Source of the DNA: Leucobacter chromiireducens
GTDB taxonomy: Bacteria; Actinomycetota; Actinomycetes; Actinomycetales; Microbacteriaceae
NCBI RefSeq assembly: GCF_003917135.1
Contig: NZ_RPDI01000001.1
Location: 124,001-188,000, forward strand
Direction: 5' to 3'
Length of the DNA: 64,000 bases
Shown here: in pieces, positions 1 to 64,000 of the stretch
Layout of the letters: each line of letters begins with the position of its first letter
Numbering within the stretch: position 1 is the stretch's first letter
Notes under the pieces: generated by a model
What the model saw: only the letters and a program-made list of their open reading frames with translations
The model's database searches: none
Told to the model about the DNA's origin: nothing
Translations under genes and position numbers: made by a program

Positions 1-2
1 GG

Positions 3-515
3 CCGCACGATCGCCTGGTCGTCGCGGCATCGCGTCTCGTGCGCGTGCTCGACGGGATCGCGCCGGGCCGCAAGCTCGACGTGCACGCGAATCGCGGCCT
101 CGCCGGGATCGACGGCACCGTCGCGACGGCGCTCGGGATCGCTGCCGCGAGCCAGGCCGACCCGGAAGGCTCCGGCGCAGCCGGCGTGACCCGCGTGCTG
201 ATCGGCGACCTCGCGCTCCTGCACGACGCGGGATCGCTGCTGCTGCCGCAGGGGGAGGCGCCGGTGCGCATCCAGCTGTTCGTCGGCAACGACGGCGGTG
301 GGACGATCTTCGACGGCCTCGAGGTTGCGGACGCCGCGGCCCCTGCCGCGTTCGACCGTGTGATGTTCACCCCGCAGGCGGTGTCGCTCGAGTCGCTCGC
401 GGCGGCGTACGGCTGGTCGTACCGGCGCGTGGAGACGCGCAGCGAGCTCGAACGCCTCCTCACCGAGCCGGTGACGGGCCCCGGCATCGTCGAGGTGCCG
501 CTCGATCGGGCGTAA
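3..515 (+). CDS. menD: MenD, SEPHCHC synthase (C-terminal part)
   Basis: This is the C-terminal 170 codons of the thiamine-diphosphate enzyme that joins isochorismate and 2-oxoglutarate in menaquinone synthesis. The reading frame is open from base 3 and the start lies outside the window. The conserved block [20 protein letters not shown], part of the thiamine-diphosphate region of MenD, is clearly present. It is followed by a Val-Glu-Val-Pro end typical of the family. The neighbouring menF and menG make the assignment safe. The tail is intact and ends in TAA. Confidence 0.9.
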
Positions 516-576
516 TTCCGGGTGCGGGAGTGCCCTGGCAGGCTCTACAGTGGGGAGCACTGACCGGGGAGGGCGC

Positions 577-1446
577 ATGGGAACGCAGTTCTGGAACGAC
601 GATGTGGCCGAACGCTTGCGGGTGCGCGAGGGATTCGATCTGCGCGGGATCGATCCCGCCGCCACCCCTGGCACCACGGCAACGAAGAAGGCTGGCCAGG
701 CCGAGCTCGCCGCATCGGCGCAGGAGTTCCGGGAACTGCAGGAGAAACTCTTCGCGCAGAGCCGCGTTGGCGCGCGCGAGCGCGTGCTCGTCGTGCTGCA
801 GGCCATGGACGCCGCGGGCAAGGGCGGCATCGTGAACCACGTGTTCTCGCAGGTGGAACCGTACGGGCTCGCGCTCGCCGCGTTCAAGGCGCCGAGCGAG
901 GAGGAGCGCGCGCACGACTTCCTGTGGCGGATCGAGCCGCGGGTCCCGGAGCCGGGGGTGATCGGCGTGTTCGATCGCTCGCACTACGAGGACGTGCTGA
1001 TCCAGCGCGTGCGCGCGTTCGCGCCGCCCGAGGAGATCGAGCGCCGCTACGGCGCGATCGCCGACTTCGAGCGTCGCCTCGCCGACGACGGCGTGCGGAT
1101 CGTGAAGATCATGCTGCACGTATCCCCGGAGGAGCAGGCCGAGCGCCTCGCCGAGCGGCTGGCCGACCCGGCGAAGCACTGGAAGGTGAACCCAGGCGAC
1201 GTGGACGAGCGCGTCCTCTGGCCCGACTACATGGCAGCGTTCCAGATCGCGATCGAGCGCACGCACGCCGCGCACGCCCCCTGGTACGTCGTGCCGGCGA
1301 ACGCGAAGTGGTACGCGCGCGCCGCGGTGCAGCGCATCGTGATTTCGGAGCTCGCCGCGCTGCGCCCCGAGTGGCCGAGCGCCGACTTCGACGTTGCGGC
1401 CGAGCAGGCGCGACTCGACGCGACGCGCTGGCTCAGCTGGCCCTGA
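577..1446 (+). CDS. ppk2: Polyphosphate kinase 2 family protein
   Basis: A cytoplasmic PPK2-family kinase of 289 aa, which transfers phosphate between polyphosphate and nucleotides. The Walker A-like loop QAMDAAGKGG is at residues 75-84 and the Walker B-like FDRSHYEDV at 132-140, both diagnostic for PPK2. The ATG at 577 is chosen because GGGGAGGG lies just upstream. An in-frame GTG at 550 has no such site. A TACAGT hexamer at 546-551 could be the -10. The class (ADP, AMP or GDP specificity) cannot be told from the sequence by eye. It sits alone between menD and the convergent menF. Confidence 0.88.
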   Translation: MGTQFWNDDVAERLRVREGFDLRGIDPAATPGTTATKKAGQAELAASAQEFRELQEKLFAQSRVGARERVLVVLQAMDAAGKGGIVNHVFSQVEPYGLALAAFKAPSEEERAHDFLWRIEPRVPEPGVIGVFDRSHYEDVLIQRVRAFAPPEEIERRYGAIADFERRLADDGVRIVKIMLHVSPEEQAERLAERLADPAKHWKVNPGDVDERVLWPDYMAAFQIAIERTHAAHAPWYVVPANAKWYARAAVQRIVISELAALRPEWPSADFDVAAEQARLDATRWLSWP

Positions 1447-1488
1447 GGTCCCGGCACTGAGCCCGGGCTCTGGCCCCGGGCACTGCGC

Positions 1489-2829
1489 CTACCGGGCGAA
1501 CGCCTCCGTGATCGGCCGGAACTTTGACACCGTCTCACCAAACTCGTGCTCGGGATCGGAGCCGACCACAATGCCGCCGCCCGCGCTCGCGGTGAGCGTG
1601 CGCGCCCCGGTCTCGGGATCTGCTGCGCCGAGCTGCGCGCACCGCAGCGCGATGACCCACTCGCCGTCGCCCGCGGCGTCGATCCAGCCCACCGCCCCCG
1701 AGTAGCGGCCGCGGTCGAAGGGCTCGAGCTCGGCGATGGCCGCGACCGCGTCGGCGGTGGGGGTGCCGGCGACCGCGGCGGTGGGGTGGAGCGCGCCGAC
1801 GAGCTCGATCGCCGAGCTGCGCTCGCCGAGGCTCGCGCCGAGGTCGGTCGCGAGGTGCCACACGTTGGGCAGCTGGAGCGGGAACGGCTCCTCGCTGGTG
1901 CGCAGTTCGCTCACGAACGGTGCGAGCGCGGTGACCACGCTCTGCACGGCGAACGCGTGCTCGTGCTGCTCCTTCGCGCTGGTGAGGAGCTCATCGCGCG
2001 CGTGTGCGTCGCGCGCCGCGTCCTCGGTGTGCCTCGCACGGGTGCCGGCGAGCACGCGCGCGGACACGGCACCGGCGGTGGATCGGATCAGGGTCTCCGG
2101 GCTTGCGCCGATCATGCCGTCGACGGCGAAGGTCCAGCAGTCGAGGTAGCGCTCGGCGAGCCGGGAGAGCGGGACGCGGAGGTCGGCGCCCGCGGGGAGC
2201 ACGCCCTCAATCTGGCGCGCGAGCACGATCTTCTCCGCATCGCCAGCGCTGATGCGGCGCACCGCCTCGGTGACGCCGGTGAGGTACGCGGCCACGGGGT
2301 CGACGCTGCCGCCCGGCTCGCTCGGCTGCGGGGCACGCGGCGCGAGCTCGAGGCCCAGCCACTCGCCGGCGGGAGCCGGTTCGGGCAGCGCGGGATCCTG
2401 GCCGAGCGGCGCGTGCGGGGCCGCCTCGGGTGAACGCGTGGCGGGATCCTGATCGAGGACGGTCTCCGTGATCCACCACTGGTCGCGATGCTGCGCGACG
2501 AGCAGGCGCGGCACGATGAGCACGCTCTCGGCGGCGCTCGCGTCGTCGAACGCGAACGTGCCAAGCGCCACGAGCCCCGAGCCGGGGAGCTGCACCGGGT
2601 CATCGATGTTCGCCGCGTCAGCGATCCCGCGCCACGCGGTTGCGGCCTCGCGGAAGCGCTCGGCGCCGCGGAAGCTGAGGCGCAGCGTCTCGCCGAGGCC
2701 AACGCAGCCGCGGTCGCCGCGCAGCCAGACGAGCGGGGATGCCGGATCGGCGAGATCGAGGAGCTCGGGCCGCTGCGCGAGGGGTCGGGTGATCGCGCGG
2801 AGGCGGGGCACAGCGGGTTCACTCGTCAC
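1489..2829 (-). CDS. menF: Isochorismate synthase MenF
   Basis: This 446-aa chorismate-binding enzyme converts chorismate to isochorismate, the first committed step to menaquinone. The conserved core is clear: GDAEKIVLARQI, then ALHPTAAVAGTPT, FDRGRYSGAVGW and the C-terminal TASAGGGIVVGSDPEHEF. The start is GTG at 2829. A TAGATT hexamer ends exactly 6 nt before it, so the mRNA is probably leaderless. The gene is divergent from menG with 91 bp between the two starts. It could be confused with salicylate or anthranilate synthase component I, but the men context settles it. Confidence 0.92.
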   Translation of the reverse strand: MTSEPAVPRLRAITRPLAQRPELLDLADPASPLVWLRGDRGCVGLGETLRLSFRGAERFREAATAWRGIADAANIDDPVQLPGSGLVALGTFAFDDASAAESVLIVPRLLVAQHRDQWWITETVLDQDPATRSPEAAPHAPLGQDPALPEPAPAGEWLGLELAPRAPQPSEPGGSVDPVAAYLTGVTEAVRRISAGDAEKIVLARQIEGVLPAGADLRVPLSRLAERYLDCWTFAVDGMIGASPETLIRSTAGAVSARVLAGTRARHTEDAARDAHARDELLTSAKEQHEHAFAVQSVVTALAPFVSELRTSEEPFPLQLPNVWHLATDLGASLGERSSAIELVGALHPTAAVAGTPTADAVAAIAELEPFDRGRYSGAVGWIDAAGDGEWVIALRCAQLGAADPETGARTLTASAGGGIVVGSDPEHEFGETVSKFRPITEAFAR

Positions 2830-2835
2830 CCCAAC

Positions 2836-2841
2836 AATCTA
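2836..2841 (-). promoter_or_regulatory. -10 element of menF (leaderless start)
   Basis: TAGATT on the minus strand, separated by 6 nt from the GTG of menF. A start site 7 nt below this hexamer would coincide with the start codon. No Shine-Dalgarno sequence can fit between them. Confidence 0.6.
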
Positions 2842-2908
2842 CCCCTCTGCCCTGAGCGGGTGGTTCAGCGCGTCCGCGCGCGCCACCTGGCGCTCAGGCG
2901 CGAGGAGA

Positions 2909-2914
2909 TACGAT
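2909..2914 (+). promoter_or_regulatory. -10 element of menG (leaderless start)
   Basis: TACGAT on the plus strand, 6 nt before the GTG of menG at 2921. GAGGAG at 2902-2907 overlaps this region and could be a distant ribosome site (13 nt away), but the hexamer spacing matches the other leaderless genes in the window. Confidence 0.55.
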
Positions 2915-2920
2915 GGTGGG

Positions 2921-3961
2921 GTGACTCGACCCGACACTGCGACCAAGCACGCCGCCGACGTCTCCTCGATGTTTGACGAGGTCTCGCCCCGCTATGACCT
3001 CATCAACGACGTCCTGACGGTGGGCAATGACCGGCTCTGGCGCATTGCGACGACGAAGGCCGTCGGGCCGCGCAAGGGGATGCGGATCCTCGACCTCGCC
3101 GCGGGAACCGGCACCTCGTCCGCGGCGCTCGCCGCGCAGGGGGCGCACGTGGTGGCTGCGGACTTCTCGGAGGGCATGCTTGCCGAGGGGCGCAAGCGCC
3201 ACGCGGGCAACGAGCTCATCGAGTTCGTGCACGCGGACGCGACCGCGCTGCCGTTCGAGGACAACAGCTTCGACGCCGCGACGATCTCCTACGGGCTGCG
3301 CAACGTCAGCGATCCGCGCGCTGCGATCGCCGAGATGCGCCGGGTTGTGAAGCCCGGCGGCCGCGTGGTGATCGCCGAGTTCTCGACGCCCCCGTCCGCG
3401 GTGGTGCGCGGGCCGTACACGTTCTACGGGCGCCACGTGCTGCCGCGCATCGCGGGCGCGATCAACCGCGACGCCGCAGCGGCGTACCAGTACCTCAACG
3501 AGTCGATCGAGCAGTGGCCGGATCAGGAAGCGCTCGCCGGGTGGCTGCGCGAGGCTGGCCTCGAGCGGGTCGCGTACCGCAACCTGACCTTCGGCATCGT
3601 GGCGCTGCACCGTGGCTTCGTGCCGCGCGAGGCGCCCGCGGCGGCCGCGCAGCCCGCTGCGGCGAAGCAGCCGGCTGCCGCCAAGAAGTCTGGCGCGGCG
3701 AAGAAGCCTGCGGCGGAGAAGTCTGCGGCCGCCAAGAAGCCTGCTGCGGCGAAGACGTCTGATGCCGCCAAGAAGCCGGCCGCGGCCAAGAAACCGGCGG
3801 CGGCCAAGAAGCCGGCCGCGGCGACGTCGACCGCGAAGACACCCGCCGCTAAGAAACCGGCCGCCAAGAAACCGGCCGCCAAGAAACCGGCAGCGGCCCC
3901 GAAATCGACGCAAGCGACGCAGCCCACCACACCGACCGAGGCCTCCGGAGGCGAGCAGTGA
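2921..3961 (+). CDS. menG: Demethylmenaquinone methyltransferase with Lys/Ala-rich tail
   Basis: The SAM-dependent C-methyltransferase of the last menaquinone step (MenG/UbiE family). The catalytic domain is about residues 1-233: FDEVSPRYDLINDV near the start, SAM motif I ILDLAAGTGTSS, then DATALPFEDNSFDAATISYG and PGGRVVIAEFS. The family is normally about 230-250 aa. This protein is 346 aa because of a low-complexity tail of about 113 residues built from AAAKKP/PAAKK units, like the tails of actinobacterial HU or histone H1-like proteins. The frame is open and the next gene overlaps it by 4 nt (GTGA), so the tail is truly translated and the two genes are coupled. Confidence 0.92.
   Translation: MTRPDTATKHAADVSSMFDEVSPRYDLINDVLTVGNDRLWRIATTKAVGPRKGMRILDLAAGTGTSSAALAAQGAHVVAADFSEGMLAEGRKRHAGNELIEFVHADATALPFEDNSFDAATISYGLRNVSDPRAAIAEMRRVVKPGGRVVIAEFSTPPSAVVRGPYTFYGRHVLPRIAGAINRDAAAAYQYLNESIEQWPDQEALAGWLREAGLERVAYRNLTFGIVALHRGFVPREAPAAAAQPAAAKQPAAAKKSGAAKKPAAEKSAAAKKPAAAKTSDAAKKPAAAKKPAAAKKPAAATSTAKTPAAKKPAAKKPAAKKPAAAPKSTQATQPTTPTEASGGEQ
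3625..3897 (+). repeat. In-frame short repeats coding the MenG KPAAAKK tail
   Basis: Degenerate repeats of 12-18 nt code for KKPAAA-type units. The most regular part, about 3852-3893, repeats the 15-mer AAGAAACCGGCCGCC almost perfectly three times. Because the unit is a multiple of three, slippage would change tail length without breaking the frame. Confidence 0.8.
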
Positions 3962-5016
3962 ACCGTCCCATCGCTGAAGACACCGCCACCCAGGCGCTGC
4001 CGATGCGCGTGTTCCGCGGTGCGCAGGATCGCCGCCACGCGAAGCAGCTGCAGGATCAGCTTGAGCTGATCGAGGCCGAGCTGATGACGCACCTGAACTT
4101 CGCGTCCCCCGTCGCCGACGCCCCCGCGCGATACCTCATGAACGCGGGTGGGAAGCGGATCCGCCCGATGCTGACCCTCCTCACGAGCGAGCTCGGCACC
4201 GGCCCGAACGAGCTCGTGCGCCGCGCCGCGCAGGCCGTCGAGATGACGCACCTCGCCTCGCTGTACCACGACGACGTCATGGACGACGCGAAGCTGCGCC
4301 GCGGGGTGCCCGCCGCGCAGACCGTGTGGTCGAACTCGGTGGCGATCCTCGCCGGCGACCTGCTGTTCGCGCGTGCCTCGTCGCTCGTGTCCGGTATGGG
4401 GGAGGAGGCGATCCTGCTCCAGGCGGAGACGTTCGAGCGGCTCTGCCTCGGCCAGCTGCACGAAACCGTCGGCCCGCAGCCGGAGGACGAGCCGATCGCG
4501 CACTACATCCAGGTGCTCGCGGACAAGACGGGCGCGCTGATCGCGACCGCTGCGCGGATGGGCGTCATGTTTGGCGAGGCGCCGCAGGAGTATGCGGACC
4601 CCGTGACCGAGTACGGCGAGCGCATCGGCGTCGCGTTCCAGCTGATCGACGATGTGATCGACCTCTCGCCGCAGAAGGAGCAGACTGGAAAGCGCGCGGG
4701 CACCGACCTCCGCGCCGGCGTCGCGACCCTGCCGCTGCTCCTGCTGCAGCAGCGCGCGGCGGCGTCCGGTGGTGCCGACGCCGAGCTCCTCGCGCAGATC
4801 GAGTCCGGCGTGCGCGACATCGAGGCCGGGGCTGACGCCTCGGTGCTCGACGCCGCGGTCGAGGCGCTCCGCGAGCACGAGGTGACCCGCGAGACCGAGG
4901 CAACGGCACGTCGGTGGGCCGCCGAGGCGGTCTCCGCGCTCGATCCGCTGCCGAAGTCGCCCGTGAAGCGCGCGCTCGAGCGGATGGCAGATTCAATCGT
5001 TTCCCGAGAGGGATAG
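3958..5016 (+). CDS. Polyprenyl diphosphate synthase (menaquinone side chain)
   Basis: A 352-aa trans-isoprenyl diphosphate synthase that would lengthen the isoprenoid chain later attached to the menaquinone ring. The first Asp-rich motif DDVMD is at residues 105-109 after LYH, and the second, DDVID, is at 231-235. The GKRIRP block is near residue 63. The start is the GTG at 3958 overlapping the menG stop. The chain length (hexa-, hepta-, octa-, deca-) cannot be fixed from the sequence alone. Position next to menG argues for the menaquinone chain rather than carotenoid or undecaprenyl synthesis. Confidence 0.88.
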   Translation: MNRPIAEDTATQALPMRVFRGAQDRRHAKQLQDQLELIEAELMTHLNFASPVADAPARYLMNAGGKRIRPMLTLLTSELGTGPNELVRRAAQAVEMTHLASLYHDDVMDDAKLRRGVPAAQTVWSNSVAILAGDLLFARASSLVSGMGEEAILLQAETFERLCLGQLHETVGPQPEDEPIAHYIQVLADKTGALIATAARMGVMFGEAPQEYADPVTEYGERIGVAFQLIDDVIDLSPQKEQTGKRAGTDLRAGVATLPLLLLQQRAAASGGADAELLAQIESGVRDIEAGADASVLDAAVEALREHEVTRETEATARRWAAEAVSALDPLPKSPVKRALERMADSIVSREG

Positions 5017-5104
5017 CAGGTGGTGCCCCGTGCGGGGCACGACAGAACTCAGTGAGGCGCCCGGCGGATGATACCGTTCGCGGCAGACTGGAAGTAGGAA
5101 TGCG

Positions 5105-6478
5105 ATGAGCAAGATGCGGTTGGCGATCGTCGGGGCTGGGCCCGCGGGCATTTACGCGGCGGACCTGATGCTGAAAGCGGAGCGCGACTTCGAGGTGGAG
5201 ATCGATCTCTTCGAGCAGCTGCCGGCTCCGTACGGCCTGGTGCGCTATGGCGTGTCCCCCGACCACCCGCGCATCAAGGGCATCATCACCGCGCTGCGCG
5301 ACGTGCTCGACAGCGGCCAGATCCGCTACTTCGGCAACGTGCGCTACGGCCAGGACATCACGCTCGACGACCTGAAGCAGCACTACAACGCGGTCATCTT
5401 CTCGACGGGCGCGATCCGCGACGCCGGGCTGAACATTCCCGGCATCGACGCCGCCGGCTCCTACGGGGCCGCCGACTTCGTGAGCTGGTTCGACGGCCAC
5501 CCGGATGTGCCGCGCACCTGGCCGCTCGAGGCGGCCTCCGTTGGTGTCATCGGCAACGGCAACGTCGCGCTCGACATCTCGCGCATGCTGATCAAGCACG
5601 CCGACGATCTGCTGCCCACCGAGATCCCGGACAACGTGTACCAGGGGCTCGCAGAGAACCCGATCGAGGAGCTGCACCTCTTCGGCCGCCGCGGGCCGAA
5701 GTACGTGAAGTTCACACCGCTTGAGCTGCGCGAACTCGGCGAGGTGCGCGACGTCGACATGGTGGTGGACGAGCGCGACTTCGACCTGCCCGACGCGTAC
5801 GCCGATGAGGTGCTCGCGAAGAACAAGCAGGTCACCGTCATGACCCGCGTCATGGACAAGTGGCGGCAGGAGCAGCGTGAGCGCGAGGAGAACGGTGAGC
5901 GCGCCTCGCGTCGGCTGCACATGCACTTCTGGTCGAAGCCCGTCGAGGTGGTGGTCGAGGACGGCCGCGTCGCCGGCTTGAAGATCGAGCGCACGGCCCC
6001 CGACGGCCAGGGTGGCGTGATCGACACGGGCGAGTTTGAGGTCATCCCGATGCAGTCGCTGTACCGCGCGATCGGGTACTTCGGCTCGCCGCTCGACGAG
6101 ATCCCGTTCGACGACGCCAAGGGTGTGATCCCGAACAGCCAGGGTCGAGTGCAGGACCTCGAGGGACAGCAGATCCCCGGTATTTACGCGACCGGGTGGA
6201 TCAAGCGTGGCCCGATCGGGCTCATCGGCCACACAAAGTCGGACGCGATGGAGACGCTCGAGTGCGTGATCGAGGACCGGGCGTCCTGGTGGACCCCGGC
6301 GGTCGCCGATGCCGAGGCGATCCCCGCGCTGCTGCACGAGCGCGCGGTGCCGTACACGACGATCGAGGGGTGGCACCGCCTGGACGAGCACGAGCTCGCG
6401 CTCGGCGCTGAGGCCGGCCGCACCCGCATCAAGGTGGTGCCGCGCGACGACATGACGCGCATCTCCCGCGCGGAGTAG
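5105..6478 (+). CDS. fprA: FprA-type ferredoxin/adrenodoxin-NADP reductase
   Basis: A 457-aa flavoprotein of the adrenodoxin reductase family that passes electrons between NADPH and ferredoxin. It shows the FAD loop IVGAGPAGIYAA at the N-terminus, followed by PAPYGLVRYGVSPDHPRIKG, which is highly typical. The NADP loop VIGNGNVALD is near residue 149, and YATGWIKRGPIGLIGH near the C-terminus binds flavin. The start ATG at 5105 follows AGGAA. A TACCGT hexamer about 30 nt upstream may be the -10. It is likely its own transcript, 88 nt after the prenyl synthase. Confidence 0.92.
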   Translation: MSKMRLAIVGAGPAGIYAADLMLKAERDFEVEIDLFEQLPAPYGLVRYGVSPDHPRIKGIITALRDVLDSGQIRYFGNVRYGQDITLDDLKQHYNAVIFSTGAIRDAGLNIPGIDAAGSYGAADFVSWFDGHPDVPRTWPLEAASVGVIGNGNVALDISRMLIKHADDLLPTEIPDNVYQGLAENPIEELHLFGRRGPKYVKFTPLELRELGEVRDVDMVVDERDFDLPDAYADEVLAKNKQVTVMTRVMDKWRQEQREREENGERASRRLHMHFWSKPVEVVVEDGRVAGLKIERTAPDGQGGVIDTGEFEVIPMQSLYRAIGYFGSPLDEIPFDDAKGVIPNSQGRVQDLEGQQIPGIYATGWIKRGPIGLIGHTKSDAMETLECVIEDRASWWTPAVADAEAIPALLHERAVPYTTIEGWHRLDEHELALGAEAGRTRIKVVPRDDMTRISRAE

Positions 6479-6490
6479 GGCGCACGGGCC

Positions 6491-6550
6491 CCCCGCAAGA
6501 GCTCTCCCCGCAAGAGCTCTCCCCGCAAGAACTTTCCCCGCAAGAACCCG
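6491..6550. repeat. Four tandem copies of a 15-bp unit
   Basis: CCCCGCAAGAGCTCT occurs at 6491-6505 and 6506-6520. CCCCGCAAGAACTTT follows at 6521-6535 and CCCCGCAAGAACCCG at 6536-6550. The copies are exactly adjacent and lead straight into the large inverted repeat that follows. Confidence 0.9.
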
Positions 6551-6612
6551 CGGAGAAATTGGAAATCTCGGAGGGATCCGGCAGGATCCCTCCGAGATTT
6601 CTGTTTTCTCCG
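6551..6612. terminator. Bidirectional terminator between fprA and the LysR gene
   Basis: An 18-bp perfect stem (6562-6579 with 6584-6601, loop GGCA) is nested inside a second 8-bp arm pair, CGGAGAAA at 6551-6558 and TTTCTCCG at 6605-6612. It separates two convergent genes. It shares the CGGAGAAAT...TTTCTCCG ends with the element at 8755-8816. Confidence 0.8.
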
Positions 6613-6653
6613 AAGTGTGCGGGGTGCGGGGTGCGGGGTGCCCGGCGGGAGCC

Positions 6654-7577
6654 CTAGCCGAGGCCGCCCGAACGGGCGGCGATCGCCACGAGCTCCCTGC
6701 GCGCGCCGGCCAGATCCCTGCGGGATCCGCGCCACACCGCCGTGAGCGGGCGCTCAAGCGGTGCGGGATCGATCGGCACGACGGCGATCCTGCCGAGCCG
6801 CGCGTCGTCCCGCACGCTCAGCTCGCTGAGCACCGCGGGCGCCACGCCCTTTGCCACCGCCGATCGCACGGCCGCCTCGGTGCCGAGCTCGAGCACCGGC
6901 GCGAGCGGCTCACCGCCGAGCTGCCGCGCCACCGCCGTCTCGAACGCCTCGCGCGTGCCGCTCCCCGCCTCGCGTGTGACGAGCTGGATCGCCGCGATCT
7001 CTGCGAGCGTCACGCCGTCGCGCGCGGCCCAGGCGTGCGCTGGCGAGACGGCAAGGACCATGCGATCCACGCCGATCTGCGCGACGCCGAGCCCGTGGGG
7101 CAGCGTGGGCGTCTCGATGAAGCCGAGATCCAGCTCGCCCGTGCGCACCGCGGCAACCGTGTCCGCGCTGTTCGCGGTGCGGAGCGCGACCGAGGTGGCG
7201 CTCCGTCCCGCCGCGAGCTGCGCGCCGCGCAGCTCGATGAGCCAGGTGGGGAGGAGGTGCGCGGCAATGGTCTGGCTCGCGCCGACGGTGAGCGTTCGCG
7301 AGGCGCCCCCGGCGAGGCTCGCGATCCCCTCATCGAGGCGCGCCGCTGCGGAGAGCACTTCGCGAGCCCAGGCGAGCACGGCGTCGCCGGCCGGGGTCGC
7401 GGTCACGCCGGCGGGTGAGCGCTGCACGAGGGAAACGCCGACGAGTCGTTCGAGGCCGCGGAGGCGCGCCGATACCGCCTGCTGGGTGACGCCGAGCTCG
7501 CGGCCGGCCGCCGAGATGCTGCCCGTGCGGAGGGCCGCCTCGAAACAGCGGAGCGCGGCCAGGTCTGGTGAGTGCAC
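6654..7577 (-). CDS. LysR-type regulator, probable controller of the YeiH gene
   Basis: A 307-aa LysR-type transcription factor. The N-terminal winged HTH reads LAALRCFEAALRTGSISAAG followed by QQAVSARLRGLERLVG, and an effector-binding domain fills the rest. The GTG start at 7577 gives the normal family length; earlier in-frame starts add about 80 residues without homology-like sequence. TATCAT lies 6 nt before this GTG, so the mRNA is likely leaderless. It is divergent from the YeiH gene, the same arrangement as yeiE-yeiH in enterobacteria, so it probably controls that gene. Confidence 0.88.
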   Translation of the reverse strand: MHSPDLAALRCFEAALRTGSISAAGRELGVTQQAVSARLRGLERLVGVSLVQRSPAGVTATPAGDAVLAWAREVLSAAARLDEGIASLAGGASRTLTVGASQTIAAHLLPTWLIELRGAQLAAGRSATSVALRTANSADTVAAVRTGELDLGFIETPTLPHGLGVAQIGVDRMVLAVSPAHAWAARDGVTLAEIAAIQLVTREAGSGTREAFETAVARQLGGEPLAPVLELGTEAAVRSAVAKGVAPAVLSELSVRDDARLGRIAVVPIDPAPLERPLTAVWRGSRRDLAGARRELVAIAARSGGLG

Positions 7578-7583
7578 GCGCCC

Positions 7584-7589
7584 ATGATA
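7584..7589 (-). promoter_or_regulatory. -10 element of the LysR gene (leaderless start)
   Basis: TATCAT on the minus strand, 6 nt before the GTG at 7577. It lies within the short divergent region shared with the YeiH gene, so the LysR protein probably binds here. Confidence 0.55.
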
Positions 7590-7659
7590 CAAGCAGTGCT
7601 TGGATCCCCCAACGATCTGGGCCGTTCCCGCGGCGCCGGGGCTTCGGCACACTCGAAGT

Positions 7660-8697
7660 ATGCACGCTTTTCCGCTCAACACGCTGCCCCAGCGACTCAC
7701 CGCTCGAGGGACCGAGGTGCTCCCCGGCGCGCTCGTCTGCGCTGCGGTCGCCGTCGTCGCCACCGTGATCGGTGGCATGGCCCCGATCCTGGGCTCCGCG
7801 ATCCCCGCCGTGGTCATCGGCGTCCTCATCGCCCTCGTTCGGCGGCCGGCCGAGCGGCTCCGCCCGGGAATCGGCTACGCGAGCAAGTTCGTGCTGCAGT
7901 GCGCCGTGGTGCTGCTGGGCGCGCAGCTCTCGCTCGCGAGCATCATCGAGGTCGGCGCTGAATCGCTGCCGGTGATGCTCTCCTCGCTCACCGTCTGCTT
8001 GCTCGGAGCCTGGCTGATCGGGCGCGCGATGGGCGTCGATCGCGACCTCCGCGTGCTCGTCGGGGTGGGGACCGGGATCTGCGGGGCGTCGGCGATCGCG
8101 GCGATCTCGCCGGTGATCCGCGCGAAGAGCGCCGACATCGCCTACGCGATCTCCACCGTGTTTCTCTTCAACATCCTCGCCGTGCTGCTGTTCCCCGCGC
8201 TCGGGCACGCGCTCGGCATGACCCCGCACGCCTTCGGCCTGTTCGCGGGCACCGCGGTCAACGACACGAGCTCGGTCGTCGCCGCGGCGAGCGTGTACAG
8301 CGCGTCGGCGCTCGGGTTCGCGGTGGTCGTGAAGCTCGTGCGCACGCTCATGATCATTCCGATCAGCATCGGGCTCGCGGTGCTCGACGGCCGCCGCACC
8401 GGGCAGGGCGAGCGATTCACCGTCGCACGGATCCTGCGCCTCGTGCCCTGGTTCCTGGTCGGGTTCCTCGTGGTCGCCTCGCTCACCTCGCTCGGCGCGG
8501 TGCCGGCACCCGCGGCTGACGTGCTCACGCGGGTCAGCGTGTTCCTCGTCGCGATGGCGCTCGCCGGAATCGGCATGTCGACCGATCTGCGCGCGATCCG
8601 CAGAGCCGGGCTTAAACCCCTGATCCTGGGCGGGATCCTGTCGGTGCTCGTCGCGAGTACCACGCTCGGCGTGATGGTGCTCACCGGGGCGCTGTAG
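7660..8697 (+). CDS. YeiH family membrane protein (putative sulfate exporter)
   Basis: A 345-aa multi-pass inner membrane protein of the YeiH/UPF0324 family, with about ten hydrophobic segments. Family signatures seen are LVGVGTGICGASAIAAISPV and the polar membrane segment TAVNDTSSVVAAASVYS. The family is annotated as a putative sulfate exporter, but the substrate is not firmly established. The ATG at 7660 is used because earlier starts would overlap the regulator's promoter region. The N-terminus is then short and basic before the first segment. Confidence 0.85.
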   Translation: MHAFPLNTLPQRLTARGTEVLPGALVCAAVAVVATVIGGMAPILGSAIPAVVIGVLIALVRRPAERLRPGIGYASKFVLQCAVVLLGAQLSLASIIEVGAESLPVMLSSLTVCLLGAWLIGRAMGVDRDLRVLVGVGTGICGASAIAAISPVIRAKSADIAYAISTVFLFNILAVLLFPALGHALGMTPHAFGLFAGTAVNDTSSVVAAASVYSASALGFAVVVKLVRTLMIIPISIGLAVLDGRRTGQGERFTVARILRLVPWFLVGFLVVASLTSLGAVPAPAADVLTRVSVFLVAMALAGIGMSTDLRAIRRAGLKPLILGGILSVLVASTTLGVMVLTGAL

Positions 8698-8754
8698 GCG
8701 CCGCGCCGCACAGGCAGGGCCCAGAACCCACTGGGGCGCTCGAACCAAACCCAC

Positions 8755-8816
8755 CGGAGAAATCTGAGTTTTCGGAGGCAAACCGAGGAATGCCCCCGAA
8801 AACCCAGATTTCTCCG
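8755..8816. terminator. Bidirectional terminator between yeiH and the sirtuin gene
   Basis: A 21-bp stem with one mismatch (8755-8775 with 8796-8816) and a 20-nt loop. Weaker outer arms ACCAAACC and GGTTTGGT extend it. The ends CGGAGAAAT and TTTCTCCG match the element at 6551-6612. Three TGTGCC copies follow at about 8829-8846. Confidence 0.75.
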
Positions 8817-8860
8817 CTCGGTTTGGTGCCTGTGCCTGTGCCTGTGCGTGTGCCCGGGCC

Positions 8861-9673
8861 CTAGCCGAGCAGCGCAGCCAGCTCGGTCAGCGTCTCCGTC
8901 GTACCACCCTCAATGCGCACGGCGGCGCGCGAATCCGCCGCCGTCGGCCCGCGGTTGATCACGCCGACCGGGATCCCGCGGCGCTCCGCGCGGTGCAGCA
9001 GGCGCACGCCGGTGTTCACCGCGAGCGAGGTGCCGACGAGCAGCAGCGCGCTCGCGTCGTTCACGAGCCGCTCAGCGTCCGCGAACACCGCGGTGGGGAC
9101 TACCTCGCCGAAGTACACGACGTCGGGGCGCAGCATTCCGCCGCACACCGGGCACTGCGGCACGCGCACGGCATCGATCCCGCGCACCTCGGCGTCGCCG
9201 TCGGGTCGGATGGGCGCGTCAGCGTGCGCCTCCGCGTACCCGGGGTTCGCGACATCGAACCAGTGCAGCACCTCGGCGCGCGTCCACCGCGCCCCGCACC
9301 CCGTGCAGCGGATCGCGGACCCGCTGCCGTGCAGTTCGACGACGGTGCGGGATCCCGCGCGGCGGTGCAGCCCGTCCACATTCTGGGTGATGACCCCGTC
9401 GACGCGGCCAGCCCGCTCGAGATCGGCGAGCACGCGGTGCCCGCCGTTCGGTTCGATCGCGCTCATCGGGCCAGCGCCGACGCGCGCGCCGGCCCAGAAC
9501 CTGCGCCGATACGCGGCGTCCTCGGTGAACTGGGTGATGCTCATGGGGGTGCGCGGCGGGGTGCCCGCGCCGCGATAGTCGGGGATCCCCGAGTCCGTGC
9601 TGATGCCCGCGCCGGTGAGCACCGCGACCGGGCCAGCGCTGAAGAGTTCCGCGAGTTCTGTGACCTGGTTCAT
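8861..9673 (-). CDS. Sir2 family NAD-dependent protein deacylase
   Basis: A 270-aa sirtuin, which removes acyl groups from lysines using NAD. Seen are GAGIS at residues 21-25 with DSGIPDYRG, QNVDGLH at 97-103, catalytic His115 in ELHG, and the zinc ligands Cys123, Cys126, Cys174 and Cys177. All key residues are present, so it should be active. Its preference for acetyl, succinyl or other acyl groups is not clear. AAGGGGG lies before the ATG and a TAGGCT hexamer 19 nt upstream may be the -10, so this gene has a normal leader. Confidence 0.92.
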   Translation of the reverse strand: MNQVTELAELFSAGPVAVLTGAGISTDSGIPDYRGAGTPPRTPMSITQFTEDAAYRRRFWAGARVGAGPMSAIEPNGGHRVLADLERAGRVDGVITQNVDGLHRRAGSRTVVELHGSGSAIRCTGCGARWTRAEVLHWFDVANPGYAEAHADAPIRPDGDAEVRGIDAVRVPQCPVCGGMLRPDVVYFGEVVPTAVFADAERLVNDASALLLVGTSLAVNTGVRLLHRAERRGIPVGVINRGPTAADSRAAVRIEGGTTETLTELAALLG

Positions 9674-9695
9674 GAGCGCCCCCTTGTCCTGCAGC

Positions 9696-11333
9696 CTACG
9701 TGTTCGATGAGGTCAACGCGCTGGGTGCGCGGGTATTCCGCGCGTGGAGGACGCGCAGCTGGAGCCACACGGCGAGCAGTTCGTCGTCCGATCCCAGGCT
9801 CAGCTCGTAGCGCTCGTCGATCTGCTGGAGCCGGTGGCGCACGGTGTTCTCGTGCACGCCGAGCTCGCGGGCGGTGCGCGCGACGTTGCCGAGCGCGGCG
9901 CACCAGGCGTGCAGCGTCGCGGCGAACGCCGGCTGCTCGGCGAAGAGCCGATCCAGTTCGGGGATGCGCAGTTCGGGCTCGGCGGCGAAGACCTCCCCGA
10001 CCCGCTCAAAGGTGAGGATCGCGCGGAGCAGCGGCACGGTGAGCACGCGTTCGGTGACGACGTCGGGGTGCCGCGCGGCCGCCTCGATGAGCCGCCCGCC
10101 GAGCTGGCGCAGCTGCGCGATGCTGCTGGAGCGGTGGGCGACGCCGGGGAGCGCCACCCGCGTGCCAACGTCGATGAGGCGGTCAACGAGCGGCAGGAAC
10201 GGCGCGACGAGCGGGCCCTCGCCGTGCTGGGGGTCGCAGGTGACGAGCGCGTAGACGAGATCACCGCGCACCACGGTGACCGCCTCGGGCCGGTGGAGTG
10301 CGAAGTGCCGCTGCACAATGGAGCGGAGCTGGGCGAGCGTGATCGGGTGCGGCTCGCCGGGCGGCGCGAACACCACGAGCGCGGCCCCTCGCTCCTCCGA
10401 CAGTCCGAGCTCGGCGAGCTCGGTGCCCGTCACCTCGGTGCCGTCGAGCAGGGTGCGGAGCCGATCCTCCCGGGGCAGCTGCGTGGCGTTGCGCGCGCGC
10501 AGGTCGTCGAGCATGTGCGCGGCGGCGACCGCGGCCGCCGCGTGCAGCTTGGTGATCTGCTCGCGCGACAGCGTCTCGGGATCCGCGCTGGGGTTGATCA
10601 CCCAGATCGTGCCGAGCGGCATCGCGCCGGCCCGCACCGCGATCGCCGCGCGCGGCTCCTCGTCGTCGAGCTGCGGATAGGCGATCGGGTGGTCGGCGCG
10701 CAGCACGGAGCGGTACTGATCCTCGTTGAACGGGGACTCGGGGACGCGGCGCGTCAGGATCCCCTGCGTGCGGAGGCTGTCGATCACCTGCCCAGGCACC
10801 GAGGAGTAGGCGACGATGCGGCGCTCGAGGTCCTCGATCGCGGCGGATCCGCCGAAGAGTTCCGCGAGCTCGTTCGCGAGCGCGAAGAGCGGCTCCGGTC
10901 CGCGGTCGCCCTGCGCGCTGCTGCTGAAGCGCTGCTCGCCGAGCAGTCGGGAGAGGAGCGCGTCGAAGAGCCGCCAGCTGACCCGCTCGTCCACGCGGAG
11001 GATCGGAACGCCCGTCTCGTGCGCGATGGCGGCGATGGCGGCCGCGTCCTCCTCCGTGCACTTGAGCGCGAGGCCGGCAGCCTGCGCGGCGGCGGCGCTC
11101 GCCGCGAGCCCCTCGATGTCCGCGGGCGCGAGTCGCGTCGCAGCGGGGAGGAGGAGCAGGAGGCCCGGCTCGGCGAGCGAATCGTCGAGCGCGTCGATGA
11201 GTTCGGCGCCGGACACGGCCTGCCCGGAGTCGAGCGGGCCGAGCGCCGTCACGGCGTCGGGCCCAATGCCGCTGATGAGCTCGCCGAGCGACATGCTCGC
11301 CTGCGCCGGACTTGGAGAAGGAGCTGCATTCAC
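9696..11333 (-). CDS. PucR family transcriptional regulator
   Basis: A 545-aa regulator of the PucR/CdaR type. The N-terminal half (about 1-160) is a PucR-like sensing domain, the middle a GGDEF-related region, and the C-terminus the PucR HTH: GNVARTARELGVHENTVRHR. The family usually senses nitrogen or amino acid metabolites and activates neighbouring catabolic genes. It is divergent from a decarboxylase and an amino acid importer, so those are the expected targets. GTG at 11333 is the start. TAATTT ends 6 nt before it, which predicts a leaderless mRNA. Confidence 0.88.
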   Translation of the reverse strand: MNAAPSPSPAQASMSLGELISGIGPDAVTALGPLDSGQAVSGAELIDALDDSLAEPGLLLLLPAATRLAPADIEGLAASAAAAQAAGLALKCTEEDAAAIAAIAHETGVPILRVDERVSWRLFDALLSRLLGEQRFSSSAQGDRGPEPLFALANELAELFGGSAAIEDLERRIVAYSSVPGQVIDSLRTQGILTRRVPESPFNEDQYRSVLRADHPIAYPQLDDEEPRAAIAVRAGAMPLGTIWVINPSADPETLSREQITKLHAAAAVAAAHMLDDLRARNATQLPREDRLRTLLDGTEVTGTELAELGLSEERGAALVVFAPPGEPHPITLAQLRSIVQRHFALHRPEAVTVVRGDLVYALVTCDPQHGEGPLVAPFLPLVDRLIDVGTRVALPGVAHRSSSIAQLRQLGGRLIEAAARHPDVVTERVLTVPLLRAILTFERVGEVFAAEPELRIPELDRLFAEQPAFAATLHAWCAALGNVARTARELGVHENTVRHRLQQIDERYELSLGSDDELLAVWLQLRVLHARNTRAPSALTSSNT

Positions 11334-11339
11334 CCTCTC

Positions 11340-11345
11340 AAATTA
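11340..11345 (-). promoter_or_regulatory. -10 element of the pucR-like gene (leaderless start)
   Basis: TAATTT on the minus strand, 6 nt before the GTG at 11333. GAGAGG in the spacer would sit too close to the start to act as a normal ribosome site. Confidence 0.5.
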
Positions 11346-11415
11346 ATGTATTTCTCCAAAAAGTGCACGGCGGAACTCGCTTAGGGTGAGTGAGCAACGA
11401 CGAGAAGGAGCAGTG

Positions 11416-12726
11416 ATGGAGAAGGTCATGACGAGCCACCAGCCGGCACCGGAGCAGACCCGGCTCGGTGAACTGTGGGACGTGCTGCCCGAGGAATCGA
11501 GCGTCACCGACGACGGTGTGCTCGCCATCGGTGGGGTGCCGATCACGGAGCTCGCCGCGCAGTACGGCACGCCGCTCCACGTGTTCGACGAGACCGGCCT
11601 CCGCCGCCAGATCCGCCGCTTCATCGACGGACTCGCCGAGCGCTGGCCGAACTCCGAAGTGCTCTTCGCCTCGAAGTCGCTGCCGATCGTCGGCATGTAC
11701 CGCCTGGCACACGAGGAGGGCCTCTCGGTCGACATCGCGGGTGGCGGCGAGCTGCAGCTCGCGCTCGCCGCAGGCGTCGATCCGGCCAAGCTCCACTTCC
11801 ACGGCAACGCGAAGTCCGACGCCGAGCTGGAGATGGCCCTTGCCGCGGGGATCGGCGCGATCATCGTCGACAACGAGGACGAGCTCGACCGCCTCGAGCG
11901 GCTGCTCACTCGCCCCCAGGCGTTGCTGCTGCGCGTCATCCCCGGCGTCGAGGCCGAGACCCACGCCTCGCAGGCGACGGGCGGCGACCGCTCCAAGTTC
12001 GGGCTCCCGATGGACCAGGCGCTCCGCGCGATCGAGCGCATGCGCGCGCACCCGCTCATGGAGTTCGAGGGCGTGCACCTGCACATCGGCTCCCAGATCC
12101 TCAACACCCGCCAGTTCGCCGAGGCCGTCGAGAAGATCTCGACCGCTGGCGACTTCGCAACCTACGACGTCGGCGGCGGGCTCGGCGTGAAGTACACCTA
12201 CGAGGACGACGCCCCCGAGGTGTCGGAGTACCTCGACGCGATCGTCGCAGCGGCGCGCGAGCACCTCCCCGAGGGCGCGCGGCTGCTGATCGAGCCCGGC
12301 CGCGCGATTGTCGCGCGCGCCGGCGTCACCGTCTACGACGTGCTCTCAGTGAAGCGCACGGGCGACACGTTCGTCGCGGTCAACGGCGGCATGGCCGACA
12401 TGCTCGACGTCGCGCTCACCGAGCAGCGCTTCGAGGCGGTGCTCGCGAACCGGGTGACCGAGCCGTGGACCGAGTCGGTGCAGCTCGTCGGCCGCCAGTG
12501 CGAGTCGGGCGACCTGCTCGTCGACGGCGCCGAGATGCCCGCAGCGCGCATCGGCGATCTCGCGGTCATGGCGACCACCGGCGCGTACTCGTACACCCTG
12601 GCCAACAACTACAACGGGGCGCTGCGCCCGGCGATCGTGTTCGTCCGTGACGGCGAGAGCCGCCTCGTCGCGCGACGCGAGACCTACGAGGACCTGCTCC
12701 GCCTGCACCAGCCGGCCATCGGCTAG
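11416..12726 (+). CDS. Diaminopimelate decarboxylase-like PLP enzyme
   Basis: A 436-aa fold-type III PLP decarboxylase of the LysA family. The PLP lysine is Lys87 in FASKS. Also seen are GGDRSKFG, HLHIGSQI, the phosphate-binding IEPGR, the dimer-interface CESGD and GAYSYTLANNYN near the end. These match diaminopimelate decarboxylase. The genomic setting (PucR regulator, amino acid importer) suggests a catabolic or specialised role, perhaps on an imported basic or D-amino acid, rather than lysine synthesis. The ATG at 11416 follows GAAGGAG. An earlier GTG at 11386 precedes that ribosome site and is less likely. Confidence 0.8.
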   Translation: MEKVMTSHQPAPEQTRLGELWDVLPEESSVTDDGVLAIGGVPITELAAQYGTPLHVFDETGLRRQIRRFIDGLAERWPNSEVLFASKSLPIVGMYRLAHEEGLSVDIAGGGELQLALAAGVDPAKLHFHGNAKSDAELEMALAAGIGAIIVDNEDELDRLERLLTRPQALLLRVIPGVEAETHASQATGGDRSKFGLPMDQALRAIERMRAHPLMEFEGVHLHIGSQILNTRQFAEAVEKISTAGDFATYDVGGGLGVKYTYEDDAPEVSEYLDAIVAAAREHLPEGARLLIEPGRAIVARAGVTVYDVLSVKRTGDTFVAVNGGMADMLDVALTEQRFEAVLANRVTEPWTESVQLVGRQCESGDLLVDGAEMPAARIGDLAVMATTGAYSYTLANNYNGALRPAIVFVRDGESRLVARRETYEDLLRLHQPAIG

Positions 12727-12776
12727 CCCACCCCTCCACCCCCCTGCACATCCCCTCCAATGACGAAGGAATCACG

Positions 12777-13700
12777 ATGAAACTTGCACCTCCGACCCTG
12801 CTGGCTGTCGCAGCCGCGTTCGCACTCACGCTGACCGGCTGCGCCGGCGGCGGCGGGGACACCTCCTCCGCCCCGGCGAGCCAGGCGGAGCTTCCGCAGG
12901 GCGACGAGATCAGCACGACGGTTGATCCGAAGCTCACGGAGCTCCTCCCCGAGGACATCACGACGGCGGGCAAGATCAACGTCGCTGTCGATATCCCGTT
13001 CCCGCCCATGGCGATGTACGACGACAACAACCGTGCGATCGGCTTCGATCCCGAGCTTGCTCGTCTGCTCGGCCAGAAGCTCGGGATCGATGTCTCGCTG
13101 AACAAGCAGGCGTTCGACTCGGTGATCCCCTCGCTGCAGGCCGGCAAGAACGACGTGATCATGAGCGGGATGAACGACACCGAGGAGCGGCAGAAGACGC
13201 TCAGTTTCGTCGCGTACACGCACGGCGGTTTCGCGATCGCCGTGAAGGCGGGCAACCCGGCGAACATCACCACGCAGCAGGATCTGTGCGGAAAGACCGT
13301 GTCCGTGCAGAAGGCCACGATCCAGGGCGAGCTGCTGCGCGCGATGGACTGCGGCATCACCGTCATGGAGCTGCCCAGCGACCTTGATGCGCAGACCGCG
13401 CTGCGCGCGGGCAAGAGCGACGCGTACACCGCTGACGCGGTCGTCGCCGAGTACGTGGTCGCGACGACCGACGACGGGAAGGCGTTCGAGATCGTGCGCG
13501 ATCCCGAGAACCCCGCCGGCTTCAACCCGGTCTACTCGGGCATCGGGATCCTGAAGGACGACACCGAGCTCATCGACGCCGTGACGCAGGCGCTGCAGGC
13601 CCTGATCGACGAGGGCACGTACCAGCAGGTGCTCGAGCGCAACAACATCGGCGCGTACGCGGTCGAGTCCGCCCAGGTCAACGCTGCGACGGCGAAGTAG
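12777..13700 (+). CDS. Amino acid ABC transporter, substrate-binding lipoprotein
   Basis: A 307-aa solute-binding protein of family 3 (polar amino acids). It has a lipoprotein signal peptide with LTGC and the lipidated Cys at residue 22. The mature domain has the typical INVAVDIPFPPMAMYDDN start and GFDPELARLLGQKLG, then DVIMSGMNDTEERQK. It captures the substrate outside the membrane for the permease encoded next. GAAGGA precedes the ATG. The gap to the decarboxylase gene is 50 nt, so the four genes likely form one transcript. Confidence 0.9.
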   Translation: MKLAPPTLLAVAAAFALTLTGCAGGGGDTSSAPASQAELPQGDEISTTVDPKLTELLPEDITTAGKINVAVDIPFPPMAMYDDNNRAIGFDPELARLLGQKLGIDVSLNKQAFDSVIPSLQAGKNDVIMSGMNDTEERQKTLSFVAYTHGGFAIAVKAGNPANITTQQDLCGKTVSVQKATIQGELLRAMDCGITVMELPSDLDAQTALRAGKSDAYTADAVVAEYVVATTDDGKAFEIVRDPENPAGFNPVYSGIGILKDDTELIDAVTQALQALIDEGTYQQVLERNNIGAYAVESAQVNAATAK

Positions 13701-13704
13701 CCCG

Positions 13705-14688
13705 ATGTCCGGTACGGCAACCGCCGAGCGCGCCGACGCGCAGTTCACCACCGACGACGACGTCGTCGCGATCCCGCTCCGCCGGCCGTGGCGCTGGATC
13801 AGCGCGGTGATCGTCATCGCACTGGTCGCCGCCTTCGTGATCGTCATCGCGACGAACCCGAACCTCGACTTCGCGACGGTCGGCGAGTTCCTCTTCGATC
13901 CGCGCATTCTCCAGGGCGTGTGGCTGACGATCTTCATCACCGTCGTGTCGATGGTGGTCTCCACGTTCCTCGCGATCGTGGTCGCGGCGATGCGGCTGTC
14001 GAGCAACCCGGTGCTGGCCGCCGTCGCGTGGTTCTACGTGTGGGCGTTCCGCGGCACCCCGGTGCTCGTGCAGATCGTGCTCTGGGGGTACCTCGGGCTG
14101 CTGTTCGACCAGATCAGGTTGGGGATCCCGCTCACCGACATCGTGTTCTGGCAGATCGATACGAACACGCTGGTGACGCCGCTCGTTGCCGGCCTGCTCG
14201 CCCTCACCCTGAACCAGGCGGCGTACTCCTCGGAGATCGTTCGGGCCGGCATGCTCTCCGTCGATGAGGGGCAGCGCGAGGCCTCGTACTCCCTCGGAAT
14301 GTCCCCGCTCTACACCTTCCGGCGTGTGCTCCTGCCGCAGGCGATGCGCGTGATCATCCCGCCCATGGGCAACGAGCTCATCTCCATGCTGAAGAGCACC
14401 TCGCTGCTGTCGGTGATCGCGGTGCTCGAGCTCTACACGCAGGCGTCGATCATCTCCTCGGCGAACCTGAAGCAGGTCGAGCTCCTGCTCGTGGTGAGCG
14501 CGTGGTACCTGTTCATGACGTCGGTGCTGTCGATCCCGCAGTACTACCTGGAGCGGCGCTTCGGCCGGGGGAGTTCGCGCACGCTGCCGCCCACCCCGTT
14601 CCAGCGTGTGAAAGCTGTGCTGGATCGGCGGAGGCCCGGACCGGAGCCCGCCCCGCCAACGCGAGCAACTGAGGTGATCGGAGTATGA
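13705..14688 (+). CDS. Amino acid ABC transporter, permease
   Basis: A 327-aa permease of the His/Glu/Gln/Arg family. Membrane segments begin at about residue 30. The EAA loop conserved in the family is visible as DEGQREASYSLGMSP, which contacts the ATPase. It starts 4 nt after the binding protein gene and its stop overlaps the ATPase start (ATGA). The extended N-terminal 30 residues are cytoplasmic and unremarkable. As the only permease gene in the cluster it would act as a homodimer. Confidence 0.9.
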   Translation: MSGTATAERADAQFTTDDDVVAIPLRRPWRWISAVIVIALVAAFVIVIATNPNLDFATVGEFLFDPRILQGVWLTIFITVVSMVVSTFLAIVVAAMRLSSNPVLAAVAWFYVWAFRGTPVLVQIVLWGYLGLLFDQIRLGIPLTDIVFWQIDTNTLVTPLVAGLLALTLNQAAYSSEIVRAGMLSVDEGQREASYSLGMSPLYTFRRVLLPQAMRVIIPPMGNELISMLKSTSLLSVIAVLELYTQASIISSANLKQVELLLVVSAWYLFMTSVLSIPQYYLERRFGRGSSRTLPPTPFQRVKAVLDRRRPGPEPAPPTRATEVIGV

Positions 14689-15485
14689 GCATGCAGACGG
14701 AAGCCGTGCAGGCGCCAGCCGCCACCGACGCGCTCGTCCAGATCCGGCGCGTGCGGAAGAGCTTCGGCGCGCACCAGGTGCTGCGCGACGTGTCGCTCGC
14801 CGTGCCAGCCGGCACCGTGACGGTGCTCCTCGGCCCCTCCGGGTCGGGCAAGTCGACGCTGCTGCGATGCGTCAACCACCTGGAGACCATCGACGGCGGC
14901 AGGATCATCGTCGACGGCGAGCTGATCGGGTACCGCCAGGCCGGGCGGAAGACCCACGAGATGTCGCCCAGGCAGATCGCGCAGCAGCGCCGCGGGATCG
15001 GGATGGTGTTCCAGCGCTTCAACCTGTTCCCGCACATGACCGCGCTGGAGAACATCATCGAGGCCCCGGTCGGCGTGATGCGGCGCGGGAAGGGCCCGTC
15101 GAAGCAGCGGGGCATGGAGCTCCTCGACCGGGTCGGCCTCGCGGATTTTGCCGGGCACTTCCCCGCGCAGCTCTCCGGCGGCCAGCAGCAGCGCGTCGCG
15201 ATCGCGCGAGCGCTCGCGATGGATCCGAAGCTCATGCTCTTCGACGAGCCGACGTCCGCGCTGGATCCGGAGCTCGTCGGCGATGTGCTCGACGTCATGC
15301 GCGAGCTCGCGCGCGACGGCATGACCATGATCGTCGTGACCCACGAGATCGGCTTCGCCCGCGGCGTCGCGGATCAGGTGGTCTTCATGGACGGCGGCGT
15401 CGTTGTCGAGGCCGGGCCGCCCGAGCAGGTCATCGGCAACCCGTCCAGGCAGCGCACGCGGAGCTTCCTGGAGAGCGTGGCCTGA
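14685..15485 (+). CDS. Amino acid ABC transporter, ATP-binding protein
   Basis: A 266-aa ABC ATPase of the GlnQ/HisP class that powers import. Walker A GPSGSGKST, Q-loop region GMVFQRFNLFPHMT, signature LSGGQQQRVAIARAL and Walker B LMLFDEPTSALDPE are all intact. The ATG at 14685 overlaps the permease stop. A second ATG two codons on is possible. A hairpin 10 nt after the stop ends the operon. Confidence 0.93.
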   Translation: MSMQTEAVQAPAATDALVQIRRVRKSFGAHQVLRDVSLAVPAGTVTVLLGPSGSGKSTLLRCVNHLETIDGGRIIVDGELIGYRQAGRKTHEMSPRQIAQQRRGIGMVFQRFNLFPHMTALENIIEAPVGVMRRGKGPSKQRGMELLDRVGLADFAGHFPAQLSGGQQQRVAIARALAMDPKLMLFDEPTSALDPELVGDVLDVMRELARDGMTMIVVTHEIGFARGVADQVVFMDGGVVVEAGPPEQVIGNPSRQRTRSFLESVA

Positions 15486-15494
15486 TCGGACGCT

Positions 15495-15532
15495 GGGGCC
15501 GCGCGTGGCGTGCACGTGGCACGCGCGGCCCC
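15495..15532 (+). terminator. Terminator after the amino acid importer operon
   Basis: A perfect 13-bp stem, GGGGCCGCGCGTG at 15495-15507 with its complement at 15520-15532, and a 12-nt loop. There is no T-run, as is common in high-GC actinobacteria. Confidence 0.65.
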
Positions 15533-15541
15533 GGCGACCGG

Positions 15542-15547
15542 TAGAAT
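15542..15547 (+). promoter_or_regulatory. -10 element of pyrE (leaderless start)
   Basis: TAGAAT, close to the sigma-A consensus, ends 7 nt before the ATG of pyrE at 15555. No ribosome-binding sequence lies between. Confidence 0.65.
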
Positions 15548-15554
15548 TTTCGAC

Positions 15555-16109
15555 ATGACGACCGCGCGCGAACAGCTCATCGACCTCATCACCAGCGAGG
15601 CTGTGTTTCACGGCGACTTCACGCTGACCAGCGGGAAGAAGGCCACCTACTACATCGACCTTCGGAAGCTGAGCCTCGATCACCGCGCGGCCCCGCTGAT
15701 CGGTCAGGTCATGCTCGATCTGATCGCCGACGTCGACGGCGTGGTTGCGGTCGGCGGCCTGACGATGGGCGCCGACCCGATCGCCTCCGCGATCATGCAC
15801 CAGGGCGTCGCGCGCGGCGAGGTGTACGACTCGTTCGTGGTGCGCAAAGCGCCGAAGGATCACGGCCGCGGCCGCCAGGTCGAGGGGCCGGATCTGCAGG
15901 GGAAGCGCGTCATCGTGGTCGAGGACACGTCGACCACGGGCGGCTCGCCCCTGCAGGCCATCGAGGCCCTCGAAAAGGTCGGCGCTGAGATCGCGGCGGT
16001 CGCCGTGGTGGTCGACCGCCAGGCGCCGGCGAAGGAGCGGATCGAGGCGGCCGGCTACGAGTACCGCTACGCGATCGGGCTTGAGGATCTGGGGCTGCAG
16101 CCGCAGTAG
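15555..16109 (+). CDS. pyrE: Orotate phosphoribosyltransferase
   Basis: This 184-aa enzyme makes orotidine monophosphate from orotate and PRPP in pyrimidine synthesis. FHGDFTLTSGKKATYYIDLR is the N-terminal orotate/PRPP region. VIVVEDTSTTGGS is the PRPP-binding loop. The ATG at 15555 is chosen because the residues upstream lack family similarity and a -10 lies directly before it. The gene stands apart from other pyr genes, which is usual in this group, and is closed by a strong hairpin. Confidence 0.93.
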   Translation: MTTAREQLIDLITSEAVFHGDFTLTSGKKATYYIDLRKLSLDHRAAPLIGQVMLDLIADVDGVVAVGGLTMGADPIASAIMHQGVARGEVYDSFVVRKAPKDHGRGRQVEGPDLQGKRVIVVEDTSTTGGSPLQAIEALEKVGAEIAAVAVVVDRQAPAKERIEAAGYEYRYAIGLEDLGLQPQ

Positions 16110-16141
16110 GCGAGCGCGTCGCGCGCTCGCGCGAAACAACG

Positions 16142-16184
16142 AACGGGTGTGGCCCGGACGCAGTGCGTCCGGGCCACACCCGTT
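16142..16184 (+). terminator. Terminator after pyrE
   Basis: A perfect 21-bp inverted repeat (16142-16162 with 16164-16184) around one central base. In RNA the inner few pairs open to form the loop. It is followed by a short T-rich stretch. Confidence 0.8.
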
Positions 16185-16214
16185 TCTGTGTGCGCCCGCG
16201 TCGCCGCCCGCTGT

Positions 16215-16226
16215 GTGAAATTTCAC
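16215..16226. promoter_or_regulatory. GTGAAATTTCAC palindrome upstream of the ridA cluster
   Basis: A perfect 12-bp palindrome in an AT-richer region about 105 nt above the likely -10. It resembles cAMP-receptor-type half sites (GTGA/TCAC), but the spacing is 4 rather than 6, so it does not fit the CRP/GlxR consensus. It may be a site for another activator of the cluster. Confidence 0.4.
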
Positions 16227-16319
16227 GTGGCGCACGCGCGCTGTTTTGGTGACTTGTTCTAGTTTTCTGTGCGCATTCTTGTCACCATTCCACGCTTCTC
16301 CCGGTGGACTTCTCGCTGA

Positions 16320-16325
16320 TAGCAT
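16320..16325 (+). promoter_or_regulatory. Probable -10 of the ridA/ABC importer operon
   Basis: TAGCAT, a TANNNT hexamer about 80 nt before the ridA start. No convincing -35 is seen upstream, which would suit an activated promoter. The palindrome at 16343-16355 would fall just below the start site. Confidence 0.4.
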
Positions 16326-16342
16326 CATCGTCAGTCGGTCAT

Positions 16343-16355
16343 TTGGTCAGACCAA
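16343..16355. promoter_or_regulatory. Probable operator for the GntR/FCD regulator
   Basis: TTGGTC-A-GACCAA is a perfect 13-bp palindrome. It holds the TGGTCNGACCA core known for FadR-type GntR regulators. A GntR protein with an FCD-like domain is encoded at the far end of the same gene cluster. The site lies just below the likely -10, where bound protein would block transcription. Confidence 0.65.
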
Positions 16356-16404
16356 GTTGTCGCCACGATCGGCTCCACAGTTAAAGAGATTCATGAAGGA
16401 GATA

Positions 16405-16905
16405 ATGGTGTCTGTTTCGTTTGAAGCCCGTGTTGCTGAGCTCGGTCTCGATATTCCCGATTACAGCCAGGGCGGCTACCACGGGACCTACTACGGCTCG
16501 ATGAAGGCGTTCCACAAGACCGGCAATCTGCTGTTCCTGTCCGGCCACGTTGAGGACGCGCTCGGGAAGAACGGCCAGCCGATTCACGCGGGCAAGCTCG
16601 GCGCCGATGTGACGATCGAAGAGGGCTACCAGGCGGCGCGTCGCACGGCGCTCAACTGCCTCGGCACGATGCGCCTCGCGCTCGGTTCGCTCGATCGGGT
16701 GAAGTGCCTCGTCAACTCGCTCAACTTCGTCGTGGCTGCGCCGGACTTCGTTGATGTGAACCTCGTCTCCTCGGGGGCGACCGACCTCTTCCGAGATGTG
16801 TTCGGCGAGGAGTTCGGCCTGGGTGGTCGCGCAACGATCGGCGTTACGTCGCTCGCCGCCAACCACTGCTTTGAGAACTGGATGACGATCGAGACGATCG
16901 ACTGA
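16405..16905 (+). CDS. RidA family protein
   Basis: A 166-aa protein of the RidA/YjgF/UK114 superfamily. RidA enzymes hydrolyse reactive enamine or imine intermediates; some relatives act in amine or amino acid breakdown pathways. It is longer than RidA itself (about 130 aa). NLLFLSGHVED and ALGSLDRVKCLVNSLNFV fit the family, but the C-terminus (FGLGGRATIGVTSLA) lacks the classical RidA arginine-proline-alanine ending, so this is a divergent subgroup. AAGGAG at 16396-16401 could serve ATG 16405 or, with better spacing, GTG 16408. The long open upstream part of the frame is promoter DNA. Confidence 0.8.
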   Translation: MVSVSFEARVAELGLDIPDYSQGGYHGTYYGSMKAFHKTGNLLFLSGHVEDALGKNGQPIHAGKLGADVTIEEGYQAARRTALNCLGTMRLALGSLDRVKCLVNSLNFVVAAPDFVDVNLVSSGATDLFRDVFGEEFGLGGRATIGVTSLAANHCFENWMTIETID

Positions 16906-16931
16906 TCGTTCGACCAAGGGACGTGAGGATC

Positions 16932-18086
16932 ATGAGCAGCAGGAGACGCGCCGCACTGGCGCTGACCGCGGGGGCCGCGCTTTTCGCGCTGAGCGCCTGC
17001 TCGTCGGGGGACGCAAGCACCGGGGGCGGCGAGGGCGGCGAGGGGGCCATCCCCCTCGGCTACACCGCAACACTGTCCGGAGATTTCGCGAGCTACGGCC
17101 TCGAGATGCGCGAAGGCATCGACCTCGCGATTTCTGAGATCAACGCGGACGGGGGCGTCCTGGGCCGTGACCTCACGACCGAGGTCGTTGACGACGAGGG
17201 CAAGCCGGCGAACGGTCCAGTGATCGCCCAGGAGATGTGCGACAACGCGGAGATCCCAGCGGTGCTGGGCTTCAGCTTTTCGAGCGTCGCGCTCTCCGGA
17301 CTCCCCATCTACACGCAGTGCGGGCTGCCGATCGTGGCCGCGGCTGTGACGTCGCCCGAACTCAGCGGTGCGAGCGATATCTTCTTCCGCACGGTGTTCA
17401 CCGACGCCTACCAGGGCGCGGAAGCCGCGAACTTCATCGCGGAGCACCGCGGCGTGAAGAAGATCGCCGTGCTGTATCAGCAGGACGACTACGGCAAGGG
17501 CGTCGCGGACTCGTTCACCGAGGCGTTCGAGGGGGCGGGTGGCGAGATCACGAGCTCGCAGGCGTACCAGCTGGGCACCGTGAACTTCGGCAGCACCGTC
17601 GACGCGGCACTGAAGGACGCCCCCGACGCGGTGTTCATCGGCGGCTTCTACACGGAGGCTGGCAAGATCGTGAACCAGGTCCGTGACGCGGGCTCTGAGC
17701 TGCCCATCTTCGCCTCGGACGGGGCGGCGAGCCCGCTGTTTCTCGAGCTCGCCGGGGACAATGCCGAGGGCGTCGAGGTCTACTCGGCCTTCTCCGCGAG
17801 CGACCCGCGGCCCGAGTCCGCAGCGTTTGTCGAGGCCTTCACGGCGAAGTATGACAAGGAGCCGACCTCCTGGGCGGCGCTCGCATACGACGCAACGTAT
17901 GTCGCCGCGCAGGGCATCGAATCGGCCGGGAGTACCGACCGCGCCGCGGTCGCCGACGCGATCCGAGCGACCGACGGCTACGCGGGAGCATCAGGCACGA
18001 TCAGCTTCGACGACGAGGGCAACCGTGTTGGCGAGCTCACCTTCCAGCGCGTCGAGGACGGCAAGTTCGTAGTGATGACGGAGTAG
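16932..18086 (+). CDS. Branched-chain-type ABC transporter, substrate-binding lipoprotein
   Basis: A 384-aa periplasmic-binding-protein-like lipoprotein of the LivJ/receptor type. Its signal peptide has the lipobox LSAC with Cys23. The mature part starts IPLGYTATLSGDFASYGLEM and continues with the family pattern GIDLAISEINADGGVLGRDL. These proteins bind branched-chain or other amino acids, amides or urea. The gene lies 26 nt after ridA and heads a complete importer. The ligand is inferred from context to be a gamma-glutamyl or related compound. Confidence 0.88.
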   Translation: MSSRRRAALALTAGAALFALSACSSGDASTGGGEGGEGAIPLGYTATLSGDFASYGLEMREGIDLAISEINADGGVLGRDLTTEVVDDEGKPANGPVIAQEMCDNAEIPAVLGFSFSSVALSGLPIYTQCGLPIVAAAVTSPELSGASDIFFRTVFTDAYQGAEAANFIAEHRGVKKIAVLYQQDDYGKGVADSFTEAFEGAGGEITSSQAYQLGTVNFGSTVDAALKDAPDAVFIGGFYTEAGKIVNQVRDAGSELPIFASDGAASPLFLELAGDNAEGVEVYSAFSASDPRPESAAFVEAFTAKYDKEPTSWAALAYDATYVAAQGIESAGSTDRAAVADAIRATDGYAGASGTISFDDEGNRVGELTFQRVEDGKFVVMTE

Positions 18087-18156
18087 CCCAGGGTGGGGCG
18101 CCGTACGGCGCCCCACCACCGGTGCTCCTCCTCGCCACAGATTACGGAGAAATGTG

Positions 18157-19062
18157 ATGCAGGAAATCATCAACGGACTCGCCGTCGGCGGCATCTACGG
18201 GCTGCTCGCCGTCGCCTTCAGTGTCGTGTACGGCGTGCTCGGCATGGTCAACTTCGCCTTCGGCGAGATCTTCATGTTCGGGGCGTTCGGCGCACTCGTC
18301 GCTGGCCAAACCAACAGCGTCATCGCGGGACAGTCGGTCGACGGCGCCGCGCTGCCCGCGTGGCTCGCGATCCTGATCGGGGTGATCGTCGGCTCGCTGA
18401 TCGGCTGGCTCATCGAACGGATCGCCTACCGGCCGCTGCGCAGCGCGCCGATCCTCTCGATGCTCATCACGGCGATCGCGGTCTCGATGCTGTTGCGAGC
18501 GGTCGCCACCTTCCTGTTCGGTGCCGCGCAGGTGCCCGTGCAACGCCCGGACCTCGGCCCGCCGCTCATGATCCTTGGAGCGCGCGTGCAGCCCATCGAC
18601 GCCGTCGTGCTCGCGGTTGCGGTGCTCGTGACCCTCGCGTTCTGGGCGGTGATTCGCTTCACCCCCATCGGGCGCGCCATCCGCGCGACTGCGGAGGATA
18701 AGGACGCGGCGCGCCTCATGGGGATCGGCGTGGATCGCGTGATCTCCACGACGTTTGTGCTCGGCTCCGCGATGGCGGCGATCGCCGGCCTCCTCTACTC
18801 CCAGCGCTACGGATTCGCCGCGGCGACCATGGGGTTTCTCCCCGGGCTCAAGGCGCTTGTCGCCGCAGTGCTGGGCGGAATCGGGAGTATCCCCGGCGCC
18901 TTCGTCGGTGGCCTCGTGCTCGGGGTCAGCGAGGAGCTCGCGGCCGCGTACGTGCCGCAGGGGTCCGCCTACCGTGACGTTATCGCGTTCGGGATCCTCG
19001 TGATCATCCTGTGGCTCCGCCCGCAGGGCCTGCTCGGCCGTCGAGAGGTGCAGAAGGTCTAA
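18157..19062 (+). CDS. Branched-chain-type ABC transporter, LivH-like permease
   Basis: A 301-aa integral membrane permease with the LivH N-terminus, GLAVGGIYGLLAVAFSVVYG, followed by MVNFAFGEIFMFGAF. GIGSIPGAFVGGLVLG is the conserved LivH C-terminal part. GGAG 7 nt before ATG 18157 favours this start over the adjacent GTG at 18154. It ends 2 nt before the fused LivM-LivG gene. Confidence 0.9.
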   Translation: MQEIINGLAVGGIYGLLAVAFSVVYGVLGMVNFAFGEIFMFGAFGALVAGQTNSVIAGQSVDGAALPAWLAILIGVIVGSLIGWLIERIAYRPLRSAPILSMLITAIAVSMLLRAVATFLFGAAQVPVQRPDLGPPLMILGARVQPIDAVVLAVAVLVTLAFWAVIRFTPIGRAIRATAEDKDAARLMGIGVDRVISTTFVLGSAMAAIAGLLYSQRYGFAAATMGFLPGLKALVAAVLGGIGSIPGAFVGGLVLGVSEELAAAYVPQGSAYRDVIAFGILVIILWLRPQGLLGRREVQKV

Positions 19063-19064
19063 TC

Positions 19065-20924
19065 ATGTCAAACACTCACACCACACCCATCGTCGTGCTG
19101 AAGCCCGATCTCGGGCTGAACCGTTGGCTCTGGCCCGGCGTGTTCCTCGTGCTCGGGCTCATCGCCCCGCTCGTGCTCCCCGGTGACAAGTGGATCCGGG
19201 TGGCAGCACTCGCCCTCGTCTATGTCGCGCTCGCGTCCGGCCTGAACATCCTCGTCGGGCTCACAGGGCTGCTCGACCTCGGCTTCATCGCGTTCTTCAT
19301 CGTCGGCGCCTACACGGCGGCCATATTCACGGTGAGTACGTTTGGGTCACTCCTCGCGGACAATCCCGCGGCGCTTGCCTGGGTGCTCCCAATCAGCGTG
19401 GTGGCCGCCATCGTGTTTGCCGGTATCGCCGGCTCGATCATCGGCTACCCGACGCTCCGCGCTCGCGGGGACTACCTCGCGATCATGACCCTCGCGTTCG
19501 GCGAGATCGTTCGCATCGTCTCGATCAACTGGACGGAGTTCACCGGCGGCGCGGTCGGGATTCGCAACATCCCCTCACTCAGCCTGAGCGGTGGCGCGGT
19601 CCCTCCCACGACCACCTACTACGTGATTCTCACGGTCGTGGTGATCCTCGTGGTCGCGCTGGCCTCGCTCATCGCCTCGCCGGTGGGGCGGGCCTGGGTT
19701 GCGATCCGCGAGGACGAACTCGTGGCCGCGTCCATCGGGATCCGCACCCGCCGCTACAAGCTGCTCGCCTACGTGGTCGGTGCGGCGACGGCCGGCGTGA
19801 TCGGGGTGTTCTTCGCCCACATGAATCAGTTCGTCAACCCAGACAGCTTCACGCTCGAGGACAACTTCATTGTCCTGAGCCTCGTGATCCTTGGCGGCGC
19901 CGGGACACTGTGGGGGCCGATCACTGGCGCGGTGCTGTGGATCTTCTTCCAGGCTGTCGCGAAGGACATTCCCCTGATCCAGGCCCACCCGGAGTTCCGC
20001 ACCGGCATCCTCGCCCTCATCGTCGTGGTGCTGATGATCCTCCGGCCTGGCGGCATCGTCTCCAAGCGGCTCGAACTGACGCGCGCTCGCGGCGGCGCAC
20101 TGCCGCCGGCCGGCACGCTCGAGCCGGCGGCGCACGGTGACAACGCTCCGGCTGCGGGCGAGCCGGTGCTCCGCGTGGCCGAGATGAAGCAGGTGTTCGG
20201 CGGGCTGACCGCGCTGGAGTCGGTCTCGTTCGAGCTGCGCCACGGCGAAGTTCTCGGTCTGATGGGGCCGAACGGTGCGGGGAAGTCGACGCTGCTGAAC
20301 GCGATCTCGGGGGTGACCCGGGCGACCTCAGGCACGATCGAGCTTGCTGGGGAGCGCACCGAGCGGCTCGAATCGAACGCGGTTGCGACCCGTGGCATCG
20401 CGCGGACGTTCCAAACGGTGCGGCTCTTCTGGGACATGACGGTGCTCGAGAATCTGCTCGTCGGTGGCCACTCGCGGCTTGCGGGCTTTGTCCCCAAGTT
20501 CCTCTCCCCGTTCCCGTTCGTCCGCCAGGGCGAGCGCGTGACGGTCGCGGAGGCGGAGGAGATCCTCGCGTTTGTGGACTGCTGGGAGTTCCGTGACCGG
20601 CGGGCCTCCTCGCTCGACGCGTACCAGCAGCGGCGGGTCGAGATCGCGCGGGCGCTCATGACCCGGCCGCGTGTGCTGCTGCTCGACGAGCCAGCCGCCG
20701 GGTTGAACGAGAGCGAGACCCGCGACCTGGCCGCGCTCATTGCGCGGATCCGGGCGCACGGCATCGACGTGATCCTGATCGAGCACGACATGGATCTCCT
20801 GATGGGAGTGTCGGATCGGATTGTGGTGCTCGACCACGGGGTCATCATCGCCGACGGCACCCCCGCCGAAATTCGCACGAATCCAGCGGTGCTGGAGGCC
20901 TACCTCGGGAGTGATGCAGCATGA
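19065..20924 (+). CDS. Fused LivM permease - LivG ATPase
   Basis: A 619-aa fusion of two importer parts. Residues about 1-335 are the LivM-like permease (GLNILVGLTGLLDLGFIAF, and LGGAGTLWGPITGAV near its end). A Pro/Ala-rich linker of about 30 residues follows, then the LivG-type ATPase from about 366. Walker A GPNGAGKST is at 401-409 and Walker B VLLLDEPAAGLNESE is intact. The ABC signature is unusual: LDAYQQ at 517-522, where LivG normally has LPYGQQ or LSYGQQ, so the key glycine is tyrosine. AAGG precedes the ATG. It is translationally coupled to livF. Confidence 0.9.
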   Translation: MSNTHTTPIVVLKPDLGLNRWLWPGVFLVLGLIAPLVLPGDKWIRVAALALVYVALASGLNILVGLTGLLDLGFIAFFIVGAYTAAIFTVSTFGSLLADNPAALAWVLPISVVAAIVFAGIAGSIIGYPTLRARGDYLAIMTLAFGEIVRIVSINWTEFTGGAVGIRNIPSLSLSGGAVPPTTTYYVILTVVVILVVALASLIASPVGRAWVAIREDELVAASIGIRTRRYKLLAYVVGAATAGVIGVFFAHMNQFVNPDSFTLEDNFIVLSLVILGGAGTLWGPITGAVLWIFFQAVAKDIPLIQAHPEFRTGILALIVVVLMILRPGGIVSKRLELTRARGGALPPAGTLEPAAHGDNAPAAGEPVLRVAEMKQVFGGLTALESVSFELRHGEVLGLMGPNGAGKSTLLNAISGVTRATSGTIELAGERTERLESNAVATRGIARTFQTVRLFWDMTVLENLLVGGHSRLAGFVPKFLSPFPFVRQGERVTVAEAEEILAFVDCWEFRDRRASSLDAYQQRRVEIARALMTRPRVLLLDEPAAGLNESETRDLAALIARIRAHGIDVILIEHDMDLLMGVSDRIVVLDHGVIIADGTPAEIRTNPAVLEAYLGSDAA

Positions 20925-21643
20925 ACATGCTTGAGATCAATGAGCTCAACGTGCGCTACGGCGTGGTGCGCGCGGTGCTCGACGCGAGCCTGTCCGTTGA
21001 CGATGGCGAACTCGTCGTCGTGGTCGGGGCGAACGGTGCGGGGAAGAGCAGTCTGCTTCGTGCGGTCGCTGGCCTGAACAAGCACCGGGGCAGCATCAGT
21101 TTCAGGGGTGCCTCGATCGCCGGGTTGCGCGCGGAGCAGCGGGTGAAGCGCGGGCTTTCCCTGGTGCCGGAGGGCCGCCACATCTTCGGGCGCATGAGCG
21201 TGCTGGAGAATCTGCAGGTCGCGCACTGGGGTGCGAAGACGAACCTCGGCGCCGGCATCGCGGATGTCTTCGCGCGCTTCCCGCGGCTCGAGGAGCGGAA
21301 GCATCAGGTCGCCGCCACGCTGTCCGGGGGCGAGCAGCAGATGCTCGCGCTCTCGCGCGCGCTGATCCGGCAGCCGCGCCTCCTGATGCTCGACGAGCCG
21401 TCGATGGGGCTCGCGCCGAAAATCGTCGCGCAAATGTTTGAGATCATTAGTGAGATCAATGCCGCCGGGACGAGTGTGCTGCTCATCGAGCAGAATGCGC
21501 GCATGGCACTCTCAATTGCGCATCGTGGTTATCTCATGGAAACCGCTAAGGTCTCCGGAGGTGGTGATGCGCGTGTGATGCTTGAAGACGAGCGACTGCA
21601 CGAGGCCTATTTCGGCAAGAGCGCCGAGGGCGAAGGCGAGTAG
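20921..21643 (+). CDS. Branched-chain-type ABC transporter, LivF-like ATPase
   Basis: A 240-aa ATPase, the second nucleotide-binding subunit. Walker A GANGAGKSS, LVPEGRHIFGRMSVLENL (a LivF hallmark), signature LSGGEQQMLALSRAL and Walker B LLMLDEPSMGLAPK are intact. The ATG overlaps the stop of the fusion gene (ATGA). It would pair with the LivG half whose own signature is degenerate, so the two ATP sites should be unequal. Confidence 0.92.
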   Translation: MNMLEINELNVRYGVVRAVLDASLSVDDGELVVVVGANGAGKSSLLRAVAGLNKHRGSISFRGASIAGLRAEQRVKRGLSLVPEGRHIFGRMSVLENLQVAHWGAKTNLGAGIADVFARFPRLEERKHQVAATLSGGEQQMLALSRALIRQPRLLMLDEPSMGLAPKIVAQMFEIISEINAAGTSVLLIEQNARMALSIAHRGYLMETAKVSGGGDARVMLEDERLHEAYFGKSAEGEGE

Positions 21644-21702
21644 CGACGTCGCGGACTCCGCGCTCGTGCGCGGACCGCGGATGAACGAGATTGGTGGACG
21701 AA

Positions 21703-22428
21703 ATGGACTGGGGTTCGATGAACCGGGGCGAAACGCTCTCGGTACCTGACCGGCTCTCGGTCGACCTGGAGCGGTTGATCCTTGAGGGTGAACTCGCGCC
21801 GGGCGAGAAGCTCCCAGCCGAGCGCGAGCTCGCGCAGCTCCTCAGCGTGTCTCGCGTCTCCGTGCGCGAGGCACTCCGGGAGCTCGAAAACCGTGGGCTG
21901 ATCGACCGGAAGCCCGGCAGGGGGACGATTATCCTCGCCCCCGGCGCCGTGGCGAGCGCGTCCGACGACGTCATCGAGGCGTTCTCCGCGATGCGCACGG
22001 AGCTCACGGACATCATGGAGCTGCGCGCCATCGTGGAGCCGCCGATCGCCCGGATCACCGCGGCTCGCGCCCAACCGCGCGACCTGACGCAGCTCGAGGA
22101 GCTCGTGAAGGCGATGGAGGTCGACGTCACGAAGGAGCGGTACGCCGAACTCGATCGAGCCTTCCATCAGGCGATCGCCCAGTACACGCACAACCCACTG
22201 CTCTCCCTCATCAACGAGCAGATCGCCAACCAGATCGCACCGAGCCGCGCGCGCAGGTATCAGACCAAGGCACGCAGGCAGGCGTCGAGCGTCGCGCATC
22301 GACGCATCTACGAGGCGATCGCGGCGCGCGACGGTGCGCGTGCCGAGGAGGAAGCCCGCGCGCACGTGCTCGACATCAGTCGGGAGATCGCCAAGGCGGT
22401 CGACGAGCACGGGGGAGCGCGATCATGA
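21703..22428 (+). CDS. GntR family regulator with FCD-type domain
   Basis: A repressor-type regulator of about 241 aa. The GntR winged HTH is at the N-terminus (LEGELAPGEKLPAERELAQL and VSRVSVREALRELENRGL), followed by an all-helical ligand-binding domain with the FCD pattern (MELRAIVEPPIARITAA, DRAFHQAIAQYTHN). These sense organic acids or amino acids. The start is uncertain among TTG 21691, GTG 21694, ATG 21703 and ATG 21718. Its stop overlaps the next gene. It probably controls this whole cluster through the palindrome at 16343-16355. Confidence 0.88.
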   Translation: MDWGSMNRGETLSVPDRLSVDLERLILEGELAPGEKLPAERELAQLLSVSRVSVREALRELENRGLIDRKPGRGTIILAPGAVASASDDVIEAFSAMRTELTDIMELRAIVEPPIARITAARAQPRDLTQLEELVKAMEVDVTKERYAELDRAFHQAIAQYTHNPLLSLINEQIANQIAPSRARRYQTKARRQASSVAHRRIYEAIAARDGARAEEEARAHVLDISREIAKAVDEHGGARS

Positions 22429-23966
22429 CCACCACTGCGCGCCCGCGCGGCGCCATCTCCACCTCGCACCACCTCGCCACCGAGGCCGGGGCCGCCGTGC
22501 TCGCCGCTGGCGGCAACGCGATCGACGCGGCACTCGCCGCTGCCGCGACCCTGTGCGTCGTGTACCCGAACAATGTGGCGCTCGGCGGCGACCTCGTCGC
22601 GCTCGTGCGCAGCCCCGACGGCGAGGTGCGCTTCTTGAACGCCACGGGCACCGCGCCTGCGGCGCAGACGCTCACCGCGCTCCGCGAGCGGCACGGCGAG
22701 GCGCTCCCGCTGCGCGGGATCGACACGGTCACCGTGCCGGGCGGGGTCTGCGGCTGGAACTCACTGCACGAGTACGGGGCGACCCGGCCGTGGGCGGCGC
22801 ACTTCGAGGCCGCGATCCGCCACGCTGAGGAGGGGTTCCCCAACTCGCGCTCGGTGGCGGCCGCGCTGATTGAAGACCGGGCGACGCTCGAGCAGGATCC
22901 CGGCGCGCGCGCCGTGTTCTACCCGGGCGGTGAGCCGATCGCCGAGGGGGAGACCCTCGCGCAGCCGGCGCTCGCCGGGACACTCCGCCGCATCGCCGCG
23001 GGTGGCTCAGCCGAGTTCTACGAGGGCGAGACGGCCGAGCGCTGGATCGCGGGTCTGCAGCGGCTCGGCTCACGAATCACGACGCAAGACGCGATCGACT
23101 ATCAGGGGTTCTGGGCTGCACCGCTCGAGGGGGCGTTCGGCGACGTGCGCGTGCTCACCGGGCCACCGAACACCTCGGGCTTCATGCTGCTGCGCGCCCT
23201 CGACGCGGTCGCCGCGGGCATCGAGGATCCGCTCGGGGCGGGGGCAGGCGAGCTCGCGCGCGCCTTCCGCGACGCCAACGCGATCCGCGCGAGCCACCTC
23301 TCGGACCCGACCTTCGGTGGCGCCACCGGCGAGGAGCTCGTCGCGCTCTCCGCTCCAGCGTTCCCGACCGCCGGTGCCGCGAAGGCGAGCGGGGACACCG
23401 TCGGCTTCGCCGCGGTGAGCGAGGACGGCTGGGCCGTCTCGTTCATCAACTCCGTGTATTGGAGCTTCGGCGCGCACATCCTCGAACCCGAGACCGGGAT
23501 CCTGTTCCAGAACCGGGGCACCTCGTTCTCCCTCGATCCGGCTTCCCCGAACGCGTTCGCGCCGGGGAAGCGTCCGCGGCACACCCTCATGCCGGTGCTC
23601 ATCCTGCGCGGCGACGAGCTCGCCTGGGTGCCTGCGACGATGGGCGGGGCCGCGCAGCCGCAGATCCACGCCCAGTTGCTGCTGCGCGCTCTCGCCGGTG
23701 CGACGCCGCACGAGGCGACGCACGCGCCGCGCTGGATGGTGGAGGAGTGGCTCGGGATGGGGCCGGCGCGGGTCATGGCCGAGTCCGATGTGCCGCAGCA
23801 CACGCGCGACGCGATCGCCGCGGCTGGCTTCGCGATCACCGAGGTCGCCCCGTACACGGAGGATCTCGGCCACTCAAACGTGATCCGCGTGACGCGAGAC
23901 GGCTACGAGGCCGCGAGCGATCCGCGGTCGGACGGTTCGGCCATCGTGGTGCACGCGTCAGGGTGA
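22425..23966 (+). CDS. Gamma-glutamyltransferase family hydrolase, no signal peptide
   Basis: A 513-aa N-terminal-nucleophile hydrolase of the gamma-glutamyltranspeptidase family. GNAIDAALAAAATLCVVYPN and ALGGDLVALV form the large-subunit core. Self-cleavage would expose Thr325 in SGDTVGFAAVSEDG. GKRPRHTLMPVLIL is the conserved small-subunit part. Classical enzymes are secreted, but the N-terminus here (MTTTARPRGAISTSHH) has no signal peptide, so it should act in the cytosol on imported substrates. It is coupled by ATGA to the GntR gene and lies in the importer cluster. Confidence 0.85.
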   Translation: MTTTARPRGAISTSHHLATEAGAAVLAAGGNAIDAALAAAATLCVVYPNNVALGGDLVALVRSPDGEVRFLNATGTAPAAQTLTALRERHGEALPLRGIDTVTVPGGVCGWNSLHEYGATRPWAAHFEAAIRHAEEGFPNSRSVAAALIEDRATLEQDPGARAVFYPGGEPIAEGETLAQPALAGTLRRIAAGGSAEFYEGETAERWIAGLQRLGSRITTQDAIDYQGFWAAPLEGAFGDVRVLTGPPNTSGFMLLRALDAVAAGIEDPLGAGAGELARAFRDANAIRASHLSDPTFGGATGEELVALSAPAFPTAGAAKASGDTVGFAAVSEDGWAVSFINSVYWSFGAHILEPETGILFQNRGTSFSLDPASPNAFAPGKRPRHTLMPVLILRGDELAWVPATMGGAAQPQIHAQLLLRALAGATPHEATHAPRWMVEEWLGMGPARVMAESDVPQHTRDAIAAAGFAITEVAPYTEDLGHSNVIRVTRDGYEAASDPRSDGSAIVVHASG

Positions 23967-24034
23967 GCGGGGCGGCCTCCCGGCACCCCCCAGCACTCAG
24001 TACCCCGCCCACGCACTTCCAGAATCGACGCTTC

Positions 24035-24805
24035 ATGACTCAGCCTGCTCGCTCCAGCTTCCTCGTTCTCGCCCTGCTCGGGGCACTCACTGGACTCCTC
24101 TCGGGGGTGTTCGGGATCGGTGGCGGCGTCGTCCTCGTCCCGATGCTCGTGATGTTCCTCGGCTTTCAACAGCGGCTCGCGGCCGGCACCTCGGTCGCCG
24201 CGATCCTGCCCGCCGCAGTGGTGGGCGGCATCGGCTACGCGGTCCAGGGCAACGTCGACTGGATCACGGCGATCGCGCTGGCGGCCGGCGTGATCGTTGG
24301 CGCGCAGATCGGCAGCTACCTGCTCTCGAAGGTGCCGACCGGGTTCCTGCGCTGGCTGTTCATGGGCTTCCTCGCTGCGGTGGTGGTGAGCCTCTGGTTC
24401 GTTGTCCCGCAGCGCGACGCCGAGATCGAGAAGAGCACGCTCATCATCGTGCTGCTCGTGGTCACCGGTCTCGTCACCGGCGTACTGTCGGGGCTGCTCG
24501 GCGTCGGCGGCGGGGTCGTCGTGGTCCCCGTGCTCATGTTCTTCTTCGGCGCGAGCGACCTCATCGCGAAGGGCACCTCGCTCATCATGCTCATCCCCGG
24601 CTCGATCTCGGGCACGATCGGCAACATGCGCCGCCGCAACGTTGACCTTCGCGCCGCCGCGATCCTCGGGATCGCCGCGAGCGTGCTGTCGCCCGTCGGG
24701 TCGGTCATCGCGACGCACATCCCGCCGTTCTGGTCGAACGTCGCGTTCTCGCTGCTGCTCGCCTTCGTGCTCGGGCAGATGCTCTGGAAGACGATCAAGA
24801 AGTAG
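24035..24805 (+). CDS. TauE/SafE family membrane exporter
   Basis: A 256-aa membrane protein of the sulfite/sulfoacetate exporter family. The internal duplication typical of the family is plain: GVFGIGGGVVLVPMLVMF near residue 23 and GLLGVGGGVVVVPVLMFF near residue 155. It has about eight hydrophobic segments. Coming after the glutamyltransferase, it may remove a product such as an organic anion or sulfur compound. ATG 24035 gives the normal length; much longer open frame upstream is the shadow of the previous gene. No clear ribosome site is seen. Confidence 0.88.
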   Translation: MTQPARSSFLVLALLGALTGLLSGVFGIGGGVVLVPMLVMFLGFQQRLAAGTSVAAILPAAVVGGIGYAVQGNVDWITAIALAAGVIVGAQIGSYLLSKVPTGFLRWLFMGFLAAVVVSLWFVVPQRDAEIEKSTLIIVLLVVTGLVTGVLSGLLGVGGGVVVVPVLMFFFGASDLIAKGTSLIMLIPGSISGTIGNMRRRNVDLRAAAILGIAASVLSPVGSVIATHIPPFWSNVAFSLLLAFVLGQMLWKTIKK

Positions 24806-24815
24806 CGGCCGGTAA

Positions 24816-25772
24816 TCAGCTCCTGCTGAGCAGACGACCACCGCGCTTGCGCGCCTCGACGATGAGGTCGGTGCGCAGGTGGGTCACGTCGCTCGACCAG
24901 ATCGGGTGCGCGAGCAGGGCGTAGAGCTCGGCGTGTGTGGTCGCAGTGAGATTCAGCACGAGCTGGTAGTCGCCGGTGATGGCCGCGGCGTATCGCACCT
25001 CCGGCCAGGTGCCGAGCTCGTGCCCGAGCGCCTCGACCCGGTGCGGCGGCACCTGGACCCACAGCATCGACTCGACCGGGTAACCGACGAGCGCGGGCTC
25101 GACGAGGGCTCGAATCGAGCACTGGCCGGAGCCGAGGAGCCACTCGATCCTGCGTGCCACGGAGGTCTCGCTCATCTTCGCGCGGCGCGCGAGCGCCTCG
25201 ATGCTGACGCGGCCGTCCTCCTGCAGCGCTCGCAGGATCTCACCGTCCTTGGGACCGCGGCTCTCCGGAATGGTCCACTCGGTGCGGTCGTTCCCGGTCC
25301 TGGCGAGGAGCGTCTGCTCCTCGGCCGCGGTGAGCGCGCCGCTGCGCCACCCACGGATCGTCTTGAAGTACTTCAGCACCGGAAACGCGGCAAAGCTCCT
25401 GAGCCCCGCGGTTGCTGGCAACTGCAGGGTCAGGAGCTCGCGAAGGTTCTCGTGGTAGCCGATCTCCGCGACCACCTCGGCGCGCCCCGTGGTGAGGTAG
25501 CAGAAGGTGACGTCGGCGCGCTGCGCGAGCGCCTCGCTGCTGATGAGGGCGGTGCCGGCCGTGCTCTCGCACGCGAGGATCATCTGGTGCTCGTAGTGCG
25601 TCACCGCGGCGACGACCACGCGCCCGCTCTCGAGGAGATCCGAGCCGTGCCGCGCGACCGTGCGCTCGGGCTCGCCGAGCGCCTCCGCGATCTTGCGCCA
25701 GGAGGCCCGGCCATCCACCTGGAGCGCGGCCACGATGCGCAGCTGCAAGTGATTCAGCCCTGGTGTGGCCAT
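24816..25772 (-). CDS. Lrp/AsnC-type regulator with two HTH domains
   Basis: A 318-aa regulator made of two Lrp-like units. The first HTH is at about residues 5-50 (LQLRIVAALQVDGRASWRKI) with an AsnC-like ligand domain after it. The second HTH is at about 175-220 (ILRALQEDGRVSIEALARRA) with a second ligand domain that ends the protein. Classical Lrp proteins are 150-170 aa with one unit, so this is a tandem form. GAGGAGG precedes the ATG. It is 48 nt downstream of the amidase on the same strand and ends 10 nt from the convergent TauE gene. Confidence 0.85.
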   Translation of the reverse strand: MATPGLNHLQLRIVAALQVDGRASWRKIAEALGEPERTVARHGSDLLESGRVVVAAVTHYEHQMILACESTAGTALISSEALAQRADVTFCYLTTGRAEVVAEIGYHENLRELLTLQLPATAGLRSFAAFPVLKYFKTIRGWRSGALTAAEEQTLLARTGNDRTEWTIPESRGPKDGEILRALQEDGRVSIEALARRAKMSETSVARRIEWLLGSGQCSIRALVEPALVGYPVESMLWVQVPPHRVEALGHELGTWPEVRYAAAITGDYQLVLNLTATTHAELYALLAHPIWSSDVTHLRTDLIVEARKRGGRLLSRS

Positions 25773-25820
25773 CTCGCGGTCCTCCTCAACCGATCGTGCT
25801 CGGACCCGAGCAGCAGTAGT

Positions 25821-27236
25821 CTAGCGACGCTGCACGAGTTGTTTCGGTGGCAGTTTTGCAAAGCCAGTCGCCTGCTCATACGCCGCCGCCCACTGCAGCA
25901 GTGCGGGGTCGCGGTAGTGGTTCGCGGCGAGCTGCCAGCCGACCGGAAGCCCCTCGGCGGTGAAGCCGCCAGGCATCGCGAGCACGGGCAGGCTCGTCGC
26001 CGAGAGCACGCACGCGGAGCGCATCCAGTCGAGGTACGTCCGCGCGGCGACGCCGGCGATCGACTCCGGCCACCGCCAGCTCGCGTCGAAGGGGAGCACC
26101 TGCGCTGCCGGGCTGAGGAACGCGTCGTAGCGCGCAAAGAACGCCTGCACCGCGGCCTCCAGCCGGGTGCGCGCGGCCTGCGCCGAGATGAGGTCTGCGG
26201 CGCTCAGCTGCTGGCCGGTCTCGACGTTCCAGATCACCTCAGGTTTGATCACGTCACGGTGCGTGGCGAGGAGCGGCCCGATCCCCGTCGCAAAGTCGTA
26301 GGCGCGCGTCACCTGGAAGACCTCGTCGGCGTCGGAGAAATCAATGCTCGCCTCCTCGAGGATCGCGCCGGCGTCCTCGAACACCTGCAGCTGCGTGCGC
26401 AGCACGTCGACGATCTCCGCCTCGACCGGGATCCCGATCCCGAAGTCGAAGCTGTAGCCGATGCGTACCCCGCGCAGATCGGGGAGCGGCGTGCCGAAGT
26501 CGGCCGGCGTGAGCGGGCTCGGGTTCGGCAGGGTGGTCGGCCCCGTGCTTGCGCGCATGAACAGCGCGAGGTCCTCGACGCTCCGCGCCATCGGGCCGGA
26601 GCGTGCGAGCCAGGTGTACGCGTTCGTCGCGCCCTCCATCGGGATCACCCCGTAGGAGGGGCGCAGCCCGTACACGTTGCAGAAGGACGCCGGGATCCGG
26701 AGCGAGCCGCCCATGTCCGAGCCGTCGCCGAACGCCTGGATGCGCGAGGCGACCACCGCAGCGACGCCGCCGGAGGAGCCGCCGGCCGAGCGGTCGGGGG
26801 CGTACGGGTTCGTCGTCGTGCCGAAGAGGTCGTTGAACGTGTGCGACCCCGCGCCAAACTCGGGCACGTTCGTCTTCCCCGTGCGGATCGCGCCGGCCGC
26901 CGCGAGCCGCGCGATCTGCAGATCGTCCCGCTCAGGCGTGTGGTGCTCAAGGGCGAGCGAACCCTGCGTCGAGCGCAGCCCAGCGGTGTTGAACGTGTCC
27001 TTGTGCGTCATCGGGAGCCCGTGCAGGATCCCCGTCGGCTCACCGTGTGCCGTGCGCTCATCGGCCAGCGCCGCGAGCTCCCTCGCGCGCTCGAAGTCGG
27101 TCGTGATCACCGCGTTCACCGGTGCGTTGCGGTCCTCGATCGCGGCGATGTGGCTCTCGAGCGCCTCACGGGCCGAGAGTTCGCGGCGACGGATGAGGTG
27201 CGTGACCTCGACTGCGCTCAGGTTTTGGATGTCCAT
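25821..27236 (-). CDS. Amidase signature family enzyme
   Basis: A 471-aa amidase that hydrolyses a C-N bond, probably in the cytosol as no signal peptide is present. The Ser-Ser-Lys triad is visible: Lys79 in LPMTHKD, Ser154/155 in AGGSSGG, and nucleophile Ser178 in DMGGSLR. The C-terminal part has MPGGFTAEGLPVGWQL. The ATG at 27236 is chosen because the sequence beyond belongs to the divergent promoter region. The natural substrate is unknown. With the M20 enzyme across the promoter it suggests breakdown of an acylated or amidated compound. Confidence 0.9.
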   Translation of the reverse strand: MDIQNLSAVEVTHLIRRRELSAREALESHIAAIEDRNAPVNAVITTDFERARELAALADERTAHGEPTGILHGLPMTHKDTFNTAGLRSTQGSLALEHHTPERDDLQIARLAAAGAIRTGKTNVPEFGAGSHTFNDLFGTTTNPYAPDRSAGGSSGGVAAVVASRIQAFGDGSDMGGSLRIPASFCNVYGLRPSYGVIPMEGATNAYTWLARSGPMARSVEDLALFMRASTGPTTLPNPSPLTPADFGTPLPDLRGVRIGYSFDFGIGIPVEAEIVDVLRTQLQVFEDAGAILEEASIDFSDADEVFQVTRAYDFATGIGPLLATHRDVIKPEVIWNVETGQQLSAADLISAQAARTRLEAAVQAFFARYDAFLSPAAQVLPFDASWRWPESIAGVAARTYLDWMRSACVLSATSLPVLAMPGGFTAEGLPVGWQLAANHYRDPALLQWAAAYEQATGFAKLPPKQLVQRR

Positions 27237-27452
27237 CGGTATCGGATGCCTTTCGCCGTTGAAATGCGGATGCCCCCACCCTGCCGGAACTCGCACGCGC
27301 CAAGAAGTGGAAATCCGTGGAATGCGCCAGAACGGGGAGACTCGCCACATCCGTGGCCGATTCGCCCAGGCCCTTGTCGACGGGCAGGCTTCTCCCGCAG
27401 GGTGATCGAAAGATTTCTCGTCTTCATCGCATGAGATGCAAAGGAGCACAAC

Positions 27453-28208
27453 ATGCCGGCAACTGCGCCGTACCGATTTGCTGACCCCGGATCCACCGAC
27501 ATCTGGGCGATCGCGAACTCGCCGATCCTGTGGATCTTCGCCCTCGGGGTGTTCGCGGTGATCTTCCTCCAGACCTTCCTGTACATCCGCGCAGCGCGCA
27601 CCGCCGCCGCGGGGATCGACATGCCGCTCAAGGAAATTCGCGAGTCGTACCGGGCCGGCGCGGTCGCCTCGATCGGCCCATCGCTCGCGGTCGTGCTCGT
27701 CGCGATCGCCCTGCTCGCCCTGTTTGGCACGCCGGCCGTGCTCGTGCGCATCGGCCTCATCGGCTCCGCCGCGACGGAGACCGCCTCCGCAGGCATCGCC
27801 GCGACGAGCATGGGCGCGGAGCTCGGCGCTGACTCCTACACGCAGCAGGTGTTCGCGGTCGCCTTCATGGCGATGAGTCTCTCCGGCGGCATGTGGATGC
27901 TCTGCACGCTGCTGCTCACCCCGATCCTGAAGCGTGGCTCGCAAACGCTCAGCAAGCGAAACCCCGCCATCATGGCGCTGATCCCCGCCGCCGCGCTGCT
28001 CGGCGCGTTCTCGATGCTCGCCGTTGCGGAGACCGGGAAGTCCTCGCTCCACCTGCTCCTCGTGCTCGTCTCGGCTGGGGTGATGGCGCTGTGCCTGCTC
28101 ATCGCGAAGCTGCTGCACCTCAAGTGGCTCAAGGAGTGGGCGCTCGGCTTCTCGATCCTCATCGCCCTCTTCGTCGCATTCCTCCTCCACACGCCCGTCG
28201 CCGCATAA
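27453..28208 (+). CDS. DUF5058-like integral membrane protein, transporter candidate
   Basis: A 251-aa membrane protein with about six hydrophobic segments (residues about 25-47, 73-95, 105-125, 133-155, 170-190 and 225-245). It resembles the DUF5058 family by length and by pattern (NSPILWIFALGVFAVIFLQ, then ESYRAGAVASIGPSLAV). That family has no established function. AAAGGAG precedes the ATG. The next gene is also a membrane protein 18 nt on, and hydrolase and CoA genes follow, so the two are likely subunits of a substrate carrier. That function is an inference from context only. Confidence 0.7.
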   Translation: MPATAPYRFADPGSTDIWAIANSPILWIFALGVFAVIFLQTFLYIRAARTAAAGIDMPLKEIRESYRAGAVASIGPSLAVVLVAIALLALFGTPAVLVRIGLIGSAATETASAGIAATSMGAELGADSYTQQVFAVAFMAMSLSGGMWMLCTLLLTPILKRGSQTLSKRNPAIMALIPAAALLGAFSMLAVAETGKSSLHLLLVLVSAGVMALCLLIAKLLHLKWLKEWALGFSILIALFVAFLLHTPVAA

Positions 28209-28226
28209 GCACCTAGGAGCATCGCA

Positions 28227-28976
28227 ATGGAACTCACCACCACACACACTCCAGCCGCGGCCGCCACCGCCGACGCCGCGATGAGCCGGTTCGACCGGCA
28301 GACGAGCCGGTACGGATCGGCCACCATGATCCTCGGCCTCCTGCTCTCCCTCGCCGGGCCGTTCTACCTCTTCTTCTTCACCGACCTCGGGCTCAGCTGG
28401 CCGATGGTGCTCACCGCGTTCCTTGCCGTCGCGGCCACCTTCGGCGTGTTCTGGGTCGTTGAACCCGTCACCTACTATCCGATTCTCGGCTCGGCGGCGA
28501 TGTACCAGGCCTTCATGATCGGCAACATCTCGAACAAGCTGCTCCCGGCCGCAATCGTCGCGCAGTCCAGCATCGGGGCGAAGCCCGGCTCGCGCCGCGG
28601 CGATCTCGCCTCCGTGATGGCGATCTGCGGCGCGGCAACCGTGCACCTCGTGAGCCTGCTCGTGTTCGTCGGCCTGCTCGGCAGCTGGCTCGTGTCCGTG
28701 ATCCCCGCCGACCTCATCGAGGTGGCGCGCCTCTACATCCTGCCCTCGCTGATGGGCGCCGTGCTCGTGCAGGCCATCGTGTCGATGAAGCAGCTCCGCC
28801 CTACCCTCATCGCGATCGGGCTCGCGCTCATCATGCAGTTCGTCGTGGTCCCCGTCGCTCCCGCGCTCGGCATGTTCGCGACCGCGATCGTCGTGCTCCT
28901 CGCCATTGTGCTCTCGCTGGTCCTGCGTGATCGCGCGAGCGCCCAGCCGGCCGAGGACGACGCCCTGGTCAACTAG
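28227..28976 (+). CDS. Integral membrane protein paired with the DUF5058-like protein
   Basis: A 249-aa protein I cannot assign to a known transporter family. Its N-terminal 30 residues are polar (many Thr and Ala). Seven or so hydrophobic segments follow, beginning at about residue 34 (MILGLLLSLAGPFYLFFF). A conserved-looking cytoplasmic or re-entrant stretch, QSSIGAKPGSRRGDLASVMA, lies near the middle. The C-terminus is acidic. It has the same size and lies in the same operon as the preceding membrane protein, so a heteromeric carrier is plausible. CTAGGAG lies before the ATG. Confidence 0.75.
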   Translation: MELTTTHTPAAAATADAAMSRFDRQTSRYGSATMILGLLLSLAGPFYLFFFTDLGLSWPMVLTAFLAVAATFGVFWVVEPVTYYPILGSAAMYQAFMIGNISNKLLPAAIVAQSSIGAKPGSRRGDLASVMAICGAATVHLVSLLVFVGLLGSWLVSVIPADLIEVARLYILPSLMGAVLVQAIVSMKQLRPTLIAIGLALIMQFVVVPVAPALGMFATAIVVLLAIVLSLVLRDRASAQPAEDDALVN

Positions 28977-29012
28977 CGCGATGCCGCGCACGAGCGAAAC
29001 GGAGCACCACAC

Positions 29013-30227
29013 ATGCTGAACACGGAACTGACCGCGGCCGAGCTGGCGCAGCTGCACGACAGCTACCGCCACCTCCACCGCACCCCAGAGCTCTCGATGC
29101 AGGAGCACGGCACCGCGGAGTTCATCGAGACCCGGCTCGGGGAGCTGGGGATCGAACACTTCCGCTGCGGCGGGACCGGCGTCGTCGGGATCCTGCGGAA
29201 CGGGGATGGGCCGGTCGTCGGCTTCCGCGCGGACACCGACGGGCTTCCCATCCGCGAGGACACCGGTGCCGACTACGCCTCAACCGCGACCGGCACCCTG
29301 CCGGACGGCACCGTCGTGCCCGTGATGCACGGGTGCGGGCACGATACGCACGTCGCCGCCGCGCTCGCTGCCGCCGCGCTGCTCGTCCGGCAGCCGGAGC
29401 GGTGGCGCGGCACGGTCGTGTGGGTGTTCCAGCCGGGGGAGGAGACCGCGGCCGGGGCCGCCGCCATGGTGGCCGACGGCCTCTGGGAGCGCGCCCCGCG
29501 CCCCACGGTGGTGCTCGGGCAGCACGTGTTCCCGGCGGCACCGGCCGGCAGCATCGCGCTCGCGACGGGGCCGGCGATGGCGATGGCCGATGCCCTGCGG
29601 ATCACGGTGCACGGCAGGCAGTCGCACGGCTCGCAGCCGCAGGACTCGATCGACCCGATCGTGCTCGGCGCGCACATGGTGGCCCGGCTGCAGACCATCG
29701 TGTCGCGTGAGCTCTCGCCGCAGGCGCCCGCCGTCGTCACGTGCGGCACCTTCCACGCAGGTCTGAAGGAGAACATCATCCCGGCGGAGGCCGAGTTCAC
29801 CCTGAACATCCGGACGCTCGGGACGGACGTCCGCGACCACGTCCTCGGCGCGATCACGCGCATCGTCAACGCCGAGGCCGACGCGTCGGGCGCCCCTCAC
29901 CCCACCATCGAGGAGATCTACCGCTTCCCCCAGCTCACGAACGACGAGCGCGAGTCGGAGGAGGTACGCGCCGCGCTCGAGCGTGAGCTCGGCGGGGGGA
30001 ACGTGTTGCGGATCCCGCCGGCTATGGGGTCGGAGGACTTTGGCACGCTGCCCGACAGCATCGGCGTGCCCGGCGTGTACTGGTTCTTCGGCGGCTTCGC
30101 CGCGGACGTCGCCGAGCCCCCGGTCAACCACTCCCCGTACTTCCTCCCGGACCTTGAGCCGACGCTCAGCACGGGAGTCCGCGCGGCCGTCGCCGCGATC
30201 GGGCATTACCTCGCCGCGGGCAAGTGA
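29013..30227 (+). CDS. M20 family metallo-amidohydrolase
   Basis: A 404-aa M20D-type amidohydrolase, related to N-acyl-amino acid and hippurate hydrolases. HRTPELS is at residues 22-28. The metal-site motif HGCGHDTH is at 106-113. GVPGVYWFFGG and NHSPYF near the end carry the C-terminal histidine. It probably removes an acyl group from an N-acylated substrate in the cytosol. GGAG is 8 nt before the ATG. It is part of the operon starting at 27453. Confidence 0.9.
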   Translation: MLNTELTAAELAQLHDSYRHLHRTPELSMQEHGTAEFIETRLGELGIEHFRCGGTGVVGILRNGDGPVVGFRADTDGLPIREDTGADYASTATGTLPDGTVVPVMHGCGHDTHVAAALAAAALLVRQPERWRGTVVWVFQPGEETAAGAAAMVADGLWERAPRPTVVLGQHVFPAAPAGSIALATGPAMAMADALRITVHGRQSHGSQPQDSIDPIVLGAHMVARLQTIVSRELSPQAPAVVTCGTFHAGLKENIIPAEAEFTLNIRTLGTDVRDHVLGAITRIVNAEADASGAPHPTIEEIYRFPQLTNDERESEEVRAALERELGGGNVLRIPPAMGSEDFGTLPDSIGVPGVYWFFGGFAADVAEPPVNHSPYFLPDLEPTLSTGVRAAVAAIGHYLAAGK

Positions 30228-30261
30228 TCCGCGTCGTCAGCACGCAAGAAAGGTCAGCAGG

Positions 30262-31482
30262 ATGAACCAGGGAACACTGGATGGGACGTTGGTGGTGGAT
30301 CTCTCGCGTGCACTCGCGGGGCCGCACGCCGGACAGATGCTGGGGGACCTTGGTGCGCGCGTCATCAAGGTGGAGACGCCGGCTGGCGGCGACGATACGC
30401 GGTCGTGGGGGCCTCCCTTCGTTCCCGGCAGCGACGGGGGCAGCTACTCGACGTACTTCCTGTCCTGCAACCGCAACAAGGAGTCGATCGCGCTGGATCT
30501 GAAAAGCGAGGACGGCCGCGCGGTACTCACCGACCTCCTGGCCAGGGCCGACGTGCTGATCGAGAACTTCCGCACGGGGGTGATGGATCGGCTGGGGTTC
30601 TCGACGGCAGCGCTCGCCGAGCTGAACCCGCGACTCGTGCAGCTCTCCATCACGGGATTTGGGCACGATGGCCCGGAGGGCGGCCGCGCCGGCTACGACC
30701 AGATCGTGCAGGGTGAGGCCGGACTGATGTCGCTCACGGGCTCCGGGCCGGACGACCCGCAGCGCGTCGGCACGCCGATCGCCGACCTGCTGGGCGGGAT
30801 CCACGGGGTCGTCGGCGTGCTTGCCGCCCTCGTTGATCGCACGTGCACCGGCCGCGGCCGCGTGGTGCGCACCTCGCTGCTCTCCTCCGTGGTCGGGGTC
30901 CACGCGTTCCAGGGAACGCGTGCGACGGTCGCGGGAGAGCACCCGCGTGCGCAGGGGAACCACCACCCCTCGATTGCGCCCTACGGTCTCTTCCGCTGCC
31001 GGGACGGTGCCGTGCAGATGAGTGTGGGGAGCGAGCGCCTCTGGCAGGCGTTCTGCGCGGAGTTCGGCGTGCAGGCCGACGCGTCGGGGTTCGGATCGAA
31101 CGCCGAGCGCGTGGCGTCGCGTGAGGCCACGATTCGTGCCGTCGAAGCGGCGTTCGCCGACAGTGACACCGAGCAGTTGCTCACCAGACTCGCGGCCGCG
31201 GGGATCCCGGCCGGCAAGGTGCGGAGCCTGCCCGAGGTGTACGCGTGGGATCAGGTGAGGTCGCAGGGTCTCGTCGTCGAGGTCGAACACGCGGCGCTCG
31301 GCACGATCTCGCTTCCCGGGCCGGCGCTGCGCTTCTTCGACGTCGACGCGGCGGGGGAGACCGAGCGCGCGCGCACGGCGCACCAGGCGCCGCCGACGCT
31401 CGATCAGCACGGGGACGAGATCCGCGCCTGGCTCGCGGAGACCGCGGATCGAACGCCCGCCGCGACGGGGGCGCTCGCGTGA
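30262..31482 (+). CDS. Class III CoA-transferase (CaiB/BaiF family)
   Basis: A 406-aa CoA-transferase that moves CoA between carboxylic acids. The N-terminus has VVDLSRALAGPHAGQMLGDL, then GARVIKVETP. The probable catalytic aspartate is Asp146 in GYDQIVQGEAG. IAPYGLFRCRDG is the conserved mid-C-terminal part. It would activate the acid released by the amidase or M20 enzyme. The ATG at 30262 follows AAAGG. Its stop overlaps the next start (GTGA), so the two are translated together. Confidence 0.9.
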   Translation: MNQGTLDGTLVVDLSRALAGPHAGQMLGDLGARVIKVETPAGGDDTRSWGPPFVPGSDGGSYSTYFLSCNRNKESIALDLKSEDGRAVLTDLLARADVLIENFRTGVMDRLGFSTAALAELNPRLVQLSITGFGHDGPEGGRAGYDQIVQGEAGLMSLTGSGPDDPQRVGTPIADLLGGIHGVVGVLAALVDRTCTGRGRVVRTSLLSSVVGVHAFQGTRATVAGEHPRAQGNHHPSIAPYGLFRCRDGAVQMSVGSERLWQAFCAEFGVQADASGFGSNAERVASREATIRAVEAAFADSDTEQLLTRLAAAGIPAGKVRSLPEVYAWDQVRSQGLVVEVEHAALGTISLPGPALRFFDVDAAGETERARTAHQAPPTLDQHGDEIRAWLAETADRTPAATGALA

Positions 31483-33014
31483 CCGCCGTGCGGCGCTCCG
31501 CGCGCGAGCTCATCGAGCTCATCGCGGACCCTGGGAGCTACGTGAGCTGGGACACGACGCCCGCGCAGCCGGATCTCGGCGACGCCTACCGCGCCGAGCT
31601 CGCGGTCGCGGCGGAGAAGAGCGGGGTCGACGAGTCGATCATCACCGGCGAGGCGCGCGTCGACGGGCGACGGGTGGTGCTCATCGCCTGCGAGTTCCGC
31701 TTCCTCGCCGGGTCGGTCGGCACGGCGGCTGCCGAGCGCTTCGTGCGCGCGATGGAGCGAGCCACCGCCGAACGCCTGCCGGTGCTGGCGTCGCCGGCCT
31801 CCGGCGGCACCCGGATGCAGGAGGGCACCGTCGCGTTCGTCGCGATGGTGAAGATCGCCGCGGCGGTTGCGGCGCACAAGGCCGCCTGCCTGCCCTACCT
31901 GGTGTACCTGCGCCACCCCTCGACGGGCGGCGCGCTCGCATCGTTCGGATCCCTCGGGCAGGTCACGGTCGCGGAGCCCGGGGCGCTCGTCGGCTTCCTG
32001 GGCCCGCGCGTCTATGAAGCGCTCATGGGGGAGACATTTCCTTCAGGTGTGCAGGTCGCTGAGAATCTCGCGCGGCTTGGCCTCATCGATGGCGTACTCC
32101 CCGCGCGGGAACTCCGCGACGTGGTAGGGCGAACACTCCGCATCCTTGAGCGGCCCACGCATCAGCAACTCGTCGAGCTCGCGGAGACACCGGAGTCCGC
32201 GCACGAGCGTCCGGCAGGATCCGCGGACGCCTGGGCCTCGATCACCCGGACGCGTGATCCGCGCCGCCCGGGCCTCCGCGAACTGCTCCGCACAGCCGCG
32301 ACCGATGTCGTGCCGCTCTCTGGCACAGGTCAGGGGGAGCGTGATCCCGGGCTCACGCTGTGCCTCGCCCGCTTCGGCGGCGCTCCCGCCGTCGTCGTGG
32401 GACAGGATCGGCGCTCCCAACGCACGCGTGCCCCGCTCGGCCCCGGAGCGCTGCGCGCCGCTCGCCGCGCGATGCGCCTCGCCGACGACCTCCAGCTCCC
32501 GCTGATCACCGTGATCGATACGCCGGGCGCCGCGCTCTCACGGGCGGCGGAGGAGGGCGGTCTCGCGTCGGAGATCGCGCACTGCCTCGCTGACCTCGCC
32601 ACGCACCGCGGGCCCACCCTCTCGATCCTGCTCGGCGAGGGCACGGGCGGCGGCGCGCTCGCGCTGCTGCCGGCCGACCGGACGCTCGCGGCCGAGCACG
32701 CGTGGCTGTCGCCGCTTCCCCCGGAGGGGGCGTCGGCGATCGTGCACCGGGACACGGCGCACGCGCCGGAGCTCGCGGCGCAGCAGGGCGTCGCGACCGG
32801 CAACCTCGTCGCGCACGGCATCGTGGACCGCGTGATCGCGGAGCACCCGGACGCATCGGACGAGCCGGAGGCTTTCAGCCGCCGGATGGGCGACGCGATC
32901 GCGCAGGAGCTCGCGGCCCTTCAGCTGCAGAACGAGGAGCACCGCCGGCTGCGCCGCCACGACCGCTACCGCCGTCCTGGGGCGCTCGGGAGCGGGAGCC
33001 TGACTGCCGTCTAG
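31479..33014 (+). CDS. Fused acyl-CoA carboxylase carboxyltransferase
   Basis: A 511-aa protein with both carboxyltransferase halves in one chain. The N-terminal half is AccD-like (SPASGGTRMQEGTVAFV, HPSTGGALASFGS). The C-terminal half is AccA-like (ITVIDTPGAALSRAAEEGG, LLGEGTGGGALALL). The AccD zinc ribbon is absent. It could carboxylate or decarboxylate the CoA ester made by the preceding CoA-transferase. No biotin carboxylase is adjacent; the one at 53224-54990 could serve it. A malonate decarboxylase-like role is an alternative. The stop TAG shares CTAG with the convergent gene. Confidence 0.82.
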   Translation: MTAVRRSARELIELIADPGSYVSWDTTPAQPDLGDAYRAELAVAAEKSGVDESIITGEARVDGRRVVLIACEFRFLAGSVGTAAAERFVRAMERATAERLPVLASPASGGTRMQEGTVAFVAMVKIAAAVAAHKAACLPYLVYLRHPSTGGALASFGSLGQVTVAEPGALVGFLGPRVYEALMGETFPSGVQVAENLARLGLIDGVLPARELRDVVGRTLRILERPTHQQLVELAETPESAHERPAGSADAWASITRTRDPRRPGLRELLRTAATDVVPLSGTGQGERDPGLTLCLARFGGAPAVVVGQDRRSQRTRAPLGPGALRAARRAMRLADDLQLPLITVIDTPGAALSRAAEEGGLASEIAHCLADLATHRGPTLSILLGEGTGGGALALLPADRTLAAEHAWLSPLPPEGASAIVHRDTAHAPELAAQQGVATGNLVAHGIVDRVIAEHPDASDEPEAFSRRMGDAIAQELAALQLQNEEHRRLRRHDRYRRPGALGSGSLTAV

Positions 33015-33817
33015 TTGCCCTCGGCCTTGGGGAGCAGTTCCGCCACCGAGCCGAGCACCTCGTCGGGCTGGAAGGGGAAGCGCTCGATCTCGGCGCGATC
33101 CGAGATCCCCGTCATCACGAGCACGGTGTGGAGGCCGGCCTCCATGCCCGCGATGATGTCGGTGTCCATGCGGTCCCCGATCATGCCCGTGTTGTGCGAG
33201 TGCGCGCCGATCTTGTTGAGCGCCGAGCGGAACATCATGGGGTTCGGCTTGCCGACGATGTAGGGCTCCATACCCGTCGCCTTCGTGATGAGCGCGTTGA
33301 TGGCGCCCGTCGCTGGGAGCGGGCCCTCCGGGCTCGGCCCCGTGGCGTCCGGGTTCGTTGAGATGAAGCGCGCGCCGCGGCTGATCAGGCGGATCGCTTT
33401 CGTGATCGCCTCGAACGAGTAGTTGCGGGTCTCGCCAACCACCACGAAGTCGGGATCAGACTCGGTCATCACGTACCCGGCGTCGTGCAGCGCGGTGAGA
33501 ATGCCGGCCTCGCCAATGACGAATGCCGAGCCGCCGGGCTTCTGCTGCTTTAGGAAGGCCGCGGTGGCGAGCGCGCTCGTCCAGATCCGGTCCTCGGGGA
33601 CGTCGATCCCCGAGGCGGCGAGCCGTGCGCTGAGATCGCGCGCGGTGAAGATCGAGTTGTTGGTGAGCACGAGGTAGGGCATTTCTGCCTCGCGCCAGTG
33701 CTCGAGCAGTTCGGACGCCCCGGGGATCGCGCGGTTCTCGTGTACGAGCACCCCGTCCATGTCGGTGAGCCAGCACTCGATGTCGTCTCGGCGGGGGTGG
33801 ACCACACTCTCGATCAT
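33011..33817 (-). CDS. HAD-IIA (NagD-like) phosphatase
   Basis: A 268-aa HAD hydrolase of the NagD/p-nitrophenyl phosphatase group. The nucleophile motif is DMDGVL with Asp19 and Asp21. VLTNNS is motif II. MIGDRMDTDIIAGMEAGLHT holds the C-terminal magnesium aspartates. The substrate is unknown; relatives act on nucleotides, sugar phosphates or glycerol 3-phosphate. The ATG at 33817 has TATCCT 6 nt before it, so a leaderless mRNA is likely and much longer upstream frames are ruled out. Confidence 0.87.
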   Translation of the reverse strand: MIESVVHPRRDDIECWLTDMDGVLVHENRAIPGASELLEHWREAEMPYLVLTNNSIFTARDLSARLAASGIDVPEDRIWTSALATAAFLKQQKPGGSAFVIGEAGILTALHDAGYVMTESDPDFVVVGETRNYSFEAITKAIRLISRGARFISTNPDATGPSPEGPLPATGAINALITKATGMEPYIVGKPNPMMFRSALNKIGAHSHNTGMIGDRMDTDIIAGMEAGLHTVLVMTGISDRAEIERFPFQPDEVLGSVAELLPKAEGN

Positions 33818-33823
33818 GGCTTT

Positions 33824-33829
33824 AGGATA
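33824..33829 (-). promoter_or_regulatory. -10 element of the NagD-like gene (leaderless start)
   Basis: TATCCT on the minus strand, separated by exactly 6 nt from the ATG at 33817. Confidence 0.6.
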
Positions 33830-33887
33830 GCCCGCCCCTGTGAACGCCCGGTTACGCCCGCCCCCCGCCCCGCCCGCCCGCCCCAAG

Positions 33888-33960
33888 CGGATCGGGGTCA
33901 CTTCGGCAGGGTGTCGTGTGCCCAGCGGCCGCGACACCCTGCCGAAGTGACCCCGATCCG
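33888..33960. repeat. Long inverted repeat, copy 1 of a dispersed family
   Basis: Two 29-nt perfectly complementary arms, 33888-33916 and 33932-33960, with a 15-nt loop. The arm begins CGGATCGGGGTCACTTCGGC. The same arm sequence recurs at 53097-53169. Here it lies between divergent genes (NagD-like and pgm), so it is not in the usual terminator position. Confidence 0.85.
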
Positions 33961-34032
33961 GGGGAGAGGAGAGGAAGGGAAGGCGGGGGCGAGCGGGGGC
34001 GGGCCGCCAGGCGGCGTGGGAGGATAGCTGGC

Positions 34033-35673
34033 ATGCACGAACGCGCAGGCACGAAAGCCCGACCCGAAGACCTCGTCGACGTCGACGCCCTGCTCCTGGC
34101 GTACGCCGAGACGACGCCGGACCTCGCGAACCCGGCGCAGCGCGTCGTGTTCGGCACCTCAGGGCACCGCGGCTCGGCGTTCTCCGGCGCGTTCACCGAC
34201 GCGCACATCGCCGCCATCAGCGCCGCCATCGCGGAGTACCGCGCGGCACAGGGCATCGCCGGCCCGCTCTTCATCGGTGCAGACACGCACCCGCTGTCGG
34301 CGCCAGCCGAGCGCACCGCCGTCGAGGTGCTGCTCGCCGCTGGGGTCGACGTGCGCCCCTCCGCCGGGGAGGGCGACGCCTGGTTCGTCCCCACCCCGGC
34401 GCTCAGCCACGCGATCCTCGCCCACAACCGCGGGCTGGCGGCCGACGATCCGGCGCGCGCCGATGGCATCGTCGTCACCCCGAGCCACAATCCGCCGGCC
34501 GACGGCGGCTTCAAGTACAACCCCCCGCACGGCGGTCCGGCGGACAGCGACGCGACGAACTGGATCGCGGCGCGCGCAAACGCACTGCTCGAGGCGGGCA
34601 TCGCCGCGATCCCGCGCGCGGACGCCCACGCCGTCGCCTCCGCCGAGCGCTTCGACTTCCTCGGCGGCTACGTCGACGACCTCACCGAGGTGATCGACCT
34701 CGCGGCGATCCGCGACGCCGGCACCGCGTTCGCCGCGCACCCGCTCGGCGGGGCGAGCGTCGCGTACTGGGCGGCGATCCGGGATCGGCACGAGCTGAAC
34801 GTCACGGTGCTCGGCCCCGGGGTCGACCCGCAGTGGGGGTTCATGCACCTCGACTGGGACGGCAAGATCCGGATGGATCCGTCCTCGGCGAACGTGATGT
34901 CAACGGTCGACGCGTTCCGCGCGGAGTTCTCCCTGATCACGGGCAACGACGCGGACGCTGATCGCCACGGCATCGTGACCGCCGATGGGCTGATGAACCC
35001 GAACCACTTCCTCGCGGTGGCGATCGACTACCTGCTCACGCACCGGCCAGCCTGGCCGGCAGCGGCGGGCATCGGCAAGACGCTCGTGTCCTCCGCGATG
35101 ATCGACCGCGTGGTGGACTCGCACGGCCGCGCGCTGCTCGAGGTGCCCGTCGGCTTCAAGTGGTTCGTGCCCGGCCTGTTCGACGGCACCGTGGTGTTCG
35201 GCGGGGAGGAGAGCGCTGGGGCGTCCTTCCAGCGCCTCGACGGCACCGCGTGGAGCACGGACAAGGACGGCATCCTGCTTGCCCTGCTCGCCGCCGAGAT
35301 CCAGGCGGTCACTGGCCAGTCGCCGTCGGCGCGCTACGACGAGCTCGTCGCGCGGCACGGTGCGCCGGCGTACGCGCGCATCGACGCGGCGGCGACGCCG
35401 GAGCAGAAGGCGCGGCTCGGGGCGCTCGCGCCGAGCGATGTCACGGACACGGAGCTCGCGGGGGATCCCATCATCGCGATCCTCACCCGCGCGCCGGGCA
35501 ACGACGCGGCGATCGGCGGGCTCAAGGTGCAGACCGAGCACGCCTGGTTCGCGGCACGCCCCTCGGGCACCGAGGACGTCATGAAGATCTACGCCGAGTC
35601 GTTCCGCGGGCCCGAGCATCTCGCGCTCGTGCAGCAGGCCGCGCAGGCGCTCGTCGCCCGCGTGCTCCGATAA
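34033..35673 (+). CDS. pgm: Phosphoglucomutase (alpha-D-glucose phosphate specific)
   Basis: This 546-aa enzyme interconverts glucose 1-phosphate and glucose 6-phosphate. The phosphoserine is Ser151 in VTPSHNPPADGG. GNDADADRHG binds the metal. GGEESAGASF contacts the sugar, and RPSGTEDVMKIYAESF is the phosphate-binding end. Length and motif order fit the bacterial Pgm type. GGAGG precedes the ATG at 34033. It is followed 9 nt later by pheA, which has its own -10 over the pgm stop. Confidence 0.93.
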   Translation: MHERAGTKARPEDLVDVDALLLAYAETTPDLANPAQRVVFGTSGHRGSAFSGAFTDAHIAAISAAIAEYRAAQGIAGPLFIGADTHPLSAPAERTAVEVLLAAGVDVRPSAGEGDAWFVPTPALSHAILAHNRGLAADDPARADGIVVTPSHNPPADGGFKYNPPHGGPADSDATNWIAARANALLEAGIAAIPRADAHAVASAERFDFLGGYVDDLTEVIDLAAIRDAGTAFAAHPLGGASVAYWAAIRDRHELNVTVLGPGVDPQWGFMHLDWDGKIRMDPSSANVMSTVDAFRAEFSLITGNDADADRHGIVTADGLMNPNHFLAVAIDYLLTHRPAWPAAAGIGKTLVSSAMIDRVVDSHGRALLEVPVGFKWFVPGLFDGTVVFGGEESAGASFQRLDGTAWSTDKDGILLALLAAEIQAVTGQSPSARYDELVARHGAPAYARIDAAATPEQKARLGALAPSDVTDTELAGDPIIAILTRAPGNDAAIGGLKVQTEHAWFAARPSGTEDVMKIYAESFRGPEHLALVQQAAQALVARVLR

Positions 35674-35676
35674 CCT
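35671..35676 (+). promoter_or_regulatory. -10 element of pheA (leaderless start)
   Basis: TAACCT overlaps the TAA stop of pgm and ends 6 nt before the ATG of pheA at 35683. Confidence 0.5.
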
Positions 35677-35682
35677 AGGGCC

Positions 35683-36642
35683 ATGTCTGAGACCACTGCC
35701 GCCTCCCGCCGCTACTCCTACCTGGGGCCTGCCGGGACGTTTACGGAGGCGGCCCTGAAGCAGGCGCCCGAGGCCGCGGGCCAGGAGTGGCACCCGGTCG
35801 ACAACCTGGGCGAGGCCCTCGGCGACGTCGTGTCGGGGCGGAGCGACGCGGCGATGATCGCGATCGAGAACTCGATCGACGGCGGCGTGACCGTGGCGCA
35901 GGACCTCCTCGCCACGATCCCCGGCCTCCGCATTGTGGGGGAGTACCTCGTGCCCGTGCGCTTCGTGCTGGTGGCGAAGCCGGGCACGCGCCTCGAGGAC
36001 GTGCGCGTGGTGTCCGGGCACCCGGTGGCGTACGGGCAGTGCCGCAACTGGTTGGACGCGCACACGTCCCAGCACCGCCATCTCGTCGCCACCTCGAACG
36101 TGCAGGCCGCCGCCGATCTGTTCGACCCGACCAAGGGGATCGACGCGGCGATCGCGCCCCCCGGCATCGAGGAGCACTACGACGTTGAGGTGCTCGCGGA
36201 GGGGATCGCGGAGAATCCGGACGCGGTGACGCGCTTCGTGATGGTGAGTCGCACGGTGCCCGTGGGCGAGCCGACGGGGGCGGACAAGACCTCGCTGATC
36301 ATCGAGCTCCCCGAGGATCGCTCCGGCGCGCTGCTCGATCTGCTCGAGCAGTTCGCCACACGCGGGGTGAACCTGACGCTGCTCGCGTCGCGGCCGATCG
36401 GCGATCGGATGGGGCGCTACCGCTTCGTGCTCGACGCCGAGGGCCACGTGAAGGACGCTCGCGTCGCCGACGCCCTGCTCGGGGTGAAGCGGTTCAGCCC
36501 GAAGGTCGTGTTCCTCGGCTCGTACCCGCGCGCCGATCGCATCGCCGCCACCACTCGCGCGGCGCACGACGACGACGCGTTCCGCGACGCCCGCGACTGG
36601 CTGCGCGGCGTGATCGAGGGCACCGCGGACGGCGAGGCGTAG
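35683..36642 (+). CDS. pheA: Prephenate dehydratase
   Basis: This 319-aa enzyme makes phenylpyruvate from prephenate in phenylalanine synthesis. The N-terminal YSYLGPAGTFTEAAL and IENSIDGGVT are conserved, and TRFVMVSR is the catalytic motif. An ACT domain from about residue 205 (TSLIIELPEDRSGALLDLLE) gives phenylalanine feedback. There is no chorismate mutase domain, as is usual in actinobacteria. A -10 sits directly upstream. Confidence 0.93.
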   Translation: MSETTAASRRYSYLGPAGTFTEAALKQAPEAAGQEWHPVDNLGEALGDVVSGRSDAAMIAIENSIDGGVTVAQDLLATIPGLRIVGEYLVPVRFVLVAKPGTRLEDVRVVSGHPVAYGQCRNWLDAHTSQHRHLVATSNVQAAADLFDPTKGIDAAIAPPGIEEHYDVEVLAEGIAENPDAVTRFVMVSRTVPVGEPTGADKTSLIIELPEDRSGALLDLLEQFATRGVNLTLLASRPIGDRMGRYRFVLDAEGHVKDARVADALLGVKRFSPKVVFLGSYPRADRIAATTRAAHDDDAFRDARDWLRGVIEGTADGEA

Positions 36643-36695
36643 CCGCCGCTCGCCGCCCACTGCTGCGCGCCAGACCCGGGCGCAGTCCTCTCTTC

Positions 36696-36701
36696 TTGAC
36701 A
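36696..36701 (+). promoter_or_regulatory. -35 element of the padR operon
   Basis: TTGACA matches the -35 consensus fully. The -10 must fall within the palindrome that follows; several weak hexamers fit. The ATG of the PadR gene is about 130 nt downstream. Confidence 0.5.
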
Positions 36702-36703
36702 GC

Positions 36704-36730
36704 GCACTATTGTGTAATGCACACTAGTGC
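36704..36730. promoter_or_regulatory. Probable PadR operator
   Basis: A 27-bp inverted repeat: GCACTATTGTGT, centre AAT, GCACACTAGTGC, with 10 of 12 positions complementary. It holds a TGTG...CACA core and overlaps the promoter directly after TTGACA. The sequence is AT-richer than its surroundings. PadR proteins usually repress their own operons through such sites. Confidence 0.6.
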
Positions 36731-36833
36731 GGACGCGGGAGATGCGACGCGGCCGCGATCCCGCACGGTTTCTCGATCGGGATCGCGGCCGTGCCGCACG
36801 CTGCTCCCGTGCGCGGTCCAGGAAAGGAAACGG

Positions 36834-37211
36834 ATGGATGCGACTCAGCTCCTGAAGGGCGTGCTCGACGCCGCGGTGCTCGCCGTCGTGCAGCGCGAGG
36901 ACGGCTACGGCTACGACGTGGTGCGCCGCCTGCGTGAGGCTGGCCTCGCCGAGGTCGGCGACGCCTCCGTGTACGGCACGCTGCGCAGGCTCTACGCGGC
37001 CGGCGCGCTGTCCACCTATGTGGTCCCCTCCGAGGGGGGCCCGCACCGCAAGTACTACAGCATCACCCCGGCAGGGCACGAGCTGCTCGCCGAGCAGCGC
37101 GCCGGGTGGGACCGCTTCGCCGGGACGCTGACCCGCCTCATCTCACCGGATTCACACGCCACAGCGGCTGCAGGGGCGACGCCCGCCGCGCAGGAAGGAG
37201 CCAGCGCATGA
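36834..37211 (+). CDS. PadR family transcriptional regulator
   Basis: A 125-aa regulator with a PadR winged helix: LLKGVLDAAVLAVVQREDGYGYDVV, then ASVYGTLRRLYAAGAL and GPHRKYYSITPAGHELL. It is of the short class (about 110 aa) plus an Ala-rich tail. GGAAAGG precedes the ATG at 36834. It overlaps the next membrane protein gene by 4 nt (ATGA), a conserved pairing in which PadR controls a partner with an N-terminal HAAS-like domain. The promoter palindrome suggests autoregulation. Confidence 0.9.
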   Translation: MDATQLLKGVLDAAVLAVVQREDGYGYDVVRRLREAGLAEVGDASVYGTLRRLYAAGALSTYVVPSEGGPHRKYYSITPAGHELLAEQRAGWDRFAGTLTRLISPDSHATAAAGATPAAQEGASA

Positions 37212-38344
37212 CCACCGCATCGCGCACCCCAGAGGGCCACGCGCCCGAGGACTGGAACGCCACGACTCCGCTGCCCGGCACCGTGCCAGCCGCCGAGCCG
37301 GGCACCGCAGGCAGCCGCGAGGCCCGCGCGCGCACCTTCGTCGCAGCGGTGCGCTCGCAGCTCGCCGATCTCGGCCAGGACGAGGTCGATGAGCTCACCG
37401 ACGGCCTCGCCGCAGACCTCACCGACCGGCTCGGCGAGGATCCCGCGCTCGGCGACCCCGTGAAGTACGCCGCTGAGCTCCGGCAGGCCGCCGGGCTCCC
37501 GCAGCGCAGCGGCCAGGCCGGGCAGCGGCCCAGCCTCGCCGAGCGCTCGGCGGCGTGGAGCGCCGGCTGGCAGGCCTGGTGGGAGGCCACCCCGGCCCGT
37601 GTCGCCGTGCGCGACTTCGCGGGTGCACTCCGCCCCCTGTGGTGGCTCGCGCGCGGCGCGGCGCTCGCCGCCGTCGTGTGCCTCTTCGCCGGCATCCCGA
37701 TCCGCTCGCTGCTGTGGGCGGGGCTCGCCGTCGCCGCCGTGATCGTCAGCGTCCAGTGGGGGCGCGGGCGGTGGGCGCCCGCCGGCTGGGGCGTGTGGCT
37801 GCGCCGCCTCGCGAGCGCGGTCGCGGTGTTCGCGATCGTGGTCCTCACGCCGACGGCGATCGATGTGCTGCGCGGGGCCAGCGGCGGGGCCGCCGAAGCG
37901 CCCGAGTATCAGCAGAGCTTCGGGCTCACCACCGACGGCGCTGAGATCTTCAACATCTTCGCCTACGACTGCGCCGGGCAGCCGCTCGACGGCGTCCAGC
38001 TCTTCACGCAGGACGGCACGCCGCTCCACACCGGCTCGGGGAGCCCAGCGGAGAGCGGCTGGATGCCCACCTCGGGCTACGACCCCGAGACCGGCGAGTA
38101 CCTCGAGTACCGCCGCAACGCGGTCACCGCGATGCCAGACGAGTGGAACGTGTTCCCGCTCCGCGAGGCGCGCGAGGTCGCCGCGATGCCACTGGACGCG
38201 AGCGCACCGGGCGACGCGCCGACGCTGCCATACGAGCGCGTCACCGGGCTCGGCAACTGCGATGCGGAGGCCGCGACGCCCGAGACCTCGGACACCGCGA
38301 AGCCCGAGACCTCGAACACCGCGAAGCCCGAGACCGCGGACTGA
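37208..38344 (+). CDS. HAAS-type membrane protein, partner of PadR
   Basis: A 378-aa protein. Residues about 35-100 look like a HAAS/DUF1700-type helical domain (FVAAVRSQLADLGQDEVDEL and LAADLTDRLGEDP). Three or four hydrophobic segments follow between residues about 140 and 230. A soluble outer part with two Cys and a short repeat end (PETSDTAK, PETSNTAK, PETAD, coded by 24-nt tandem units at 38279-38342) completes it. The family is tied to PadR regulation of envelope functions, but its role here is unknown. Confidence 0.7.
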   Translation: MTTASRTPEGHAPEDWNATTPLPGTVPAAEPGTAGSREARARTFVAAVRSQLADLGQDEVDELTDGLAADLTDRLGEDPALGDPVKYAAELRQAAGLPQRSGQAGQRPSLAERSAAWSAGWQAWWEATPARVAVRDFAGALRPLWWLARGAALAAVVCLFAGIPIRSLLWAGLAVAAVIVSVQWGRGRWAPAGWGVWLRRLASAVAVFAIVVLTPTAIDVLRGASGGAAEAPEYQQSFGLTTDGAEIFNIFAYDCAGQPLDGVQLFTQDGTPLHTGSGSPAESGWMPTSGYDPETGEYLEYRRNAVTAMPDEWNVFPLREAREVAAMPLDASAPGDAPTLPYERVTGLGNCDAEAATPETSDTAKPETSNTAKPETAD

Positions 38345-38373
38345 TCCCGCGCAGTTTCCCGGGGTGGCTGGCG

Positions 38374-39372
38374 CTACGCCTGCGCCTTCCACTCCGGGAG
38401 CACGCGCACCAGGAGCGCACCGGGATCGACCACGCCGCTCACCGCGAGTGCGTACCCGAAGTCGTCGCCGTCGAGCTGCACCGGCTCGGGCTGCGACACG
38501 GACAGCGCATAGCTGCGCACCTGCGAGTAGTTCACCGACTTCGTGTCGTTCGTGAGATCGATGATCTTGCGCCCGGCCTTCGACTTCCTGAGCACCCCGT
38601 TCTCCCACCCGATCTTGTTCCAGATGCGCAACCAGGAGAACGCCCCGAGCGGCCGCAGCGCGACGATGTCGAGCAGCCCATCGTCGAGCTTCGCCTCGGG
38701 GATGAGAAGTACCCCGCCCGGCATGAGTCCGCAGTTGCCGATCATCACGGTGTACACCGACAGCGGCTTGAGCGGGGAGTTGTCGATCGAGTAGTGGATC
38801 TGGAGGGGTCCATCGCGCAGCATGGTGCGCACCCCGGCGTCGACGTACGCCAGCCAGCCGAGCCGCTTCTTCAGTGTGGCGCGCGTCGCCGAGATGGCAC
38901 GCGCGTCGAGGCCCATGCCGGCGAGCACGAGGAACAGGTGCTCGTCCGCGCTCTCGTCCTCGCGCGTGATCGTCAGGATCCCGACGTCCACCGCGCGGTT
39001 GCGGCCCGTGAACGCGGCGCGCACGGCCTCGTCGATGCGCGTGAGTGGCACCCCCAGGTTGCGCGCCAGCAGGTTGCCGGTGCCCTGCGGGATGATCACG
39101 AGCGGGATCCCCGAGCCGCGCAGCACCTCCGACACCGCGCGGATCGTGCCGTCACCCCCGCTCGCGAGCACCACGCTCGCGCCGCGCTCGAGCGCTCGGC
39201 GCGCAGCGCCAACGCCAGCGTCGTGCGCCTCGGTCTCGTGCCACTGCGTCGGCGCCCAGCCGTGCCGCCGCTCCTGCATCATCACCGCTGAGCGCAGCGC
39301 CGCGAGGTCCGTCTTCAGCGGGTGGTACACGACTGCCGCGCTCGGCTGATGCCGCTCCGGGGGTGCGATCAT
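38374..39372 (-). CDS. Diacylglycerol/lipid kinase family protein
   Basis: A 332-aa kinase of the DAGK/sphingosine kinase fold. The nucleotide motif VLASGGDGTIRAVSEVL is clear, then PLVIIPQGTGNLLARNLG. GGVLLIPEAKLDDGLLDIV is the conserved C-terminal part. It probably phosphorylates diacylglycerol or a related lipid at the membrane face. TACGCT ends 6 nt before the ATG at 39372, so it is probably leaderless. It is divergent from serS. Confidence 0.9.
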   Translation of the reverse strand: MIAPPERHQPSAAVVYHPLKTDLAALRSAVMMQERRHGWAPTQWHETEAHDAGVGAARRALERGASVVLASGGDGTIRAVSEVLRGSGIPLVIIPQGTGNLLARNLGVPLTRIDEAVRAAFTGRNRAVDVGILTITREDESADEHLFLVLAGMGLDARAISATRATLKKRLGWLAYVDAGVRTMLRDGPLQIHYSIDNSPLKPLSVYTVMIGNCGLMPGGVLLIPEAKLDDGLLDIVALRPLGAFSWLRIWNKIGWENGVLRKSKAGRKIIDLTNDTKSVNYSQVRSYALSVSQPEPVQLDGDDFGYALAVSGVVDPGALLVRVLPEWKAQA

Positions 39373-39378
39373 GGCTCA

Positions 39379-39384
39379 AGCGTA
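39379..39384 (-). promoter_or_regulatory. -10 element of the lipid kinase gene (leaderless start)
   Basis: TACGCT on the minus strand, 6 nt before the ATG at 39372. Confidence 0.6.
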
Positions 39385-39417
39385 GTGCCAGGCCGCCAGC
39401 GCCCAGCTCCGCACGGG

Positions 39418-39423
39418 TAAGCT
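39418..39423 (+). promoter_or_regulatory. -10 element of serS (leaderless start)
   Basis: TAAGCT ends 7 nt before the GTG of serS at 39431. There is no ribosome-binding sequence between them. Confidence 0.6.
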
Positions 39424-39430
39424 GGGCGAT

Positions 39431-40702
39431 GTGATCGATCCAGTACTCCTCCGCACCGATCCTGAGGCCGTCAAGCGTTCGCAGCGCGCGCGTGGAAACA
39501 GCGAGGCGGTGGTCGACGAAGCGCTCGCAGCTGACGCGTCTCGCCGCGCAGCGCTCACCGAGTTCGAGTCGCTCCGCGCCGAGCAGAACGAGTTCGGCAA
39601 GCAGGTGAAGGCCGCCTCCAAGGAGGACAAGCCGGCGCTCATCGCGCGCGCGCAGGAGCTTGCGGCAGCGGTGAAGGCCGCTGACGCTCGGGCGAAGGCC
39701 GCTGAGGCGGAGTTCGCCGCGGTCTCGATGCGCATCGAGAACCTCGTGATCGATGGTGTGCCGGCCGGCGGCGAGGAGAACTTCGTCACGCTGCGGACGG
39801 TGGGCGAGAAGCCCGAGTTCGACTTCCCCGCGCGCGACCACCTGGAGCTCGGCGAGCTGCTCGGCGCCATCGACATGGAGCGCGGCGCGAAGGTCTCTGG
39901 CGCACGGTTCTACTTCCTGCGCGGGGTGGGCGCGCGGCTCGAGCTCGCGCTCATGAACCTCGCGCTGGATCGCGCGCTGGCCCACGGCTTCACCCCGCTC
40001 ATCACGCCGACGCTCGTGAAGCCAGAGGTGATGCGCGGCACCGGTTTCCTCGGCGAGCACGCCGACGAGGTGTACCACCTGCCAGCCGACGACCTCTTCC
40101 TCACGGGGACGAGCGAGGTGGCACTCGCCGGGTACCACGCCGACGAGATCATCGACCTCGGCGCCGGCGCCATGCGCTACGCCGGCTGGTCCACCTGCTA
40201 CCGCCGCGAGGCCGGCTCGCACGGCAAGGACACCCGCGGCATCCTGCGCGTGCATCAGTTCAACAAACTCGAGATGTTCGTGTACGCGGACCCGGCAGAC
40301 GCCGAGGCCGAGCACGACCGCCTGGTCGGCTGGCAGGAGGAGATGCTCCAGTCGCTCGGCCTCCACTACCGCGTGATCGACGTCGCCGCGGGGGATCTCG
40401 GCTCGAGCGCCGCGCGCAAGTTCGACATCGAGGCGTGGGTGCCTACGCAGGATGCGTACCGCGAGCTCACCTCGACCTCGAACTGCACGACGTACCAGTC
40501 GCGCCGCCTCGCCACGCGTTTCCGCACCGAGAGCGGCAAGACCAGCCCGGTCGCCACGCTGAACGGCACGCTGGCCACCACGCGCTGGCTCGTCGCGATC
40601 CTCGAAACGCACCAGCGCGCCGACGGCAGCGTGACGGTGCCCGAGGCGCTGCGCCCCTACCTGGGCGGCCTCGAGGTGCTGACGCCGATCGGCGAGGGAT
40701 AG
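39431..40702 (+). CDS. serS: Seryl-tRNA synthetase
   Basis: This 423-aa class II synthetase charges tRNA-Ser. Residues about 1-105 form the long antiparallel coiled-coil arm that grips the tRNA. Motif 2 is [20 protein letters not shown], followed by [10 protein letters not shown], and motif 3 is [17 protein letters not shown]. The GTG at 39431 gives the standard N-terminus [16 protein letters not shown] tRNA-Ser gene lies 0.9 kb downstream. A HAD hydrolase gene follows after 3 nt, so the two are co-transcribed. Confidence 0.95.
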
Positions 40703-40705
40703 TCG

Positions 40706-41584
40706 ATGACCGCGCTCTCGCTGCAGGCCGTGACCGACACTGAGCGGCACCTCATCGCGCTCGACCTGGACGGGACCGTGCTGAGCCACGGCTTCGGCGA
40801 GGGCGCTGGCGACGACCCGGCCGGCGGGCGCATCGATCCGGATCTCGCCGCTGCCATTCGCGCGCTGAACGCCGCGGGGCACGAGGTGGTCATCGCGACC
40901 GGCCGCTCGGTTGACGCGACGCTGCCCATCGTTGAGCGCCTCGGTATCCGCCCCCAGTGGGTGGTCGCGGCGAACGGCGCGGTCACGCTGAAGCGCGACG
41001 CGCTCGCGCCGCGCGCCTACCGCCGGGAAATGGTCGAGGCGTTCGACCCGAGCGAGGCGCTGCAGAAGATCCGCACGCAGCTCGTCACCGCGCGCTTCGC
41101 CGTGGAGCTCGCCGACGGCGGCTTCCTGTACACGGAGCAGATCCCCACGGGCACGCTGCCCTCGGAGCAGCGCCAGGTGGCGTTCGAGGAGCTCCTCGGC
41201 GTGCAGGCCTCGCGCGTGGTCGTCGTGTCCCCGGATCACCGGCTGGAGGAGTTCGTCGGCGCGGTGCGCACGCTGGGGCTCACGCACGTCTCGTACGCGG
41301 TCGGCACCACGTCGTGGCTCGACATCGCGCCCGATGGGGTGACGAAGGCGAGCGCGCTCGAGGTGGTGCGCGAGCGGCTCGGGATCGACGCGTCGCGCGT
41401 CTTCGCCGCGGGCGACGGCCGCAACGACATCGACATGCTCGCGTGGGCCGCGCGCCGCGGTGACGGGGTGGCGATGGGGCAGGCGGTTCCCGAGGTGCAG
41501 AAGGTGGCCTCGCGCGTCACCGGCACGATCGAGGAGAACGGCCTGCTGACCGCGCTGCGCGAGCGTTTCCCCAGCCTCGGCTGA
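40706..41584 (+). CDS. HAD-IIB (Cof-type) hydrolase
   Basis: A 292-aa HAD phosphatase of the Cof subclass. The nucleophile motif is IALDLDGTVLSHG near residue 15. TGRSVDATLPI is in the motif II region, and FAAGDGRNDIDMLAWA is motif IV. Its substrate is unknown; relatives act on sugar phosphates or flavin precursors. It is coupled to serS by a 3-nt gap, an arrangement seen in other actinobacteria. Confidence 0.9.
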   Translation: MTALSLQAVTDTERHLIALDLDGTVLSHGFGEGAGDDPAGGRIDPDLAAAIRALNAAGHEVVIATGRSVDATLPIVERLGIRPQWVVAANGAVTLKRDALAPRAYRREMVEAFDPSEALQKIRTQLVTARFAVELADGGFLYTEQIPTGTLPSEQRQVAFEELLGVQASRVVVVSPDHRLEEFVGAVRTLGLTHVSYAVGTTSWLDIAPDGVTKASALEVVRERLGIDASRVFAAGDGRNDIDMLAWAARRGDGVAMGQAVPEVQKVASRVTGTIEENGLLTALRERFPSLG

Positions 41585-41617
41585 GGCCAGCCGTCGCTGC
41601 GGGTGCGCACTGTTTGC

Positions 41618-41623
41618 TAGGCT
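41618..41623 (+). promoter_or_regulatory. -10 element of the tRNA-Ser gene
   Basis: TAGGCT ends 7 nt before the first base of the mature tRNA, so the transcript may start at or within a base of the mature 5' end. Confidence 0.5.
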
Positions 41624-41630
41624 CATCGGT

Positions 41631-41718
41631 GGAGGGTTGTCCGAGCGGCCGAAGGAACTTGTCTTGAAAACAAGCAGGCGGTAACCCCGTCTCAGGGGTT
41701 CAAATCCCCTACCCTCCG
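41631..41718 (+). tRNA. tRNA-Ser (UGA)
   Basis: An 88-nt type II tRNA with a long variable arm. The acceptor stem pairs GGAGGGT with ACCCTCC. The anticodon loop CTTGAAA carries TGA at 41665-41667. The T loop reads GTTCAAATC. The discriminator is G at 41718 and CCA is encoded at 41719-41721. Confidence 0.95.
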
Positions 41719-41723
41719 CCAGG

Positions 41724-41753
41724 AAAAGCCCCTCACCCAGGTGAGGGGCTTTT
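41724..41753 (+). terminator. Terminator after tRNA-Ser
   Basis: A 13-bp stem, AAAAGCCCCTCAC with GTGAGGGGCTTTT, loop CCAG, ending in a T-run. This is a classic intrinsic terminator. Confidence 0.9.
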
Positions 41754-41822
41754 TGGTGCGCGGTGTCCGCCCGCTTGCCCGCACGCCCATCTGCCCACCT
41801 GCCGGCCCGCCCGACCGCCACG

Positions 41823-41887
41823 CCCAGCGATTCGGCGTATCCAAGCCCGAAGCAGGGAAACGGGCTTGGATACGCCGAATCGCTGGG
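41823..41887. repeat. 27-bp perfect inverted repeat
   Basis: Arms 41823-41849 and 41861-41887 are perfectly complementary, with an 11-nt loop. The right arm reads CGGGCTTGGATACGCCGAAT and then CGCTGGG. It ends 10 nt before the stop codon of the leftward membrane protein gene, so it can serve as that gene's terminator. Confidence 0.85.
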
Positions 41888-41897
41888 GGTGGGGTGG

Positions 41898-42371
41898 CTA
41901 GCCGAGTGGGTGCGGCACCATGCCGCCCTCGTCGAGTTCGTCCTCCTCGGGCTTCGGATCCCGCGCGTCAGCGTAGGCGAAGCCGAGGGCGGCGATCGCG
42001 AGCGCGAACGCAATGATCCCGAGCGGATTGCAGAGCGCGATCGACATTTCCGCCGAGAACGCGGAGCCCGAGGCGAGGCTGAGGATCGACTCGAGCGTGC
42101 CGTCCGCGAGGTCGGGCACGGTGAGGCCGAAGCCGAGCGCGCACAGCCACGCGAGGATAAGCGAGACGATCGTGCTGCGGCTCGTCTGCTTGCCGCGCTC
42201 GCGGGTGATGCTGATGCGGCGCGCGAGCCACAGCTGCAGGGCGGCGAAGGTGAGTCCGATCGCGGGCACGTACCACCACGACAGTGTGCCGCCAATGCCA
42301 AACATCCACCGCCCGAGCGACATCCACAGTGCCAGGATGATTCCGACGATGGCAACGACGCGGCTGTTCAC
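41898..42371 (-). CDS. Small integral membrane protein, unknown
   Basis: A 157-aa protein with four predicted membrane segments (about residues 4-24, 35-52, 72-90 and 115-140) and an acidic C-terminal tail (DPKPEEDELDEGG). I do not recognise a family. GTG 42371 is chosen because AGAGGAG lies 3-4 nt upstream; the longer frame reading MRAGHVGAPTQQK has no such site. It is a single gene between the tRNA-Ser terminator region and the tRNA-Thr promoter. Confidence 0.7.
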   Translation of the reverse strand: MNSRVVAIVGIILALWMSLGRWMFGIGGTLSWWYVPAIGLTFAALQLWLARRISITRERGKQTSRSTIVSLILAWLCALGFGLTVPDLADGTLESILSLASGSAFSAEMSIALCNPLGIIAFALAIAALGFAYADARDPKPEEDELDEGGMVPHPLG

Positions 42372-42436
42372 GCGCTCCTCTTTCTGTTGTGTTGGTGCGC
42401 CGACATGCCCGGCGCGCACGTACTAGCCAAGCAGAT

Positions 42437-42466
42437 TTCACATCCGGATGCGAAAGGTGTTATTCT
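42437..42466 (+). promoter_or_regulatory. Promoter of the tRNA-Thr/tRNA-Met pair
   Basis: TTCACA at 42437-42442, an 18-nt spacer, then TATTCT at 42461-42466. The start site would be near 42473, about 20 nt above tRNA-Thr. This is the only clear promoter before the two tRNAs. Confidence 0.55.
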
Positions 42467-42494
42467 CAAACGGTTGTCGCCGCGAGGTGGACAC

Positions 42495-42566
<72 letters not shown>

Positions 42567-42601
42567 CTGACTCTCTGGCTCGCCTTCGTGCGGGCCAGTT
42601 T

Positions 42602-42675
42602 GGCTGAGTAGCTCAGCTGGTTAGAGCGCACGACTCATAATCGTGAGGTCGCGGGATCGAGCCCCGCCTCAGCTA
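42602..42675 (+). tRNA. tRNA-Met (CAU), probably elongator
   Basis: A 74-nt cloverleaf. The acceptor pairs GGCTGAG with CTCAGCT (first pair G-U), discriminator A. The anticodon loop CTCATAA carries CAT at 42636-42638. A paired first position and the anticodon stem CACGA without the three G-C pairs of initiators point to the elongator form. A tRNA-Ile with modified CAU is the less likely alternative. Confidence 0.88.
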
Positions 42676-42692
42676 CAGAGAGTCACGCAAAG

Positions 42693-42715
42693 CCCCCGGT
42701 TTCCCCGGGGGTTTT
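42693..42715 (+). terminator. Terminator after tRNA-Met
   Basis: A stem CCCCCGG with CCGGGGG, loop TTTCC, then TTTTGTTGT. This is an intrinsic terminator. Confidence 0.88.
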
Positions 42716-42902
42716 GTTGTTTCATCTGGCGCGGGCGCGAACTGGGTGCGAGCGAGGCTCCCCTGCGCGCAGAACGTGGCTCTGCCCCGGTGCGTGTGTC
42801 CCAACTGAGTAGTGGAATCGTCGCGCGTAGACTTGAAGTGGCAGAGCAGGTACGTCCTGCGGCCGAATCCACGGGGCTCGGGGGGATCCGGACCTGGAGG
42901 TC

Positions 42903-45464
42903 GTGTTGCGCAAGGTGTCCTATCAACCGCGCCCGCACATGGTGCAATTGCTGCGTCGCTATTTGCACGCCGGTTACGATGTTGAACTGTTGTCGCCGCG
43001 CGGCAACGGGGGCACTCGGTTTCTCCGAGAGCTCCACACCGAAGTGAGAGAGTCCGGGCAAGCGTCGCTGCTCCTGCCCGATGTCGGAGACGAACGACCG
43101 CTGCCGAGCGCGCTGCTCGCTGCGCTCGTTGAACAAGGGCGGGCGATCCCGGCGTCCGGAGTGTCCGGGCCGATCGAGCTCGCCGCGCACATGGACCGTG
43201 CGTTCGGCGGACGCCTGCTGACCCTCGTGGTTGACGGCCCGCAGGCGCTCCCCCCGCTGCTCCAGGCGGCGATTACGCACTACCGCGTTTCGGCACCGCT
43301 GCAAATCGTGATGCTGACGAGCAGTGAGACCATGATGCTCGAGCGTTCGCCGCGCGCGGCGAGCGTGCAACTGCCGCTCCTCTCGCTTGAGGAGATCGGA
43401 GCGGTGCTGCACGGAGTAAACGGATCGCCACTCGACGCAACTACGCTCAGCCGCGTATACGCGAAGTCCGGTGGTCTCGTGAAGCTTGCGATCGCGATCA
43501 CGGAGATCGCGACCATCGAGGGCGCGATGAAACTCGTGGACGGCGAGTGGTCCGCGGTGCGCGAGCTCTGGAGCCCGCGGCTTGCCCCCATGGTGCGCGG
43601 TTATGCGCCGCGCACCGACGTCGCCGATGCGGAGGCTCTTGAAACGCTCGCGCTCGCAGGACTCGTCGCAGCGACCGAAGCCGTTGACCTCGTAGGTGAG
43701 CCGGCGCTCGAACGGCTCGAGGAGGACGGCCTGATTGCGGCTGAGCCCTCCGGCACGAATCACTGGGTGACCGTGACGCCACCGATCCTGGGGGAGATGC
43801 TGCGCCATCGGAAGCGGCCGATTCGGCAAACGCGCATCGGCTCACAGATCGAGGAGGTGACCTCTCGACCGCTCGAAAGCGCTGAGACACCGCAGCGCGA
43901 AATTCGCCTCGGCCGCGTCGGACCACTGCTGCTGCGCCGCGTCGCCGAGCACCGGGCCGCCGTGCTGCGAACACACACCATCGAGTGGGAGGAGACGCAC
44001 GACGCCGAGACCGGGTTGCAGCTGGTCGAAGTGCTCGTGGACCAGGGGGAGGAGCCGGGCCGAATCCTCACGCTGATCGAGTCGGTTGCCGCGCTTGCGG
44101 CGACTCCCGAGCAGCGCGCGTGGCTACGCGTCTGGGAAGCGCGCATGTACGCCTACGGACGCAGAGACCTCGCGCGTGGTCTCGCCGTGCTCGCGGACCA
44201 CACAGACACCGGTGCCTACGCAGGTATTCTGGTTGCCGCGCGGGTGCGCATGTGTGTCGAACTCGACGCGATCCCGGTCGATGTCGAGGAACAGCTCCTT
44301 GGCTTCGGGGACGCGCCGCTTGCTGTGCAGATCGAAGTGCAGCGGTCGCTCGCCTGCGTGCACTTAGCGCGCGGCAAGCTGGCGCAGGCGGAGCGTGCCC
44401 TGGCTGCCTTGTCTGGTCGGAGTTCTGAACAGGCCTCGGCGCCCGTTGGGCTCCTCGAAGCACTCACCGCGCTTTTGCGTGGGAAGCACGAGCGTGCCAT
44501 GCGGATCGCGCTCGCTGGTTTCGAGCATGCCAAGGACGATCTCGATGCGCGAAGCATGCTCTCATATCTGTCTGTCCTCAGCATGCAGATCGTGATCCGC
44601 GGGCAGAGCGTGAGCGTTGCGCGTTTGAACGAGGTGGTGACCGTACTCGGCGAGCCGCCCCTGTTCCCGCAGCTTGGGTATTTGCGGGCTCGGGTGCTCG
44701 GAGTAATGAGCGTCAATGGGAGCGTGGACGAGGTGCGTGCGCTCGTCGCCGACCTGAAGGAGACGCACTTGAGTGGGACCGGCGCCGTGGGGGTGTCACT
44801 GGCGTGGGCAGACGCGAAACTCGCCGCGGTGGCCGGCGAACCGGGTCGCGCCGCTCGGACGAGCTGGGAGGACGCCGTAGACATGTACCGTCGCGGAGGG
44901 TATCTCGCCGCGGTGCAGAGCGCGCTTCTCTCGCTGACCTATCGTTACGACGAGCCGCGCGCGATCTTGGTGGAGCGATGGTGTGAGGGCATGGGGAGCC
45001 CGCTCTTCGACGCGCAGCTGACGTATCTGCGCGCCCGTGCTCGTGGCGACGTTCTGGGAGTGCTCGCCGTGCTCCCGGCGCTCAAGTCGACCGGGCAAAC
45101 CGGGTTTGTGATGCAGGCGTACCGGGAGCTCACGCAGTCGCCCGATGTCCAGGGAGACTCGCGCTTGGCTGCGCGCGTCGCGCAGGAGCGCGACGTCTTC
45201 AGCGCGTCGCTCGAGAACGGTGGCCTTGACCTCCTGCAAGTGGTGGTCGCTGAAGCGAAGCTCACCCCGCGCGAGGAAGAGGTCGCGCGGCTGATTGCCG
45301 GTGGGATGACGAATCGGCAGATCCAGGAAGAACTGGTGCTGAGCATCCGGACGGTGGAGAACCATGTGCACCGGTTGATGCGGAAGCTGCGTGCGTCGAC
45401 GCGACAGGAGGTGGTGGAAGCGGTGCACAGCTGGGCGACGCACGAGGGGGATGAGTTGCGCTAG
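42903..45464 (+). CDS. Large LuxR-type regulator (LAL-like) with degraded P-loop
   Basis: An 853-aa regulator with the layout of MalT/LAL proteins: an N-terminal ATPase-like domain, a long helical middle (about 300-780) like TPR-type repeats, and a LuxR HTH at the end (LTPREEEVARLIAGGMTNRQ, then LSIRTVENHVHRLMRKL). The P-loop position reads SPRGNGGTR (31-39), with glycine where the essential lysine should be, and the Walker B position reads VVDG (109-112). ATP hydrolysis is therefore doubtful. GGAGG precedes the GTG at 42903. Its targets may include the surface protein downstream. Confidence 0.85.
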   Translation: MLRKVSYQPRPHMVQLLRRYLHAGYDVELLSPRGNGGTRFLRELHTEVRESGQASLLLPDVGDERPLPSALLAALVEQGRAIPASGVSGPIELAAHMDRAFGGRLLTLVVDGPQALPPLLQAAITHYRVSAPLQIVMLTSSETMMLERSPRAASVQLPLLSLEEIGAVLHGVNGSPLDATTLSRVYAKSGGLVKLAIAITEIATIEGAMKLVDGEWSAVRELWSPRLAPMVRGYAPRTDVADAEALETLALAGLVAATEAVDLVGEPALERLEEDGLIAAEPSGTNHWVTVTPPILGEMLRHRKRPIRQTRIGSQIEEVTSRPLESAETPQREIRLGRVGPLLLRRVAEHRAAVLRTHTIEWEETHDAETGLQLVEVLVDQGEEPGRILTLIESVAALAATPEQRAWLRVWEARMYAYGRRDLARGLAVLADHTDTGAYAGILVAARVRMCVELDAIPVDVEEQLLGFGDAPLAVQIEVQRSLACVHLARGKLAQAERALAALSGRSSEQASAPVGLLEALTALLRGKHERAMRIALAGFEHAKDDLDARSMLSYLSVLSMQIVIRGQSVSVARLNEVVTVLGEPPLFPQLGYLRARVLGVMSVNGSVDEVRALVADLKETHLSGTGAVGVSLAWADAKLAAVAGEPGRAARTSWEDAVDMYRRGGYLAAVQSALLSLTYRYDEPRAILVERWCEGMGSPLFDAQLTYLRARARGDVLGVLAVLPALKSTGQTGFVMQAYRELTQSPDVQGDSRLAARVAQERDVFSASLENGGLDLLQVVVAEAKLTPREEEVARLIAGGMTNRQIQEELVLSIRTVENHVHRLMRKLRASTRQEVVEAVHSWATHEGDELR

Positions 45465-45992
45465 GGTGGGCGGGTCCACCAGGGTCCTTGGCGGCTCGTG
45501 CAGCACTCACCACACTCGCCGGCGCACTCCACTCGGCAAAAACCGCTACTCAGGCCCCGAAAATTGCGGTGTCGTCCACATACTGTTGTTCCTGAGAGGT
45601 AGACAACGCACAACACAGAACCGGCTCCCGGGTCTCGTGCGGAAAAGGGAGGGGCAAGGCCGCGGTCATGTCTCTGTGTGCTTCTCAAAGCTGGTGGATT
45701 CTTCGCAACGACGGAGTTGATGAAGCTAGCGCATCGCTGTGGTCGACCGATACCCCCATCCCCCATCCCCTCGGTCGGCCACAGCGGCGTCATTCCTCCC
45801 GTCCTGCGTGGCGCGCCGCAAGCGGGTTGACACTCGCACCAATTCAGCGTTAGCTTCCCAGTGCAAGGCCTGACATCGAAGCCGCGCCGTGATCCCCAAG
45901 TTTCCCCCGGCGCGTTCTGCATAATCCTCGGTGCCAGGCTGGGTCTCCTCGGGTTCCGTCGCGAAACCGGGAGGCCCCGCACGCCCAAAATC
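45465..45992. other. Gene-poor stretch of about 530 bp
   Basis: No frame here has convincing codon structure or family similarity. Composition is more AT-rich and uneven than in neighbouring coding DNA. A short G-rich hairpin (GGTGG...CCACC, about 45469-45484) just after the LuxR stop is a weak terminator candidate. The rest may be regulatory DNA or a decayed gene. Confidence 0.5.
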
Positions 45993-46313
45993 TCAGGCCG
46001 CCGTGCGTGGCGGGCACTCGGCCCGAAGCTCCCGGAGCTCGCGCTCGAAGTGTGCGCAGAGCGCGGTCGCCTCAAGGGCTGAACTCGCGACGAAGCGCAT
46101 CATGTCCTGCACCTCGGCAATCGCGCTGCACGCGGCGCAGGCCGCTCCGCTCACGCCGCAACGGCCCCGGTCCTCGACGGTGCGGCAGCGGTCGCGGTAC
46201 GCCGAGATCAGGAGATCCGCGGTGTGCTGCAGCAACGCCCTGGTGCGCGACGCCGAGTCCTCGTCAACCACGCACCCTCCCACCACGGTCAGCTGTTCAT
46301 CACTGGGTTCCAC
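45993..46313 (-). CDS. Small hypothetical protein
   Basis: A 106-aa frame on the minus strand, with start GTG at 46313. The product is helical and charged, with no membrane segment or signal peptide. It has five cysteines, four in the middle (RCRTVEDRGRCGVSGAACAA) and one nearer the end (ALCAHFERELRELRAEC adds a last pair region). I recognise no family. The sequence looks protein-like, but no ribosome site is clear and it may not be a gene. It lies divergent from the surface protein. Confidence 0.4.
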   Translation of the reverse strand: MEPSDEQLTVVGGCVVDEDSASRTRALLQHTADLLISAYRDRCRTVEDRGRCGVSGAACAACSAIAEVQDMMRFVASSALEATALCAHFERELRELRAECPPRTAA

Positions 46314-46398
46314 ACAGTTAAGTTCGAGCGCCGTGCTCTGTCAAGGGTGATCGGAGAAAACACTTGACGGGCACATATGGGACAGGCGAGAGTTGGCT

Positions 46399-49179
46399 AT
46401 GAATGCACAATTATCGCCCGCTCCTGCGGGGCGGTATCGGCGCGAGACGGGGTCTCGGGCCAGTGTCAACGGGGGGTCCGTGACACGGAATGGGGTGGCG
46501 ATGGCGCACGCGACATGGAGATCAGGGCTCGCCGGGGGGATTGGCGCGATCGTCGTGGCCGGTTCGTTCGTCGTCGCACCAGCGGCGCTCGCCGCAGATG
46601 CGACGGTCCACTCAGCGCTCGAACTGCAGACCGTCGTCGAGGCGCTCGGCGCTGGGCCGTCGACGGTCACCCTTGCGCCCGACTTCGCCCCGGTGGCGAC
46701 CACGCTCACCGCGGCAATTCCCGCCAACGTGCAGCTGACTCTCACGGGTGCAGGGACGACGGTCACGATGGCCGACGGTGCTACCGGGCGGCATTTCAAC
46801 CTCACCGGCGCGAGCGGCACCACCGTGACGGTGGATGGCCTGACCTTCCAGGGCCCGAACGAGGCCGAACCTGCGGGCGATCCTGGCGGCGTGCGCGGTG
46901 GCGGGCTCGGCATCTCGAACGTCGGCGAGGTGCGCGTCACGAACACGACATTCGCCGGGGTCGATGGGTCGAACGCACTCGCGCTCGGCGGGGTGGGCGA
47001 GCTCACCGTCGAGACCAGCAGCTTCCTCGGCAACCGTGCCGGATCGGGTGCCGCGATCGGAATGCCGGGCGGCGTGGTCGCCACGATCACGTCGTCCACG
47101 TTCCACAAGAACTGGGGCACCGCCTCGGGGTACGCGGGGGGTGCGCTTCGCCTGACAGGGAAGACCCAGCTCACCGTCGACCGATCGGTGTTCTCGGAGA
47201 ACCTGTCGACCACACGAGGCGGTGCGATCGCATTCCACCAGATGGACGGTACGTTGACCATTCGCGACAGCGTATTCGAGGGGAACCGCGTCCCCATCGC
47301 CGCAAACAACAACACACTGAACGACGGCGGCGCCATTGCGGTGAACGAGCGACCCATTACGGGTGCACAGACCGGGCAGACACTCATCTCTGGCAGTACT
47401 TTCACGAACAACATAGCCGGGGACGAGGGTGGTGCGCTGCTCCTGCAATCCGGCAACGGGTCTGCGGCTCGCGTGGAGAACAGCACCTTCTTTGGAAACC
47501 GGGCGCAGGGGCTCCAAACCAACTTCGACGACACGAGTGGCGGCGGCGCGATCGAGGCATTCGGCACTCCGGTGACGCTCCTCCACAACACCTTCGTGAA
47601 CAACTACGCCGAGAAGGGCAATACGTTCGGGTTTCAGCGTGGCGGGGCGGTCTCGGCGACGGGTGACACTGCATACTTGCCGACGCAGCCGCTCACGTTG
47701 GCGAATAACCTGTTCGTTGGGAACGACACCCTCGACTCGAGCGGAAACTCAGCCTCGAGTAGTGCGTACCGGCAAGTGTCGGCGCGAGCCGGCATCGAAG
47801 CTCCGGCCGGCACGGAGGGGCCGGGGCCCGAGGAGGACGCACAGCTCGGGCTGCCCGTGCTCACGCAGGAGGACCGCGAACTCGACTTCCCAGACCGGGC
47901 GCAGAACCCTGCGGACGACGGCGACGACCGACTCGCGGTTGACGCCGTTGGCGCCACGAACATCGGGGTCGACAATGGTACCGCGATCGACCTCAGCGTG
48001 ATCAACCGCGAGGCGATCCTCGGCACGGACACGCCGGCTCTCGCCGCGAACGGCAGCACCATCGTCGCCGGCGACCCGGCCGGCGGCTTCGCGCAGACGC
48101 CAGGCACCTTCCTCATCCGGCCGTCGGACGAGGGATACCTGATCGGGATCGCGGACAACGTCGGTGCGGCGGCTCCGGGGATCTCCGCAGATCAGCGTGG
48201 ATTCGCCGTCGACCAGGACGCGGGTGCGGTGCAGCAGGCATACGTGCGCTTCGATCCGAACGGCGGCGACTGGGCTGATGCGGCCGAGGCGGCGTTCGAT
48301 CCGGCGGAGTGGCAGCAGCGCATCGTGCAGCGCGATGACGTGACGAGGATCTGGCAGCTCGGCCCGGTGGGGACGGAGGTCGCCCTCGAGGGCGCGCCGA
48401 GCACCGCGCCGGCCGGGAAGGTGTTCGCCGGCTGGAACACGGAACCGGGCGGCAGCGGCGACGCGTACACCGACGGCGGGGTCACGATCCCCGCGGGCAG
48501 TCTCCGGCTCTTCGCGCAGTGGGAGGACGCGCCGGCCACGCAGGGCACGGTGACCGTGCGCTACGTCGACGAGAACGGCGACCCGCTCGAGCCCGACACG
48601 ACGCTCACGGGGACGCTGGGCAGCACCTACGAGACCGAGCAGAAGGCGTTCGAAGGCTACGACTTCGTGCGCGTCGATGGCGCAGCGAATGGCGAGTACG
48701 GGCCGGACGCCCAGACGGTCACCTACCACTACCGCGCGAAGGAGCTGCCGCCGGTCGAGACGGGCACCGTCGTGGCGAAGTACGTCACCGAGGCCGGAGC
48801 CGAGCTCCGCAGCCCGATCGTGCAGTCGGGTCCCGTGGGGAGCGCGTATGCCACGAAGCAGCTCCCCTTCGACGGCTACGAGTTCGTCCGCGTCGACGGG
48901 GCACCCACCGGCACGGTCGCGAAGGATCCAACCGTGATCACGTATACCTACCGTGCGCTGGGCGGCGGGGATCCGAAGCCGCCGGTCGATCCGAAGGATC
49001 CGCAGCCTCCGGTGGCGCCGAAGCCGAGCGACCCGCTTGCCGAGACCGGCTTCGGGCTCGGCTGGCCGATGATCGGGGCCGCGGGGGCCGCGCTCATCAT
49101 CGCGGGCGGAGTGCTCCTGTACGGGCGGCGCCGGGCGACCGACGGCGGCGACGTTGGCGGCTGGCTGGACGACGAGTGA
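46399..49179 (+). CDS. Cell-wall-anchored surface protein with MucBP-type repeats
   Basis: A 926-aa secreted protein. The signal peptide core GGIGAIVVAGSFVVAPAALA follows about 45 residues if ATG 46399 is used; ATG 46501 would give a standard length signal. Residues about 80-480 are Gly/Asn/Thr-rich, with right-handed beta-helix-like NSTFFGN patterns. An InlB/Listeria-Bacteroides-like repeat follows (FDPNGG...GWNTEPGG). Two MucBP-like repeats follow (VTVRYVDENGDPLEPDTTL and VVAKYVTEAGAEL). The end is a Pro-rich linker, LAETG at 880-884, a membrane helix, RRR and an unusually long 14-residue acidic tail. LAETG suits a class E sortase. Confidence 0.85.
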   Translation: MNAQLSPAPAGRYRRETGSRASVNGGSVTRNGVAMAHATWRSGLAGGIGAIVVAGSFVVAPAALAADATVHSALELQTVVEALGAGPSTVTLAPDFAPVATTLTAAIPANVQLTLTGAGTTVTMADGATGRHFNLTGASGTTVTVDGLTFQGPNEAEPAGDPGGVRGGGLGISNVGEVRVTNTTFAGVDGSNALALGGVGELTVETSSFLGNRAGSGAAIGMPGGVVATITSSTFHKNWGTASGYAGGALRLTGKTQLTVDRSVFSENLSTTRGGAIAFHQMDGTLTIRDSVFEGNRVPIAANNNTLNDGGAIAVNERPITGAQTGQTLISGSTFTNNIAGDEGGALLLQSGNGSAARVENSTFFGNRAQGLQTNFDDTSGGGAIEAFGTPVTLLHNTFVNNYAEKGNTFGFQRGGAVSATGDTAYLPTQPLTLANNLFVGNDTLDSSGNSASSSAYRQVSARAGIEAPAGTEGPGPEEDAQLGLPVLTQEDRELDFPDRAQNPADDGDDRLAVDAVGATNIGVDNGTAIDLSVINREAILGTDTPALAANGSTIVAGDPAGGFAQTPGTFLIRPSDEGYLIGIADNVGAAAPGISADQRGFAVDQDAGAVQQAYVRFDPNGGDWADAAEAAFDPAEWQQRIVQRDDVTRIWQLGPVGTEVALEGAPSTAPAGKVFAGWNTEPGGSGDAYTDGGVTIPAGSLRLFAQWEDAPATQGTVTVRYVDENGDPLEPDTTLTGTLGSTYETEQKAFEGYDFVRVDGAANGEYGPDAQTVTYHYRAKELPPVETGTVVAKYVTEAGAELRSPIVQSGPVGSAYATKQLPFDGYEFVRVDGAPTGTVAKDPTVITYTYRALGGGDPKPPVDPKDPQPPVAPKPSDPLAETGFGLGWPMIGAAGAALIIAGGVLLYGRRRATDGGDVGGWLDDE

Positions 49180-49197
49180 GCGCCCCGGCCGCGAGCC

Positions 49198-50196
49198 TCA
49201 GTGGGAGCTGGGGATCTCGGCCGCGGCGATCCGCACCGACGCGAGCTGCTCGGCCCGTGTCGGTGCCGCGTGCACCGTGACGAGCTCGTCGACGTCCGCG
49301 AACTTCGCGAACTGTGCGAGCTCCTCGCGCACGCGCGCTGGTCCGCCCACCGCGGTGTACTGCAGCATGCCGCGGATCTCGCGCCCAGCGGGGGAGTCGA
49401 AGAGCTGGCCAGCCTCCTCCGTGGTGAGGAGCTGGTCCCTGCCCCGGGACAGGAACGTGCGCACACGGTGCAGCTCGGTGCGCGCGAAGAGAGCGTCGGC
49501 CTCGGCGTCGGTCTCCGCAGCCACCACGTTGATGCCGGCGCTCACGTAGGGTTCGGGGTGCGCCGCGCTCGGCGTGTAGTTCGCCCGATAGTGCTGCACC
49601 GCGGTGGTGAGCAGCTGCGGGGCGAAATGCGAGGCGAACGAGTACGGGAGCCCCAGCTGTGCGGCGAGCTGCGCGCCGAAGAGTGAGGAGCCCAGGATTG
49701 TGAGCGGCACGTTCGTGCCGCGGCCGGGGTAGGCGTTGACGGCCGTGCGCGGGAGCTCCGCCGAGAGGTAGCGCTGCAGCTCGATCACGTCGGCGGGGAA
49801 GCTCTCCGCTGCGGCGTGCGTGCGCCGGAGCGCGCGGAACGTTGCGCCGTCGGTGCCGGGCGCGCGCCCGAGCCCCAGGTGAATACGGCCGGGGTGCAGT
49901 TCGGCGAGCGTGCCGAACTGCTCGGCGATCACGAGCGGCGAGTGGTTCGGCAGCATGACGCCGCCGGCGCCGAGCCCGATCGTGCGGGTGTTGGCCGCGA
50001 TGTGCGCGATGAGCACCGAGGTGGCGCTCGACGCAATCGAGGACATGTTGTGGTGCTCCGCGTACCAGATCCGCGTGTACCCCTGCGCCTCCGCGAGCTG
50101 CGCGAGCTCGACCGAGTGCGCCAGTGCGTCAGCGATGCTCCCGTCGGCTTCCACTGTTGCGAGATCGAGGAGTGAGAGCGGAGGCAGCGTGGTCAT
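49198..50196 (-). CDS. LLM class flavin-dependent oxidoreductase
   Basis: A 332-aa luciferase-like monooxygenase-family protein of the MsnO8/YhbW-like group. The N-terminus [20 protein letters not shown] and [20 protein letters not shown] are typical, followed by [20 protein letters not shown] and [10 protein letters not shown]. These enzymes use reduced flavin. The substrate is not known. It is convergent with the surface protein gene, 18 nt apart. Confidence 0.9.
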
Positions 50197-50254
50197 GCTC
50201 GGTGTAACGCCCCGGACCGGTGCGGTATTCCGAGCGCCAGGCCGCTGAACGCGG

Positions 50255-50290
50255 GCGGCGGCCGACCCCGAACCCGGGATCGGCCGCCGC
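50255..50290 (-). terminator. Terminator of the MFS transporter gene
   Basis: A 15-bp stem with one mismatch (50255-50269 with 50276-50290) and a 6-nt loop, 17 nt beyond the stop of the leftward MFS gene. Confidence 0.65.
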
Positions 50291-50307
50291 GCGTCGCGAA
50301 GCTGGCG

Positions 50308-51675
50308 CTAGCGTGACGGTGGCGTCCAGGACTTCCACTGGCCGCTGCGCTCGAAGTCGACGCCGAGCGGGATGTTGCTGCGGTCGCGCAGCAGGATCGT
50401 TGCGAGCAGGCCGAACCCGGTCATGATCAGCAGGTACACGACGATCGCCCAGGTGGAGCCGAACGACTGCAGCAGGAGCTGCGCGATCGTTGGGGCGAAC
50501 GCGCCGCCGATGACGCCGCCGATCGCGTAGCTGATCGAGATCCCCGAGTAGCGGACGGAGGCGGGGAACGTCTCGGCGAACCACACCGCAGCCGGGCCGT
50601 AGGTGAGGCCGAGGCCGACCGCGAGGAGGCAGGTGCCGAGCAGCACGCCGCCGACGCCGCCGGTGAAGACGAACTGGAACAGCGGGATCACGCCGGCCGC
50701 CTGCACGAACCAGCCCACCATCATGACGGACTTCCGGCTGAACCGGTCGGAGAGCGGTCCCGAGAGGTACGTGAAGATGCCCCACACCACCGCTGCAGTC
50801 AGCACCGCGAGCTGCACCTGCACCGGGTTGTAGCCGAGGCCGCCCTCGGTCTCGGGGCGCGACGCGAGCCCCTGAACGTAGCCGCCCGTGAGCATGTAGC
50901 CGACGGCGTTGTTGCCAGCGAAGAGCAGCGCGCTCAGGATGACGAGCGGGAAGTGCAGCTTGAACACCTGGATGATCGGCGCGGACTCCTGCTTCTTGGC
51001 CTCGGCGATCTCGCTGAACACCGGCGACTCGTCGACGGTGCGACGGATGATGAAGCCGACGACGATGAGCACCACCGAGAACAGGAACGGCACGCGCCAG
51101 CCCCACACCTCGAATGCGTCACCGGGCGCGATCACGCGCATGAGCGCGAGCATCGCGGAGGCGAGCAGCATGCCGAACGGCACACCCAGCTGGGGGAAGA
51201 TGCCGAAGAGGCCGCGCTTGCCCGTCGGGGCGTGCTCCACGGACATGAGGACCGCGCCGCCCCACTCGCCGCCGGCGGAGAGGCCCTGCAGGATGCGGAG
51301 CAGGATGAGCAGGACGGGGGCAGCGATCCCGATCGACTGGTACGTGGGAAGCAGGCCGATCCCGACGGTCGCGATGCCCATCAGCATCAGCGTGATGACG
51401 AGCATCGGCTGGCGGCCGAGCTTGTCGCCGAAGTGCCCGGCGAGGAACGCCCCGAGCGGGCGGAACAGGAACGAGAGGCCGATCGTCACGAGCGAGAGGA
51501 TCTGCATCATCTCGGGGCCGGCCGGCTCGAAGAAGAGCTTCGCGAGGATCAGGTTCGCGGCGAACGCGTAGATGAAGAAGTCGTACCACTCGATGGTGGT
51601 ACCGATGATCGAGGCGGCGACGACTTTCCGTCGCTCCCTCGGAGTGCTCACGGGGGTTGCCGTGGTCTGTGCCAT
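50308..51675 (-). CDS. MFS transporter, metabolite:H+ symporter type
   Basis: A 455-aa transporter with 12 membrane segments, of the MHS group (ProP, KgtP, ShiA relatives). It begins with ASIIGTTIEWYDFFIYAFAA, a hallmark of the group. GHFGDKLGRQPML is the loop 2-3 motif and GLSAGGEWGGAVLM follows. It probably imports an organic acid, betaine or similar solute with protons. ATG 51675 has AAGGG upstream and TATAGT as a good -10 further up. Longer upstream frames are not coding. Confidence 0.92.
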   Translation of the reverse strand: MAQTTATPVSTPRERRKVVAASIIGTTIEWYDFFIYAFAANLILAKLFFEPAGPEMMQILSLVTIGLSFLFRPLGAFLAGHFGDKLGRQPMLVITLMLMGIATVGIGLLPTYQSIGIAAPVLLILLRILQGLSAGGEWGGAVLMSVEHAPTGKRGLFGIFPQLGVPFGMLLASAMLALMRVIAPGDAFEVWGWRVPFLFSVVLIVVGFIIRRTVDESPVFSEIAEAKKQESAPIIQVFKLHFPLVILSALLFAGNNAVGYMLTGGYVQGLASRPETEGGLGYNPVQVQLAVLTAAVVWGIFTYLSGPLSDRFSRKSVMMVGWFVQAAGVIPLFQFVFTGGVGGVLLGTCLLAVGLGLTYGPAAVWFAETFPASVRYSGISISYAIGGVIGGAFAPTIAQLLLQSFGSTWAIVVYLLIMTGFGLLATILLRDRSNIPLGVDFERSGQWKSWTPPSR

Positions 51676-51804
51676 TATTTGACGCCCTTGTCCAACTATA
51701 GAAACTACGATGGTGTTCACGAGTGTACGGCACCCCGGGAGTGTTTTCGAACCGCACGAGCTCAGGCGGCTCACACACGAGCAATTTCGGCAATACTGAG
51801 GGGC

Positions 51805-53073
51805 ATGCGCTTTCCCGTAGGTACCAGACTCGTGGAACTGACGACGCCCGAGCGGCTCGAAGAGGTGCTGCGGATCGACGCGTGGGCGTACCCCACCGAC
51901 GTACCGATGAGCGATCTCCTCCCGCTCGCGACGCCGATTCCGTGGGGACGCACGTGGGCGGTCGAGACCGAGGCCGGGGAGCTCGCCGCCATGTACGCGG
52001 CGTACTCGCTGACCCGCTTTCCCGTGCCGGGCGCGCAGACCGCGGGTGCCTGGCTCACCTGGGTGGGTGTGCATCCCGGGTGGCGACGCCGCGGGCTGCT
52101 CACCGGCCTCATCGAGCATCACTTCGCCGACTGCCGTGCGCGCGGCGACGCGATCTCCGGGCTCAACGCTGCGGAGGCGGCGATCTACGGGCGCTTCGGC
52201 TACGGGCAGGCGAGCTCACAGGTCTCGCTCACGGTGCCGCGCGGGGCGCAGCTGCACGAGGTGCCGGGCAGTGCGGAGCTGACGGTCGACGTGCGCGAGT
52301 GGGATCCGGATCGGGACGGGCCCGAGATCGCCGCCGTGCACGCGGCATACGCCGAGCAGCCACCGGGCCTCGGCCGTCCGGGCTGGGTGACGTGGGAGAC
52401 CCCGGAGCTGCGGGCGTACGCCGACCAGGACGCGCCGGTGCTGCGTGGCGGGCTCGAGCCCCAGCGCATGCTCATCGTGCGCGACGGTACTGGTGCCGCG
52501 CGCGGCTACGCGCGATTCCGCAGGAAACTGGAATGGCAGCGGAACGTGCCCAACGGGACGGTGCAGCTGCGTGACTGCGTGGGGCTCGACGCCGCGGCGA
52601 CGCACCGGCTGTGGTCGGTGCTGCTCGACTTCGACCTCATGGCGCGGGTCACGACCGGCCCGCTGCCCGTCGACGACCCGATCCACAGCCTGCTCGTCAA
52701 CGCGCGCGGCGCTGCGCCGACGGTGGAGGACCTGCAGTGGGTGCGGATCATCGACCTGCCGCGCGCGCTCGCCGAACGCCGCTACGCGGCGCCCATCGAC
52801 GTGGTGCTCGAGGTGAGTGACGCGCGCATCCCCGAGAACGCCGGGCGCTGGCGTGTGGTGGCCGACGCGTTCGGGCACGCCGAGGTGACACGCACGGAGG
52901 CCGAGCCGGCACTCGCGCTCAATATCCGGGAGCTGGGCGCCGCGCACCTCGGCTCGACCTCGCTCGCCGCGCTCGCGCAGGCCGGTCTGGTTGCTGGCGC
53001 GCCCGAGGCGATCGCCCGTGCGGCGGCGGCGTGGTCGTGGCCGATCGCCGCGGGCGCCAGCTGGGTGTTCTAG
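51805..53073 (+). CDS. Eis-like GNAT N-acetyltransferase
   Basis: A 422-aa acetyltransferase with the three-part layout of Eis (two GNAT domains and a sterol-carrier-like domain). The acetyl-CoA site is VGVHPGWRRRGLLTGLIEHH. AAEAAIYGRFGYG holds the tyrosine matching the catalytic one in Eis. The chain ends in ...GASWVF, and a terminal Phe carboxylate is the catalytic base in Eis. Eis acetylates amines, including aminoglycosides and protein lysines; the substrate here is unknown. The ATG at 51805 is preceded by AATACT at 7 nt, a possible leaderless arrangement. Confidence 0.88.
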   Translation: MRFPVGTRLVELTTPERLEEVLRIDAWAYPTDVPMSDLLPLATPIPWGRTWAVETEAGELAAMYAAYSLTRFPVPGAQTAGAWLTWVGVHPGWRRRGLLTGLIEHHFADCRARGDAISGLNAAEAAIYGRFGYGQASSQVSLTVPRGAQLHEVPGSAELTVDVREWDPDRDGPEIAAVHAAYAEQPPGLGRPGWVTWETPELRAYADQDAPVLRGGLEPQRMLIVRDGTGAARGYARFRRKLEWQRNVPNGTVQLRDCVGLDAAATHRLWSVLLDFDLMARVTTGPLPVDDPIHSLLVNARGAAPTVEDLQWVRIIDLPRALAERRYAAPIDVVLEVSDARIPENAGRWRVVADAFGHAEVTRTEAEPALALNIRELGAAHLGSTSLAALAQAGLVAGAPEAIARAAAAWSWPIAAGASWVF

Positions 53074-53096
53074 CCCCGCGCCCCCGCCCCTCCGCG

Positions 53097-53169
53097 CGGA
53101 TCGGGGTCACTTCGGCAGGGTGTCGCGGTGATGCGCGTCGCGACACCCTGCCCAAGTGACCCCGATCCG
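53097..53169. repeat. Long inverted repeat, copy 2 of a dispersed family
   Basis: Two 31-nt arms, 53097-53127 and 53139-53169, with one mismatch and an 11-nt loop. The left arm starts with the same 29 bases as the arm at 33888. Here it lies between convergent genes and would act as a bidirectional terminator. Confidence 0.85.
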
Positions 53170-53223
53170 GTGGGACGGGCGGACGGGCGGGGCCGGGGTG
53201 GGCCGCCGGGCGGCGGGCCGGGG

Positions 53224-54990
53224 CTACTCGGCCTCGGTGATCGAGAGGAGCGTGTGGCCGCTCGGCACCGTCTGGCCGACGGGGGCGTCAACGCCCGATA
53301 CGACACCGGAGCGGTGCGCGTAGATCGACTGCTCCATCTTCATCGCCTCGAGCACGACGACGAGATCGCCCTCGGTGACCGACTGGCCCTCCTCGACCGC
53401 GAGCTTCACCACGGTGGCCTGCATCGGGGCGGAGACGCCAGCGCCGGCCGCGGTGGCCACGCCAGCACCCTTCGCGCGCTTCGGCGCGGGGCCGCGGGTG
53501 ACGTCCTGGTCAACGAGCGGCAGCAGCGTCGCCGGCATGGTCACCTCGACGCGGCGGCCCTCCACCTCGACGACCACGGTGTGGCGCTTCGGATCCTGCG
53601 CGATCGGGGGGACCTCGCCCTCCCACGGCTCGATGTCGTTCTCGAACTCGCTCTCGATCCACAGCGTGTACACGCCGAAGTGCCCATCGGGCGCCGTGAA
53701 CGCCGGATCGGTGACGATCTTGCGGTGGAACGGCAGCACGGTCGGCAGGCCCTGCACCTCGAACTCCGCGAGTGCGCGGCGCGAGCGCTCAAGCGCCTCC
53801 TCGCGGGTGGCACCGGTGACGATGAGCTTGCCGAGCATCGAGTCGAACGCACCGGAGACGACGTCGCCCGAAGCGACGCCCGTGTCGACGCGCACGCCGG
53901 GGCCGGAGGCCGGCTTGAACAGTGCAACCGGGCCGGGCGCAGGGAGGAAGCCGTTGCCGGGATCCTCGCCGTTGAGACGGAACTCGAACGAGTGGCCGTG
54001 CGGCGTTGGATCGTCGTAGTCGATCACGCCGCCCTCGGCGATGCGGAACTGCTCGCGCACGAGGTCGATGCCCGTGACCTCCTCGGAGACCGGGTGCTCG
54101 ACCTGCAGGCGGGTGTTCACCTCGAGGAACGACACGGTGCCGTCCTTCGCGACGAGGAACTCGCAGGTGCCGGCCCCCACGTAGCCGACCTCCTTCAGGA
54201 TGGCCTTCGACGAGGCGTAGAGGCGCTCGTTCTGCTCATCGGTGAGGAACGGCGCCGGCGCCTCCTCGACGAGCTTCTGGTGGCGGCGCTGCAGCGAGCA
54301 GTCGCGCGTGGAGACCACGACGACGTTGCCGTGCTGATCCGCGAGGCACTGCGTCTCGACGTGGCGCGGCTTCTCCAGGTACTTCTCGACGAAGCACTCG
54401 CCGCGGCCGAACGCGGCAACCGCCTCGCGCGTTGCCGACTCGAACAGCTCGGCGATCTCCTCGCGCTTGTACGCGACCTTCAGGCCGCGGCCGCCGCCGC
54501 CGAACGCCGCCTTGATCGCGATGGGCAGCCCCACCTCGTCGGCGAACGCGATGACCTCGTCAGCGTTCTGGACCGGGTCGCTCGTGCCGGCTGCGAGCGG
54601 TGCGCCCACCTTCTCCGCGACGTGGCGCGCGGACACCTTGTCGCCGAGGCGCTCGATCGCGTCGGGGCCCGGGCCGATCCAGGTCAGGCCGGCGGCGATC
54701 ACCGCGCGCGCGAAGTCGGCGTTCTCGGCGAGGAAGCCGTAGCCCGGGTGCACGGCGTCGGCGCCGGAGCGGCGGGCCACACCGAGGATCTTGTCGATCA
54801 CGAGGTAGGTCTCGGCACTCGTCGAGCCGCCCAGCGCGTACGCCTCGTCGGCCAGCTGCGCGTGCAGGGCGTCGCGATCCTGATCGGCGTAGACGGCGAC
54901 GGAGGCGATGCCGCTGTCTGCTGCGGCGCGGATGATGCGGACGGCGATCTCGCCACGGTTGGCGATCAGCACTTTACGAATGCGGGACAT
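53224..54990 (-). CDS. accA: Acyl-CoA carboxylase alpha subunit (biotin carboxylase + BCCP)
   Basis: A 588-aa biotin-dependent carboxylase subunit. The biotin carboxylase domain (about 1-450) begins [18 protein letters not shown] and has the ATP loop [11 protein letters not shown] middle linker leads to the biotinyl domain, with the biotin lysine in EAMKMEQ near residue 553. In actinobacteria it carboxylates acetyl- or propionyl-CoA together with separate beta subunits. No beta subunit is adjacent; the fused carboxyltransferase at 31479-33014 is a possible partner. TAGGCT ends 7 nt before the ATG at 54990. The symbol is the actinobacterial one, not E. coli AccA. Confidence 0.9.
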
Positions 54991-54997
54991 GCGCTCC

Positions 54998-55003
54998 AGC
55001 CTA
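54998..55003 (-). promoter_or_regulatory. -10 element of the accA-like gene (possibly leaderless)
   Basis: TAGGCT on the minus strand, 7 nt before the ATG at 54990. GGAG in the spacer is too close to the start to be a normal ribosome site. Confidence 0.5.
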
Positions 55004-55223
55004 TTGGAGAGGGGGGCCGCTTCCTTGGATATAGGGCACAAACCTTTCGGAGATCCGTTGCTGAAGCGGATAACTGCCGCGTGTTGCCCGCGTGGCGCGG
55101 CGACACCGTGTGAACCGGCGTGACCTGGGTATTCCACACGGCTCGCACAGCCAGTACGCTGAAGTCGTGTGGGGGCGCGGCCGCGTCGCCGCACCCTCCC
55201 GCATCGAACAGATGGAGACACTC

Positions 55224-55847
55224 ATGGCTCAGAACGCCGATCTCGATTCCCTGCTCAAGAACATCCCGCTCGGTGAGCTGGCCGCCAAGTTTGGTGTCGA
55301 CCAGGACACCGTCACCGCCGCCGTGCAGCAGGCGCTCCCAGGTCTCATCGGTGGCCTCGCGGTGAACGCCAGCGACGCAGACGGCGCAGCGAAGCTCGAG
55401 AGCGCGCTCGCGAAGCACCAGCCCACCGAGGGCACGATCGACCTCAACTCGATCGACACCGCCGATGGCGAGAAGATCGTGAAGCACGTGCTCGGCGACA
55501 AGAAGGACGAGGTCGCGCAGGCGCTCGGCCAGCAGTCGGGCGACAACGCGATCGCGAGCCTCGTGCCGCAGCTCCTCCCCATGCTCGCGCCGCTCGTGAT
55601 GCAGTTCCTCGCAGGCAAGGTGGGCGGCCAGCAGGGCACCGTCGCCGCATCGAACGATCAGGGCGGCCTCGGCGGCGTGCTCGGCAACCTGCTCGGCGGT
55701 CTCGTCGGCGGCGGCCAGCAGCAGAGCGCGCAGGCGTCCGGCGGTGGCCTCGGCGATCTGCTCGGCGGCCTGCTCGGCGGTGGCCAGCAGCAGAGCGGCG
55801 GCGGCCTGGGCGACCTGCTCGGCGGCCTGCTCGGCGGCAAGAAGTAG
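55224..55847 (+). CDS. DUF937-type protein with Gly-rich repeat end
   Basis: A 207-aa protein. Residues about 1-125 fit the DUF937 pattern (LDSLLKNIPLGELAAKFGVD, then VQQALPGLIGGLAVNA, and IASLVPQLLPMLAPLVMQFL). The C-terminal 70 residues are repeats of the type GGGLGDLLGGLLGGGQQQS. There is no signal peptide. The function of DUF937 proteins is not established. GGAG 6-7 nt before ATG 55224 fixes the start, and TACGCT near 55158 may be the -10. Confidence 0.8.
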   Translation: MAQNADLDSLLKNIPLGELAAKFGVDQDTVTAAVQQALPGLIGGLAVNASDADGAAKLESALAKHQPTEGTIDLNSIDTADGEKIVKHVLGDKKDEVAQALGQQSGDNAIASLVPQLLPMLAPLVMQFLAGKVGGQQGTVAASNDQGGLGGVLGNLLGGLVGGGQQQSAQASGGGLGDLLGGLLGGGQQQSGGGLGDLLGGLLGGKK

Positions 55848-55892
55848 GACGCGGCATCGGGAGCCACCCCGCCACCTGCCGGAGCAACCCGG

Positions 55893-55898
55893 TACACT
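55893..55898 (+). promoter_or_regulatory. -10 element of the hadA-like operon (leaderless start)
   Basis: TACACT ends 6 nt before the GTG at 55905. It would drive the whole run hadA-like, hadB-like, murB and perhaps panC/panB. Confidence 0.55.
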
Positions 55899-55904
55899 GG
55901 CGGG

Positions 55905-56387
55905 GTGGTGAATCCTGAAATTCAAGGGCGGGTCTACCCGCCGACAGCGCCGTACCTCGTGGGCCGCGAGAAGATCCGCGAGTTCGCACGCGCCGTGCTG
56001 AGCGAGTCCCCGGTCCACTTCGACCAGGAGGCCGCGCGCCAGGCCGGGCACGCCGATGTCGTCGCCCCGCCCACCTTCCCCGTCGTGGTCCAGGAGGCCA
56101 CGCTCGCGCAGCTGCTCGCCGACCCCGAGGCGGGGGTCGACTTCTCCCGCGTGGTGCACGGCGACCAGCGCTTCACGTATTCACGCCCGGTCGTCGCCGG
56201 CGATGAGCTCACCGCGACCCTCACGATCGCCGCGGTCAAGCAGCTCGGCGGCCACTCCATGGTCACCGCGTCGAGCGCGATGACCGACGCGACGGGCGCG
56301 CACGTCGTCACCGCCATCTCGACGCTCGTGGTCCGCGCACCGGAACCCGACGAGGCGGCCACCGAGGCAGAGGGAGCAGCCGCATGA
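55905..56387 (+). CDS. HadA-like MaoC dehydratase subunit
   Basis: A 160-aa hot-dog-fold protein of the FAS1-like/UPF0336 dehydratase group, as HadA and HadC of mycobacteria. HADVVAPPTFPVVV and VVHGDQRFTYSRPVVAGDEL are typical. This subunit lacks the catalytic Asp/His motif and works with HadB. The start is the first of two tandem GTG codons at 55905. It overlaps the next gene (ATGA). The order hadA-hadB-murB is conserved in many actinobacteria, including those without mycolic acids. Confidence 0.85.
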   Translation: MVNPEIQGRVYPPTAPYLVGREKIREFARAVLSESPVHFDQEAARQAGHADVVAPPTFPVVVQEATLAQLLADPEAGVDFSRVVHGDQRFTYSRPVVAGDELTATLTIAAVKQLGGHSMVTASSAMTDATGAHVVTAISTLVVRAPEPDEAATEAEGAAA

Positions 56388-56812
56388 GCGCCGCACCAGT
56401 GTTCGCAGACCTGACCGTCGGCGAGGTGGTCGCCGAGCGCGAGCTGACGCTCACCCGCGACCGGCTCGTGCGCTACGCCGGGGCCTCGGGAGACTTCAAC
56501 CCCATTCACTACCGCGACGATGTTGCGGTCTCGGTCGGCCTGCCCGGCGTGCTCGCGCACGGCATGCTCACCATGGGCGCGGCAGGCGCCGTCGCCACCG
56601 ACTGGTTGGGCGCCGCCGGCTGGGTGCAGGACTTCCAGTCGCGCTTCACCCGCCCGGTGCCCGTCGACGCGGCCGCGGGCGCGGCCGTGACCGTCACCGC
56701 GACGGTCGGCCAGCTCGACGCCGAGGCACGCACCGCGCGCATCGATCTGAAGGTCGTGTTCGACGGCGCGACCGTGCTGGGCAAGGCTCAGCTCGTGGCG
56801 GCGTTCGCGTGA
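56384..56812 (+). CDS. HadB-like MaoC dehydratase, catalytic subunit
   Basis: A 142-aa MaoC-like (R)-hydratase/dehydratase. The catalytic motif AGASGDFNPIHYRDD carries the Asp and His, followed by GLPGVLAHGMLTMG. It pairs with the HadA-like protein to dehydrate 3-hydroxyacyl thioesters. The true acyl substrate in this organism is unknown. Its stop overlaps the murB start. Confidence 0.88.
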   Translation: MSAAPVFADLTVGEVVAERELTLTRDRLVRYAGASGDFNPIHYRDDVAVSVGLPGVLAHGMLTMGAAGAVATDWLGAAGWVQDFQSRFTRPVPVDAAAGAAVTVTATVGQLDAEARTARIDLKVVFDGATVLGKAQLVAAFA

Positions 56813-58026
56813 CACCTGCCGGTGAGCACCCGGTCGCAGTGCAGGGCGGTGACCCCCGCCTCGCGGAGCTGACCACCATGCGCGTCGGTGGGCCCGCCGA
56901 GCGGCTCCTCACCGCGACGAGCCGCGAGGAGCTGATCGCGCACGCGAGCGAGCTCTGGCGCGACGGCGAACCCTGGCTGCTGCTCGGCGGCGGCTCGAAC
57001 ACCGTCGTGCACGACGACGGTTTCCCCGGGCCGGTGCTGCTCGTGCGCACGCGCGGGATCGCGGAGGTGCCCGATCCCGATCTGCCTGCCGAGCAGCTGC
57101 GCATCCGCGTCGCGGCTGGCGAGGACTGGGACGCGCTCGTCGAGACGGCGGTGTCCCGCGGCTGGGCCGGCATCGAGGCGCTCTCCGGGATCCCCGGACT
57201 CGCCGGCGCCGCACCGGTGCAGAACATCGGCGCGTACGGCCAGGAGCTCTCCGACGTGCTGCACTCGATCGAGTTCCTCGACGCTGGCGCGAGCGAGCCG
57301 CGCACGCTGAGCGCCGCCGAGCTCGAGCTCGGCTACCGCGACTCCGTGATCAAGCAGGGGCTCGAGGGCGTGGTCGTGTCGATTGATCTCGTGCTCACGC
57401 GCGCCGCGGCCCCGCGCGGCCGCCACGGCGCAGCCGCGGCCGACGATGGTGCCGCAGCCACCGCGGCCGCAGAAGCGCCCGTGCGCTACGGGCAGCTCGC
57501 CACCGCGCTCGGCGTCGAGCTCGGCGCGCGCGTGCCGATCCGCGTGCTGCGGGACTCCGTGCTGCGCCTCCGCGCCGCGAAGGGCATGGTGCTGAGCGAG
57601 ACCGACCACGACTCGTGGAGCTCGGGATCGTTCTTCACGAACCCGATCGTCACCGAGCACTTCGCGCGCACGCTGCCGGAGGACGCCCCGCGGTTCCCGG
57701 TGGGCGACGCCGAGCCGGAGGACACCGTGGTGAGCCTCGAGGACCTCGCGGCAGGGGCATCGCTCGCGCCGCAGCCGGCGGCACCCGAGCGCATGGTGAA
57801 GCTCTCCGCGGCCTGGCTGATCGAGCACGCCGGCGTGCCGAAGGGCTTCCGCCTCCCCGGCTCCGGCGCGGCGATCTCCTCCAAGCACACGCTCGCGATC
57901 ACGAACCGAGGCGCGGCGTCAGCCGCCGACGTCGCCGAGCTCGGCCGGTTCATCGTGCAGCGCGTGCAGCAGGAGTTTGGCCTGGTCCTCGTCCCCGAAC
58001 CCAATCTGTACGGGCTCGAGCTGTAG
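56809..58026 (+). CDS. murB: UDP-N-acetylenolpyruvoylglucosamine reductase MurB
   Basis: A 405-aa flavoenzyme of peptidoglycan precursor synthesis. It reduces enolpyruvyl-UDP-GlcNAc to UDP-MurNAc. LTTMRVGGPAERLL is the FAD domain start. LLGGGSNTVVHD and ALSGIPGLAGAAPVQNIGAY follow. The catalytic serine is in WSSGSFFTNPIV, and VPEPNLYGL ends the protein. A low-complexity Ala/Asp insertion at about residues 205-225 lengthens it slightly. The start is GTG 56809, overlapping the hadB-like gene. Confidence 0.93.
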   Translation: MTPAGEHPVAVQGGDPRLAELTTMRVGGPAERLLTATSREELIAHASELWRDGEPWLLLGGGSNTVVHDDGFPGPVLLVRTRGIAEVPDPDLPAEQLRIRVAAGEDWDALVETAVSRGWAGIEALSGIPGLAGAAPVQNIGAYGQELSDVLHSIEFLDAGASEPRTLSAAELELGYRDSVIKQGLEGVVVSIDLVLTRAAAPRGRHGAAAADDGAAATAAAEAPVRYGQLATALGVELGARVPIRVLRDSVLRLRAAKGMVLSETDHDSWSSGSFFTNPIVTEHFARTLPEDAPRFPVGDAEPEDTVVSLEDLAAGASLAPQPAAPERMVKLSAAWLIEHAGVPKGFRLPGSGAAISSKHTLAITNRGAASAADVAELGRFIVQRVQQEFGLVLVPEPNLYGLEL

Positions 58027-58034
58027 CCGTCGAC

Positions 58035-58781
58035 ATGCGGATTCAGATCGTCGGGGCTGGCCGCATGGGCGCGGCGCTGAGTGCTGCGCTCAGCACCGAT
58101 CCCGATCTGAGCGTGTCGACCCCGCTGGGGCGCGGCGCGACCGGCGCGGGCGCCGACGTGGTGCTCCTCGCGGTGCCCGATGCGGCGATCGCCGAGGCCG
58201 CGGCAGCGATCCTGCCCGGCCCGATCGTCGGCCACCTGTCGGGGATCTCCGGGCTCGACGTGCTCGCCCCGCACGAGGCGTTCAGCCTGCACCCGCTCCT
58301 CACCGTGACCGGCGCGGAGACCGCCTTCGCCGGGGCGCACGCCGCGCTCGACGGCACGAGCGAGCGCGCGCGGGATCACGCCGCGCGGCTCGCGTCGGCG
58401 CTCGGCATGCGCACCTTCCGCGTGGCCGACGAGGATCGCGCCGCCTACCACGCGGCTGCCTCGCTCGCGGCGAACGCGCTCGTGACGCTCGAGTGGACCG
58501 CCGAGCGCCTTGCCGCGACCGCCGGGGTGCCACGCGAGGCCCTCGCCCCGCTCGCGCGCGCCGCGCTCGAGAACTGGGCCAGCCGCGGCGCTGCGGCGGC
58601 GCTCACCGGGCCGATCGCGCGCGGCGACGACGCGACCGTCGCCAGGCAGCGCGCGGCGATCGCCGAGCGACTGCCTGGCGAACTCGCCCTGTTCGACGCG
58701 CTCGCGGAGACCACCCGTGCCCTTGCCGGACGGCGCGACGGCGCCGATCCCGCACCGACACCCACCGAGGAGACCCGATGA
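58035..58781 (+). CDS. Rossmann/DUF2520 domain protein
   Basis: A 248-aa protein with an N-terminal NADP-type Rossmann fold (IVGAGRMGAALSAAL) and a C-terminal DUF2520 helical domain (HAAASLAANALVTLEWTAERL). Such proteins often lie next to panC, and the next gene is panC with a 4-nt overlap (ATGA). A role as the ketopantoate reductase that is otherwise missing from the cluster is attractive but unproven. The start ATG at 58035 is 8 nt after murB. Confidence 0.8.
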   Translation: MRIQIVGAGRMGAALSAALSTDPDLSVSTPLGRGATGAGADVVLLAVPDAAIAEAAAAILPGPIVGHLSGISGLDVLAPHEAFSLHPLLTVTGAETAFAGAHAALDGTSERARDHAARLASALGMRTFRVADEDRAAYHAAASLAANALVTLEWTAERLAATAGVPREALAPLARAALENWASRGAAAALTGPIARGDDATVARQRAAIAERLPGELALFDALAETTRALAGRRDGADPAPTPTEETR

Positions 58782-59656
58782 GGATCGTCCGCACCATCCC
58801 CGAGCTTCGGGCCGAACTCGACGCGCGCGCTGCGGCGGGGGAGCGCCGCGTGGGGTTCGTGCCCACCATGGGCGCGCTGCACGAGGGGCACCTGTCGCTC
58901 GTGCGCGCGGCTCGGGCCGAGCAGGACGTCGTGGTGCTCTCCATCTTCGTGAACCCCACCCAGTTCACCGAGGCGGCGGACCTCGACGCGTACCCGCGGC
59001 AGGAGGCCGCCGACGCCGCGCTCGCCGAGGGGGCCGGCGTCGACCTCATCTTCGCGCCGGAGGCGGCGGAACTCTACCCCGCAGGCTTCGCCACGACCGT
59101 GCGCCTCATCGGCCCGCTCACCGAGACGCTCGAGGGCGCGAAGCGCGGGGCAGCGCACTTCGACGGCGTGGCCACCGTGGTCTCGAAGCTCCTGCTCGCC
59201 GTGCGCGCCGAGGCCGCGTACTTCGGCCAGAAGGACGCGCAGCAGCTGCTCGTCGTGCGCCGCATGGTGACCGACCTCGGCATTCCGACGCGCATCGTCG
59301 CCTGCCCGACCTCGCGCGACGAGGACGGGCTCGCCCGCTCCAGCCGCAACGTGCGCCTCTCGGCCGCGGAGCGCGGGCGCGCGCTCGCCATCCCGCGCGC
59401 GCTCGCGGCGGCCGCAGCGGCCGTCGCCGCGGGGGAGTCGCGCGTCTCCGTGCTCGCGCGTGACGCCGACGCGATCCTCGACGCCGCCGGCATCCGACCC
59501 GAGTACCTCGCGTTCGTCACCCCCGACGACCTCACCCCGGTGCGCGAGGTGACCGCTCCCGTGCTCTGCGCAATCGCGGCGCGCGTGGGCGACGTGCGAC
59601 TCATCGACAATGTGGAACTCGTTCCCGCCAGCCCAGTACCCGACACGAAGGAGTGA
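58778..59656 (+). CDS. panC: Pantothenate synthetase
   Basis: This 292-aa enzyme joins pantoate and beta-alanine using ATP. FVPTMGALHEGHLSLVRAA is the N-terminal HIGH-like region. IFVNPTQFTEAADLDAYPR, YFGQKDAQQLLVVRRMV and ARSSRNVRLS (KMSKS-like loop region) are all conserved. It overlaps the DUF2520 gene and is followed 4 nt later by panB, so pantothenate genes are co-transcribed with murB. Confidence 0.95.
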   Translation: MRIVRTIPELRAELDARAAAGERRVGFVPTMGALHEGHLSLVRAARAEQDVVVLSIFVNPTQFTEAADLDAYPRQEAADAALAEGAGVDLIFAPEAAELYPAGFATTVRLIGPLTETLEGAKRGAAHFDGVATVVSKLLLAVRAEAAYFGQKDAQQLLVVRRMVTDLGIPTRIVACPTSRDEDGLARSSRNVRLSAAERGRALAIPRALAAAAAAVAAGESRVSVLARDADAILDAAGIRPEYLAFVTPDDLTPVREVTAPVLCAIAARVGDVRLIDNVELVPASPVPDTKE

Positions 59657-59660
59657 GCGC

Positions 59661-60506
59661 ATGACCAAGATCACGATCCCCCGCCTCAACGAGATGCGTG
59701 CGGCCGGCGACCCCATCGTCATGGTGACCGCGTACGACGCGCCGGGCGCGCGCGCCGCCGAGCGCGCTGGCGTCGACATGCTGCTCGTCGGTGACTCGGG
59801 CGCGCAGGTGGTGCTCGGCCACGACTCGACCGTCGCGATCACGACCGCCGAGCTGCTGGTGTTCGCTGGCGCGGTGCGCCGCGGCACCGAGACCGCGTTC
59901 GTGGTGTGCGACGTGGCGTTCGGCACGACGGAGCTGTCCGACGAGCAGGCGGTCGCCACGGCGATCCGGTTCGTGAAGGAGGCGGGCGCCGACGCCGTGA
60001 AACTCGAGGGCGGCAGCCCCGAACGCCTCAGCCGCATTCGCGCGATCGTCGCCGCCGGAATCCCCGTGGTCGGCCACATCGGCCTCACCCCGCAGACCGC
60101 GACCGCGCTCGGCGGGCTGCGCGCGCAGGGCCGCACGACCGAGAGCGCCGCGCGCCTCGTCCGCGAGGCGATCGGCGTCGCCGCTGCCGGGGCGTGCTGC
60201 CTCGTCGTCGAGGCCGTGCCCTCCGAGATCACCGAGGTGCTGCGCGAGGCCGTGTCGATCCCGCTGATCGGGATCGGGGCCGGCCCCGCCGACGGGCAGG
60301 TGCTCGTGCTGCACGACCTGCTCGGGATCACCGAGGGGCACACCGCCAAGTTCGTGAAGTCGTTCGGCACGATCGGCTCGGACATGACCGCCGCGATCAC
60401 CGCATACGCCGCGGAGGTGCGCGGGGCGGTCTTCCCCGGCCCGGAGCACGGCTACGCCGCGACGCCGGAGGCGGTGGCCGCGGCGCGCGCGGCGCTCGAC
60501 GGCTAA
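59661..60506 (+). CDS. panB: 3-methyl-2-oxobutanoate hydroxymethyltransferase
   Basis: This 281-aa enzyme makes ketopantoate, the first step to pantothenate. VMVTAYDAPGARAAERAG, LLVGDSGAQVVLGHDST, EAGADAVKLEGG and VVGHIGLTPQT are family blocks. GAAGGAG before ATG 59661 sets the start. Its TAA stop overlaps the stop of the convergent sulfhydrylase gene. Confidence 0.95.
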   Translation: MTKITIPRLNEMRAAGDPIVMVTAYDAPGARAAERAGVDMLLVGDSGAQVVLGHDSTVAITTAELLVFAGAVRRGTETAFVVCDVAFGTTELSDEQAVATAIRFVKEAGADAVKLEGGSPERLSRIRAIVAAGIPVVGHIGLTPQTATALGGLRAQGRTTESAARLVREAIGVAAAGACCLVVEAVPSEITEVLREAVSIPLIGIGAGPADGQVLVLHDLLGITEGHTAKFVKSFGTIGSDMTAAITAYAAEVRGAVFPGPEHGYAATPEAVAAARAALDG

Positions 60507-61918
60507 GCCGGGACCGATCCGGCGACCCGGTCGAGCCCGCCGCGCAGGTCGCGGATCAGATCGCCCGCCGACTCGAGGCCGACGGACAGCCGCAGCAGGC
60601 CGGGCGTGATCCCGAGCCGCTCGTTCAGCTCCGGCGCGAACGTGGCGTGCGTGGAGGTCAGCGGGTGGATGATCATCGAGCGCGTGTCGCCGATGCCCGT
60701 CATCCGCGAGAACACGCGCAGCCCGTCAACGAAGGCGCGCGCGCCGTCGACCCCGCCAGCCACGGTGACGCCGAAGACCGAGCCGGTGCGGCCGGCGTAG
60801 TCGCGCTGGGCGATGTCGTGCAGCGGATTCGACGGGAGCCCGGCGTAGTCGACCACGGTGACCTCGGGCTGCGCCTCCAACCAGGCCGCGATCTCGAGCG
60901 ACGAGTCGACGTGCCGCGCCATGCGCAGCGACAGCGTCTCCATGCCCTGGTGCAGCAGGAAGCCGGTGAACGGGGAGAGCGCCGGGCCAATATCGTTGAC
61001 CACCGCCTCGCGCACCGCGCGCGCGTACGCCCGCGATCCGAAGCGGTCGAGCAGCGAGCCGACGCCGGGCCGCGGCGCCGACGTGATGAGCGGGTACGAG
61101 CGACCGGCACGCTCCGCGGCCTCCCAGTCGAAGGTGCCGCCGTCGACGATCGCGCCGCTCACGGCGGCGCCGTGCCCGGTCAGGAACTTGGTGGTCGAGT
61201 GCACCACGATGTTCGCGCCGTGCTCGAACGGGCGGATCAGGGCCGGCGTGCCGATGGTGTTGTCGACGATGAGGGGGAGATTGTGGCGTGCCGCGACCGC
61301 CGCGATCCCGCGCAGATCGGTGACGTCGTTGCGCGGATTCGGGATCGTCTCGGTGTAGATCGCCTTCGTGTTCGGGCGGATCACCCGATGCCACTCGGCC
61401 TCGTCGGCGGCGTCCCAGACGTAGTCGACCTCGATCCCGAACCGCTTGAAGCTGCGGCCGAAGAGGATCCGGGTGCCGCCGTAGATCGACGCGGTGGAGA
61501 CGATATGGTCGCCGGCCTGCGCGAGCGCGAACAGCGCCGAGGAAATGGCCGCCTGCCCGCTCGACACGGCGATCGCCGCCGTGCCGCCCTCCAGCGAGGC
61601 GAGCCGATCCTCCGCGACCGCGTTCGTCGGGTTGCCCTGCCTGGAGTAGATGGGCGCTGGCTCACCCGGCCCGTCGAGATCGGGATCGGGATCGATGCCG
61701 CGCGTCAGCCCGATGCCGCCGCGCCACAGCTCGCGCCCGGCGAAGCGATCCACCTGATCGTCGAAGCTGTCGAAGACGTACCCCGCGGAGAGCGCGATGG
61801 GCGGCACCCGCAGCCCGGAGTTGCGGTCGGGGTAGGCGCCGGCGTGCACCTGCCGTGTCTCGAAGTCGAAGCCCTCCCAGTCGGTGATGGGGGTGGCTGC
61901 GTCTGGTGTGGTGCTCAT
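60503..61918 (-). CDS. O-acetylhomoserine sulfhydrylase-type PLP enzyme
   Basis: A 471-aa Cys/Met-metabolism PLP enzyme of the O-acetylhomoserine aminocarboxypropyltransferase group, making homocysteine from O-acetylhomoserine and sulfide. FETRQVHAGAYPD is the usual N-terminus. SRQGNPTNAVAEDRLASLEG and the PLP lysine in HSTTKFLTGHG are present. An insertion (GIDPDPDLDGPGEPAPI) before the SRQGNPT block is unusual. The ATG overlaps the stop of the upstream aminotransferase-like gene, so both are made from one mRNA. Confidence 0.88.
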   Translation of the reverse strand: MSTTPDAATPITDWEGFDFETRQVHAGAYPDRNSGLRVPPIALSAGYVFDSFDDQVDRFAGRELWRGGIGLTRGIDPDPDLDGPGEPAPIYSRQGNPTNAVAEDRLASLEGGTAAIAVSSGQAAISSALFALAQAGDHIVSTASIYGGTRILFGRSFKRFGIEVDYVWDAADEAEWHRVIRPNTKAIYTETIPNPRNDVTDLRGIAAVAARHNLPLIVDNTIGTPALIRPFEHGANIVVHSTTKFLTGHGAAVSGAIVDGGTFDWEAAERAGRSYPLITSAPRPGVGSLLDRFGSRAYARAVREAVVNDIGPALSPFTGFLLHQGMETLSLRMARHVDSSLEIAAWLEAQPEVTVVDYAGLPSNPLHDIAQRDYAGRTGSVFGVTVAGGVDGARAFVDGLRVFSRMTGIGDTRSMIIHPLTSTHATFAPELNERLGITPGLLRLSVGLESAGDLIRDLRGGLDRVAGSVPA

Positions 61919-63228
61919 GCCTGTGCCTCCGGTGCGTCAATGATTGCTGCGATGCGCGCGATGGCCTCGCGGATGGTGTCCGGCGCGCACGCGAGGTTCA
62001 GGCGCACGTGCCCGGCCCCGCCTGCGCCGAAGAAGGCGCCGTTGTTCAGCGCGACGCGCGCGTCGTCGAGGATGCGCTGATACGGGTCGTCGCCGAGTCC
62101 CGCGTCGCGGAAGTCGAGCCAGGCGAGGTAGCCGGCGCGGCTCGGGGCAACGCGCACGCCGGGCAGCTGCGCGGCGACGAGATCGGAGAGGAGCGTCTGG
62201 TTCGCCTCCACCTGCGCGATGGTGCGTGCTAGCCACGCGCGGCCCTGGGTGAACGCCGCGATGCCGGCGTGCAGGCCGAGGATGCTGGATCGCGTCACCG
62301 CCTCGGGCGGCAGGAGCTCGAGTGCCGCGGCGGCGCGCGCGTCTGCGGCGACGATCACCGAGCACTTCGCGCCGGCGAGGTTCCAGCCCTTGCTCGCGGA
62401 GGTGGTGGTCACCGAGAGGGCCCCGGCGGCCGCAGCGAGCGGGGCGAACGGGGTGAAAGTTTCGCCCGCGTGGGTGAGGGGAGCGTGGATCTCGTCGGAC
62501 ACGACGAAGACGTCATGCGCCGCGGCGAGCCTCGCGAGTTCGGCGAGCTCGTCCGCGGAGTGCACGAGGCCGTGCGGGTTGTGCGGGTTGCAGAGGAGGA
62601 ATGCGTCGGCGCCTGCGGCAAACGCCTGCTCGATCGCCGCCAGGTCGAGGCGCAGCTCGGGGCTTGCCGCGGCACCGGCTGGCGCGGTCGCGGCAGAGCC
62701 CGAGCCCGGCAGCGATCCCGATCCCGACCCCGCGACGAGCGGCACCTCAACGATCTCGTACGGCAGCTCCTCGAGCATCTCGAAGAAGCCGGGGTAGACC
62801 GGGGTCGGCACCACGATGCGCCCGCTCGGCGCCGCCCCGCCGGCGTCCGCGGCCCGGCGGCGCAGCGCGCCCTCGACGCGCAGCGACTCGACAACGCCGG
62901 TCGCGACATCCGTGGCGAGGAACACGTGCTCGGTGGGCACCTCCCAGCCCCACGCGTCGCGTGCGTAGCCGGCGAACGCCGGTGCGAGCGGGCCGGGGCC
63001 GTCGAGGTAGCCGGTGTCCGAGGCGCTCACCCGCGAGATCAGCGCTTCGCGAATCTCGGGGGCCAGCGCGAAGTCCATCTCAGCGACGAAGAGCGGCAGC
63101 ACGTCCTCGGGGAAGCGCGTCCACTTGATGCTGGTGCGCTCCGTGCGCAGCCGCGCGGGAGTCAGCTCGGCGAATGGCACGCCGGAGGGATCCACGTCGA
63201 GGGAGCGGAAACAGTCGGCCTCAGTCAT
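61915..63228 (-). CDS. MalY/PatB-type aminotransferase (probable cystathionine beta-lyase)
   Basis: A 437-aa fold-type I PLP enzyme of the MalY/PatB group. IKWTRFPEDVLPLFVAEMDF is the N-terminal hallmark. LLCNPHNPHGLV, FVVSDEIHAPL and the PLP lysine in TSASKGWNLAGAKC follow. It would cleave cystathionine to homocysteine or break C-S bonds. A Gly/Ser/Pro/Ala-rich insertion at about residues 165-185 is extra. GGGGAG lies upstream of the ATG. The pair with the sulfhydrylase forms a homocysteine module. Confidence 0.85.
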   Translation of the reverse strand: MTEADCFRSLDVDPSGVPFAELTPARLRTERTSIKWTRFPEDVLPLFVAEMDFALAPEIREALISRVSASDTGYLDGPGPLAPAFAGYARDAWGWEVPTEHVFLATDVATGVVESLRVEGALRRRAADAGGAAPSGRIVVPTPVYPGFFEMLEELPYEIVEVPLVAGSGSGSLPGSGSAATAPAGAAASPELRLDLAAIEQAFAAGADAFLLCNPHNPHGLVHSADELAELARLAAAHDVFVVSDEIHAPLTHAGETFTPFAPLAAAAGALSVTTTSASKGWNLAGAKCSVIVAADARAAAALELLPPEAVTRSSILGLHAGIAAFTQGRAWLARTIAQVEANQTLLSDLVAAQLPGVRVAPSRAGYLAWLDFRDAGLGDDPYQRILDDARVALNNGAFFGAGGAGHVRLNLACAPDTIREAIARIAAIIDAPEAQA

Positions 63229-63282
63229 GCGCCCATGCTCCCCTGTGCGGGCGTCGAGCGCGAGCCCGGCGGTAAAGCGGCG

Positions 63283-64000
63283 TCACACTCGGCCGGCGCT
63301 GCCCTCCCGGATCCCGAGCTTCACGATCCCCGAGACGAGCGCCTCCAGCGGGCCACGTCGACCGAGTGCGGCGAGCAGCGCACCGATCCCGAGCACCCCG
63401 GCGAGCTGCAGAGCGAAGGCCCCCACCCCGGCCACCCACCAGTCGAAGCCGGCACCCGTGAACGCGTCCGGGCTGTCGAGCGCAGGCTGGAGCAGCACGC
63501 CGGTGGCGATGATGTGCAGCGTGTAGATGGTCAGCGGGGCCGCGCCCGCCGCGCGCACGGTGGCGAGGAGTGGTCCCGGGGCTGGGGTTGCGCGCCCGCC
63601 GCGCGCACGCGCAACGTCGCACAGCAGCACCAGCGCGCCGATCACCGCGGCGGCGATGCCGGCCGTGCGGACGATGTCGATGAGCGACCCGGAGTGCGGG
63701 GTGGCGACGAGCTGCGCCCACAGCTGCGTCGAGAGTGGCGCACCGAACGTCGACTGCGTCACGTACTCGGCGCGATCGGGGGCGGAGACCCAATCGAGCG
63801 CGGGATCGGTGACACCGCCGAGCGTCGCGACCACCGCGTTCGACACGAGCTGCCCGGCGACCGCGAACACGGCGCCGACCGCGGTGAGGAGCGCCGCGGC
63901 CCGGCCGAGCCCACCGCGCCGCGCGCTGCCGGTGAGGAGCCGGCCGATGAGCACGCCGAACAGGAGGTACGCGCACCACGTGAGTGCCGAATACTCCCCG
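63283..64000 (-). CDS. Multi-pass membrane protein (C-terminal part)
   Basis: The 3' 239 codons of a membrane protein whose start lies beyond the window. The frame is open to the edge (EYSALTWCAYLLFGVLIGR just inside it). It has about six hydrophobic segments, and APLTIYTLHIIATGVLL resembles the conserved end of DUF418/DUF1624 acyltransferase-like membrane proteins. The function is unknown. An internal ATG at 63954 could give a shorter product but is probably not the real start. Confidence 0.7.
   Translation of the reverse strand, partial: GEYSALTWCAYLLFGVLIGRLLTGSARRGGLGRAAALLTAVGAVFAVAGQLVSNAVVATLGGVTDPALDWVSAPDRAEYVTQSTFGAPLSTQLWAQLVATPHSGSLIDIVRTAGIAAAVIGALVLLCDVARARGGRATPAPGPLLATVRAAGAAPLTIYTLHIIATGVLLQPALDSPDAFTGAGFDWWVAGVGAFALQLAGVLGIGALLAALGRRGPLEALVSGIVKLGIREGSAGRV

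Follow-up and report, generated by a model that had tools for sequence, protein, structure and literature searches.

The locus described here raises the question of what two adjacent membrane genes do beside a small set of catabolic enzymes. They lie in a stretch of 64,000 nucleotides of Leucobacter chromiireducens (contig NZ_RPDI01000001.1, positions 124,001 to 188,000; hereafter 'the window'), and one of them encodes a protein of DUF5058, so far a domain of unknown function. To our knowledge, the uptake of N-acylated amino acids is poorly known. Judged from sequence, the two-gene membrane pair may be an uptake system for such compounds. Our main reading, to which we assign a probability of roughly one half, is that DUF5058 and its partner together form a carrier of two subunits for the import of N-acylated amino acids, which are then cleaved inside the cell by an M20 amidohydrolase. 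If true, this would provide DUF5058 with a function name and a direct assay.

The DUF5058 gene (27453–28208, plus strand) is the sole DUF5058 match in its own genome. Its product, putative carrier subunit 1, is a protein of 251 aa belonging to PF16481 (217.5 bits against a gathering cut-off of 28.2; E 2.3e-64; profile positions 1–222 of 222), with a hydropathy profile and a positive-inside charge distribution typical of polytopic membrane proteins and no NCBIfam match. Putative carrier subunit 2, the partner (28227–28976, plus strand; 249 aa), lies adjacent to DUF5058; it is without a family model, having no match in Pfam or NCBIfam, and carries the conserved segment EPxxYxPxLGxxxxYxxFxxGNI. 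When 77 relatives of the partner were compared with Pfam, no consistent match emerged (best chance-level E 0.0076). Neither subunit matches a Pfam transporter family, whether in the window proteins, the 77 partner relatives or the distant members, and profile searches of this scope (Pfam and NCBIfam) likewise assigned neither protein to a non-transport family, in agreement with the earlier note, which had taken the two for a carrier. Sequence searches of the PDB gave no convincing relative, one returning none and the other two weak local matches (best E 0.0094). A monomer model of the partner (pLDDT 76.6, pTM 0.54) yielded nothing under E 0.001 in Foldseek (best E 1.8) and a best Z of 5.2 in VIA-align (rmsd 3.9 over 79 residues), figures that speak neither for nor against a solved transporter fold, and the DUF5058 model, built without an alignment (pLDDT 56), was too poor for a fold search. 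A common origin of the two proteins was considered and set aside (hhalign probability 1.5%, with shallow alignments). Sequence patterns revealed no relative of either protein in viral contigs, and the open-access literature searched contained no mention of DUF5058 or PF16481.

On the minus strand lie an Lrp/AsnC-type regulator of 318 aa (24816–25772), in which two HTH stretches accompany a single ligand-binding domain (Pfam HTH_AsnC-type and AsnC_trans_reg), and, divergent from the membrane pair, an amidase-signature hydrolase of 471 aa (25821–27236; Pfam Amidase, 308 bits), the best NCBIfam match of which, PRK07486, scores 428.5 bits, under the cut-off of 465. The divergent intergenic region of 216 bp (27237–27452), in which both promoters are expected, contains two imperfect, long-spaced inverted repeats approximately 100 nt apart; no operator was identified in it. 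The membrane pair is followed on the plus strand by the M20 amidohydrolase (29013–30227; 404 aa), a putative intracellular N-acyl amino acid hydrolase, and by two accessory genes, encoding a class III (CaiB/BaiF) CoA-transferase (30262–31482; 406 aa; PF02515, 374 bits) and a fused AccD/AccA-type carboxyltransferase (31479–33014; 511 aa; PF01039 and PF03255). Consecutive genes from DUF5058 to the CoA-transferase are separated by 18, 36 and 34 nt; the CoA-transferase and carboxyltransferase genes overlap by 4 nt (GTGA). All coordinates behind the gene order, sizes, spacing and overlap first claimed were re-found, Pfam matches agree with the enzyme families then named (Amidase, M20, CoA_transf_3, and Carboxyl_trans with ACCA), and the two-HTH architecture attributed to the Lrp regulator is likewise seen in Pfam. 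Among the cassette genes, the M20 gene alone passes a curated NCBIfam cut-off (TIGR01891; 266.6 bits against 153.75); for the regulator and the remaining cassette enzymes, every NCBIfam match listed falls short of its own cut-off.

The two membrane genes are linked across genomes. Neighbours were counted by tblastn in all 80 contig loci, which represent the best 80 of 211 relatives (gene calling returned no DUF5058 gene in L085 and no gene whatever in L016, leaving these counts unaffected); more distant phyla are represented through plasmid records alone. In 78 of these best 80 of 211, the partner is the gene immediately 3' of DUF5058, on the same strand, at a distance of 728–837 nt from match centre to match centre, and the contigs of the two exceptions (L048 and L086) end 94 and 168 nt beyond the match. 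Plasmid records with the pair, from actinobacteria, Paracoccus, Vibrio and haloarchaea, have both genes side by side in 12 of 12 cases (one search alone gave 11). Across 199 genomes of the window's family, DUF5058 and the partner score over the cut-off in the same six, and neither does so alone in any. The survey question of the earlier note, whether the membrane genes always occur together, is answered in the affirmative in the judgeable loci; one genome (L115) has an insertion between them. A quick tree was built from 90 rows, L008 being left out because it duplicates L049. In a mirror-tree test, DUF5058 and the partner did not stand apart from the other cassette genes: co-divergence of the partner with the Lrp regulator (r 0.88) is as high as that within the pair (also 0.88), which shows cassette inheritance rather than contact. 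We suggest that each of the two proteins would be an obligate subunit of a single membrane carrier of so far undescribed function, retained alongside one hydrolase in bacteria as well as archaea.

Which enzyme the pair serves bears directly on what it carries. Among the best 80 of 211 relatives, an M20 gene is found within 3.5 kb of the pair in 72 loci, amidase relatives within 6 kb in 52, Lrp relatives within 7 kb in 48, and an N-carbamoyl-amino-acid hydrolase gene in 16; the company of M20 and amidase genes, on which the earlier note's survey turned, is borne out, the amidase being a frequent member. The amidase and N-carbamoyl hydrolase counts, and the presence in the window of an amidase as well as an M20 gene, would suit a pair whose substrates are amides, ureido compounds or short peptides rather than N-acyl amino acids, with those two enzymes primary and the M20 enzyme secondary. 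We judge this improbable because the M20 enzyme is the most constant one and is the sole cassette enzyme in the archaeal and Paracoccus loci, except for one amidase match beside L143. In plasmids, M20 genes are near the pair in eight of ten loci examined; the two without (L013 and L016) both have broken pairs, and L012 has a broken pair too, yet retains its M20 gene. Counting against our main reading, the pair occurs without a nearby M20 gene in L038, L045, L068, L076 and C. otitidis (L051), where chorismate synthase adjoins, and with only an M20 remnant in L089.

Transport direction is not readable from the sequence of the pair, and other transporters are found near some loci (MFS in L050 and L083; in L053, a sub-threshold match to a model for amino acid transporters). 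The pair could accordingly be an exporter, or a membrane enzyme or receptor serving the hydrolase (e.g. exporting the freed acid or amino acid). These other transporters were identified in single loci only, whereas the pair is constant, as the carrier of the substrate itself should be, and catabolic cassettes that have one constant carrier generally serve uptake; we consider a role other than import unlikely.

The M20 enzyme itself points to a substrate class. Its best solved relative is 6SLF, an N-alpha-acyl-glutamine aminoacylase of the same M20 family (289 bits, the next scoring 167; 40.5% identity), with which it shares the zinc and alpha-carboxylate site. We compared 83 M20 proteins from 92 loci and the window (all members of one cluster longer than 350 aa, together with the small cluster c151), a few of which are not adjacent to the membrane pair. 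The zinc ligands C105, H107, E141, H168 and H370 and the alpha-carboxylate binders N251 and R264 (6SLF numbering) are kept in 83 of 83, the window protein included. The roles of these residues are as given in PMC7209930. The conserved alpha-carboxylate site favours N-acyl amino acids as substrates, in line with the N-acyl or amide compound suggested by the earlier note. The side-chain residue D301 is replaced in 81 of the 83 proteins and kept in two; the window enzyme has Y at this position and A instead of N191, and thus differs from the aminoacylase at both glutamine-side-chain positions.

Since 6SLF is an odour-releasing enzyme, and passages of two reviews (PMC12609316, PMC7209930) give the importer for its substrate as unknown, the pair might be thought to import the N-alpha-acyl-glutamine precursors of body odour in skin corynebacteria. 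The widespread loss of D301 makes this very improbable, as does the finding of DUF5058 in no more than 5 of the 201 genomes drawn for the genus Corynebacterium. AgaA-like M20 proteins are so common (at E 1e-80 in 184 of the 201 genomes, with 903 plasmid records matching at E 1e-40) that likeness to the odour aminoacylase alone says little. For the one genome tested, G745, which has a 95% identical aminoacylase, the idea is contradicted, no DUF5058 match being found when it was searched alone; this lone miss is weak evidence, but the same search gave matches in five sister genomes.

Import of N-acylated amino acids would then proceed as follows. The carrier would move into the cell an amino acid with an acyl group on its nitrogen and a free alpha-carboxylate, the cytoplasmic M20 amidohydrolase would split it into amino acid and acid, and the Lrp-type regulator, often present, would sense an amino acid. 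Both products would differ by lineage, and accessory genes would reveal which they are, pointing to concrete candidate substrates, N-acylglycines foremost. Glycine would be the amino acid where a glycine cleavage operon adjoins: glycine cleavage genes, in an order that varies between loci, adjoin the trio in five of six haloarchaeal plasmids (they are absent beside L143) and in three actinobacteria (L007, L065 and L083), a minority, gcvP being within 9.5 kb in 2 of the best 80 of 211 loci. A TRIC-annotated gene is present in four of the six haloarchaeal loci, and that of L014 matches Pfam Gly_transporter.

Where an N-carbamoyl-amino-acid hydrolase adjoins, the amino acid would perhaps be glutamate-like or carbamoylated. 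The hydrolase of the Arthrobacter loci (representative L043) scores 489.3 bits against ErtE, under the cut-off of 520. ErtE is itself an NCBIfam equivalog for N-carbamyl-L-glutamate amidohydrolase. Open-access searches for ErtE, for hippurate with glycine cleavage and for an N-acyl amino acid permease found no paper. Where a CoA-transferase and a carboxyltransferase adjoin, as in the window, the acid would be worked up as a CoA thioester. The earlier proposal of CoA activation and (de)carboxylation finds no support as a general feature, since among the best 80 of 211 relatives neither gene is present in more than 16 loci, and both are better seen as accessories: the 16 CoA-transferase loci comprise 14 over 450 bits, L067 with a weak match (156 bits) and L089 with a partial match (150 bits), and the 16 carboxyltransferase loci comprise 15 over 400 bits and L089 at 79 bits.

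Pocket position 301 varies with these neighbours. With M20 proteins more than three genes from the pair left out, 80 remain; the position is Ser or Thr in 15 of the 16 loci that have the N-carbamoyl hydrolase as well, against 4 of the other 64, and most of the remainder have Tyr. The glycine-cleavage-linked enzymes are mixed (L065 and L083 have Tyr, whereas L007, L014, L017, L018 and L019 have Gly), which counts against our best explanation. We propose tentatively, with the odds somewhat against it, a new class of two-subunit carrier for N-acylated amino acids, common to Actinomycetota, Proteobacteria and haloarchaea, in which the neighbours, along with M20 position 301, would indicate the amino acid.

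Among known systems, AbgAB/AbgT, for uptake and cleavage of p-aminobenzoyl-glutamate, has a similar outline, a carrier gene standing beside M20 amidohydrolase genes; AbgT, though, is a single polypeptide belonging to a named family, whereas the window subunits lack a Pfam transporter match. In Escherichia coli, the neighbouring small membrane genes YjiG and YjiH also stand next to a gene for an amide-bond hydrolase (the isoaspartyl dipeptidase IadA), but encode 153 and 227 aa rather than 251 and 249, and YjiG is annotated as Gate family. A place in that family (the YjiG/YjiH and SpmA/B kind) was suggested by a short-motif likeness seen by eye but gained no backing from profiles: Pfam Gate gave no match at E 1 in 77 partner proteins and none in four partner and three DUF5058 distant members. 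The accessory genes of the window recall malonate decarboxylase (MdcA, MdcD/MdcE), whose layout combines a CoA-type transferase with an AccD/AccA-like decarboxylase and no biotin genes. The CoA-transferase scores 322.6 against the succinate-glutarate CoA-transferase equivalog (cut-off 750). The carboxyltransferase falls far short of the Mdc beta and gamma cut-offs (47.5 against 278.15 and 35.6 against 237.15); with 166.7 against AccD TIGR00515 (cut-off 317.45) and 155.1 against AccA PRK05724 (cut-off 357), it is closer to AccD/AccA than to the malonate decarboxylase subunits.

The two membrane genes at the centre of the window cassette belong together wherever a locus allowed a judgement. The first (27453–28208, + strand) encodes a DUF5058 protein (PF16481, 217.5 bits), which is the single DUF5058 match in the 3.2-Mb genome and shares 96% identity with the DUF5058 in records from Leucobacter sp. 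PH1c and L. chromiireducens; the second (28227–28976, + strand; here ‘the partner’) has no family match in Pfam or NCBIfam at E-values up to 0.1. Comparison of 77 partner proteins with Pfam gave no common family (the commonest touches 11 members; best E-value 0.0076). Around the pair lie Lrp and amidase genes (both − strand) and genes for an M20 amidohydrolase, a CoA-transferase, and a fused AccD/AccA-type carboxyltransferase (all + strand); the gene list, strands, spacing, and overlaps previously given for this cassette proved correct throughout when re-checked on the sequence.

Among 80 genome-contig loci (the best 80 of 211 relatives from the scan), the partner lies directly 3′ of DUF5058 on the same strand in 78, and the other two contigs stop before it could be seen. 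The two genes are side by side in each of 12 plasmid records, whose hosts are Arthrobacter, Paenarthrobacter, Paracoccus (three), Vibrio, and six haloarchaea. Within the window's family (199 genomes), the six genomes with a partner are the same six with DUF5058 over the cut-off, and the coordinates of the two genes are adjacent; another genome holds a DUF5058-like fragment, below the cut-off and with three stops. All five DUF5058-bearing genomes in a draw of 201 from the genus Corynebacterium also have the partner; at one locus from this draw (L115, 8748–11530), two transposase-like reading frames separate the genes. DUF5058 exceeds the cut-off in 5/296 class genomes and 3/296 phylum genomes (the window's own counted), a patchy distribution that suggests horizontal spread of the cassette. 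The DUF5058 gene of a Vibrio diabolicus plasmid (L016, 8900–10444) has an internal stop and IS genes around it, the partner looks frame-shifted in plasmids of Paenarthrobacter (L013, 6681–9500) and Arthrobacter (L012, 8900–11500), and L016 and L013 are without an M20 gene nearby. L070, whose record bears the title Vibrio cholerae strain 35D, clusters with Arthrobacter in the DUF5058 tree, probably through mislabelling or contamination of the assembly.

Across the 80 loci, the counts make the membrane pair and the M20 amidohydrolase the core of the cassette, with the amidase and the Lrp regulator as frequent extras. The M20 gene lies within 3.5 kb of the pair in 72 loci (downstream on the same strand in 70), the amidase is found in 52 (divergent upstream in 28 and on the same strand in the others, 20 downstream and 4 upstream), and a two-HTH Lrp relative in 48. 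The CoA-transferase and the carboxyltransferase (AccDA-type), which had been read as pathway steps, are on these counts only accessories, occurring in 16 loci each (14 and 15 strong, respectively) and together in 15; an N-carbamoyl-amino-acid hydrolase is present in 16. A quick DUF5058 tree of 90 proteins requires 10 changes for CoA-transferase plus carboxyltransferase, 3 for the N-carbamoyl hydrolase, 9 for the amidase, and 5 for glycine cleavage. As for the eight loci with no M20 in range, the contig edge is reached in L048, L071 carries a second pair accompanied by an M20 of its own, L089 keeps only an M20 remnant (49 bits) followed by a partial CoA-transferase, and in L038, L045, L051, L068, and L076 M20 was absent in range at the search sensitivity used. 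A block of Lrp, carboxyltransferase, and CoA-transferase genes adjoins the amidase in L024 and L028 and lies some 7–10 kb from the pair in L033, and seems to move as a unit. A C45/AAT-type hydrolase occurs near the cassette in L044, L086, L098, and L015 (Pfam AAT for the latter two, the former two being cluster mates).

The best solved relative of the window M20 is 6SLF, the N-alpha-acyl-glutamine aminoacylase of Corynebacterium body odour (289 bits against 167 for the next; 40.5% identity), whose active-site residues and their roles (section 10 of PMC7209930) we mapped onto 83 M20 proteins from the compared loci. The zinc ligands and Glu140, the alpha-carboxylate-holding N251 and R264, and D340 are retained in all 83. 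In 6SLF, D340 contacts the glutamine amide via water and D301 binds the glutamine side chain directly (PMC7209930); at the D301 position, the 83 proteins have Tyr (43), Asn (12), Ser (11), Thr (8), Gly (6), Asp (2), or Phe (1). Because the zinc and carboxylate residues are retained and D301 is mostly replaced, the expected substrate is an N-acylated amino acid whose carboxylate is free, the amino acid usually not being glutamine. Tyr, found in 11/15 loci with CoA-transferase and carboxyltransferase, may fill the glutamine pocket and favour small side chains, for instance that of glycine. Glycine-cleavage-linked loci bear this out only unevenly, with Tyr in L065 and L083 and Gly in L007, L014, L017, L018, and L019. 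Ser or Thr occurs in 15/16 loci with N-carbamoyl hydrolase versus 4/64 others, a correlation with few independent origins, since these loci are largely one clade.

The DUF5058–partner–M20 trio adjoins glycine cleavage genes in five of six haloarchaeal plasmids, with lpdA and, by species, glyA, lipA, or pdxS among the neighbours; order and orientation vary among genera, so that proximity is conserved while layout changes. The sixth (L143) has several enoyl-CoA hydratase genes and no glycine cleavage genes in the stretch examined. A gene annotated as a TRIC cation channel is next door in 4/6 haloarchaeal loci, and that of L014 is Pfam Gly_transporter (PF03458), the former UPF0126. A review (PMC12173739) states that UPF0126 proteins were found to matter for glycine utilisation in 11 bacteria. 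A gcvP–gcvT–gcvH set also adjoins the cassette in three actinobacterial loci, L007 (from the window's family), L065, and L083; L034, L055, and L071 (gcvT-like match, no gcvP or gcvH in range) were left out of this count. These three are unlikely to have arisen by chance, as only roughly 0.4 of about 88 loci would be expected to have such genes within this range, given one gcv operon per ~4-Mb genome (Poisson about 0.01, by hand and ignoring relatedness).

We propose that DUF5058 and the partner would form a two-subunit secondary carrier, which would supply the M20 enzyme with imported N-acyl amino acids. Both proteins are polytopic by hydropathy, and positive charge alternates along the DUF5058 loops in an N-out pattern. 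The partner's most conserved segment (residues 79–105, E-P-x-x-Y-x-P-I-L-G...M-Y-Q-A-F-M-I-G-N-I-x-N-K-L), recognisable in outline by eye in haloarchaea and Paracoccus, has hydropathy below the membrane-helix threshold and many conserved polar residues, and is a putative substrate or ion site. The putative heteromer is proposed from co-occurrence. A PDB sequence search gave neither protein a convincing relative, no convincing fold match was obtained with the partner model (77 sequences; pLDDT 76.6, pTM 0.54), the DUF5058 model was built from a single sequence only (pLDDT 56.4), and the mirror-tree r of the pair (0.878, 80 loci; partial correlation given M20, 0.60) is no higher than that of partner and Lrp (0.879, 48 loci). 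In the window, a candidate role for the amidase is to act on the substrate in amide form, and a freed acid may be activated and decarboxylated (or carboxylated) by the CoA-transferase and carboxyltransferase; the layout of these two resembles that of malonate decarboxylase, although they score far under the cut-offs of that family.

Systems that pair a carrier gene with an intracellular amidohydrolase are known, as in AbgT with AbgAB, and the gene order of YjiG/YjiH and IadA likewise puts membrane genes beside an amidohydrolase. The carrier proposed here is not known from the open-access papers searched, none of which mentions DUF5058 or PF16481. Two reviews state that no importer is known for the acyl-glutamine precursors of odour in Corynebacterium (PMC12609316, PMC7209930); the pair was rejected for this role, no DUF5058 having been found in the genome bearing the 95% identical enzyme. 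The window region 5′ of the cassette (12777–24805) holds an amino-acid-type ABC importer (SBP_bac_3, permease, ATPase), a branched-chain-type ABC importer, a gamma-glutamyltranspeptidase, and a TauE/SafE gene, an order retained in part in L020 and L021 (protein clusters c5, c23, c78, and c52).
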